Of a stretch of 34,149 bases of DNA, positions 1-34,149 are shown one piece after another. Numbering within the stretch: the stretch's first letter is position 1; each line of letters starts with the position of its first letter. The notes under the pieces are model-generated. The model made no database searches, was not told the origin of the DNA, and saw only the letters and a program-made list of their open reading frames with translations. This DNA is from Prevotella sp. (GTDB lineage Bacteria; Bacteroidota; Bacteroidia; Bacteroidales; Bacteroidaceae): assembly GCA_017474485.1 (NCBI GenBank), contig JAFVHO010000117.1, positions 1 to 34,149 on the forward strand. The letters are read 5' to 3'. Made by a program: the position numbers and the translations under genes.

Positions 1-1
1 A

Positions 2-568
2 GTAATTGCACAGCGCCGAGTGCTTAAAATCGGCAAGAATCCGGGAGTGAAGAAGTTCGTGATGCGTCCTGAGCTCTACACGTCGCTCACCGAGAAGAAA
101 GTGTTCAGCGAGGCCGCCACCCATAGCGGCATCAGCGCAGGAGTCATCAAGGCGGCTTGGGATGCCGCAGGCGAAGTCATCCGCACGTGGGCTACCGAGG
201 GTCACAGCGTACCCCTGCCCGGACTGGGAACCATGCGCTTCAGCGTGCGTTCGAAGGCAGTGGAGGATCTGGAGGACGTGAAGACCTCACTCATCAGTAC
301 CCGCCGCATTGTGTTCACCCCCAGCGTCGACGTGAAGGACGAGCTGAAGAACACCTCAATTCAAATCACCTGCCTGGACGAGGACGGCACCGTGCTGAAG
401 CGCGTGACCTCTGGCGACAGCGGAGATGTGGAGGACAATGAGAATGGCGGAACCAACGAAAACCAAAACCAAAACGAAAACGGTGGCGGTTCTAACAGCG
501 GTTCGAACACCGGTGGTGGTGACAACGGAGGCGACAACGGCGATGGCCCAAAAGACGATGAGGACTAA
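2..568 (+). CDS. HU-like DNA-binding protein with long acidic Asn/Gly-rich tail (5' end cut off)
   Basis: The reading frame is open from the first bases of the window, so the N-terminus is probably outside. A GTG at 20 is possible but falls inside what looks like the first strand of the fold. The first ~115 residues resemble the Bacteroidetes HU-like (HU/IHF superfamily) proteins: a basic start (KIGKNPGVKKF), a helical middle, then the GLGTMRFSV turn that matches the beta-arm of HU, and an RIVFTPS strand. Such proteins bind DNA and may shape the nucleoid; that role is inferred from the family. The last ~55 residues are low-complexity Asn, Gly, Asp, Glu and Ser and probably disordered. A small gene follows after 3 bp, the usual partner of this family, so the two are likely co-transcribed and end at the hairpin at 709. 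Confidence 0.8.
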   Translation, partial: VIAQRRVLKIGKNPGVKKFVMRPELYTSLTEKKVFSEAATHSGISAGVIKAAWDAAGEVIRTWATEGHSVPLPGLGTMRFSVRSKAVEDLEDVKTSLISTRRIVFTPSVDVKDELKNTSIQITCLDEDGTVLKRVTSGDSGDVEDNENGGTNENQNQNENGGGSNSGSNTGGGDNGGDNGDGPKDDED

Positions 569-571
569 GCT

Positions 572-685
572 ATGAAGAAGGAAACATGGAAGACGGTGAT
601 TCAGGTCGCCATTAGCATTCTGACGGCGGCACTGACCGCTATGGGTACCACGTCGTGCATGGGACACGGCCCACTCGCAATCTGA
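572..685 (+). CDS. Small hydrophobic 'smalltalk'-type protein, 37 aa
   Basis: This 37-residue frame starts with MKKETWKTVIQ, continues with a hydrophobic Ile/Leu/Ala/Thr stretch (about residues 9-27) and carries TTSCMG near the end. That pattern matches the tiny 'smalltalk' proteins found in Bacteroides and Prevotella next to HU-like genes. Function is unknown. The hydrophobic segment and the Cys (residue 29) suggest membrane association, possibly as a very short lipoprotein, but this is inference. It begins 3 bp after the HU-like stop codon, so translation is probably coupled. A strong terminator follows 23 bp after its stop. Confidence 0.75.
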   Translation: MKKETWKTVIQVAISILTAALTAMGTTSCMGHGPLAI

Positions 686-708
686 ACGGAAACACACAAC
701 TCTCAACG

Positions 709-747
709 TCCGCAATCTCCCACAAGAGGTTGCGGATTTTCTTTGTT
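709..747 (+). terminator. Intrinsic terminator after the HU-like/smalltalk pair
   Basis: An 11-bp stem with one G-T pair (TCCGCAATCTC at 709-719 with GAGGTTGCGGA at 726-736), a 6-base loop and a following T-rich run form a clear rho-independent terminator on the plus strand. Confidence 0.85.
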
Positions 748-751
748 ACTT

Positions 752-781
752 TGACTTTGTGACATTTGACTTTGTGACATT
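752..781. repeat. 15-bp tandem repeat, two copies
   Basis: The unit TGACTTTGTGACATT occurs twice in direct succession (752-766 and 767-781) in the space between two gene ends. It can be read as alternating 7- and 8-bp units, in keeping with other junction repeats in this window. No function is evident. Confidence 0.7.
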
Positions 782-807
782 AAGCAGATATGAAAACTGA
801 CAGGAAA

Positions 808-1293
808 CTAAAAGGTTTGGACGTACATGTCGTCAACAGGCTCTTTGGTCTTAGCAGACTGGGACTTTTGCTTCTTTTTTGACGCCTTTACCTTTGCAGA
901 CTTTGCGCTTGCAGGTTTTACCGTCCGTGTTTCCGGCAAGTCCAAGTCTATACGGTCGTCACCACTATTGGTGGGGTCAAATCCGCTGTCATCAGAACTG
1001 TAGGCGCGTTGACGGGCAGCTCTGCGCTGTGCCTGCTCCAGACGGTATTGCTGCATCTTTTCCTCTTGTTTCTTTTCCTCAGCAGCACCAATGGCAGCAC
1101 CGATGGCTGCACCACTTGCCATACCAACCACCTGTCCGACATGGCTGCCTCGCCAGCCTCCAGATATGCCGCCGATAGACGAGCCTATCATGGCTCCAAA
1201 CATGCCACCTGTCATTGCACCATTGGCTGTATAGGTACTGCAACTGCTCATAGTCAGTATTGACAACATTGTTATAAAGATCATCTTTTTCAT
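808..1293 (-). CDS. Glycine-zipper lipoprotein, 161 aa
   Basis: A longer frame reaches back to 1482, but the ATG at 1293 is preferred because it gives a lipoprotein signal (MKKMIFITMLSILTMSSC, Cys18) and lies 27 bases after a good promoter box. Residues ~25-71 are rich in GxxxG-like spacing (GAMTGGMFGAMIG, GAAIGAAIGAA), the pattern of glycine-zipper proteins that insert two close-packed helices in a membrane. A Glu/Gln/Arg-rich, probably helical segment follows, then a Lys/Ser/Ala-rich basic tail. Function is not known; such proteins are usually called outer-membrane or envelope lipoproteins. It stands alone, divergent from queC. The lipobox is imperfect (MSSC), so anchoring is likely but not certain. 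Confidence 0.75.
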   Translation of the reverse strand: MKKMIFITMLSILTMSSCSTYTANGAMTGGMFGAMIGSSIGGISGGWRGSHVGQVVGMASGAAIGAAIGAAEEKKQEEKMQQYRLEQAQRRAARQRAYSSDDSGFDPTNSGDDRIDLDLPETRTVKPASAKSAKVKASKKKQKSQSAKTKEPVDDMYVQTF

Positions 1294-1320
1294 AATCGTC
1301 TGCTTTTTGATGTTTACGCT

Positions 1321-1353
1321 GCAAAGATACATACTTTTTTGTATGTTGTCAAA
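1321..1353 (-). promoter_or_regulatory. Promoter of the glycine-zipper lipoprotein gene
   Basis: On the minus strand a TTTG (1353-1350) is followed after 20 bp by TATCTTTGC (1329-1321), matching the Bacteroidetes sigma-ABfr consensus TTTG/N19-21/TAnnTTTG. The spacer holds an inverted repeat, ACATAC and GTATGT around six T (1329-1346), which could be an operator or chance. Confidence 0.75.
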
Positions 1354-1466
1354 GGGGAAAACCCGAAAAGATGCAGGGGAAATCCCTAAAGTTAAGTCCG
1401 TCACGATAAAAACGGTCTTCATTGAAAATAAATTCTCATTTCCTTCGGTTAATCGAATTTTTGCAC

Positions 1467-1506
1467 TATCTTTGCAAATCAAAATGTAGTAATTAAGCGA
1501 AGGAGG
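1467..1506 (+). promoter_or_regulatory. queC promoter -7 box and strong Shine-Dalgarno
   Basis: TATCTTTGC at 1467-1475 matches the Bacteroidetes -7 box; no good -33 box was seen. AGGAGG at 1501-1506 lies 8 bases before the ATG at 1515, a canonical ribosome-binding site, uncommon in a phylum that mostly lacks them. The short leader shows no preQ1 riboswitch pattern. Confidence 0.65.
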
Positions 1507-1514
1507 CTGGAAAA

Positions 1515-2168
1515 ATGAAGGATTCAGTATTGATATTAAGCGGTGGTGTAGATTCTACCACCTTGTTATATGACGAGCAGGAGCGTATTGCGCTGGCCAT
1601 CTCGTTCGACTACGGTTCGAAACATAATGCACGTGAGATACCGTTTGCCCGTTTGCATTGCGAACGGTTGGGCATCAAGCACATCACGATACCGTTGGAC
1701 TTCATGACGAAATATTTTGTTAGTTCGCTGTTGGAAGGTGGCGAGGAGATTCCTGAGGGTCACTATGCGGACGAAAATATGAAGTCGACGGTGGTGCCCT
1801 TCCGTAATGGTATCATGCTGTCGATAGCTGTAGGTATTGCTGAGTCGAGTGGACTGAAATATGTGATGATGGCCAATCACGGAGGCGACCACACCATTTA
1901 TCCCGACTGTCGTCCGGAGTTTGTGGATGCCTTCGATCAGGCAGCTGCGGCAGGTACCTTCGTGAATGTACATCTGCGTTCGCCCTATACCAATATTACT
2001 AAAGGTGATATTGCACGTCGAGGCAAGGCCTTGGGCATTGACTACAGCGAGACGTGGTCGTGCTACAAGGGTGGTGAGCACCATTGTGGCAAGTGCGGCA
2101 CGTGTGTAGAGCGCCGCGAAGCCTTTGCCGAAGCAGGCATCGAGGATACGACGGAGTATGATGTCTGA
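1515..2168 (+). CDS. queC: 7-cyano-7-deazaguanine (preQ0) synthase
   Basis: QueC converts 7-carboxy-7-deazaguanine and ammonia with ATP to preQ0, the precursor of the tRNA base queuosine, in the cytoplasm. The PP-loop ATP-binding motif SGGVDST is at residues 9-15. The zinc-binding cysteines near the C-terminus are all present (C183, C191, C194, C197 in the CYKGGEHHCGKCGTC region). The 217-residue length is normal for the family. The start is supported by AGGAGG 8 bases upstream. Other queuosine genes (queD, queE, queF) are not adjacent, so the pathway must be completed elsewhere. It is convergent with radA, with 18 bp between the stop codons. Confidence 0.95.
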   Translation: MKDSVLILSGGVDSTTLLYDEQERIALAISFDYGSKHNAREIPFARLHCERLGIKHITIPLDFMTKYFVSSLLEGGEEIPEGHYADENMKSTVVPFRNGIMLSIAVGIAESSGLKYVMMANHGGDHTIYPDCRPEFVDAFDQAAAAGTFVNVHLRSPYTNITKGDIARRGKALGIDYSETWSCYKGGEHHCGKCGTCVERREAFAEAGIEDTTEYDV

Positions 2169-2186
2169 TGTAAGATGGCTGAAGGC

Positions 2187-3581
2187 TTAGCCAAAGAGGG
2201 CACGGAGGGCTTCTTCGACTTTGCGGACAGGCACGAGTTCAATCTTGAACTTCTTGCGATTCAGACCTGAGAGGTTGTATTTCGGAATGATGATATGCTG
2301 GAATCCCAACTTCTCAGCCTCGCTGATGCGCTGTTCGATACGAGCCACAGGACGTACCTCGCCACTTAATCCTACCTCGCCAGCCATACACCAGCCCTCT
2401 TCGATGGGTGTGTCGACATTGCTCGACAATACGGCAGCAATGACGCTGAGATCCATAGCCATATCCGTGACGCGCAGTCCACCGGCAATATTCAGGAAGA
2501 CGTCCTTCTGCATCAGTTTGAAGCCTACGCGTTTCTCCAATACAGCCAACAACATATTCAGACGTCGCTGGTCGAAACCTGTAGCGGAGCGTTGAGGTGT
2601 GCCGTATGCAGCAGAAGACACCAAAGCCTGCGTTTCGACAAGGAAGGGGCGAACGCCCTCGATGGCACTCGAAATAGCAACACCCGAGAGACCGTCGTGA
2701 TTGTCTGTCAGTAGCAGTTCAGAAGGATTGCTGACCTGTCGAAGACCTGTCTGCTGCATCTCGTAGATGCCTAATTCTGATGTGCTTCCAAAGCGGTTCT
2801 TGATAGAGCGCAGGATGCGGTACATATAGTGCTGATCGCCCTCGAACTGGATGACGGTATCGACGATGTGTTCAAGAATCTTCGGACCAGCCAGCGTACC
2901 TTCCTTGGTGATATGGCCTATGAGAATGACGGGAACACCACTGGTCTTGGCAAAGCGAAGCAGGGCAGAGGCACATTCACGTACCTGAGCAATGGAGCCT
3001 GCTGAGGACTCGACATCCTCCGTAGAAATGGTCTGTATGGAGTCGACAACCAAGAGTTCAGGCTGTACTTCCTTGATATGTTCGAAAATGGCTTCGAGGG
3101 AGTTTTCGCAGAGCAGCAGGAAGTTGTCGTCAGCGGGTAAACCGCTGACCGCCAGCCTTTCAGCACGCATCTTCAACTGGTGAGCACTCTCCTCACCGCT
3201 GACGTATAGCACGCGCTTGTCCGTCAGGGCGAGCATGGTTTGCAGCGTAAGCGTCGATTTGCCGATACCCGGTTCACCACCCAGTAGTACGATGCTGCCA
3301 GGCACCAAACCACCACCCAAGACTCGATTCAACTCGCTGTCGTGCATATCGATGCGAGGATCGTCGTGGGCCGAGATGTCTTTCAGACGCAGCACCTTGT
3401 TTTCCCTAAGTTGCCGACCAGCCGAAGCAGCTGCCGAAGTGGCTGCCACCTTTTTCTGGGTATCAGCCACCTTAATCTCCTTATATGTATTCCATTGGCC
3501 ACAAGCGGGGCACTTGCCTATCCACTTGGCCGACTCCTGTCCGCAGTTCTCGCAGACGTACATGATTTTATCCTTTGCCAT
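2187..3581 (-). CDS. radA: DNA repair ATPase RadA
   Basis: RadA is a RecA-like ATPase that helps process branched recombination intermediates. All landmarks are visible: the N-terminal four-cysteine zinc finger (C10, C13, C24, C27), Walker A GEPGIGKS at 102-109, the RadA-specific KNRFG motif at 261-265, and a C-terminal Lon-protease-like domain (roughly residues 290-464). Length (464) is typical. The ATG at 3581 is only 7 bases from the -7 box, which suggests a nearly leaderless mRNA. It is divergent from the substrate-binding lipoprotein gene. Confidence 0.97.
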   Translation of the reverse strand: MAKDKIMYVCENCGQESAKWIGKCPACGQWNTYKEIKVADTQKKVAATSAAASAGRQLRENKVLRLKDISAHDDPRIDMHDSELNRVLGGGLVPGSIVLLGGEPGIGKSTLTLQTMLALTDKRVLYVSGEESAHQLKMRAERLAVSGLPADDNFLLLCENSLEAIFEHIKEVQPELLVVDSIQTISTEDVESSAGSIAQVRECASALLRFAKTSGVPVILIGHITKEGTLAGPKILEHIVDTVIQFEGDQHYMYRILRSIKNRFGSTSELGIYEMQQTGLRQVSNPSELLLTDNHDGLSGVAISSAIEGVRPFLVETQALVSSAAYGTPQRSATGFDQRRLNMLLAVLEKRVGFKLMQKDVFLNIAGGLRVTDMAMDLSVIAAVLSSNVDTPIEEGWCMAGEVGLSGEVRPVARIEQRISEAEKLGFQHIIIPKYNLSGLNRKKFKIELVPVRKVEEALRALFG

Positions 3582-3588
3582 ATTGGCT

Positions 3589-3597
3589 ACAAAGATA
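3589..3597 (-). promoter_or_regulatory. radA promoter -7 box
   Basis: TATCTTTGT on the minus strand matches TAnnTTTG and ends 7 bases before the radA start codon. No clear -33 box was seen; that position is occupied by the heptad repeat at 3607-3645. Confidence 0.65.
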
Positions 3598-3606
3598 CGC
3601 TTATTT

Positions 3607-3645
3607 AATTAGAAATTAGTAATTAGTAATTAGAAATTATGATTA
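3607..3645 (+). repeat. Heptad repeat element copy A: four 7-bp units plus AATTATGATTA
   Basis: Four units (AATTAGA, AATTAGT, AATTAGT, AATTAGA) are followed directly by the anchor AATTATGATTA. The same design occurs at 8099, 8199 (inverted) and 12035 (inverted). This copy lies between the divergent radA and substrate-binding protein genes. Confidence 0.9.
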
Positions 3646-3693
3646 CTTTACAATCTTTTTCATTTATCACTCTCCATTTTTCACTTTTTTGTG

Positions 3694-3702
3694 TAACTTT
3701 GC
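3694..3702 (+). promoter_or_regulatory. Promoter -7 box of the substrate-binding lipoprotein gene
   Basis: TAACTTTGC matches the Bacteroidetes -7 box and ends 9 bases before the ATG at 3712, leaving almost no 5' leader and no room for a ribosome-binding site. Confidence 0.65.
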
Positions 3703-3711
3703 AGCGAATTT

Positions 3712-4671
3712 ATGAAGAATCTGATAATTATCATAGTCGGCTTGCTGCTTGTGGTGGCTTGCGGACAGAGTTACGAAGAGACCAAGCGTATAGCCAATGC
3801 GAATCGTCGCGAGGCTATGCGCAGGGATTCGGCAGCGCTGAAAGTGGCTGTGCTGCCTACGTTGGATTGTCTTCCTTTGTATGTTGCTGAATACTACCAA
3901 CTATTTGACACGATTCGTGGTGGTGTCCGCCTGAAGCGCTTTACGGCTCAGATGGATTGCGACACAGCGATGGAGCGTGGTCGTGTGGAGGGTACGGTAA
4001 CTGACTTGGTACGTGCCGTCCGTATGCAGCAGCGTGGAACGAAGCTGCGCTACGTGACGGTAACGAATGCCTATTGGCAGCTCATAACCAACCGAAATGC
4101 CCGTATCCACCAGCTAAAGCAGTTGGATGATAAGATGGTGGCGATGACGCGATTCTCGTTTACCGATATGCTGACAGATAAGGTCCGCGACTCCGTGAAA
4201 CTGAAGGAGGAACGCGTATTCAAAGTACAGATTAATGATGTGAATGTGCGTATGCTGATGTTGCAGAACAACGAGATGGATGCTCTCTGGATGACAGAAC
4301 CACAGGCCTCAATGGCACGACTGATGAAACATCATGTTGTGTACGATTCGCGTGCGACGAAGATACAGCCAGGTGTGATTGCCTTCCGTGAGAAGGAAAT
4401 GCGTCACCCTGAGCGTGCCCAGCAGTTACAGCTATTCGTAAAAGCCTATAACCAGGCTTGCGACTCGATTAATAAGAATGGATTCAAACACTATCGCGAC
4501 CTGATTATGCGTCATTGTAACGTCAGGAAAGAGGTGGTGGATTCGCTGCCCGACGTGAAGAAGAATCCGTATGTTTACATGCAAGGCCCACGTCAGGAAG
4601 ATGTGACTCAGGTAGAGAAGTGGCTGGGAGTGAAAACAACGCCTAAAAATAATAAGGATGGGAACAATTGA
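3712..4671 (+). CDS. Orphan ABC-type substrate-binding lipoprotein (NMT1/SsuA-like), 319 aa
   Basis: The protein begins with a lipoprotein signal (LLLVVAC, Cys17). After a charged linker, 'KVAVLPTLDCLPLYVAEYY' resembles the start of periplasmic binding proteins of the NMT1/ThiY/SsuA type, which bind small molecules for ABC import. Later pieces (a 'VAMTRFSFTD' loop, 'MDALWMTEPQASMARL', 'GVIAFREKEM') fit the second lobe of that fold. No permease or ATPase gene is adjacent, so it may serve a distant transporter or have become a sensor or binding protein. Its last 14 bases overlap the TPR gene, implying translational coupling and a shared job. Ligand unknown. Confidence 0.7.
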   Translation: MKNLIIIIVGLLLVVACGQSYEETKRIANANRREAMRRDSAALKVAVLPTLDCLPLYVAEYYQLFDTIRGGVRLKRFTAQMDCDTAMERGRVEGTVTDLVRAVRMQQRGTKLRYVTVTNAYWQLITNRNARIHQLKQLDDKMVAMTRFSFTDMLTDKVRDSVKLKEERVFKVQINDVNVRMLMLQNNEMDALWMTEPQASMARLMKHHVVYDSRATKIQPGVIAFREKEMRHPERAQQLQLFVKAYNQACDSINKNGFKHYRDLIMRHCNVRKEVVDSLPDVKKNPYVYMQGPRQEDVTQVEKWLGVKTTPKNNKDGNN

Positions 4672-6847
4672 CACATCGCTACACCGCATCTACTACCAGC
4701 TGCAGGCTGGTAATGCTGGGTTGGCCATTATGGAGATGGAAACCTATCTGATGGCTTGGCCCAACCAACAGTCGCGTGAAAAACTGGAGACGCTGAGGAG
4801 CGAATACAACCTGATGGCCGACTACTGGATGCAGGGTGCTACTGACCCTGAGCGTGATGAGCAGTACAATAGGCTGTTGCAGCGCATCTATGTACTGATG
4901 GCCAATATCGCCATTCACCGCCATCTGAGTGCTACATCGTTCCTGCAACAGCTGCATCACAATGCCCGTCAGACATGGCATCCGATGAATCTTGAAACCA
5001 TCCGTCAGGAGATGGAGAACTTTGTGAGCGAGGTGGCTATGCTGGAATTGGAGCCCGAACATACCAGAAAAGAGAAGAGTTTGGCTCTCTACAAGACTCA
5101 CCAGCAGCAAATGAACCAATTGTTCAACTATATGCTGACATCGAACATCTGGTCAGAGGGTACGGGTCGCATGATGGAAGAACTATTGGTTTCGCCAACT
5201 ATCGACGCTATCGATCAGCAGTTGCTGGTATCGGCTGTGATGCTGTCGTTGATGAATCGTTTCGATATAGTGAAATTCAGGACACTGGTGGACGTATACC
5301 GACGTTCGACGGATGAGCATGTACGTCAGCGTGCCCTTGTGGGTTGGGTGTTAGGTATTGACGACGACATGTTGGAAATCTATCCTGAGCAGCGAACATT
5401 GATTGAGGAACTGCTGAAATCGAAGCGTACGTGTGCCGAACTGACGGAGTTGCAAATCCAGATGATTTACACGATGGATGCCGAAAAGGATACCAATACC
5501 GTGCAGCAGGAAATCATGCCTGACATTCTGAAGAACAATACCTTCCGTGTCACAAAGAATGGCATCGAAGAGATTGAAGACGACGCCCTTGAGGACGTGC
5601 TGCATCCTGATGCCTCTGAACAGCGTATGGAGAAGTTGGAACAGTCGTTCCAGCGGATGATAGACATGCAGCGCAAGGGGTCCGACATCTTCTATGGCGG
5701 TTTTTCGCAAACCAAGCGTTTCCCCTTTTTCTATGACATCTCAAACTGGTTTGTGCCTTTCTTTATTCAGCATCCTGACATTGCTCAGTTCATAGAGAAA
5801 TTCGAGGACAACCGTTTCCTGACGTCCATCATGAACAAAGGACCTTTCTGCAATAGCGACAAGTATTCGTTTGTGATAGCCTTCCAACAGGTTGTCAATC
5901 AGTTGCCTGAAAGTCTACGCCAAGCCATGAAGCGTGGTGAGGCCACCATGGGTGATATGACTATGGACCATGAAGAACAGCAGACGCCAGCCTTTATCCG
6001 TCGAAATTATCTGATGGATCTGTATCGCTTCTTCCGCCTGTTCCCTAATCGTCAGGCGCTTATCAATCCCTTTTCCCGGACAGGTATACAGTTAGCTACA
6101 TGTTGCTTCTTCTGCTCTAAGGTGTTCAATCAAACACCGCTTGACGCTTATAAGCCTGAGGTGGTGAGAGTGATGAAGAAACATCTGTATGACTTTGAGG
6201 CAGAACTATTGCTGGATTCCTTCCCGGAGTCGATGCGCGACGTTCAGTATTATTTGTGGAAGGAAGACTATTCGGATGCCCTGAAATTGGACCCGGATAA
6301 TGAACGGGCACTATCGGCCAGGGCGCGTTATTATTTCAGCGAGGGATTGTATGAAGATGCCAATGATGACTACGAACGTCTGCTGTTGCTGCATCCTAAC
6401 AAGGTGAGCTATATGCTGAACAAGGCTGTCTGTCTGGTGAATATGGATGAATATGAGGATGCCCTGAAGTTGCTCTACCAGTTGAACTATGAGCACGACG
6501 AGGATGTGAACATCCAAAGGGTGCTGGCGTGGGCATTGATATGCGACGGCAAGATGGAACAGGCTGAAAAGCTGTATCAGCAGTTGACAAGTAATGATAG
6601 TGCTACGAGTGAGGACTATCTGAATAAAGGCTATTGTCTGTGGCTGATGGGGCGCATTAAGGAGGCTGACGCTTGTTTCGACCAGTACTTTATATTGGGT
6701 GGCGACTACTATGAGGCTTTCAACAATAGAGAATGGTTGCACCAACGCGGCATTAGCGATACGGACATCCGTCTGATGCAGGCAATGGTGATGCAACACG
6801 ACTCTGCCCGCAGGGCTGAGGAACGCAAAGGCGGTTTGCCCTTTTGA
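4658..6847 (+). CDS. Large TPR-repeat protein, 729 aa
   Basis: No signal peptide or membrane segment is apparent, so a cytoplasmic location is likely. The first ~520 residues are mostly helical and are not recognised. Residues ~530-700 carry about four tetratricopeptide repeats, seen in phrases such as 'ERALSARARYYFSEGLYEDA' and 'YLNKGYCLWLMGRIKEADAC', with the expected small and aromatic positions. TPRs hold protein partners, so a scaffold role is plausible. The ATG at 4658 overlaps the upstream lipoprotein gene by 14 bases; AATAAGG just before it is a weak ribosome site. The pair probably functions together, but the process is unknown. An octad-type repeat follows the stop codon. Confidence 0.8.
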   Translation: MGTIDTSLHRIYYQLQAGNAGLAIMEMETYLMAWPNQQSREKLETLRSEYNLMADYWMQGATDPERDEQYNRLLQRIYVLMANIAIHRHLSATSFLQQLHHNARQTWHPMNLETIRQEMENFVSEVAMLELEPEHTRKEKSLALYKTHQQQMNQLFNYMLTSNIWSEGTGRMMEELLVSPTIDAIDQQLLVSAVMLSLMNRFDIVKFRTLVDVYRRSTDEHVRQRALVGWVLGIDDDMLEIYPEQRTLIEELLKSKRTCAELTELQIQMIYTMDAEKDTNTVQQEIMPDILKNNTFRVTKNGIEEIEDDALEDVLHPDASEQRMEKLEQSFQRMIDMQRKGSDIFYGGFSQTKRFPFFYDISNWFVPFFIQHPDIAQFIEKFEDNRFLTSIMNKGPFCNSDKYSFVIAFQQVVNQLPESLRQAMKRGEATMGDMTMDHEEQQTPAFIRRNYLMDLYRFFRLFPNRQALINPFSRTGIQLATCCFFCSKVFNQTPLDAYKPEVVRVMKKHLYDFEAELLLDSFPESMRDVQYYLWKEDYSDALKLDPDNERALSARARYYFSEGLYEDANDDYERLLLLHPNKVSYMLNKAVCLVNMDEYEDALKLLYQLNYEHDEDVNIQRVLAWALICDGKMEQAEKLYQQLTSNDSATSEDYLNKGYCLWLMGRIKEADACFDQYFILGGDYYEAFNNREWLHQRGISDTDIRLMQAMVMQHDSARRAEERKGGLPF

Positions 6848-6884
6848 AATTGAGAAATTGAGGAAATGAGGAATTGAGGAAATG
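6848..6884. repeat. Junction repeat with ~8-bp period
   Basis: Units such as AAATTGAG, AAATGAGG and AATTGAGG follow each other and fill the entire gap between the TPR stop codon and the convergent phospholipase-D-like gene. No terminator hairpin was seen here. Confidence 0.65.
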
Positions 6885-8204
6885 TTACAGGAACGGCTGT
6901 AACAGGTGGGCAAACCACCCACGGAACTTCTGCCATCCTGTACGGAATTCATCCCATGTTTCATCTGTTAGCTGGAACGACTGTTGCTTGTCGCGCCAGA
7001 ACATATTGTCGAGTTCCTGCGTCGTGTTCTTGTCAACAATGACCGCATTCTCCTCAAAATCACACTTCAGACTGCGTGCATCGAGATTGGTACTGCCTAC
7101 GGTGCAGTAGCGCCCATCAACCATCATGATTTTCGAATGGTGGAAACCTGGCTTGTAGAGCCAGACAATGACACCACGTTTCTGTAGTTTGCGAGCCTGA
7201 TAGAGTGCACAGTCAGGTGTCAGGGGAATGTCGCTTTTTGATGACAGCATGATCTCTACTTTAACACCACGACGAATGGCCCGTGTCAGCGCGCGTGTCA
7301 CAGTCGGAATGAGCGTGAAGTAGGGGTTGATGATATGAATGGAATCCTGCGCCTGATTGATGGCGTTGATATAGAAAGTGCGCATAATTTTGGGCGTGAT
7401 GCCAGGTTCGCGATTAATGATGCCCACCATCTTACGTCCTTTGGTGGCAGTAGTGTCTGGCTTCAGGTCGGAAAATTTGGTGAGCGTGCCACCACGGAAG
7501 TATTTGGCACCGCTGACCTGTTGTTTGGTGGCGCGATTCCAGATACGGAGGAAGATGCTCTGCAGGTCGTTGACAGCATCGCCCTCGATGCGGCAATGCA
7601 TATCGCGCCATTCGCCTACCTGTTCCGTACCTTTTATATAATAGTCGGCTACATTCATACCGCCCGTATAAGCTATACGTCCATCAATGACTACAATCTT
7701 TCGGTGGTCACGTCCATAGATGTGATTGACCCAGGGAAATCGGATAGGGGAGTACTCTACAATCTCAATGCCCTCCTCGCGTAGAGGCTTTAGGTGATAT
7801 TTCTTCAGAGGCTGGTTGTTGGAGTCGTTGCCAAAGCCATCGAACATCGCACGTACTTCAACGCCCTCTCTGCTTTTCGCCTTCAGCAGTTCGAACAAAA
7901 GCATGGCAATGGAGTCATTACGGAAGTTGAAGTACTCCAGATGGATGCTGCTCTTGGCCTGACGGATGGCCTGAAACATATCATCGAATTTCTGCTGACC
8001 CGACAGCAACAGCGTCACACTATTGTCGTGTGAGAAACGGATGTTGCTTTCGCGTAATGTCTGAACTATCAGCGAGTCGCTCGTCTGCGCTTTTGCGCAA
8101 TTAGAAATTAGTAATGAGTAATGAGTAATTATGATTACAATTAATAAACGAAAGCCAATATTATGTAAACCCCAATGGCATATTCTGCCTACACAACAAA
8201 TCAT
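6885..8204 (-). CDS. Phospholipase D / cardiolipin synthase-like protein, 439 aa
   Basis: Two complete HKD motifs are present: H167-x-K169-x4-D174 (HRKIVVID) and H356-x-K358-x4-D363 (HSKIMMVD), each followed by the usual Gly/Ser and Asn (GGMN, GSTN). This is the hallmark of the PLD superfamily and the layout fits bacterial cardiolipin synthases, which transfer phosphatidyl groups. Unlike typical synthases there are not two N-terminal membrane helices, but one hydrophobic stretch (residues ~18-34) ending in CAKAQ, so it may be exported or anchored once. The start codon and signal are encoded inside repeat DNA (8099-8236), so the true start is uncertain. It lies 37 bases downstream of the HTCS-type regulator and may be co-transcribed. 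Confidence 0.85.
   Translation of the reverse strand: MICCVGRICHWGLHNIGFRLLIVIIITHYSLLISNCAKAQTSDSLIVQTLRESNIRFSHDNSVTLLLSGQQKFDDMFQAIRQAKSSIHLEYFNFRNDSIAMLLFELLKAKSREGVEVRAMFDGFGNDSNNQPLKKYHLKPLREEGIEIVEYSPIRFPWVNHIYGRDHRKIVVIDGRIAYTGGMNVADYYIKGTEQVGEWRDMHCRIEGDAVNDLQSIFLRIWNRATKQQVSGAKYFRGGTLTKFSDLKPDTTATKGRKMVGIINREPGITPKIMRTFYINAINQAQDSIHIINPYFTLIPTVTRALTRAIRRGVKVEIMLSSKSDIPLTPDCALYQARKLQKRGVIVWLYKPGFHHSKIMMVDGRYCTVGSTNLDARSLKCDFEENAVIVDKNTTQELDNMFWRDKQQSFQLTDETWDEFRTGWQKFRGWFAHLLQPFL
8099..8137 (+). repeat. Heptad repeat element copy B, inside the phospholipase-D-like gene
   Basis: Four units (AATTAGA, AATTAGT, AATGAGT, AATGAGT) plus AATTATGATTA. Read on the minus strand this DNA encodes the residues THYSLLISN of the signal peptide. 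It forms an inverted pair with copy C: 34 of 38 bases match, with 62 bp between. Confidence 0.9.
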
Positions 8205-8236
8205 AATTACTAATTCCTAATTACTAATTCCTAATT
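8199..8236 (-). repeat. Heptad repeat element copy C, inverted, upstream of the phospholipase-D-like gene
   Basis: On the minus strand: AATTAGG, AATTAGT, AATTAGG, AATTAGT, then AATTATGATT. The ATG inside the anchor is the predicted start codon of the phospholipase-D-like gene (8202-8204). Confidence 0.9.
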
Positions 8237-8241
8237 TAAAG

Positions 8242-11200
8242 TTATTTTTTATTCTTCAAGCGATACTCCAATGGAGTCATGCCGAACTTCTCCTTAAAGA
8301 TGTTGACAAAGTTCTCTGCTGTCTTGAAACCGACATTGAGAGCTAGCTCACTCATGTTAACATTCGTGCTGACAAGTAGTGTGCAGGCATGCTTCAGACG
8401 GATATCGCGAACCACCTCAGCAGGTGTCTTTGTGGTGATGGAACGTATCTTGTGGAAGAAAGGTACACGACCCATACCCATGGCGGTGGCCATCTCTTCA
8501 AGGCTGATTTGTCCGCGGCTCATGTTCTGCAGTACAAACTGCTCTACATTGCGCATCAGTTGCTGATCCATTGATTCGCTCATGGAGTAGTCGCCAATGG
8601 TGTTATCGCCATAATATTTCTCGTGCATCCAAGCACCCTGGTTCTGGGCGGCAGGTGCATTCTCGATAGGCTGCTGCTCAGTCGTGTCTTGCTGCTCTCC
8701 ATCGCCAGCCTCGGTCTGAGCCTGAGCTTTCAGTTCGTCCAGGTCTTCATAAACCATTGTGGCAGTAGTCATACTGGCGTTACGGCTTTCAATCATACGT
8801 GTCTCACTACCCTCGATGACATCCTGATTCATCTCGATAGGTCCGAGACCCATCAGTTTATTGAAACGCATGACAGCCTCCTGAACATTGAACGGCTTAG
8901 CTAGATAGTCGTCGGCAGCCAGCGTGATATTCTTGTCAATCATATCTTGTTGTGTCAGCACACTATCAGTCATCAGCACGAACTTGGTCTTGCCACGTCG
9001 GTTGTCCATCTTGAACTGCGTGCAGAGTTCGCTACCCGTCATTGGTTTCATATCCTGCTTACAGATGACGAGGTCGGCATTCAGCGTCTCGATATCGGGC
9101 AGGGCTTCCTTGATGGTTTCGTAGGTGTGGAAGTTGTAGACATCGCGCAAGTGGGCATTCATAAAGTTCAGGAACTCACGGTTGTCGTCAATCAGTACGA
9201 CGGCAAACTTCTTAGCCTGCGAGTCAACCCTTATAGGCTTAGCGTCAATGGCCAACTCGCTGCTGACATCGTAGGCCAATGCCACCTGACCCTTGTCGTT
9301 CAGTTCCAAACGGTCTTTAGCTGAAGAGGTAGCCTTCTTTTCAGGATTCTCCAATGTCGATTGCATCTCAGAGATGCGTGTTATGACCTGCAACAGTTGG
9401 AAGTGCAGCGAGTTCAGCTGTTCGCGTCCCTCCAGCGTTTGTTCTCTTTCAGCCATACTGCCGATGATGGTTGTCATACGGGCCATTGGCTGGCGCAGTT
9501 CGTCGCTGGCCAGTTTGATTTCCTCGCGCTGGCGTTTTAACTCGTCAATGACAGCACGTTTGCTCATCCAGATATGTTTCACCTTGCCAATACCATAGCG
9601 CCAGATGATGAGGGCAATGATAGCAATGATGACGTAGAGTGTGAGCATCCACCACGACAGCCACCAAGGGCGGTCGATGGTAATGTCAAGCTTGCGTTCT
9701 TGGTTGCTGACGGCACCATCGGCGCTGACGGCCTTGACGTGCAGGGTATAGTCGCCGCTACCTAAATTCTGGAACTTTACACCATGCAGCATGGCGTCGC
9801 CATTACGCCAGTCGTTGTCACGACCTTCCATCCAGTACATAAACTGCAAGCGCTCGCCCTTGTTATAGTTACCGGCAGCAAACTTGATGGTGAAGGTGTT
9901 CTGACTATTTGCCAGTTCAATCTTGCTACTCTCGTTGAGTGCCGAGGTCAGGATGACGCGATCATCGTAGGCATGTCCCGTCAGGATTTCTTCCTCGCCA
10001 ATAAACAATTGGGTCAGCATGACACGGGGCAGGGTCTCCTGATCGTCCTTGGCTGCTTCGCGAACCCAGTTGATACCGTAAAGTCCACCGAAGATGACTT
10101 TACCTTCGTCGCTGGTCGACAGGATGGCACCCATATTGAACTCGTTGCTCTGCAGACCGTCGTTGATGCTGTAGTTGTAGAGTCCGAAGGCGAAGGTGCC
10201 GTCCTCGTGGTTACGCTGAACCACAATACGACTGATACCATTGCTGGTGGTCACCCAGATGCTTCCGCTCTTGTCCTCGGCTATACCACAGATGGAGTTG
10301 TTGCAGAGTCCGTCGTTTTCCGTGACATAGTAGAGCTCGTCAGATTCTGGGTTCAGTACGTTGATGCCCTCGCGCGTACCTATCCATATTAAGCCTCGCG
10401 AGTCTTCGTGTACCTGTGTGATGTAGTTGTTGGTAAACGAGTGCAGATTAGTGGTATTACCCGTCATCACCGTCTTCTCGCGCGTAGAGAGATTCAGAAT
10501 CACCATACCCTCAGCCGTACCTATCAACAGCTTATTGTCAGTACCGTAATAGAGCGAGGTGATGTTATTCGTGTTCAGCATGCCATTTTCACGTGTATAG
10601 CTGCTGAAGGTGTTCATCTTCGGGCTGTATACCTGCAAGCCGCCGTTGGTAGCAATCCATAGGTTGCCGGTCTTATCGGCACAAAGGGCGTTGATGTGAT
10701 CGTCAATCAACGTCTTCATACTATCGCGAGCTGCCGAATAGAAGGATGTGACACCGTCCTTGATACGTGTCAGGCCGTTCTGCTTGGAACCTACCCACAG
10801 ACTACCGTCCGAGGTGGTCGCCATGCAGGTTACCTTACGGCTGGCCAACTGTCCCTCGTAGTTGATGATACCCCTGTCGCTTGTACCGTACCATAGCTTG
10901 CCCGTCGCGTCTTCCGCAATGGCGGTAATGTCGCCAATCATATCGGCATCGAACTTATAGATGTTCACGCCATAGTAGGCTACACCTGATTTCTCGGTTC
11001 CTACCCATAGCAGGTCGGTATCGTCCACGTACAGGCTCTGTACGCCTATCACCTCTTGGATGATGCTTTGCTGGTCGTTGAAACTTCGGGGTGCCACGTA
11101 TTCTACCTCATGCGTGTTGACATTCATGCGCAACAGGCCTGTTCGGTCGGTACCAATCCAAATGTTGCCACTGCGGTCGCCAGCCATACCGTTGACCGAA

Positions 11201-12009
11201 TGGTCCACGCTGATACCCGTCAGTCCCAGCTGATTGCCCATGTTGGTGTCCCACTGGTTGGTGTTCTTGTTATACATCATCAGCGTGCCTTGACCGTAGA
11301 GCCAGATATTGTCCATCTGGTCGGCAAAGACACGCAGCGACTTACTGCGTCGCAAACCATTCTCGGCAACGTAATCGGTTTGCCATACGGTATGTTGCTG
11401 ATGCATGATGTCGCAGCATACCAGTCGTCCGTCTTCATACACCAGGAGTGCACCGTCGCGACACTCGCCGATAGAAACGATGTTTCCCTGCGGAATACCT
11501 ACGGCATCATTGGTATAGCCAAACTCATAGTTGGTTTGTTGCTGCTGGTTATAAGCCACCACACCCTTGTTGGGTATCGAGGCCCAGAAGTTCTTATGGC
11601 GGTCTACATAAACCACGTTGGGCTGTCCCTCTATACCCATGCGGGTATATACTTGCTTCATGTCGCGCTCAAAGTTCTCCGTCTGTGGGTGGTAGACACA
11701 AAAACCTGCCGAAGTTTCAATCCACAACGTACCTTCCAGCGTTTCCTGTATACTGATGATGTAGCTGTCGGGCAGCGACGAACCGTCCTGAGAATTACAT
11801 TGGAAGTTACGGAACGTATAGCCGTCGTAGCGGTACAGACCTGCTGTGGTGCCAAACCATAGGTAGCCACGCGAGTCTTTCATCACGCAGTTCACCTGAC
11901 TACTGGTCAGACCGTCGCGCGCATCCAATGTCTTAAACAGATATACGCCGGCAACAGCCAACGGTATTGCCAGCATTAAGAGTATCAATATTTTTTTTAT
12001 TCTATTCAT
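8242..12009 (-). CDS. HTCS-type membrane regulator with degenerate kinase and receiver, AraC-type HTH
   Basis: This 1255-residue protein has the layout of hybrid two-component sensors of Bacteroidetes: signal anchor (1-25), about 14 Reg_prop blades in the periplasm (to ~690), a Y_Y_Y domain (~700-780), one membrane helix (~785-806), a HisKA-like helix pair (~810-885), a receiver-like domain (~930-1050), a Gln/Glu/Thr-rich linker, and an intact AraC-family HTH (~1150-1255). The phosphorelay looks dead. The HisKA motif reads SDELRQPM, with Asp836 where the His should be. No HATPase domain lies between it and the receiver. The receiver acceptor Asp is Lys984 (LVICKQDMKPM), although Asp986 is two residues away. 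ATG at 12009 is preferred to an in-frame GTG at 12027. No promoter was seen, so it may be transcribed with kdsA-kdsD. Targets unknown. Confidence 0.9.
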   Translation of the reverse strand: MNRIKKILILLMLAIPLAVAGVYLFKTLDARDGLTSSQVNCVMKDSRGYLWFGTTAGLYRYDGYTFRNFQCNSQDGSSLPDSYIISIQETLEGTLWIETSAGFCVYHPQTENFERDMKQVYTRMGIEGQPNVVYVDRHKNFWASIPNKGVVAYNQQQQTNYEFGYTNDAVGIPQGNIVSIGECRDGALLVYEDGRLVCCDIMHQQHTVWQTDYVAENGLRRSKSLRVFADQMDNIWLYGQGTLMMYNKNTNQWDTNMGNQLGLTGISVDHSVNGMAGDRSGNIWIGTDRTGLLRMNVNTHEVEYVAPRSFNDQQSIIQEVIGVQSLYVDDTDLLWVGTEKSGVAYYGVNIYKFDADMIGDITAIAEDATGKLWYGTSDRGIINYEGQLASRKVTCMATTSDGSLWVGSKQNGLTRIKDGVTSFYSAARDSMKTLIDDHINALCADKTGNLWIATNGGLQVYSPKMNTFSSYTRENGMLNTNNITSLYYGTDNKLLIGTAEGMVILNLSTREKTVMTGNTTNLHSFTNNYITQVHEDSRGLIWIGTREGINVLNPESDELYYVTENDGLCNNSICGIAEDKSGSIWVTTSNGISRIVVQRNHEDGTFAFGLYNYSINDGLQSNEFNMGAILSTSDEGKVIFGGLYGINWVREAAKDDQETLPRVMLTQLFIGEEEILTGHAYDDRVILTSALNESSKIELANSQNTFTIKFAAGNYNKGERLQFMYWMEGRDNDWRNGDAMLHGVKFQNLGSGDYTLHVKAVSADGAVSNQERKLDITIDRPWWLSWWMLTLYVIIAIIALIIWRYGIGKVKHIWMSKRAVIDELKRQREEIKLASDELRQPMARMTTIIGSMAEREQTLEGREQLNSLHFQLLQVITRISEMQSTLENPEKKATSSAKDRLELNDKGQVALAYDVSSELAIDAKPIRVDSQAKKFAVVLIDDNREFLNFMNAHLRDVYNFHTYETIKEALPDIETLNADLVICKQDMKPMTGSELCTQFKMDNRRGKTKFVLMTDSVLTQQDMIDKNITLAADDYLAKPFNVQEAVMRFNKLMGLGPIEMNQDVIEGSETRMIESRNASMTTATMVYEDLDELKAQAQTEAGDGEQQDTTEQQPIENAPAAQNQGAWMHEKYYGDNTIGDYSMSESMDQQLMRNVEQFVLQNMSRGQISLEEMATAMGMGRVPFFHKIRSITTKTPAEVVRDIRLKHACTLLVSTNVNMSELALNVGFKTAENFVNIFKEKFGMTPLEYRLKNKK

Positions 12010-12034
12010 ATATATATTATTCTTCACTCTTCAC

Positions 12035-12073
12035 TAATCATAATTGTCAATTCTCAATTGTCAATTGTCAATT
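12035..12073 (-). repeat. Heptad repeat element copy D between kdsD and the HTCS-type regulator
   Basis: On the minus strand, units AATTGAC, AATTGAC, AATTGAG, AATTGAC, then the anchor AATTATGATTA. The heptad sequence differs from copies A-C but the number of units and the anchor are the same. It ends 1 bp short of the kdsD stop codon. Confidence 0.9.
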
Positions 12074-12074
12074 C

Positions 12075-13052
12075 TTACAGTACGCACGCATAGCGGTCGA
12101 CGATTCCCAATAAATGGTTTTCGCTGTCCACTACCAGCACATTGTGGATTTTATATTTATTCATCAATTTCTGCACATGGGCAATTTTGGTATCGGGGCT
12201 TACCGTCTTCGGTGTGCGTGTCATGATGTCGCTTACCGTGCGGTCAAAGAACTCTGCATTCCACTTTTCCATAGCCCGTCGGATGTCACCATCGGTAATC
12301 ATACCCTCCACGTGGTACTTTTCACTGTTCGCTTTCAAATCTTCGCTTCTCACCGCTACACCAAGTCCCAACTTGCCTTTGCTGACGTGGATAATGGCCT
12401 CACCCAAGTGCATGTCGGCTGTCAGCATGGGCAGATGCTCGGTTATCATCACGTCCTGAGCTGTGGTCAACAGACGCTTGCCTAATTCGCCGCCCGGATG
12501 GAACTGTGCAAAGTCCTGTGGTTTGAAATGACGGCGCTCCATCAGTGCCACAGCCAACGCGTCGCCCATCACAAGTGTTGCCGTTGTCGAACTGGTTGGT
12601 GCCAGATTCAGCGGACAAGCCTCTTTCTCCACACTTACGTTCAGGTGGCAGGTAGAGTATTTGGCCAACAGCGACTGCGGATTGCCACTCATGGCTATGA
12701 TGGGTATGCCGAAGTGTAGTACCATCGGGATGAACCGCAGCAGTTCGTCGGTCTGCCCCGAGTTTGAGATAGCCACCACAACATCGCCCTGTGCCATCAC
12801 GCCTAAGTCGCCGTGATACACGTCCAGCGGATTGACAAAGAATGATGGCGTGCCAGTCGATGCCAGTGTTGCGGCTATCTTGGCACCAATGTGGCCACTC
12901 TTGCCCACACCCGTCACAATGACCTTGCCCTTGCATTGCAAAATCAGCTCCACGGCACGGTCAAAGTCCTCGTCCATCTTCGGTATCAGGTCCAGCACAG
13001 CCTGTGCCTCGTCCCTGATACATTGTATCGCGTAGTCTCTACTCTTCACCAC
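12075..13052 (-). CDS. kdsD: Arabinose-5-phosphate isomerase (KpsF/GutQ family)
   Basis: The enzyme interconverts D-ribulose 5-phosphate and D-arabinose 5-phosphate, the first step towards Kdo of lipopolysaccharide. An N-terminal SIS domain (about 35-170) shows TGVGKSGHIGAKIA and SNSGQTDE; two CBS domains follow (about 205-325), seen in DVMI... and DIMTRTPKTV... . Length 325 is normal. The start is a GTG at 13052 lying at the end of a heptad repeat. It is 13 bp downstream of kdsA, which uses its product, so the two form an operon. The sugar is D-arabinose phosphate, so proximity to the arabinan locus is not evidence of a metabolic link. Confidence 0.93.
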   Translation of the reverse strand: MVKSRDYAIQCIRDEAQAVLDLIPKMDEDFDRAVELILQCKGKVIVTGVGKSGHIGAKIAATLASTGTPSFFVNPLDVYHGDLGVMAQGDVVVAISNSGQTDELLRFIPMVLHFGIPIIAMSGNPQSLLAKYSTCHLNVSVEKEACPLNLAPTSSTTATLVMGDALAVALMERRHFKPQDFAQFHPGGELGKRLLTTAQDVMITEHLPMLTADMHLGEAIIHVSKGKLGLGVAVRSEDLKANSEKYHVEGMITDGDIRRAMEKWNAEFFDRTVSDIMTRTPKTVSPDTKIAHVQKLMNKYKIHNVLVVDSENHLLGIVDRYACVL

Positions 13053-13077
13053 TTTTCACTTTTCACTATTCACTTTT
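13050..13077 (-). repeat. Four-heptad repeat spanning the kdsA stop and the kdsD start
   Basis: Minus-strand units AAAAGTG, AATAGTG, AAAAGTG, AAAAGTG, in a row. The kdsA C-terminal residues VKSE and its TAG stop are read from this repeat, and the kdsD start codon GTG is its last three bases. Confidence 0.85.
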
Positions 13078-13827
13078 CACTAGCTTTACGATTAAATCGT
13101 AAAGCTTATCCAGCTCCAGCATGTTGGCAGCGTCGCTCAGACCTTGGTCAGGGGTGGGGTGTACCTCAAAGAACCAGCCAGTGGCACCAAAAGCTTTGGC
13201 TGCCATTGCCATCTGGGGCACGAACCGTCTGTCGCCGCCCGTCTTTCCGTCAGCACCGCCAGGACGTTGCACGCTATGTGTGCAGTCCATAATTACCGTT
13301 GGACACAATTCCAGCATATCAGGGATGTTGCGGAAGTCCACCACCAGATTGTTATACCCCATCATGTTCCCGCGCTCTGTCAGCCAGACGTCCTTAGCTC
13401 CAGCCTCGCGGGCCTTCTCCAACGGATAGCGCATGTCGTGACCCGTCAGGAACTGCGCTTTCTTGATATTCACCACACGTCCAGTCCGTCCGGCAGCTAC
13501 CAGCAGATCAGTCTGACGACACAAAAAGGCTGGTATTTGTAATACGTCGCACACCTGACCAGCGGGAACTGCCTGCCAGGCTTCGTGGATGTCCGTCAGT
13601 ACGCGTAGCCCGTATTTTGACTTGACGTCGCTTAACATCAGCAGCCCATGGTCAATGCCAGGACCGCGAAACGAGCTAATAGACGTACGATTGGCCTTGT
13701 CAAACGAGGCCTTAAATATGATATCAGTGCCCAGTCTATTGTTGATATCCACCAACTTAGCTGCCACTGTATCAAGCAATTCAGCCGACTCTATCACGCA
13801 CGGACCAGCTATAAATGTTGCCTTCAT
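13066..13827 (-). CDS. kdsA: 3-deoxy-8-phosphooctulonate (Kdo-8-P) synthase
   Basis: KdsA condenses phosphoenolpyruvate with D-arabinose 5-phosphate to Kdo 8-phosphate in the cytoplasm. Recognisable motifs are GPCVIES (8-14), FKASFDKANRTS (about 38-49), and DCTHSVQRPGG near residue 181. Cys10 in place of the Asn found in E. coli KdsA marks the metal-dependent class. At 253 residues it is slightly shorter than the E. coli enzyme, which is usual for this phylum. It is first in a kdsA-kdsD unit, with a promoter 25 bases upstream of the ATG. Confidence 0.96.
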   Translation of the reverse strand: MKATFIAGPCVIESAELLDTVAAKLVDINNRLGTDIIFKASFDKANRTSISSFRGPGIDHGLLMLSDVKSKYGLRVLTDIHEAWQAVPAGQVCDVLQIPAFLCRQTDLLVAAGRTGRVVNIKKAQFLTGHDMRYPLEKAREAGAKDVWLTERGNMMGYNNLVVDFRNIPDMLELCPTVIMDCTHSVQRPGGADGKTGGDRRFVPQMAMAAKAFGATGWFFEVHPTPDQGLSDAANMLELDKLYDLIVKLVKSE

Positions 13828-13852
13828 GATTTATTTCTTGCTATTTCAATTC

Positions 13853-13884
13853 GCAAAGGTAAGTATTTTATTTGAAATGTGCAA
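13853..13884 (-). promoter_or_regulatory. kdsA promoter
   Basis: On the minus strand TTG (13884-13882) and TACCTTTGC (13861-13853) are 20 bp apart, matching the Bacteroidetes promoter consensus. Confidence 0.7.
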
Positions 13885-14042
13885 GAAATAAGCACTTTTT
13901 TACATTATTATTAATAATAATATGATTTAGTTTATGGTTTATTTGGTTGTTCGATATCCCTATTCAATTATTCGTTTTTTCCATTTTAATTGATTTATAT
14001 CAACAATTTAAGCTAAAATTATTAAAAATATGGAGAATTTTA

Positions 14043-14073
14043 TTGTTTGTTAGAGTTTTCTATCTAACTTTGC
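14043..14073 (+). promoter_or_regulatory. Promoter of the outer-membrane beta-barrel gene
   Basis: TTG at 14043-14045, 19 bp spacer, TAACTTTGC at 14065-14073, matching the Bacteroidetes consensus. Confidence 0.7.
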
Positions 14074-14148
14074 ACCCGAATTAAGTAACGACTTGCGGTT
14101 TTTTATAGACCAACAGTCAAAGTTTAACATTTAAAAGGTAAAAAGAAA

Positions 14149-14745
14149 ATGAAAAAGATTATGATGACACTTGCAGCTGTGTGTGTAGCTGCAACTATGA
14201 ATGCTCAGGGTTACATCGGTGGTAGCCTCGGTTTGGATTTCCAGAACAAGCTGATTGACAAGGATGGCAAGGATGCTACTGGTATGTTCTTCCAGATTAA
14301 GCCCGAACTCGGTTATAATCTCGACGAGAAGTCTTCTGTTGGTATCGTGCTTGGTTTCGGCGTTACAAACAACGGTAATAAGATTACTATCAATGGTGCT
14401 AATCCATTTGTTGGTCACAAGACAGATAAGAGCGCTATCCAGTTCCAGGTTGCTCCTTACTATCGTTACAAGTTCCTGCAGCTTGACAAGGTTGACCTCT
14501 TCATTGACGCTATGGTAGCTCTTCAGTACACTAAGATGGACGAGTGGAACAACACTACTTTCGGAATTGGTGTTCGTCCAGGCATTGCTTTCAATGCTAA
14601 CGACAAGATTAGCTTCGTAGCTAAGCTGGGTGATGGTCTCTATTACGAGTCATCTAAGGATAAGGATGTTGATGCTGTAAGCCATTTCGGTCTGAGTACT
14701 AATACGCTGGCAGCTTTGGAGATTGGTATGTATTACAACTTCTAA
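14149..14745 (+). CDS. Small outer-membrane beta-barrel (porin-like) protein, 198 aa
   Basis: A cleavable signal peptide (MKKIMMTLAAVCVAATMNAQ) is followed by alternating polar and hydrophobic strands with many Gly and aromatic residues, ending in MYYNF; a terminal Phe is the usual signature of an outer-membrane barrel. The size fits an 8-stranded barrel of the OmpW/OmpA-like kind. Substrate or role cannot be read from the sequence. Codon use (AAG, GGT, TTC, GCT preferred) differs from the neighbours and, with a consensus promoter and a strong terminator, points to high expression. Confidence 0.8.
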   Translation: MKKIMMTLAAVCVAATMNAQGYIGGSLGLDFQNKLIDKDGKDATGMFFQIKPELGYNLDEKSSVGIVLGFGVTNNGNKITINGANPFVGHKTDKSAIQFQVAPYYRYKFLQLDKVDLFIDAMVALQYTKMDEWNNTTFGIGVRPGIAFNANDKISFVAKLGDGLYYESSKDKDVDAVSHFGLSTNTLAALEIGMYYNF

Positions 14746-14774
14746 GAAATTGCATTAGAAATCTTTAATACTAG

Positions 14775-14813
14775 TCCGCTCGATTCCGCAAGGTATCGGG
14801 CGGATTCTTTTTG
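14775..14813 (+). terminator. Intrinsic terminator after the beta-barrel gene
   Basis: Stem TCCGCTCGAT (14775-14784) with ATCGGGCGGA (14795-14804), one G-T pair, 10-base loop, then TTCTTTTTG. Confidence 0.85.
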
Positions 14814-14857
14814 CACATGTTTTAATTGTGTATCAAAACAAAGTTTTCGATTTTTCC

Positions 14858-14890
14858 TTTGGCGTTTCGCTCTTTTTGCACTATCTTTGC
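14858..14890 (+). promoter_or_regulatory. Promoter of the arabinan-locus regulator
   Basis: TTTG at 14858-14861, 20 bp spacer, TATCTTTGC at 14882-14890: a full match to the Bacteroidetes consensus. The box ends 8 bases before the ATG at 14899. Confidence 0.8.
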
Positions 14891-14898
14891 CGATGTTT

Positions 14899-17892
14899 AT
14901 GCGAGTAGTCCTTATTATATTAGTCATGCAGCTGCTGTTAATGCCAGTGCGTTCGCAGAATGTGTCGTTGCAATCAGACATGCTGGTTGAACGCTATAAT
15001 ATGGCGTGTCTCGACTTGAGGGTTGGGTTGCCTCATGACCATGTAAACGATATTTTCGTGGACAGTAAGGGTTTTGTCTGGGTGTCGAGTTTTGGTGGTG
15101 GCGTCGTTCGTTACGACGGCTATGCCTTTACAGCACCATTTCAGGGCGACAGTCGGTCGTGTTTGGGCTTTGCCGAGGATCGTTGCCAGCGACTTTGGAT
15201 AGCGTATGCCGAGGGGACGGTGGTTGTTGACCTGAAGAAGATGTGCCGTGTGGTGCCGACGATGAACGGTCACGACATTGGACAACGCCTGCAGCGCCCT
15301 ACGGTGAAGGTGCATTGCGACTCGAAGGGAGCCATGTGGCAGGTGGCACGCGACAGCATCTATCGCTATGAGTTCGATGAGTCGGGCTGTGTGGCCAGTA
15401 TCAGCTGCTGCCCCTATCAAGGTAATACGCCTGACATTGCCATCAGTGACATCGAACATAACGGCAATGTATGGGTATCGACCGCACTTGGACTGCAACG
15501 ACTTCACGTGCATGGCAATAGCCTTCAGTTCAGTCCGATACACACGACGCTGCAATCCCTCAACGGTTATTTTATCACTGATTTGCTTCGGCAGGGCAAT
15601 CGCGTGTGGATAGCTACCAACGAGGGACTCCATGCATACGACCTGTATAATAACACGTTGCAGACCTTCCGCCATAGTGCTGACCAACGGTCGTTGCCAC
15701 ACAACCACGCTACATCGCTGGCACTGACAGATGACGGGCAATTGCTGGTGGGAACGCTGCGAGACATTTGCCTGTTCGACGCCCCACGTTCTGGTTTCGT
15801 ATGCTGGAACACCACAACTGCAGATTGTCCGCTGCCCAGCGATTTCATCCGCTGCCTGCTGAACTACGACGGACAATTGTGGATAGGCACTGAGACGGCA
15901 GGCATCGTGCGGCTGATGCCCAAACCCCTGAGGCTGCAGAACTACGTCCACCAAGCAGACAATGTCCTGTCGCTGCCGTCAACACCCGTGAATGCAATGT
16001 ATGCCAGTGCTGATGGAACCATTTGGGTGGGGAATGTCGAAGGCGGACTAAGCAGGCTGCCAGCACGCGGACAACACTCGACAGGTCACGGTATGGTGCG
16101 CTGGACCACTGCCAACTCTGCATTGTCGCATAACTCCGTATCGGTGTTGCAGCCCGACGCTCATGGGCGGCTGTGGATTGGCACATGGGGTGGGGGTGTC
16201 AACATGATTGCGCTGGAGGGAAATGCACAACCCCAGCGGCTGGTGCTGCCAGCCGACATACAGCGTCAAACCGAGTATGTCGGAGCCTTAGCGTACGACA
16301 AGTATAACGATGCCCTGTGGATAGGTGCGAACGAAGGCATCTTCCTCTACGACCTGAAGACTGGTCGTATTGAGGACCCTTTCCCCAACAACCGCAACAT
16401 CAGAGGCTGTATCGGAGCCTGTATAGACCGTAATGGTCACCTGTGGATGGGCTGTCTAATGGGCGTCTGTGACATTGACTTGAAGGCTGGTCGTGCCGAT
16501 AAGGGTAAGTTCCGCTATCGTCACCTGATTCATAAGCTGGATAAGCCGCAGTCGCCGGTAATCGACAAGATAACCTGCATCTATGAGGCCAAGGACGGCA
16601 CATTGTGGCTGGGCAGCGACGGCTATGGGCTGTACCGCCGGCTGACTGAGAAAGGGGGACAGGAGCGTTTTGAGGTGATGACTACCGATGACGGACTTTC
16701 CAACAACGCCGTGAAGGGTATTGTCGACGACGCCAACGGGCGACTGTGGATTACCACCAATAACGGTCTGTCAGTGTACGACCCCCATCACCACACCTTT
16801 GTGAATTATGGCGAGCGCGATGGTCTGCTGTGCCAGCGATTCTATTGGAATTCGGCCATCAAGGATGCTGACGGTGTCATCTATTTAGGCAGTATAAAAG
16901 GATTGACAGCCATACGTGGCGAGAATACGGACATTACAAGCCCAGTGCATCTCTCATTCACCCATCTGGTGGTCGATAATCAGGAGATAACCGCAGCCAA
17001 TAGTTCCATCATCGATTCCGACATCTCGCTGGCTGAGAAGATACGGTTGCACGAGTCTAATAAGTCGTTCTCGCTCAGTTTCTCTGCACTTAGCAGTGCT
17101 GGTCAGCCACAACAATTTGTGTGTCGCCTGAAAGGTTTCGAGGACGATTGGACCGTGCTGAAGCCAGGCGAGCATACAGTGCGATATACTAGTCTGAAGC
17201 CTGGAACCTACCTCTTTGAAGTGAAAAATGCGACGGAGACTGGTCTGGACGGAAATACCATCAGTATTAAGGTGGAAGTGGTCCCGTATTTCTGGAAGAG
17301 TTGGTGGTTTATATTGTTGTGCCTTATGGTGCTCTCTGGCATCTTTGTCTGGCTCTACCGTCTTCGCTTGGCGTCCCTTCGTCGTCAGGAAGCTGAAAAA
17401 CTGATGCAGCCTGTCCGTAAGGCTTTGGAAGAAAGTGATGATCCTGTCCAGTTACAATCGCGCATACAGAATATTCTGGATACTCATGAGTATTTGATGC
17501 AAAGTTTTCATCGTACTGTTGAGGCAGATAAGCAGCAAACAGTAAAAAGCAAGGGCTTCATGGAACGTGCTACGGAAATTATGGAGCAGAATTATGGTAA
17601 CAGCGAGTTTGGCATTGATGAGTTTGCAGAAGCTTTGGGCATGAGTAGAAGTTTGGTGTCGAAGCGACTGAATCATGAAGCCGGTCAAAGCACCAGCCAG
17701 TTTATCCGTAACTACAGGTTGAGTGTTGCCAAGCGTTTATTGCTTGACAATTGGGCTAACAGGAATATCACAGAAATAGCCTATAAGGTGGGGTTCAACG
17801 ACCCCAAGTATTTTACGCGTTGTTTTACCCGCCAGTATGGCTGTAGTCCCAGCGCATTTGTAGGGGAGGATGAAGAGGTGGATGAAAAGTAG
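14899..17892 (+). CDS. Kinase-less membrane regulator: Reg_prop sensor, Y_Y_Y, TM helix, AraC-type HTH
   Basis: Of 997 residues, the first ~20 are a signal peptide or anchor; about 14 Reg_prop blades follow (phrases such as GQLWIGTETAG and GRLWIGTWGGG), then a Y_Y_Y domain (~725-795), one membrane helix (~799-822), a short charged helical linker, and an AraC-family HTH (~892-990, ITEIAYKVGFNDPKYF intact). There is no HisKA, HATPase or receiver domain, so the signal must pass straight through the membrane to the DNA-binding end. Position just before susC indicates it is the activator of the arabinan locus, sensing arabino-oligosaccharides in the periplasm (inference). The frame is open to a TTG at 14887, but that lies inside the promoter box; ATG 14899 or 14893 is better. 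Confidence 0.9.
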   Translation: MRVVLIILVMQLLLMPVRSQNVSLQSDMLVERYNMACLDLRVGLPHDHVNDIFVDSKGFVWVSSFGGGVVRYDGYAFTAPFQGDSRSCLGFAEDRCQRLWIAYAEGTVVVDLKKMCRVVPTMNGHDIGQRLQRPTVKVHCDSKGAMWQVARDSIYRYEFDESGCVASISCCPYQGNTPDIAISDIEHNGNVWVSTALGLQRLHVHGNSLQFSPIHTTLQSLNGYFITDLLRQGNRVWIATNEGLHAYDLYNNTLQTFRHSADQRSLPHNHATSLALTDDGQLLVGTLRDICLFDAPRSGFVCWNTTTADCPLPSDFIRCLLNYDGQLWIGTETAGIVRLMPKPLRLQNYVHQADNVLSLPSTPVNAMYASADGTIWVGNVEGGLSRLPARGQHSTGHGMVRWTTANSALSHNSVSVLQPDAHGRLWIGTWGGGVNMIALEGNAQPQRLVLPADIQRQTEYVGALAYDKYNDALWIGANEGIFLYDLKTGRIEDPFPNNRNIRGCIGACIDRNGHLWMGCLMGVCDIDLKAGRADKGKFRYRHLIHKLDKPQSPVIDKITCIYEAKDGTLWLGSDGYGLYRRLTEKGGQERFEVMTTDDGLSNNAVKGIVDDANGRLWITTNNGLSVYDPHHHTFVNYGERDGLLCQRFYWNSAIKDADGVIYLGSIKGLTAIRGENTDITSPVHLSFTHLVVDNQEITAANSSIIDSDISLAEKIRLHESNKSFSLSFSALSSAGQPQQFVCRLKGFEDDWTVLKPGEHTVRYTSLKPGTYLFEVKNATETGLDGNTISIKVEVVPYFWKSWWFILLCLMVLSGIFVWLYRLRLASLRRQEAEKLMQPVRKALEESDDPVQLQSRIQNILDTHEYLMQSFHRTVEADKQQTVKSKGFMERATEIMEQNYGNSEFGIDEFAEALGMSRSLVSKRLNHEAGQSTSQFIRNYRLSVAKRLLLDNWANRNITEIAYKVGFNDPKYFTRCFTRQYGCSPSAFVGEDEEVDEK

Positions 17893-17936
17893 CTGTTTTC
17901 GGGTGTACGGATGATATAAATCAAGGATAATTGAGG

Positions 17937-17968
17937 TTTGTCCACCTCTTTTATTGTTTTGTCCACCT
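17937..17968 (+). promoter_or_regulatory. Candidate activator site: two TTTGTCCACCT direct repeats 21 bp apart
   Basis: TTTGTCCACCT occurs at 17937-17947 and 17958-17968, exactly two helical turns apart and on the same strand, just upstream of the susC -7 box. AraC-family proteins classically bind such paired half-sites. The second copy overlaps the terminator of the regulator gene and the first sits in a small hairpin (GAGGT at 17933 with ACCTC at 17944). Binding is inferred. Confidence 0.5.
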
Positions 17969-17987
17969 GTTCGGTGGGCTTTTTTTA
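17961..17987 (+). terminator. Terminator between the regulator and susC
   Basis: Stem GTCCACC (17961-17967) with GGTGGGC (17973-17979), one T-G pair, 5-base loop, followed by seven T. It would separate the regulator transcript from the susC operon. Confidence 0.75.
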
Positions 17988-17996
17988 TAATTTTGC
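17988..17996 (+). promoter_or_regulatory. susC promoter -7 box
   Basis: TAATTTTGC fits TAnnTTTGC. No TTTG lies at the right distance upstream (the nearest is 26 bp away), as expected for a promoter that needs an activator. The leader to the ATG at 18058 is about 55 bases. Confidence 0.6.
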
Positions 17997-18057
17997 AAGC
18001 AAAACAACTGCTAACATTTATATAATAACACAATTCAAACATTAAATTCATTATCTA

Positions 18058-21000
18058 ATGAGAAAACAAGTCTTATTCTCTACGATGCTAATGTTGGGAA
18101 TGACGGGAGGATTAACTCTCACGTCAGTTCCTGCAATGGCGTCTGTGACCCAGCAGACTATCAAGGTCAAGGGTCAGGTTGTAGACCAAGACGGAGAACC
18201 ACTTATTGGTGCAACCGTCAAGGTGAAGGGTAGTCAGACTGGTGCAGTGACCGATTTCGACGGTAACTTCACAATTGATGCTGCTTCAAACGCAACACTT
18301 GTCATCAGCTATGTGGGCTTCAAGGATCGGGAGATTGCCGTCCGTGGGCGAGCTGTCATTGACAAGATTCAAATGGAGTCCGACTCCCAGGTGCTCGATC
18401 AGTTGGTTGTAGTTGGTTACGGTACACAGAAGAAGGCCGACCTGACCGGTTCTGTCAGTATCGTGAATGCTGAAGAACTGAAGCGTGTGTCTAACTCCAA
18501 CATTTCCACCATGCTGGAAGGTAAGGTAGCCGGTGTGCAGATTACTTCTGACGGTCAGCCGGGTGCTGATCCTTCAGTACGTATTCGTGGTATCGGCTCA
18601 TTTGGTAGCACAGCTCCTCTGTATGTTGTCGATGGTGTACCTATGGGCACCACTATCCGCGACTTCTCGCCTAACGACATTGAGACCATTCAAGTACTGA
18701 AGGACGCTTCCGCTGGTGCTATCTACGGTTCGCGTGCTGCTAATGGTGTGGTTATCATCACTACTAAGAGCGGTAAGAAGGACCAGCCATTGAAGGTTGA
18801 CTATAAAGGATATTTCGGTATTGACAAGATTTCCAGTAGCGTCTATGACGTCATGGACGCCTCGCAGTACAGTCAATATTTAGGTATGGCTTGCGCCAAC
18901 AGCAACACGCCGTTAGCTGGCGGCTATAGTCTTGGAACTGACGGTAAGTACCATTTCCAGGACGGTACAAACACCGACTGGTTCAACGAAGTTTTCAAGA
19001 CAGGTACCCGCCAGAACCACAATATCAATCTGAGCGGTGGTAGTGCCACCAGCACTTATAACGTCGGTCTCGACTACTTCCAGCAGAAAGGTACGTTGGA
19101 GGGGGCAGGTCCTAACTACGAGCGTTTCACTGCTCGCGTTAATAACACGATGGAGACCAAGTTCATCAACTTCCGTACCTCGTTGGTTTATTCGCACAGC
19201 AATCAGGACGGTATGGGTCTTTCGAACGCCTCTGAGTATGTTCAGGGTTTGTATGGTGACGTCACCAACGTGTTGCGTGGAACACTGCTGATGCAACCTA
19301 CCATTAAGGCTTACGATCCCACCACTTGGGTGCTTGACGACAAGGTAGGCTCTGCCAGCAGCTATAACTACGATGCTTACGGCTATGGCGTTTACTATGA
19401 TACCGTTCATGGTGATATCTCGGCCTCCAACCCACTGCTGGTCAACAATCTGCTGACTCGCAATACGATTGTTGACCGTGTAGTAGGTACTGGCTCTGCT
19501 GACGTCAACCTGCTGAAGATGATTGGCATTGAGTCAAAGAACCATAAGCTGACCTACAAGCTTAATCTTTCATACAGCAAGACCTATGCAACCGACAAGA
19601 CTTGGGTATCAGCATGGATTCAGTCGAACCGTGTCTATCTGGACAAGTCGAACGAGCGCCTGACCAAGGGCACTCGTCAGTATAGCGACTTCTTGGCTGA
19701 AAATACGCTGACCTATGACGGCACCATTGGTAAGCATCACATTAACCTCTTGGGCGGTATGACCTATCAGGAGGACAATACCAACGAGATTACCGGTTGG
19801 GCAGTCAACTTCTCGGAACCTTATTTCCTGCAGTTGCAGAATGGTGGCGACACCTATTCAAGCTCTTATGAGGCTAAGCACTCGATGGCTTCGTTCATCG
19901 GTCGTTTGAACTACGACTACGATGGCAAGTACCTGCTGTCGGTTGTCATTCGTCGTGATGGCAGCTCTCGTCTGACAAAGTCCATCCGTTGGGAGACCTT
20001 CCCCTCTGTATCTGTCGGTTGGCGTTTCGATAAGGAAAGCTTCTTCCCCATCAACCGCGACATCGTTAATATGTTTAAGGTACGCGCGAGCTATGGTGAG
20101 TTAGGTAACGAGGCTGCTGTCGGCAACTATGCTAACTTGGCTACCCTGGCCCGTAATAACATGACCTATTCTTTTGGTAACGTGCCCATTACTGGTTCTG
20201 CTATTTCTAATTTCGTCAATGCCGACATTGCATGGGAGAAGAAGAAGACCACCAATATCGGTATCGACCTGGCTATGTTCAACAACCGCTTGGAGTTCAC
20301 AGCTGAGTGGTACAAGAACAAGTCTGAGGATCTGCACTACAATGTGCCCGTACCTGCAAATGCTGGTGTGGCTAACACGGCTGTAACGATGAATGCTGCC
20401 TCTATGGAGAACAGCGGTTTCGAGTTCTCTGCAACATACCGTAATAACGACCACCCACTGAAGTGGCAGGTAAGTGGTAACCTGAGCACCCTGAAGAACA
20501 AGGTTACGTCGCTTGGTTTCGGTACGGAAAGCTACGTCACTGGTGCCTATATAACAAAGGTAGGCGAGGAAGTCGGTCAGTTCTACGGCTGGCAATATGG
20601 TGGCATCATCCGTTCACAGGAACAGCTGAACCAGCTGAACGAGATGGGACGCGTGACTCACAACAACAGCGAGTTAGCTAAGCAAAAGGCTAATCCCTCG
20701 TACGTGCCTGACCTCGTGGCTGAGGGTGGCTGGACCTACCAGGGCGGTGCCAACGTCGGTGACTGCTGGTATTATGACAGCAACAACGACGGTAAGGTGG
20801 ATGCCAATGATCAGGTGGTGCTGGAAAGTGGCCTGCCCAAGGTTAGTTTCGGTATCAGCGCCCGTTTTGAGTATAAGAACTTCGACTTGGCCATCTCGAC
20901 CTTTGGTGCTTTGAACTATCACGTGACTGATGACATCTATAACAGTCTGAACTCATGCTACGGTCCTGGCAATAAGGACGTAGATGTTGCTGGTGCTAAC

Positions 21001-21345
21001 CGTTGGTCGGCTGACGGCAATACCTATATCTCAGACGTCCCACGTACCTATTATTCTAATAGCGCCACATTGCCTTGGAACGACTTGTTCAGTGAGCGCA
21101 AGATTCAGAATGCTGCTTATTGGAAGATTGCTAACATCGAGATTGGCTACAACTTCCCCGACAAGTGGTTCAAGGGCGTGGTCAGCGGTGTACGTGCATA
21201 CGTGTCGGCTCAGAACCTATATACCTTTACCAAGTATCATGGTTACAATGTTGACTATGCCGGCGGTACTTTCACCCCAGGTTACAACTTCTGTTCGTAC
21301 CCGACTCCTCGCAGTTTCATGGGAGGTATCCTCTTGTCGTTCTAA
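18058..21345 (+). CDS. SusC/RagA-type TonB-dependent outer-membrane transporter of the arabinan locus
   Basis: A signal peptide (about 1-28) precedes a carboxypeptidase-regulatory-like domain (KVKGQVVDQDGEPLIGATVKVKG, about 36-110). The plug starts near LDQLVVVGYGTQKKADLTGSVS and contains the typical RIRGIGSFGSTAPLYVVDGVP. The rest, to residue 1095, forms the 22-stranded barrel ending in GGILLSF. No STN domain is present. With SusD it forms the gated pore that takes oligosaccharides into the periplasm using TonB energy. Specificity for arabino-oligosaccharides is inferred from the downstream enzymes. It is the first gene of the operon; susD follows after 36 bp. Confidence 0.97.
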   Translation: MRKQVLFSTMLMLGMTGGLTLTSVPAMASVTQQTIKVKGQVVDQDGEPLIGATVKVKGSQTGAVTDFDGNFTIDAASNATLVISYVGFKDREIAVRGRAVIDKIQMESDSQVLDQLVVVGYGTQKKADLTGSVSIVNAEELKRVSNSNISTMLEGKVAGVQITSDGQPGADPSVRIRGIGSFGSTAPLYVVDGVPMGTTIRDFSPNDIETIQVLKDASAGAIYGSRAANGVVIITTKSGKKDQPLKVDYKGYFGIDKISSSVYDVMDASQYSQYLGMACANSNTPLAGGYSLGTDGKYHFQDGTNTDWFNEVFKTGTRQNHNINLSGGSATSTYNVGLDYFQQKGTLEGAGPNYERFTARVNNTMETKFINFRTSLVYSHSNQDGMGLSNASEYVQGLYGDVTNVLRGTLLMQPTIKAYDPTTWVLDDKVGSASSYNYDAYGYGVYYDTVHGDISASNPLLVNNLLTRNTIVDRVVGTGSADVNLLKMIGIESKNHKLTYKLNLSYSKTYATDKTWVSAWIQSNRVYLDKSNERLTKGTRQYSDFLAENTLTYDGTIGKHHINLLGGMTYQEDNTNEITGWAVNFSEPYFLQLQNGGDTYSSSYEAKHSMASFIGRLNYDYDGKYLLSVVIRRDGSSRLTKSIRWETFPSVSVGWRFDKESFFPINRDIVNMFKVRASYGELGNEAAVGNYANLATLARNNMTYSFGNVPITGSAISNFVNADIAWEKKKTTNIGIDLAMFNNRLEFTAEWYKNKSEDLHYNVPVPANAGVANTAVTMNAASMENSGFEFSATYRNNDHPLKWQVSGNLSTLKNKVTSLGFGTESYVTGAYITKVGEEVGQFYGWQYGGIIRSQEQLNQLNEMGRVTHNNSELAKQKANPSYVPDLVAEGGWTYQGGANVGDCWYYDSNNDGKVDANDQVVLESGLPKVSFGISARFEYKNFDLAISTFGALNYHVTDDIYNSLNSCYGPGNKDVDVAGANRWSADGNTYISDVPRTYYSNSATLPWNDLFSERKIQNAAYWKIANIEIGYNFPDKWFKGVVSGVRAYVSAQNLYTFTKYHGYNVDYAGGTFTPGYNFCSYPTPRSFMGGILLSF

Positions 21346-21363
21346 TTCATCATTCATCATTCT
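21346..21363. repeat. Short heptad repeat between susC and susD
   Basis: TTCATCA occurs twice in a row right after the susC stop codon, followed by TTCT. Confidence 0.6.
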
Positions 21364-21381
21364 TAATAGAATATATATCAT

Positions 21382-23190
21382 ATGAAACTATATAAATTAT
21401 CATTTGCCCTGCTGCTCGGCATAGGTGCGATGACCTCATGTAGCGACAAATTGGATGTCAGCGACCCTAACCGCCAGACATCTGAGACCTTCGGTAATTC
21501 AGCCGATGATCTGGAAGAATGTGTCATTGCTTGCTACAACCACATCCGTATGGAGGGCACATACGCCCGCGTGGGTTATAATCTTGATGTCACCCGTGGT
21601 GACGAAGTATGGAACTCTTCTCAGGTTTGGTATATGCCATTCGACGATTTGAATGACCCTATCACTGACGAAATCAACCAGTGGTCGTGGCGTGACTGGT
21701 ACTACACCATCAACGTCTGCAATTTCATCTTGTCGCGCGTTACCGATGACAACAGTACGTTGAGTGACCGCTATAAGCGCATCAAGGGACAGGCCCTGTT
21801 CATTCGTGGTCTGGCTTACTATAATCTGGCTGGATACTATCAGAATCCTGCTCTGATTACCGATTATAACGATTATAAGACTTTGGACGGTCTGTATGCT
21901 TCCAACTATCAGGAAGGCGATGCCGATGGCAATGCTCAGTATGATCGCGTGCTCGATCATGTTGAAAAGGACTTGGCTGAAGCTATGACGCTGCTGCCTG
22001 CCAAGACTGTTGGCGGCGAGTGGGCAAAAGGTCGCGCCACCAGTGGTGCCGCTGCCGGCTACTATGCTCGTACGCTGATGATGCGCCACAAGTATAGCGA
22101 GGCTCTGGCCGTTCTCAAGGATATCATGAGTACTGCCGATGGTGGTAACCAGTTGTATGGCGAGTACAAACTGATGGCAGAATTCGGCGACAACTTCCGT
22201 GAAGGTCCTGAATACGAGAACAACGACGAGAGCATCTTTGAGGTGCAGTTCCTTGACCTGGAGTCTCAGGGTACCGATGATGAGTGGACACCTGTCAACA
22301 CCAGTGCCAATGCTACGCAGGGACATGCTATTGAGAGCAACTATGGTCCTGGCGACTTCGGCGGATGGGCCGACCTCTCTGTATCCCCATGGCTTTACAA
22401 CCTGTTCCTGAGTGAAAAAACTACAAATGGCTCTCTTGATCCACGTCTCTATTGGACTGTCGGAACTTATGAGCCTGCCTGGGATGGCTATGCCAATGGC
22501 AATGTCTGCTATACTGCACCTATGACAGCTGGTAACTATGTTGTCACGAATAACGGTTATGGCGGTCTGCCTATTGCCAAGAACACCAATTTCCGTACCA
22601 ACCTTTACGATAAGATAGTTGTTGGTCTGCATTGTGGTATTAACCTGCGCCTGATGCGTTACTCTGACGTACTGCTGCGTGCTGCTGAGTGTGAGAATGA
22701 GGTGAACAATGGGCCGACAGCCAATGCCTACAAGTGGATAAATGCTGTACGTAACCGTGCCGGACTGGCTGATATAGATCAGAGCAAATACAATACAGCC
22801 GACAAACTGTTTGAATATATAGCAAATGTGGAGCGTCCAAGAGAGTTTGGTTGTGAGTTCGGACGTGGCTTTGACCTCATTCGCTGGGGATTCTTCTATA
22901 GTGCCGACCGCCTGCAGCAGTTGAAGGAGCATGCAGCTGTCAATTTCTGGACAAAGGCTAACTTTGACAAGGGTATCTATACCTACACCCCGAAAGATGC
23001 CGTTAACTATAATGGCTGCAGCAAGAGCTCGTTCGATACCTTCAAGCCTGGTCATGAATTCCTGCCTATTTTCCAAAATACATTGACCCAGAACACTCAT
23101 TTGGTAGGTAACTCGGCCAATAAGGACAGCAACAATGCCTCTTACTTCTCTGGAAAAGGTTGGACGGTGCATCCTGTGGTGAACCTTTAA
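21382..23190 (+). CDS. SusD/RagB-type surface glycan-binding lipoprotein
   Basis: SusD proteins cap the SusC pore on the outside of the cell and hold the glycan. Lipoprotein signal with Cys20 (GAMTSC) followed by SDKLDVSDPN. Helical segments of SusD type are visible (ALFIRGLAYYNLAGYYQNP, VLDHVEKDLAEAMTLLP), as is the family's conserved C-terminal region (LRLMRYSDVLLRAAECENEV, VRNRAG, ERPREFGCEFGRGFDLIRW). Length (602) is within the usual range. Many Trp and Tyr residues are available to stack on sugars. Ligand inferred as arabinan from context. Confidence 0.96.
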   Translation: MKLYKLSFALLLGIGAMTSCSDKLDVSDPNRQTSETFGNSADDLEECVIACYNHIRMEGTYARVGYNLDVTRGDEVWNSSQVWYMPFDDLNDPITDEINQWSWRDWYYTINVCNFILSRVTDDNSTLSDRYKRIKGQALFIRGLAYYNLAGYYQNPALITDYNDYKTLDGLYASNYQEGDADGNAQYDRVLDHVEKDLAEAMTLLPAKTVGGEWAKGRATSGAAAGYYARTLMMRHKYSEALAVLKDIMSTADGGNQLYGEYKLMAEFGDNFREGPEYENNDESIFEVQFLDLESQGTDDEWTPVNTSANATQGHAIESNYGPGDFGGWADLSVSPWLYNLFLSEKTTNGSLDPRLYWTVGTYEPAWDGYANGNVCYTAPMTAGNYVVTNNGYGGLPIAKNTNFRTNLYDKIVVGLHCGINLRLMRYSDVLLRAAECENEVNNGPTANAYKWINAVRNRAGLADIDQSKYNTADKLFEYIANVERPREFGCEFGRGFDLIRWGFFYSADRLQQLKEHAAVNFWTKANFDKGIYTYTPKDAVNYNGCSKSSFDTFKPGHEFLPIFQNTLTQNTHLVGNSANKDSNNASYFSGKGWTVHPVVNL

Positions 23191-23232
23191 GAGAAAGGTT
23201 AAAAAGTAAAAAGGTAAAAAAGTAAAAAGATA
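23191..23232. repeat. Junction repeat with 8-bp period between susD and the next gene
   Basis: AGTAAAAA/GGTAAAAA-type units follow one another and fill most of the 47-bp gap. Confidence 0.6.
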
Positions 23233-23237
23233 CAACT

Positions 23238-25178
23238 ATGAAATATCTGAATAAAATAGCAACTTCAGCTTGTTTTGCTGCACTTGGTATGCTCATGCTG
23301 ACAGGCTGCGAGGGCGCAGAACTGTATTCTATCGGCTCTCCCGACTGGATCTCGGAAAAAGTTGACTCCATCCGAAATGCCAACCAAGGTGGTGGCGAGG
23401 AAGAACTTGTAGGAATGGAGGAGGATGTCTATACCGTGGGCGCTACCGACTTTTCTTCAGGCTGGTGGCAGCAGTTCTCCAAATACTACCAGATTCCAGA
23501 GAACGAGAAATGGAATGTGGTGTTCAACCTGAGCATCAATCCAAATGCTTCGAACACTTACAAGAACTTTGCTCTTATCATCAGCAACGACGAAGATCGT
23601 GGTGCTGCTAACTATAAGGAGTATGGTGCCATCCGCTTTGACCACCAGCCCAGCGGTAACTCTGAGTGGGGTGACGAATACATCAACCTTCATCGCGATT
23701 GGGTGGAGAGTAACCTCACGTTCGGTAGCGACACTGACAAGGGCGTCGATAAACTTGGTGGACGCGTGGTGCTGACCATTGATCGTTCCAAAGTAGATAC
23801 GTTCTTTGTGAAAATTACCAATGGAACAGTTACCAAGACTTTCCTGGCACCTGAAAAGCTGCCTAATCTGAATGCTGACGCATCGAATACCACTATCCGT
23901 GCATTCCTGGTGCCTGAGGGTTCTTACATCAACTTCCTCGAGTCGAACGTCGAGCCGATTGGCGGTTTCACCTCTGCTGAGGACAAGAATCCACTGTCGA
24001 TGACCTTCAACGGACTGCCCAACAAGGTGCTTGTCGGCACAAGTTTTGAGGATGCTATAGCCAATATGACTGCTACCGTACAGTTCGAGCAGGAAGTGTC
24101 AAAAGATGTCCCTGCTTCCGACTTGCAGATTGAGTTACTGACAGATATCAGCCAGCTGGGTACACAGAAGTTTATCGCCATCTACAACAAGACGTATAAG
24201 GGCGAAAACTGCGATAAGCCAATTCTGGCCTACGGTACCTTCGAGGTTGTGCCTCCATCGTCATTCGTCACCATCGGTGCCATCGACAACAGCGGTGATT
24301 TCTGGAGTGCTCATTCTGAGAATATCAAGGTAGAGGCCGGCGAGACCTTCGTTACCACCTTCACCAACTACACCAATGGCGCTGCTAACTGGAACAACTT
24401 CTGTGTGGTTCTTACCAGCGACGGAACTGATGAGTACGCAGTGGTACGAGCTGACAACTACGGCTGGGGTAAAGGCTATGAAAACAATCCAAACCTTGAA
24501 ACCAGTGGCGGTCAGACTGACTGGGCTGCATGGCTTAAAGCTATGGACGGGGCAAAGGTGACAACATACGTGACTAATAACGGTAACGGCACAGCCGATG
24601 TAAAGGCTGTTATGGTAGGTAATGATAACATCACTTACGAGCAGTACTATAACGGCATCATCATCTCTAATGACCTGTATTTCCGCTTCACTGTTGACCA
24701 CAGCCACCTGGAATTCGACACTATGATTGGTGCTGAGGACAACTCTACCGCCTTCTGGGGTGCTCACTCTGCCGACTTCAATGTGCCTGTAGGAAAGACA
24801 GTTAGCACACGCTTCAAGAATTTCACCAATGGACTGAACAACTGGAACAACTTCTGTGTGGTTCTTACCAGCGATGGAACTAACGAGTATGGTGTGGTAC
24901 GTTCCGACAACTACGGTTGGGGTAAGTGCTATGAAAACAATCCTAACCTTGTAACCAGCGGTGGTCAGACAGACTGGGCTGCATGGCTTAAGGCTATGGA
25001 TGAAGCCATGGTAACTGTTAGCGTCACTAATAATGGCGGTTCTGTAGATGTTAAGTGTGTGATGGTAGGCAACGACGGCAACACCTATACGCAGAGCTAC
25101 AGTGGCATCGCTCCTACAGATGGCGACAACGTGTTCTTCCGTATGACTGTTGATGGCAGCCATCTCGTATTCGAGTAA
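23238..25178 (+). CDS. Surface glycan-binding lipoprotein (SusE/F position) with three related domains
   Basis: A lipoprotein signal (MLTGC, Cys24) and the place right after susD argue for an outer-surface carbohydrate-binding protein. Three domains of the same kind can be lined up: residues ~64-235 (diverged), ~341-493 and ~494-646. Each has a 'GA.D....W' start, a 'NNFCVVLTSDGT' strand (FALIISND in the first) and, in the last two, YGWGK.YENNPNL and GGQTDWAAWLKAMD. The last two are nearly alike even in DNA, offset by 453 bases (151 codons). An Ig-like segment (~240-338) separates the first and second. I do not recognise the domain family; rich Trp/Tyr/Asn content fits sugar binding. Arabinan as ligand is inferred. 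Confidence 0.8.
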   Translation: MKYLNKIATSACFAALGMLMLTGCEGAELYSIGSPDWISEKVDSIRNANQGGGEEELVGMEEDVYTVGATDFSSGWWQQFSKYYQIPENEKWNVVFNLSINPNASNTYKNFALIISNDEDRGAANYKEYGAIRFDHQPSGNSEWGDEYINLHRDWVESNLTFGSDTDKGVDKLGGRVVLTIDRSKVDTFFVKITNGTVTKTFLAPEKLPNLNADASNTTIRAFLVPEGSYINFLESNVEPIGGFTSAEDKNPLSMTFNGLPNKVLVGTSFEDAIANMTATVQFEQEVSKDVPASDLQIELLTDISQLGTQKFIAIYNKTYKGENCDKPILAYGTFEVVPPSSFVTIGAIDNSGDFWSAHSENIKVEAGETFVTTFTNYTNGAANWNNFCVVLTSDGTDEYAVVRADNYGWGKGYENNPNLETSGGQTDWAAWLKAMDGAKVTTYVTNNGNGTADVKAVMVGNDNITYEQYYNGIIISNDLYFRFTVDHSHLEFDTMIGAEDNSTAFWGAHSADFNVPVGKTVSTRFKNFTNGLNNWNNFCVVLTSDGTNEYGVVRSDNYGWGKCYENNPNLVTSGGQTDWAAWLKAMDEAMVTVSVTNNGGSVDVKCVMVGNDGNTYTQSYSGIAPTDGDNVFFRMTVDGSHLVFE

Positions 25179-25239
25179 TCCTCTCTCATTTGTGAACAAC
25201 AAAATCAAAGAAAACATTCTTTTTAAAAGTAAGATAATT

Positions 25240-26982
25240 ATGAACAAGCAAAATATAAAATATTGGATGATGGCAACAGCCTGTCTGGGTATGCTGACTA
25301 CCGTGACAGGATGTAAAGAGGATGATTTCCCTGACAATGCCATACCCAAAGTTGTAGCTGATACACCAACGGAGTTCAGCGAACAGGTGTTGTGGCCGTC
25401 AAATCTGGCTCGCGTCAGTGTCCATGACCCCAGCGTGGTTTATGACCCCTCATCTTGGTCGTACTATATCTTCGGTTCGCATCGAGGTGTTGCCAAGTCG
25501 GCAAACCTGATGACGTGGACGACTGTCAACGTTCCCTGGGCTGTTAACGGCGAGACTGGTGTTGGTAACGATGCCGCCTTCGTTACACCTGAAGTCACTA
25601 CGGTGAAGAAGGGCGGAGTAGAGGTTGAACTCCCTGCTTTCAACGCTTTCGAGTGGTCGAAGAAGGCCAATGCTGCTTGGAGTGTCGATGGTAACATGTG
25701 GGCACCAGACGTCATCTACAACAAGGAAATGAAGAAGTGGTGTATGTATCTTAGCATCAATGGCGATTTTTGGTACAGCAGCGTTATCTTGCTGACTTCT
25801 GACTACATTGTAGGTCCCTACACCTATCAGGCTCCTGTGGTTATTGGCGGTTTTTCAGCTGGTGACAGCTATAAGGAGACCGACTTGGAACTGGTTATTG
25901 GCGAGCAGGAAACGTTGCCTGCACGCTATGCTACCGGCACAGAATGGGGTAACCGCTATCCTAACTGTATCGACCCATGCGTGTTCTACGACGAAGAGGG
26001 CAAACTCTGGATGTCGTACGGCTCGTGGAGTGGTGGTATCTGGATGCTTGAACTGGACGAAGCTACAGGTCTTCGCGACTACGATGTCACCTATGTCCAG
26101 GAGGGCAGTGGCGATGACATCACCGTTGACCCCTATTTCGGCAAGAAGATTGCTGGTGGCCACTATGTGTCGGGTGAGGCCAGCTATATCGAGTATGTTG
26201 ACGGCTACTACTACTTGTTTATGACCTATGGTGGTCTGATGGCTGGTGGTGATCCTGATGACTACAACAACGGTGGTTACCAGATGCGTATGTTCCGCTC
26301 TGAGAAGCCCGACGGTCCATACGTTGACAGCAAGGGCGGTAATGCCGTGTTCAGCAGCTATGCACTGAACTTCGGTCCTAACGAGAACGACGGCAACCGT
26401 GGTGTCAACATCCTTGGTGCCTACGGAGAGTGGGGCGGTCAGGCTGTTGGTGCTTGGGCTGAGCGTTCACAGGGTCATAATTCAGTGATTGCAGCTCCTG
26501 ACGGTCGTACCTATCTCGTCTATCACAGCCGCTTTCAGGGACAGGGTGAGGGTCACGCTGTGCGTGTTCACCAGATGTATCAGAACGAAGACAAGTGGCT
26601 GGTTGCCGCTCCATTCGAGTACACTGGCGAGATAGCCAAGAGTGCTCAAATTGCCAATGAACAGCTCATTAGCAAGAGTCAGATTGCTGGTAACTACAAG
26701 ATGCTGGTTCACCGCTATAAGCTGAACCACCTTACCAAGGAACTGGCTACACCTGCTGACGTTCAGCTGAATGCCGACGGTTCGATAAGTGGTGACTACA
26801 CAGGCTCTTGGACGGCTAAAGACGGTACTTCTTATGTCAACATCACCCTGAATGGTGCTGAATATAAGGGCGTCATGGTGCTGCAGACACTGGAGCCAAC
26901 CAATAATCAGGTACCAGCATTCACAGGTTTGAACGCTGCAACAGGTGTGACGGCTTGGGGCTACAAAGTCGTCGAGGAATAA
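25240..26982 (+). CDS. GH43 endo-arabinanase-like lipoprotein (first paralogue)
   Basis: ATG 25240 is chosen over the upstream start at 25150 because it gives a proper lipoprotein signal (TTVTGC) and no overlap with the previous gene. The five-bladed GH43 domain shows the three catalytic acids: Asp63 (VHDPSVV, base), Asp245 (NCIDPCVFYDE) and Glu313 (SGEASYIEY, acid). A C-terminal beta domain (about 480-580, ending VTAWGYKVVEE) looks like the one found on bacterial endo-alpha-1,5-arabinanases. As a lipoprotein it is probably displayed at the cell surface and cuts arabinan into pieces for SusCD. Subfamily (4 or 5) is not certain. The next gene is a close paralogue. Confidence 0.9.
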   Translation: MNKQNIKYWMMATACLGMLTTVTGCKEDDFPDNAIPKVVADTPTEFSEQVLWPSNLARVSVHDPSVVYDPSSWSYYIFGSHRGVAKSANLMTWTTVNVPWAVNGETGVGNDAAFVTPEVTTVKKGGVEVELPAFNAFEWSKKANAAWSVDGNMWAPDVIYNKEMKKWCMYLSINGDFWYSSVILLTSDYIVGPYTYQAPVVIGGFSAGDSYKETDLELVIGEQETLPARYATGTEWGNRYPNCIDPCVFYDEEGKLWMSYGSWSGGIWMLELDEATGLRDYDVTYVQEGSGDDITVDPYFGKKIAGGHYVSGEASYIEYVDGYYYLFMTYGGLMAGGDPDDYNNGGYQMRMFRSEKPDGPYVDSKGGNAVFSSYALNFGPNENDGNRGVNILGAYGEWGGQAVGAWAERSQGHNSVIAAPDGRTYLVYHSRFQGQGEGHAVRVHQMYQNEDKWLVAAPFEYTGEIAKSAQIANEQLISKSQIAGNYKMLVHRYKLNHLTKELATPADVQLNADGSISGDYTGSWTAKDGTSYVNITLNGAEYKGVMVLQTLEPTNNQVPAFTGLNAATGVTAWGYKVVEE

Positions 26983-27008
26983 GTGATAATTTAAATATAA
27001 TGATCATC

Positions 27009-27039
27009 TGTGGTGCTCTTCGTGAGCACCACACTTTTT
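27009..27039 (+). terminator. Strong hairpin inside the arabinan operon, between the two GH43 paralogues
   Basis: Perfect 10-bp stem TGTGGTGCTC (27009-27018) with GAGCACCACA (27024-27033), loop TTCGT, then C and five T. It looks like an intrinsic terminator, but no promoter is visible before the next gene, so it may be an attenuator or an mRNA-stability element. Confidence 0.7.
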
Positions 27040-27052
27040 AAAAAAGACCAGA

Positions 27053-28819
27053 ATGAGATCCGTCCTGTTTTTCCTGATGGCTCTTGTGTCCGGCTACTCT
27101 ATGGGGTATTCGTTGAAACGAGTCAGTGTGCATGATCCCAGTATTGTGTGGGATTCTGCATCCAAAACGTATTACATCTTTGGGTCGCATCGTGCTACTG
27201 CCAAGACAACCGACCTGATGCGATGGACTACGCTGACTGCTCCTTGGGCTACAGCGAATAGTACTAATGCTGCCAATAACGTGGCATTTACCTTACCTCA
27301 AGTAACAAAAATCAAGAAAAACGGCGCAGAGGTGAACTTCTCATTCAATGCGATGGCATGGTCGAAACGTGGTAATGCCAACTATAATGTCGATGGCAAT
27401 ATGTGGGCACCTGACGTCATCTATAACAAGGCTATGAAGAAGTGGTGCATGTATCTCAGCGTCAATGGCGACAACTGGTATTCCAGCATCATTCTCCTGA
27501 CCTCAGACAAGATTACAGGTCCTTACCGCTATCAAGCCCCCGTGGTGATAAGCGGATTCCATACCGGTACATCCTATAAGGATACAGACTTAGAGATCGT
27601 CATCGGAACACAGTCGTCGCTACCCTCACGCTATGCTGTCGGCAACAACTGGGGACGCCGCTATCCCAACTGTATAGACCCTTGTGTGTTCTACGACGAA
27701 GCGGGCAAACTATGGCTGTCGTACGGCTCATGGAGTGGTGGCATCTATATGTTGGAACTCGACGAGCAGACCGGTTTACGCGATTACGATGTAGAATACA
27801 GACTGACGGGTTCTGGCGACGGCATTACCGTAGATCCGTATTTTGGCAAAAAGATTGCAGGAGGATACTATGCATCGGGTGAAGGCAGTTATATTGAGTA
27901 TATCGGCGGCTACTACTATCTGTTTGTCACTAATGGCGGCCTAGCGGCGGGCGGTGTGGCCAACGACTACAACAATGGCGGCTATCAGATGCGTGTTTTT
28001 CGCTCTCAGAATCCTGACGGACCGTATGTTGACAGCCATCGTCAGGCAGCACTTTATCCCTCGTATCTGCTGAACTTTGGTTTGAGGGAAAATGATGGCA
28101 ACCGTGGTATCAACATCTTTGGTGCCTACACATCGTGGGGCAGTCAGGTAACAGGCAATATGGGTGAGCGGTCGCAAGGCCACTGTTCCATCATCGCTGC
28201 CGACGACGGTCGTGCCTATCTGGTCTATCATACCCGTTTCCAGAACTGGGGCGAGGCCCATCAGGTGCGCGTCCACCAAGTGTTCCAGAACAAGAGTGGC
28301 TGGTTGGTGGCAGCACCTTTCGAATATACAGGCGAGCAGGTGAAGAGTGCCGACATTGCTACCACGCAGCAGATAGGTACCGCCAAGATAGCCGGTAAGT
28401 ATAAACTGCTGACCCATAACTACAAACTGGATCATACTGCGAAGGCAATCTCAGCACCTGGTGATATTGAACTGAAGAGCGACGGTACCATCAGCGGTGC
28501 TGTTACAGGAACCTGGAGCATTGAGGAAGGTACGTCGTACGTCACCATCCAGACAGGTACTTCACTTTATGATGGTGTTATGATAGAGCAGACGTTAGAA
28601 CCTACCGACCGTAAGACTCCGTCTTTTACTGCATTGTGTACTGCTACAGGCGTCACAATTTGGGGTTACCAGACTGAGGCCTCTACAGGTATTGCCGACA
28701 TTGTGACTGACCGCGTTCAGAAGGCTGAAACATTCTATGACCTTCATGGCCGACGTGTTCTCCAATCGCAGCGTCCTGGTATCTATATCAGAAATGGCAA
28801 GAAATATGTAATAAGATAA
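27053..28819 (+). CDS. GH43 endo-arabinanase-like protein with T9SS-like C-terminal tail (second paralogue)
   Basis: Closely related to the preceding gene throughout the GH43 and C-terminal beta domains, so a tandem duplication. Catalytic residues are kept: Asp28 (VHDPSIV), Asp209 (NCIDPCVFYDE), Glu277 (SGEGSYIEY). It differs at both ends: the signal peptide (about 1-20, ending GYSMGYS) lacks a lipobox Cys, and the C-terminus carries about 45 extra residues with FYDLHGRRV and GIYIRNGKKYVIR. That tail resembles the type IX secretion sorting domains common in Prevotella. The enzyme may therefore be released or anchored by a different route. Activity on alpha-1,5-arabinan is inferred. Confidence 0.9.
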   Translation: MRSVLFFLMALVSGYSMGYSLKRVSVHDPSIVWDSASKTYYIFGSHRATAKTTDLMRWTTLTAPWATANSTNAANNVAFTLPQVTKIKKNGAEVNFSFNAMAWSKRGNANYNVDGNMWAPDVIYNKAMKKWCMYLSVNGDNWYSSIILLTSDKITGPYRYQAPVVISGFHTGTSYKDTDLEIVIGTQSSLPSRYAVGNNWGRRYPNCIDPCVFYDEAGKLWLSYGSWSGGIYMLELDEQTGLRDYDVEYRLTGSGDGITVDPYFGKKIAGGYYASGEGSYIEYIGGYYYLFVTNGGLAAGGVANDYNNGGYQMRVFRSQNPDGPYVDSHRQAALYPSYLLNFGLRENDGNRGINIFGAYTSWGSQVTGNMGERSQGHCSIIAADDGRAYLVYHTRFQNWGEAHQVRVHQVFQNKSGWLVAAPFEYTGEQVKSADIATTQQIGTAKIAGKYKLLTHNYKLDHTAKAISAPGDIELKSDGTISGAVTGTWSIEEGTSYVTIQTGTSLYDGVMIEQTLEPTDRKTPSFTALCTATGVTIWGYQTEASTGIADIVTDRVQKAETFYDLHGRRVLQSQRPGIYIRNGKKYVIR

Positions 28820-28824
28820 GAAAT

Positions 28825-29844
28825 ATGAAGAGAATACTTTTGATGGGACTACTGCTGACAGCCGTTTTGGCTCTCTCTGCCCAAGGACATCATCGCAGAC
28901 GTGCAGGGTTCCAGACCGACACCCCCATGGTACATGACCCTGTCATGGCCTATGAAGACAGCACGTGGCACCTCTTTGCTACAGGCATGGGCATTCAGCA
29001 CATGACGTCCAAGGATCGCAAGACGTGGACTGTCAGTGGTCAACCCGTCATGTCCGTGATGCCCCAATGGACACACGATTCAGTGCCTGGTTTCCAGCAT
29101 CATGTCTGGGCCCCTGACGTTATCCGTTGGCACAATCGCTGGTGGCTCAGTTACAGTTGTTCTACCTTTGGCAAGAACGGTTCTGCCATCGGCCTGCTTT
29201 CGGCGCCGTCGCTGTCGTATCCAGTTTGGAACGATGAGGGCTGTATTGTCACCTCTAAGGAAAAACGCGACAATTGGAATGCCATTGATCCCAACTTCGT
29301 CATTGACGACCAGGATCAACCATGGCTTGTGTGGGGCTCCTTCTGGGATGGTATTCAGCTTGTGCGTCTTGACACGACGATGCATGTTGCCACAGGCGAA
29401 CAGCCGCGTACCATAGCCCGTCGTTACGACCCGGCTTCCAAGAATGTTGCGCCCAATCCTACTTCAAAATATGCTGGTACCAATGCCATAGAGGCACCGT
29501 TTATTTTCAAGCATGCAGGCTGGTATTACCTGTTTGTTTCCTGGGACTACTGCTGCCGTGGTTCAAAGAGCAATTACCGCGTCGCCGTAGGGCGTAGCTG
29601 CCACGTTGGCGGGCCATACCTCGACCGTGACGGCAAAGATATGGCAAAGGGCGGTGGCTCGTTGTTCTTGGAGGGTGACAAGCAGCAATTTGAGGCTGCC
29701 GGTCACTGTGCGGCCTATCATTATAATGGCGAGGACATCTTTATCTGTCATGGTTACAGCATAGCTCATAAAGGGGCATCCATTCTTATTCAACGGCCTA
29801 TCAGCTGGAGTGTTGACGGTTGGCCGTGCTTAATTGATAATTGA
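28825..29844 (+). CDS. GH43 endo-alpha-1,5-L-arabinanase (Arb43A/AbnA type)
   Basis: Single-domain GH43 of 339 residues with a signal peptide (about 1-20). Its sequence follows the well-studied endo-arabinanases of Cellvibrio (Arb43A) and Bacillus (AbnA): VHDPVMAYEDSTWHLF, HHVWAPDVI, NWNAIDPNFV, WGSFWDGI, NAIEAPFIFKH, SWDYCCRG, GGGSLF. Catalytic acids are Asp38 (base), Asp155 and Glu223 (acid). It cuts the alpha-1,5 backbone of arabinan internally. No lipobox is seen, so it may act in the periplasm or be secreted. It starts 5 bp after the previous gene. Confidence 0.92.
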   Translation: MKRILLMGLLLTAVLALSAQGHHRRRAGFQTDTPMVHDPVMAYEDSTWHLFATGMGIQHMTSKDRKTWTVSGQPVMSVMPQWTHDSVPGFQHHVWAPDVIRWHNRWWLSYSCSTFGKNGSAIGLLSAPSLSYPVWNDEGCIVTSKEKRDNWNAIDPNFVIDDQDQPWLVWGSFWDGIQLVRLDTTMHVATGEQPRTIARRYDPASKNVAPNPTSKYAGTNAIEAPFIFKHAGWYYLFVSWDYCCRGSKSNYRVAVGRSCHVGGPYLDRDGKDMAKGGGSLFLEGDKQQFEAAGHCAAYHYNGEDIFICHGYSIAHKGASILIQRPISWSVDGWPCLIDN

Positions 29845-29862
29845 CAATTGAAATTAATCATT

Positions 29863-31986
29863 ATGCAGCGTATAATCATTCTCACATTTTTCATTTTCAT
29901 TTCTTATTTCTCATTTCTCATTTCTCATTTGCCAACGGCAAGTGCGCAGACGTCGTGGATAGCTGATAATGGTAATGGCACGTTTACCAACCCCCTGTTC
30001 TACGATGAGTTTTCTGACCCAGACGTCATTCGTGTGGGCGACGACTACTATCTTGCAGGAACGACGATGCACACGGTGCCAGGTTTGGTCATCCTGCACT
30101 CCAAGGACCTTGTAAACTGGGAGAATATCTCGTGTTGTTTTGACCGTTTCGACTTTCCTGATGACAAGTTTGCCCTGAAGAATCATCAGGAAATATACGG
30201 TCAGGGCATCTGGGCACCAGCCATCCGCTATGCTAACGGACAGTTCTATGTCTTTTCAAACGTCAACGGTAAGGGGCTGCAATGCTTTACTTCCAAGGAT
30301 ATCCGAGGACCTTGGACGCATCACAACATGCAAGGAAATATCTATGACCTCTCTGTACTCTTCGATGATGACGGCAAGATTTACGCCATCCACAAGTATG
30401 GTGAGGTACACTGCACGGAGTTGAAGCCCGACATGAGCGGTCCTGTGGAAGGCACCGACCGTGTCATTATTCCTGAGGGCAACGGCATTGGTGAGGGACA
30501 CCACATGTATAAAATCAATGGCATGTATTACCTTATCTCTACCGACTATTCACCCAACGGACGTACGCTCTGCTCACGTTCGAAGAGCATCTGGGGACCC
30601 TACGAGACCCGTGTCATCACTGCCGACGAGACTTACGGCTATCATGGCGTAGGGCGCACTATCGTGCCTCGTGGCACGAAATACCGCATCGGCGAGGATG
30701 GCACCAAGTTTGGCATCGCGCCAGCCAGTGCCGATGCCACAGGTTGTGACAATGCCCATCAGGGCGGCATCGTACAGGCCAGTGACGGTTCGTGGTGGGC
30801 CCTGCTCATGCAAGACTTCCACTCCATTGGCCGTACTGTCTGCCTCATGCCGATAACATGGAAGGATGGATGGCCCATGATTGGTCTTGAGGGTAACTTG
30901 GGACGTGCACCACGCACGTGGTTCAAGCCCATGTCTGCTGCGCTCCAATCGCAACACACTGTACCTTATGCCCCTTACAATCGCAATGAGGACTTTAACG
31001 GTAAGACGTTAGGACGTGTGTGGCAGTGGAACCACAATCCGGACGACAGCAAGTGGAGTCTGAAGAACGGACACCTGCGCCTGCAGTCAATGCCTGCCGA
31101 ACAACTGATGTGGGCACGCAATACGCTTACCCAGCGTGTCATCGGTCCTACGTCTGTGACCACTGTCGAACTCTACACCAAAGGTATGAAGGATGGCGAC
31201 GTTGCCGGTCTTGGCAATATCAATGTGCCCTGCTCATGGATTGGTGTCGTGAAGGATGGCAAGACCCTGACGCTGCGCTGTTTCGAACAACTCACCAACG
31301 ACACCGTCATCGTCTCTGTTCCCGCAGATTTGTCTGGCGGCAAGATATATCTTCGCTGCATTGGCGACTACGACAACAACCAGGCGCAGTATGCCTATTC
31401 TTTCAATGGCGATACCTACTCCATGCTGGGTCGTATGATGCCACTCACGTATCAGCTCATCTCCTTCCAAGGTTCGCGCCATGCTCTCTTTGCCTTTAAC
31501 CATAAAGGACAGAAGGGTGGCTATGCCGAGTTCGATAACTTTACCGTCGTTGAGCCCAAGGCTGACCGTAGCAAGAATATCCCATACGGTAAGACTATCC
31601 GCATCATCAACAAGGCTACCAACCGACCTGCTGTTGCATTGAAACATGGTGTGCTCTACGATACGCATGGTGGCGACAAGAGCACACTGACTCAGTTCCG
31701 CGTTATCGACCGCCAATCAGGTCGTGTGGCCCTTCAGTGTGTTGACGGACGATACATAAAAGTGTATGGCGACGGCTTGCCTGGCGATGTACGTTTTACC
31801 ACCGACCCCAAGGAGGCCGAAGAGTTTCTGTGGCAAGACTATCTCGACCACGACTTCATGCTCCTTTCATTGAAGAATCACAGATACCTGGGCAAGAGTC
31901 CTACAACGGGCAGTCCTTATTCCATGGATTTTGCCGGACCCGATCCTGCCCGTCGCAACGGTGCTGTGTTCCGTTGGGAAGAATAG
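29863..31986 (+). CDS. GH43 (subfamily 12-like) arabinan-degrading enzyme with C-terminal beta-trefoil-like domain
   Basis: ATG 29863 is preferred over a TTG at 29848. The signal peptide (1-29, ending TASAQ) is encoded by a heptad repeat. The GH43 domain (about 40-345) has Asp52 (FSDPDVIRVGDDYYL), Asp162 (YDLSVLFDDDGKIY) and Glu211 (GEGHHMYKINGMYYL). A concanavalin-like C-terminal domain of beta-xylosidase type follows (about 365-545), then about 145 residues that look like a beta-trefoil (KTIRIINKAT, RYIKVYGDG, NHRYLGKSP). This architecture suggests an exo-acting arabinofuranosidase or arabinanase working on imported oligosaccharides in the periplasm. Exact linkage is not known. It is the last gene of the operon; a terminator follows after 19 bp. 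Confidence 0.85.
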   Translation: MQRIIILTFFIFISYFSFLISHLPTASAQTSWIADNGNGTFTNPLFYDEFSDPDVIRVGDDYYLAGTTMHTVPGLVILHSKDLVNWENISCCFDRFDFPDDKFALKNHQEIYGQGIWAPAIRYANGQFYVFSNVNGKGLQCFTSKDIRGPWTHHNMQGNIYDLSVLFDDDGKIYAIHKYGEVHCTELKPDMSGPVEGTDRVIIPEGNGIGEGHHMYKINGMYYLISTDYSPNGRTLCSRSKSIWGPYETRVITADETYGYHGVGRTIVPRGTKYRIGEDGTKFGIAPASADATGCDNAHQGGIVQASDGSWWALLMQDFHSIGRTVCLMPITWKDGWPMIGLEGNLGRAPRTWFKPMSAALQSQHTVPYAPYNRNEDFNGKTLGRVWQWNHNPDDSKWSLKNGHLRLQSMPAEQLMWARNTLTQRVIGPTSVTTVELYTKGMKDGDVAGLGNINVPCSWIGVVKDGKTLTLRCFEQLTNDTVIVSVPADLSGGKIYLRCIGDYDNNQAQYAYSFNGDTYSMLGRMMPLTYQLISFQGSRHALFAFNHKGQKGGYAEFDNFTVVEPKADRSKNIPYGKTIRIINKATNRPAVALKHGVLYDTHGGDKSTLTQFRVIDRQSGRVALQCVDGRYIKVYGDGLPGDVRFTTDPKEAEEFLWQDYLDHDFMLLSLKNHRYLGKSPTTGSPYSMDFAGPDPARRNGAVFRWEE
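29899..29926 (+). repeat. Heptad repeat inside the signal peptide of the fourth GH43 gene
   Basis: ATTTCTT followed by three copies of ATTTCTC, preceded by two looser units. It encodes the hydrophobic core of the signal peptide (ISYFSFLIS). Confidence 0.85.
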
Positions 31987-32005
31987 TACGAAGCATCAGA
32001 ATAAT

Positions 32006-32046
32006 AAAAAAAACTGGGACCCTCGTTTCGAGAGCCCCAGTTTTTC
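32006..32046. terminator. Bidirectional terminator between the arabinan operon and the GH51 gene
   Basis: AAAAACTGGG (32009-32018) pairs with CCCAGTTTTT (32036-32045); an inner CTCG/CGAG stem closes the loop. A and T runs on both sides let it work in both directions. Confidence 0.85.
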
Positions 32047-32048
32047 TT

Positions 32049-32118
32049 ACTCATCCATCATCCATCATCCTTCTTCCATCATCCATCATCCATCTTCCAT
32101 CTTCCTTCTTCCATCTTA
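32049..32118. repeat. Ten-unit heptad repeat at the 3' end of the GH51 gene
   Basis: From 32049 every seven bases form a unit of the CATCATC / CATCTTC / CTTCTTC kind, running into the GH51 stop codon (32116-32118). Confidence 0.85.
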
Positions 32119-34149
32119 TTTCTTAATCCTATACAGACGGAATGACATGGCTTTCAGTTGGTCGTTCAGCACGGTCTGCTTCTTGTCCTCAGAACATGGT
32201 ACGGAAAGCGATACGGGATGAATCAGTTCTGGCTTGTCCAGCGTGTTTTCGTCCTCCATTCTGCCGTTTGTCCAGAGTTCCAGCACGTTAGCCGTGCGCT
32301 CGCCCTTCATGCCCTGCAGATTGATGCTGACGGACTGTGGCTGCTTCGAGGTGTTCACCACCTTAACGATAATCTCGTCAGTAGTCTTGTCATATACGGC
32401 CGATGCGAAGAGTCCGTTCTGTCCCTCCTGATTGGCAACAGGCACGGCTACGGTCTTTTTGCCTACCTGCTTGGGGGTGGTCAGCTGCAGCACGTTGGTA
32501 CCCTTGTTCATCGTGAACATCTGCTGTACGTAGTAGCTCACGCTCTTGAACATGCGCAGGTTGTCGTACCATATCATGTCAGGACGCCACTGCCAGCCAT
32601 CGACGTGGGCAAACAGCGGGGCGTAGGTAGCCATGTGTACGATGTCGGCATTGCGCTCGATACCCGTCATGTGGGCAGCCTCGTAGAGTGAGGTCTCGTA
32701 GTGGTTCCACTTCTTGCCCTTGCCGTGGCAGGCATATTCGCCGGCAAACACCTTCGGACCCTTGCGGTCGTACACGTCGTAGCGCAGACCATGGCTCAGG
32801 AACCACTCTTCGTTACGGTAGTAGTGCTCGTCGTAGAGGTCAACCTTCAGCTCCTTCATGCGAGGCTGCAACAGGTCGAAGTCCCAACCCTCTGAGTTCG
32901 GACCAGTGGTGCCGATGAGTTTCAGGTTAGGATATTTGGCGCGCAAGGCATCGCTGAACTTCTTCAGACGCTCTGTAAACACTGGGCCATAGCCGCCATG
33001 CTTCTCGTCGTAGTCCCACTGCTCATTGCCCACGCCTAAGTATTTCAGGTTGAATGGCTCAGGGTGCCCCATGTCGGCACGCACCTTGCCCCACTTGGTG
33101 TTGACGTCGCCATTGGCAAACTCAACCAAGTCCAAGGCATCCTGAATATAGGGACCAAGATCCTCCAAGGCTACGTGTACGCCAGGCTTGGTGGGGTCGG
33201 GGTTCTGGAACTGGCAGCTCAGTCCGCACGAGATGACAGGCAGGGGCTCAGCACCGATGTCCTCAGCCAGCTGGAAGAACTCGAAGAATCCCAATCCGTA
33301 CGACTGGTAGTAGTCGGGGAAGTAGCGGTGGTCGAAGGTGTACTCCCAGCGGTTATGGTTCAGCGGGCGGTTCTCAACGGGACCTACGCTGTTCTTCCAT
33401 TGGTAGCGCTCGTCAAGTGTGCAACCCTCTACGATACATCCGCCAGGGAATCGGAACACGCCTGGGTGCAGGTCTTCCAATGCCTGTGCCAAGTCGCGAC
33501 GCATGCCGTTCTCGCGATTCTTATAGGTATTGACGGGGAACAGCGAGATGTGTTCCAGACATACGCTGTTCGGACCGTGCAGGTAGATGCGCAACTTGGC
33601 ATGCTGCATCGTCTTCTTTGGTGCCAGTATGACGGTATATTTCTTCCATTCCGTCGAAGTGACGTCCAGCTTTTGTTCGGCCAACTCCTGACGTTCGTCC
33701 ATCGTGTTCTCGTCTATCAGCTGTACGCGGATGGTCGCCCTGTTCTTGGGCGCCTTGGCCCATACTGAGAAACGGTACTGCTCGCCCTTCTTCACGCTGA
33801 TGCCGAAGAAACCCTCGTTCGTCAGACCTGTACGGCGGTCGCGATGACCTGGGTCACTCAGCTCCACATAGTGCGGACAACGCTGGAACGGACCGTCGTC
33901 CTTCACGTCCACACATCCGAACGACTGCCAACCCATCAGGTGCTGTGGAAACTCGAACGAGCGGTTCTTCACCAGTTCACCATACAGTCCGCCGTCAGCG
34001 GCATAGTTGATGTCCTCGAAAAAAATACCATACATGGTCGACTGGACCGGAGCCCCCAGCTTCTTGGTGTTCACGTCCATCGTCAACTGAGCCGTAGCCA
34101 TCAGGGTCATACCCATGACGGTAGCCAATGATAATAACCTTTTCTTCAT
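32116..34149 (-). CDS. GH51 alpha-L-arabinofuranosidase
   Basis: The enzyme removes terminal alpha-L-arabinofuranose from arabinan fragments. It has a signal peptide (about 1-20), a family-typical start (YGIFFEDINYAADGGLYGELVKNRSFE), a CBM4-like jelly-roll insert (about 70-205), a catalytic TIM barrel with acid/base Glu376 (GVGNEQW) and nucleophile Glu471 (AGEYACH), and a C-terminal beta domain. Its ATG is the very last three bases of the window, so the gene appears complete but its promoter is not visible; an upstream in-frame start cannot be excluded. It is convergent with the GH43 operon and probably part of the same arabinan system, acting in the periplasm. Confidence 0.95.
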   Translation of the reverse strand: MKKRLLSLATVMGMTLMATAQLTMDVNTKKLGAPVQSTMYGIFFEDINYAADGGLYGELVKNRSFEFPQHLMGWQSFGCVDVKDDGPFQRCPHYVELSDPGHRDRRTGLTNEGFFGISVKKGEQYRFSVWAKAPKNRATIRVQLIDENTMDERQELAEQKLDVTSTEWKKYTVILAPKKTMQHAKLRIYLHGPNSVCLEHISLFPVNTYKNRENGMRRDLAQALEDLHPGVFRFPGGCIVEGCTLDERYQWKNSVGPVENRPLNHNRWEYTFDHRYFPDYYQSYGLGFFEFFQLAEDIGAEPLPVISCGLSCQFQNPDPTKPGVHVALEDLGPYIQDALDLVEFANGDVNTKWGKVRADMGHPEPFNLKYLGVGNEQWDYDEKHGGYGPVFTERLKKFSDALRAKYPNLKLIGTTGPNSEGWDFDLLQPRMKELKVDLYDEHYYRNEEWFLSHGLRYDVYDRKGPKVFAGEYACHGKGKKWNHYETSLYEAAHMTGIERNADIVHMATYAPLFAHVDGWQWRPDMIWYDNLRMFKSVSYYVQQMFTMNKGTNVLQLTTPKQVGKKTVAVPVANQEGQNGLFASAVYDKTTDEIIVKVVNTSKQPQSVSINLQGMKGERTANVLELWTNGRMEDENTLDKPELIHPVSLSVPCSEDKKQTVLNDQLKAMSFRLYRIKK

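Follow-up and report, generated by a model that had tools for sequence, protein, structure and literature searches.

A Prevotella HTCS-derived regulator without phosphotransfer parts as a probable transmembrane one-component transcription regulator

How can a regulator built like an HTCS pass on a signal when the parts that handle phosphate are missing? The question is raised by a gene on the minus strand at 8242..12009 of the window, the whole 34,149-nucleotide stretch of Prevotella sp. DNA analysed here; all features given below lie on this strand. The reading frame runs uninterrupted from the ATG at 12009 to 8242 and encodes 1255 aa, and residues are counted from this ATG; an alternative in-frame start, a GTG at 12027, gives 1261 aa with the same end. 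Relatives were found in 80 loci. Pfam matches were obtained to Reg_prop, Y_Y_Y, Response_reg (46 bits) and HTH_18, with no match to HisKA or HATPase_c at E ≤ 1. The chain begins with a periplasmic sensor of Reg_prop propellers and Y_Y_Y (residues 22–785, 9655..11946; Pfam, PDB matches), whose model (pLDDT 84.9, pTM 0.73) resembles the BT4663 HTCS sensor in fold as it does in sequence, with 4a2m and 4a2l as the best PDB matches. A membrane helix read from the sequence (residues about 784–806, 9592..9660) lies within a long helix of the model and is followed by a pseudo-DHp helix pair (residues 817–890, 9340..9561; model), in which 29 of 74 columns are invariant in 81 proteins, and by a short linker (residues 891–935, 9205..9339; Pfam, model) that takes the place of HATPase_c in an HTCS. 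A pseudo-receiver (residues 936–1055, 8845..9204) and a C-terminal AraC-type HTH (residues 1143–1254, 8248..8583) are each seen by Pfam, the model and PDB matches, and between them the alignment reveals a conserved motif, IEGxETRxxExxxxSMTTAT (residues 1065–1084, 8758..8817), in a low-confidence stretch of the model that is probably disordered. The Bacteroides HTCSs BT4663, BT4124 and BT3049 have the same domain order, from sensor and Y_Y_Y through membrane helix and DHp-like helices to receiver and AraC HTH, but here the phospho-accepting His, HATPase_c, a receiver with phospho-Asp and S/CHIP are all lacking, and the gene is located in a kdsA/kdsD/cardiolipin-synthase cluster and not in a PUL. 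What is left is a sensor, a membrane helix and a DNA-binding domain on a single chain, as in transmembrane one-component regulators, with a receiver fold that has no phospho-Asp, as in aspartate-less receivers.

An earlier note had described the phosphorelay as dead at three points, and this was borne out when the window protein was aligned with the best 80 of 194 relatives found. Asp836, in SDELRQPM (codon 9504–9502), stands where an HTCS has its phospho-His, and Lys984, in LVICKQDMKPM (codon 9060–9058), replaces the phospho-Asp of the receiver. Among the 81 aligned proteins position 836 is D in 65 and E in 16, with nine D/E exchanges on the tree and no other residue, and position 984 is K in 80 and R in one, with a single change. 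Within the 81, Lys984 and an acid at 836 are thus conserved, but in a further divergent member, G217, position 836 is Gly although Lys984 is still present. In the predicted structure of residues 780–1255, a membrane/signalling helix (782–855), a second helix (859–887) and a third (889–904) lead through a low-confidence stretch (904–927) into the receiver, and no ATPase fold is found. The best 50 of 383 PDB matches (E ≤ 0.001) are receivers or AraC-type domains by title, with the exception of one flagellar C-ring chain whose title is uninformative. A hidden ATPase between helix pair and receiver, absent as the note had it, is therefore rejected by Pfam, model and PDB matches alike. The model also confirms the placement of Lys984, which is the final residue of receiver strand β3, the acceptor position.

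Other routes for phosphate fared no better. Asp986, which had been put forward as a substitute acceptor, is rejected since it is not conserved (D 50, N 13, E 9 and others among the 81, with 23 changes on the tree). His869 is present in 81/81, but is unlikely to be a new phospho-site because an aligned intact relative has His there as well and the regulator has no ATPase. Phosphotransfer from another kinase is rejected because the usual acceptor place is empty. The pseudo-receiver itself is well kept, with Asp941, Thr1014 and Lys1038 in 81/81, Tyr1035 in 77/81 and a variable position 942, and this residue set fits the aspartate-less-receiver pattern set out in PMC4395418, where RitR, FrzS, ChxR and HP1043 likewise keep the first acidic residue, Thr, Tyr and pocket Lys.

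The open frame had earlier been taken as a sign that this is not decay, and we agree. The long frame is kept in all 80 relatives (L081 is cut by a contig end), and some of the loci are from isolates by title, e.g. L053, L061, L101 and L114, with the same frame and replacements. Whole-gene dN/dS is 0.036–0.094 in four pairs (0.04–0.09 rounded), with 0.00–0.05 for the pseudo-DHp and 0.03–0.085 for the sensor in the same number of pairs; judged by these ratios, purifying selection is acting on the gene. The bin also contains a further near-copy (contig C54) that is split between two frames; this would suit a decayed gene or an assembly artefact, but the replacements are conserved in 81 proteins and dN/dS is far below 1, so the regulator is not decaying. 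We regard decay or misassembly as refuted for the family and its probability here as negligible. A paralogue on another contig, C159, considered as a conceivable source of ATPase activity in trans, has a LacI regulator on one side and a GH31 gene on the other.

Since the regulator is tightly conserved though the phosphate parts are absent, the signal most likely passes directly through the protein. With a probability of roughly 0.7, we consider it to be an HTCS turned phosphate-independent transmembrane one-component transcription regulator; phosphate-free signalling, as the earlier note proposed, is the likeliest reading of a sequence without the catalytic parts. The sensor, helix pair, receiver fold and HTH, all conserved, support it. 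The propeller/Y_Y_Y sensors would form a dimer as in HTCSs, and a ligand, perhaps an envelope or cell-wall glycan, would alter this dimer. The membrane helix would carry the movement to the conserved pseudo-DHp pair, which would act as a dimerising signal helix, and the pseudo-receiver may be a platform for positioning or releasing the AraC domain.

Most HTCSs have S/CHIP-DK as an inhibitory interface between REC and DBD (PMC11253607). The S/CHIP part of it is gone from the regulator: the Pro column is Lys in 80 and Arg in one, and the His is left in 2/81, while the DK partners are kept (Asp1148 80/81, Lys/Arg1187 81/81). This counts for phosphate-independent signalling, but it also raises the question whether the sensor still controls the DNA-binding domain. 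The HTH could be constitutive, e.g. a repressor, with a sensor that has no control over it, and PMC11253607 reports that motif changes in BT4124 led to phosphorylation-independent DNA binding. However, the sensor is under the strong selection noted above and 162 of its 751 columns are invariant in the 81 proteins; selection on a sensor without a signal is hard to explain, making this alternative improbable.

Direct signalling has its own counterpoint in that the pseudo-DHp and pseudo-receiver are conserved beyond the apparent need of passive coupling, an excess that could reflect a partner protein. One form of this would be a pseudokinase that heterodimerises with, or allosterically assists, an intact HTCS or kinase, like DivL with CckA. 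The highly conserved pseudo-DHp agrees with such a role, as does an intact HTCS gene about 2.4 kb from the regulator in G394, a genome of sister genus g10, and PMC12189002 offers a precedent, a pseudohistidine kinase whose target is a kinase. Against this, the regulator has an HTH of its own and the usual receiver phosphate site is absent in 81/81, and we think a pseudokinase role quite improbable, slightly more so than a constitutive HTH.

The replacements themselves suggest another possibility. In complexes of histidine kinases and response regulators, positions 836 and 984 face each other when the receiver docks on the DHp, and it is possible that an acid-base contact now exists where His and Asp once met. 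Such a salt bridge could be a latch, permanent or made and broken by the sensor. An acid at 836 and a base at 984 occur together in 81/81, the exchanges at 836 are between D and E only, and among the relatives viewed no other genus has a base at 984. However, G217 lacks the acid and keeps the Lys, sister genus g10 has E/E and Q/E at the two positions, no strong covarying partner for 836 was found among positions 800–1255 (best score 0.15), the monomer model (pTM 0.38) does not define relative domain placement, and Lys984 could pair equally with Asp941 inside the receiver. We therefore treat the latch as doubtful, though the least so of the alternatives weighed here.

Phosphate-independent signalling also draws on relatives of the same sensor lineage, which variously keep the full phosphorelay or lack the REC, the kinase or both. 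No orthologue with normal His and Asp, a finding the note had seen as contrary to its proposal, occurs among the 81 in the genus, but distant relatives of this lineage have both. Some others have neither kinase nor receiver while their HTH is intact, so phosphotransfer is dispensable for the sensor and the HTH. HATPase presence requires four changes on a quick tree, three of them forced by well-supported branches; the lineage trees have SH-aLRT support only and long branches, and the relation of groups g16, g10+g1 and g11+g21 is not settled in either of two trees, g16 being one group in one (support 95) and not recovered as one in the other. In the searches at family and order level, which used the full-length profile, only two candidates per genome were scored, and the profile itself includes the g10 and g16 proteins as three of its rows. 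A bolder scenario has one HTCS sensor lineage converted several times to direct signalling, the Prevotella branch using the D/E836–K/R984 contact as a phosphate-free pseudo-DHp/pseudo-receiver switch over genes for outer-membrane (Kdo) and cardiolipin synthesis; we consider it unlikely, somewhat more so than the latch by itself.

The genes of that cluster share the regulator's strand. A KpsF/GutQ-family sugar-phosphate isomerase (12075..13052; TIGR00393, 314 bits against a cut-off of 203.7) lies 65 nt upstream and is the next gene upstream in 77/80 loci; its score falls below the cut-off of the KdsD equivalog model (305 vs 505), and the name kdsD used here is suggested by subfamily and context. 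KdsA, 3-deoxy-8-phosphooctulonate synthase (13066..13827; TIGR01362, 340 vs 314), is found in 75/80 loci, and a cardiolipin synthase-like PLD protein (6885..8204; TIGR04265, 291 bits against 290) is encoded 37 nt downstream of the regulator and found in 80/80. The full order kdsA-kdsD-regulator-cardiolipin synthase is kept in 75/80 loci and is presumably an operon. In 7/7 genomes of the genus viewed that have no regulator, kdsD directly precedes the cardiolipin synthase gene, so the cluster can do without the regulator, which is present in only 120/299 genomes of the genus sample (many of them incomplete); this too is a counterpoint to direct signalling. No shared operator upstream of kdsA was found by k-mer count (k 8–10, 77 upstream stretches), and the commonest k-mers resemble words of TAnnTTTG promoters. 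We put the odds that the regulator's targets include its own cluster at about even.

Single parts of this arrangement have precedents. The HTCS BT4236 carries Gln in place of the phospho-His and has a changed interface motif, CSIP-EK, and PMC11253607 suggests that it works without phosphorylation; only the His change is reported there, whereas the regulator also lacks the ATPase and the receiver Asp, a condition conserved in many species of one genus. It is argued in the same paper that a dimeric HTCS kinase already holds two DNA-binding domains together, and how a membrane sensor drives DNA binding without phosphate is thus a live question for HTCSs. Arg, Lys and His together make up 4% of phospho-Asp replacements in the aspartate-less-receiver survey, and the receivers described in PMC4395418 are stand-alone or carry a C-terminal DNA-binding domain, unlike the present one, which forms part of a membrane-sensor protein. 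Transmembrane transcription regulators and SusR-like regulators (PMC10269533, PMC3878776) also combine a membrane sensor with a DNA-binding domain on one polypeptide, but the regulator retains a conserved dead DHp and dead receiver in between, and its DNA-binding domain is of a different type from that of SusR. Similar architectures may stand in the tables of PMC10269533, since that paper counts hybrids containing at least one two-component core domain. Among the titles and abstract openings of matches listed from the open-licence literature, no description of this regulator or of an HATPase-less HTCS was found.

This family amounts to a natural knockout of phosphotransfer that leaves the sensor, helices, receiver fold and HTH in place, and other stages are seen in relatives that lack REC, kinase or both; phosphate-free switching thereby becomes a testable question, in which the sites preserved by selection can reveal what the DHp and receiver do apart from chemistry. 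Genes of envelope synthesis, as distinct from polysaccharide utilisation, come into view as possible targets of an HTCS descendant. The regulator occurs in many Prevotella-type bacteria and offers a natural test of switches that work without phosphate.

The open reading frame that the earlier note placed at 8242–12009 was confirmed on the minus strand, where it encodes 1255 amino acids and has an in-frame GTG at 12027. Pfam matched Reg_prop (seven stretches), Y_Y_Y, HTH_18 and, at residues 937–1045, Response_reg (46 bits), and gave no match to HisKA or HATPase_c at E ≤ 1, in agreement with the claim that the HATPase domain is missing. The sensor was modelled at pLDDT 84.9 and pTM 0.73, and its nearest structure was the sensor of the hybrid two-component system (HTCS) BT4663 (E 5e-46), which the sequence also matched (4a2l). 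The model of residues 780–1255 (60-sequence alignment, pLDDT 74.5, pTM 0.38) predicted helices at 782–855, 859–887 and 889–904, a low-confidence stretch before the receiver (904–927), a receiver fold (block pLDDT 76–96), a second low-confidence stretch (1062–1141, pLDDT mostly below 50) and the HTH. The 50 Foldseek matches listed for this model had titles naming receivers or AraC-type domains, with the exception of one C-ring chain whose title was uninformative. The regulator is a descendant of HTCSs, and since three defining HTCS features fail we do not class it as a functional one.

One scan of genome contigs found 194 stretches encoding a relative, and the best 80, from Prevotella, Xylanibacter and uncultured relatives (62–95% identity), were kept and aligned with the regulator. 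A long open frame was found in 80/80, one (L081) being cut by a contig end. The changes at the former phospho-His (Asp836) and phospho-Asp (Lys984) hold across these 81 rows, with Asp in 65 and Glu in 16 at 836 and Lys in 80 and Arg in one at 984, leaving an acid in place of the phospho-His and a base in place of the phospho-Asp in 81/81. Position 986 varies (Asp 50, Asn 13, Glu 9 and others), as does 942 (Asp 43, Ser 19, Asn 14, Thr 5), and 941 is Asp in all 81, 1014 Thr in 81, 1035 Tyr in 77 and Met in four, and 1038 Lys in 81. On a FastTree tree built without column 836, the fewest changes needed were nine at 836, all between Asp and Glu, one at 984, 23 at 986, 18 at 942 and none at 941. 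This receiver pattern matches that of the aspartate-less receivers described in PMC4395418, where 4% of the replacements are Arg, Lys or His.

According to Gao et al. (PMC11253607), most HTCSs carry an S/CHIP motif in the alpha3-beta4 loop of the receiver, which together with D and K of the DNA-binding domain keeps that domain inactive, and the Gln at the His site of BT4236 is taken there to suggest a phosphorylation-independent mechanism. In an alignment with L238, an intact relative whose own motif is SGIP, the regulator reads GKTK at this site; across the 81 rows His occurs in two at the His column, Ile in 22 at the Ile column, and the Pro column is Lys in 80 and Arg in one. Asp1148 is kept in 80/81 and Lys/Arg1187 in all (57 + 24). 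Between receiver and HTH, within the low-confidence stretch, the motif IEGxETR...SMTTAT (8758–8817, minus strand, residues 1065–1084) is strongly conserved, with 11 of the 23 columns of 1064–1086 invariant, and is perhaps a binding element.

Selection was measured as dN/dS (NG86) between the regulator and four relatives, L082, L039, L040 and L041, giving in that order 0.036, 0.037, 0.094 and 0.082 for the whole gene, 0.00, 0.04, 0.04 and 0.05 for the pseudo-DHp and 0.02, 0.05, 0.10 and 0.07 for the pseudo-receiver; dS was 0.64, 1.39, 1.56 and 1.94, so the last three comparisons are near saturation.

The kdsA, kdsD, regulator and cardiolipin synthase genes share a strand and are separated by 13, 65 and 37 nt. 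The products of the three neighbours scored above the cut-offs of the KdsA, KpsF/GutQ subfamily and cardiolipin synthase models, the last by one bit only, and the name kdsD is based on the subfamily assignment and the gene context, because the KdsD equivalog model was not reached. Both gaps flanking the regulator (8205–8241 and 12028–12074) contain short A+T-rich tandem repeats (AATTGACAATTGA-like and AATTAGGAATTAG-like). The cardiolipin synthase gene is directly downstream in 80/80 loci, kdsD directly upstream in 77/80, and all four genes are in order at 75/80; three of the five incomplete loci end at a contig edge (L081, L094, L118), and the other two (L075, L085) lack the upstream kdsA/kdsD pair within the 6 kb examined. 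We also viewed 29 cardiolipin synthase loci of other genomes. Ten were from the same genus, three with the regulator and seven without, and in 7/7 of the latter kdsD directly precedes the cardiolipin synthase gene, as it does in L196, whose genome is labelled as a different genus, and in 10 of the remaining 18 as judged by the longest upstream frame. Since the two genes adjoin in genomes without the regulator, it was either inserted between kdsD and the cardiolipin synthase gene or lost from there.

Within the genus, 145 of the 299 sampled genomes passed E 1e-20; by our count 120 of these carry a member (289–447 bits), and in the other 25 the only hits are ordinary receivers of no more than 99 bits. 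Full-length members in the family sample of 301 scored 1274–2239 bits, against 883 for the next protein; the scores of groups g10 and g16 are raised by construction, as their members sat in the search profile. Relatives of the same sensor lineage form a graded series of dismantling. Intact HTCSs are found in g11, f78 and f3, and the two g11 loci viewed with wider flanks lie beside GH43, GH31 and GH2 genes (L257) or GH97 and esterase genes (L258). In g21, the kinase survives without a receiver in G592 and G548, and neither remains in G384 and G366, which occupy the chromosomal site of G592 (four neighbours 81–92% identical). L255:5251–9219 and L256:4869–8147 represent one locus in two congeneric species, one keeping the kinase without a receiver and the other having neither, a picture suggestive of loss in steps. 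Kinase and receiver are also both absent in f24 (two genomes, read by eye). In g16, G413 lacks the helix pair, keeps the receiver Asp and has a cardiolipin synthase gene (49%) directly downstream; seven other proteins lack the kinase and have degenerate receivers, one aligned (L236, Ser for Asp) and the others read by eye, and one of them (L254) lies beside UxuA and rhamnosidase genes. In the two g10 genomes the helix pair is present with Glu or Gln in place of His, HATPase is absent and the receiver Asp is replaced by Glu; a cardiolipin synthase gene (45% identical) lies two genes downstream in G377, and none was found within the 15 kb examined in G394. In a quick tree built from 46 sensor rows (26 without HATPase, 20 with), HATPase presence needs four changes, three forced by well-supported branches; L190 and the window protein at 14746–17889, which had very long branches in another tree, were left out.

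The propeller and AraC-HTH proteins found in the window's own genome fall into three groups, with counts that are lower bounds because the genome is 73% complete. Three have the full phosphorelay (L184, L189, L190), two lack HATPase and His and keep the receiver (the regulator and L186), and four match neither kinase nor receiver (window 14887–17892, L187, L188, L192). L186 (262–3375 of contig C177, minus strand) has Arg for His by eye, a HisKA match just under the cut-off and the receiver Asp. The protein at 14887–17892 (plus strand; Y_Y_Y below the cut-off) is the fully reduced architecture within the same window, and it adjoins a SusC/SusD/GH43 locus (18058–31986). Outside this tally are L185 and L193 (propeller, no HTH match) and a propeller/Y_Y_Y paralogue on contig C159 (L182:4571–7732) that matches HATPase_c and not HisKA, receiver or HTH, flanked by a LacI-type regulator and a GH31 gene. 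A near-copy of the regulator on contig C54 (L183), 88–96% identical by stretch and split across two overlapping frames, is followed by a cardiolipin synthase gene (96% identical) and probably reflects either misassembly or a sister strain within the bin.

An acid-base latch between 836 and 984 would be an attractive and testable extra. It is not general, as shown by g10 and by G217, a divergent member outside the 81 (289 bits) with Gly at 836 and Lys984 kept. The missing parts and the strong selection point to a phosphate-free mechanism, and the regulator most likely works like a one-component transmembrane regulator.
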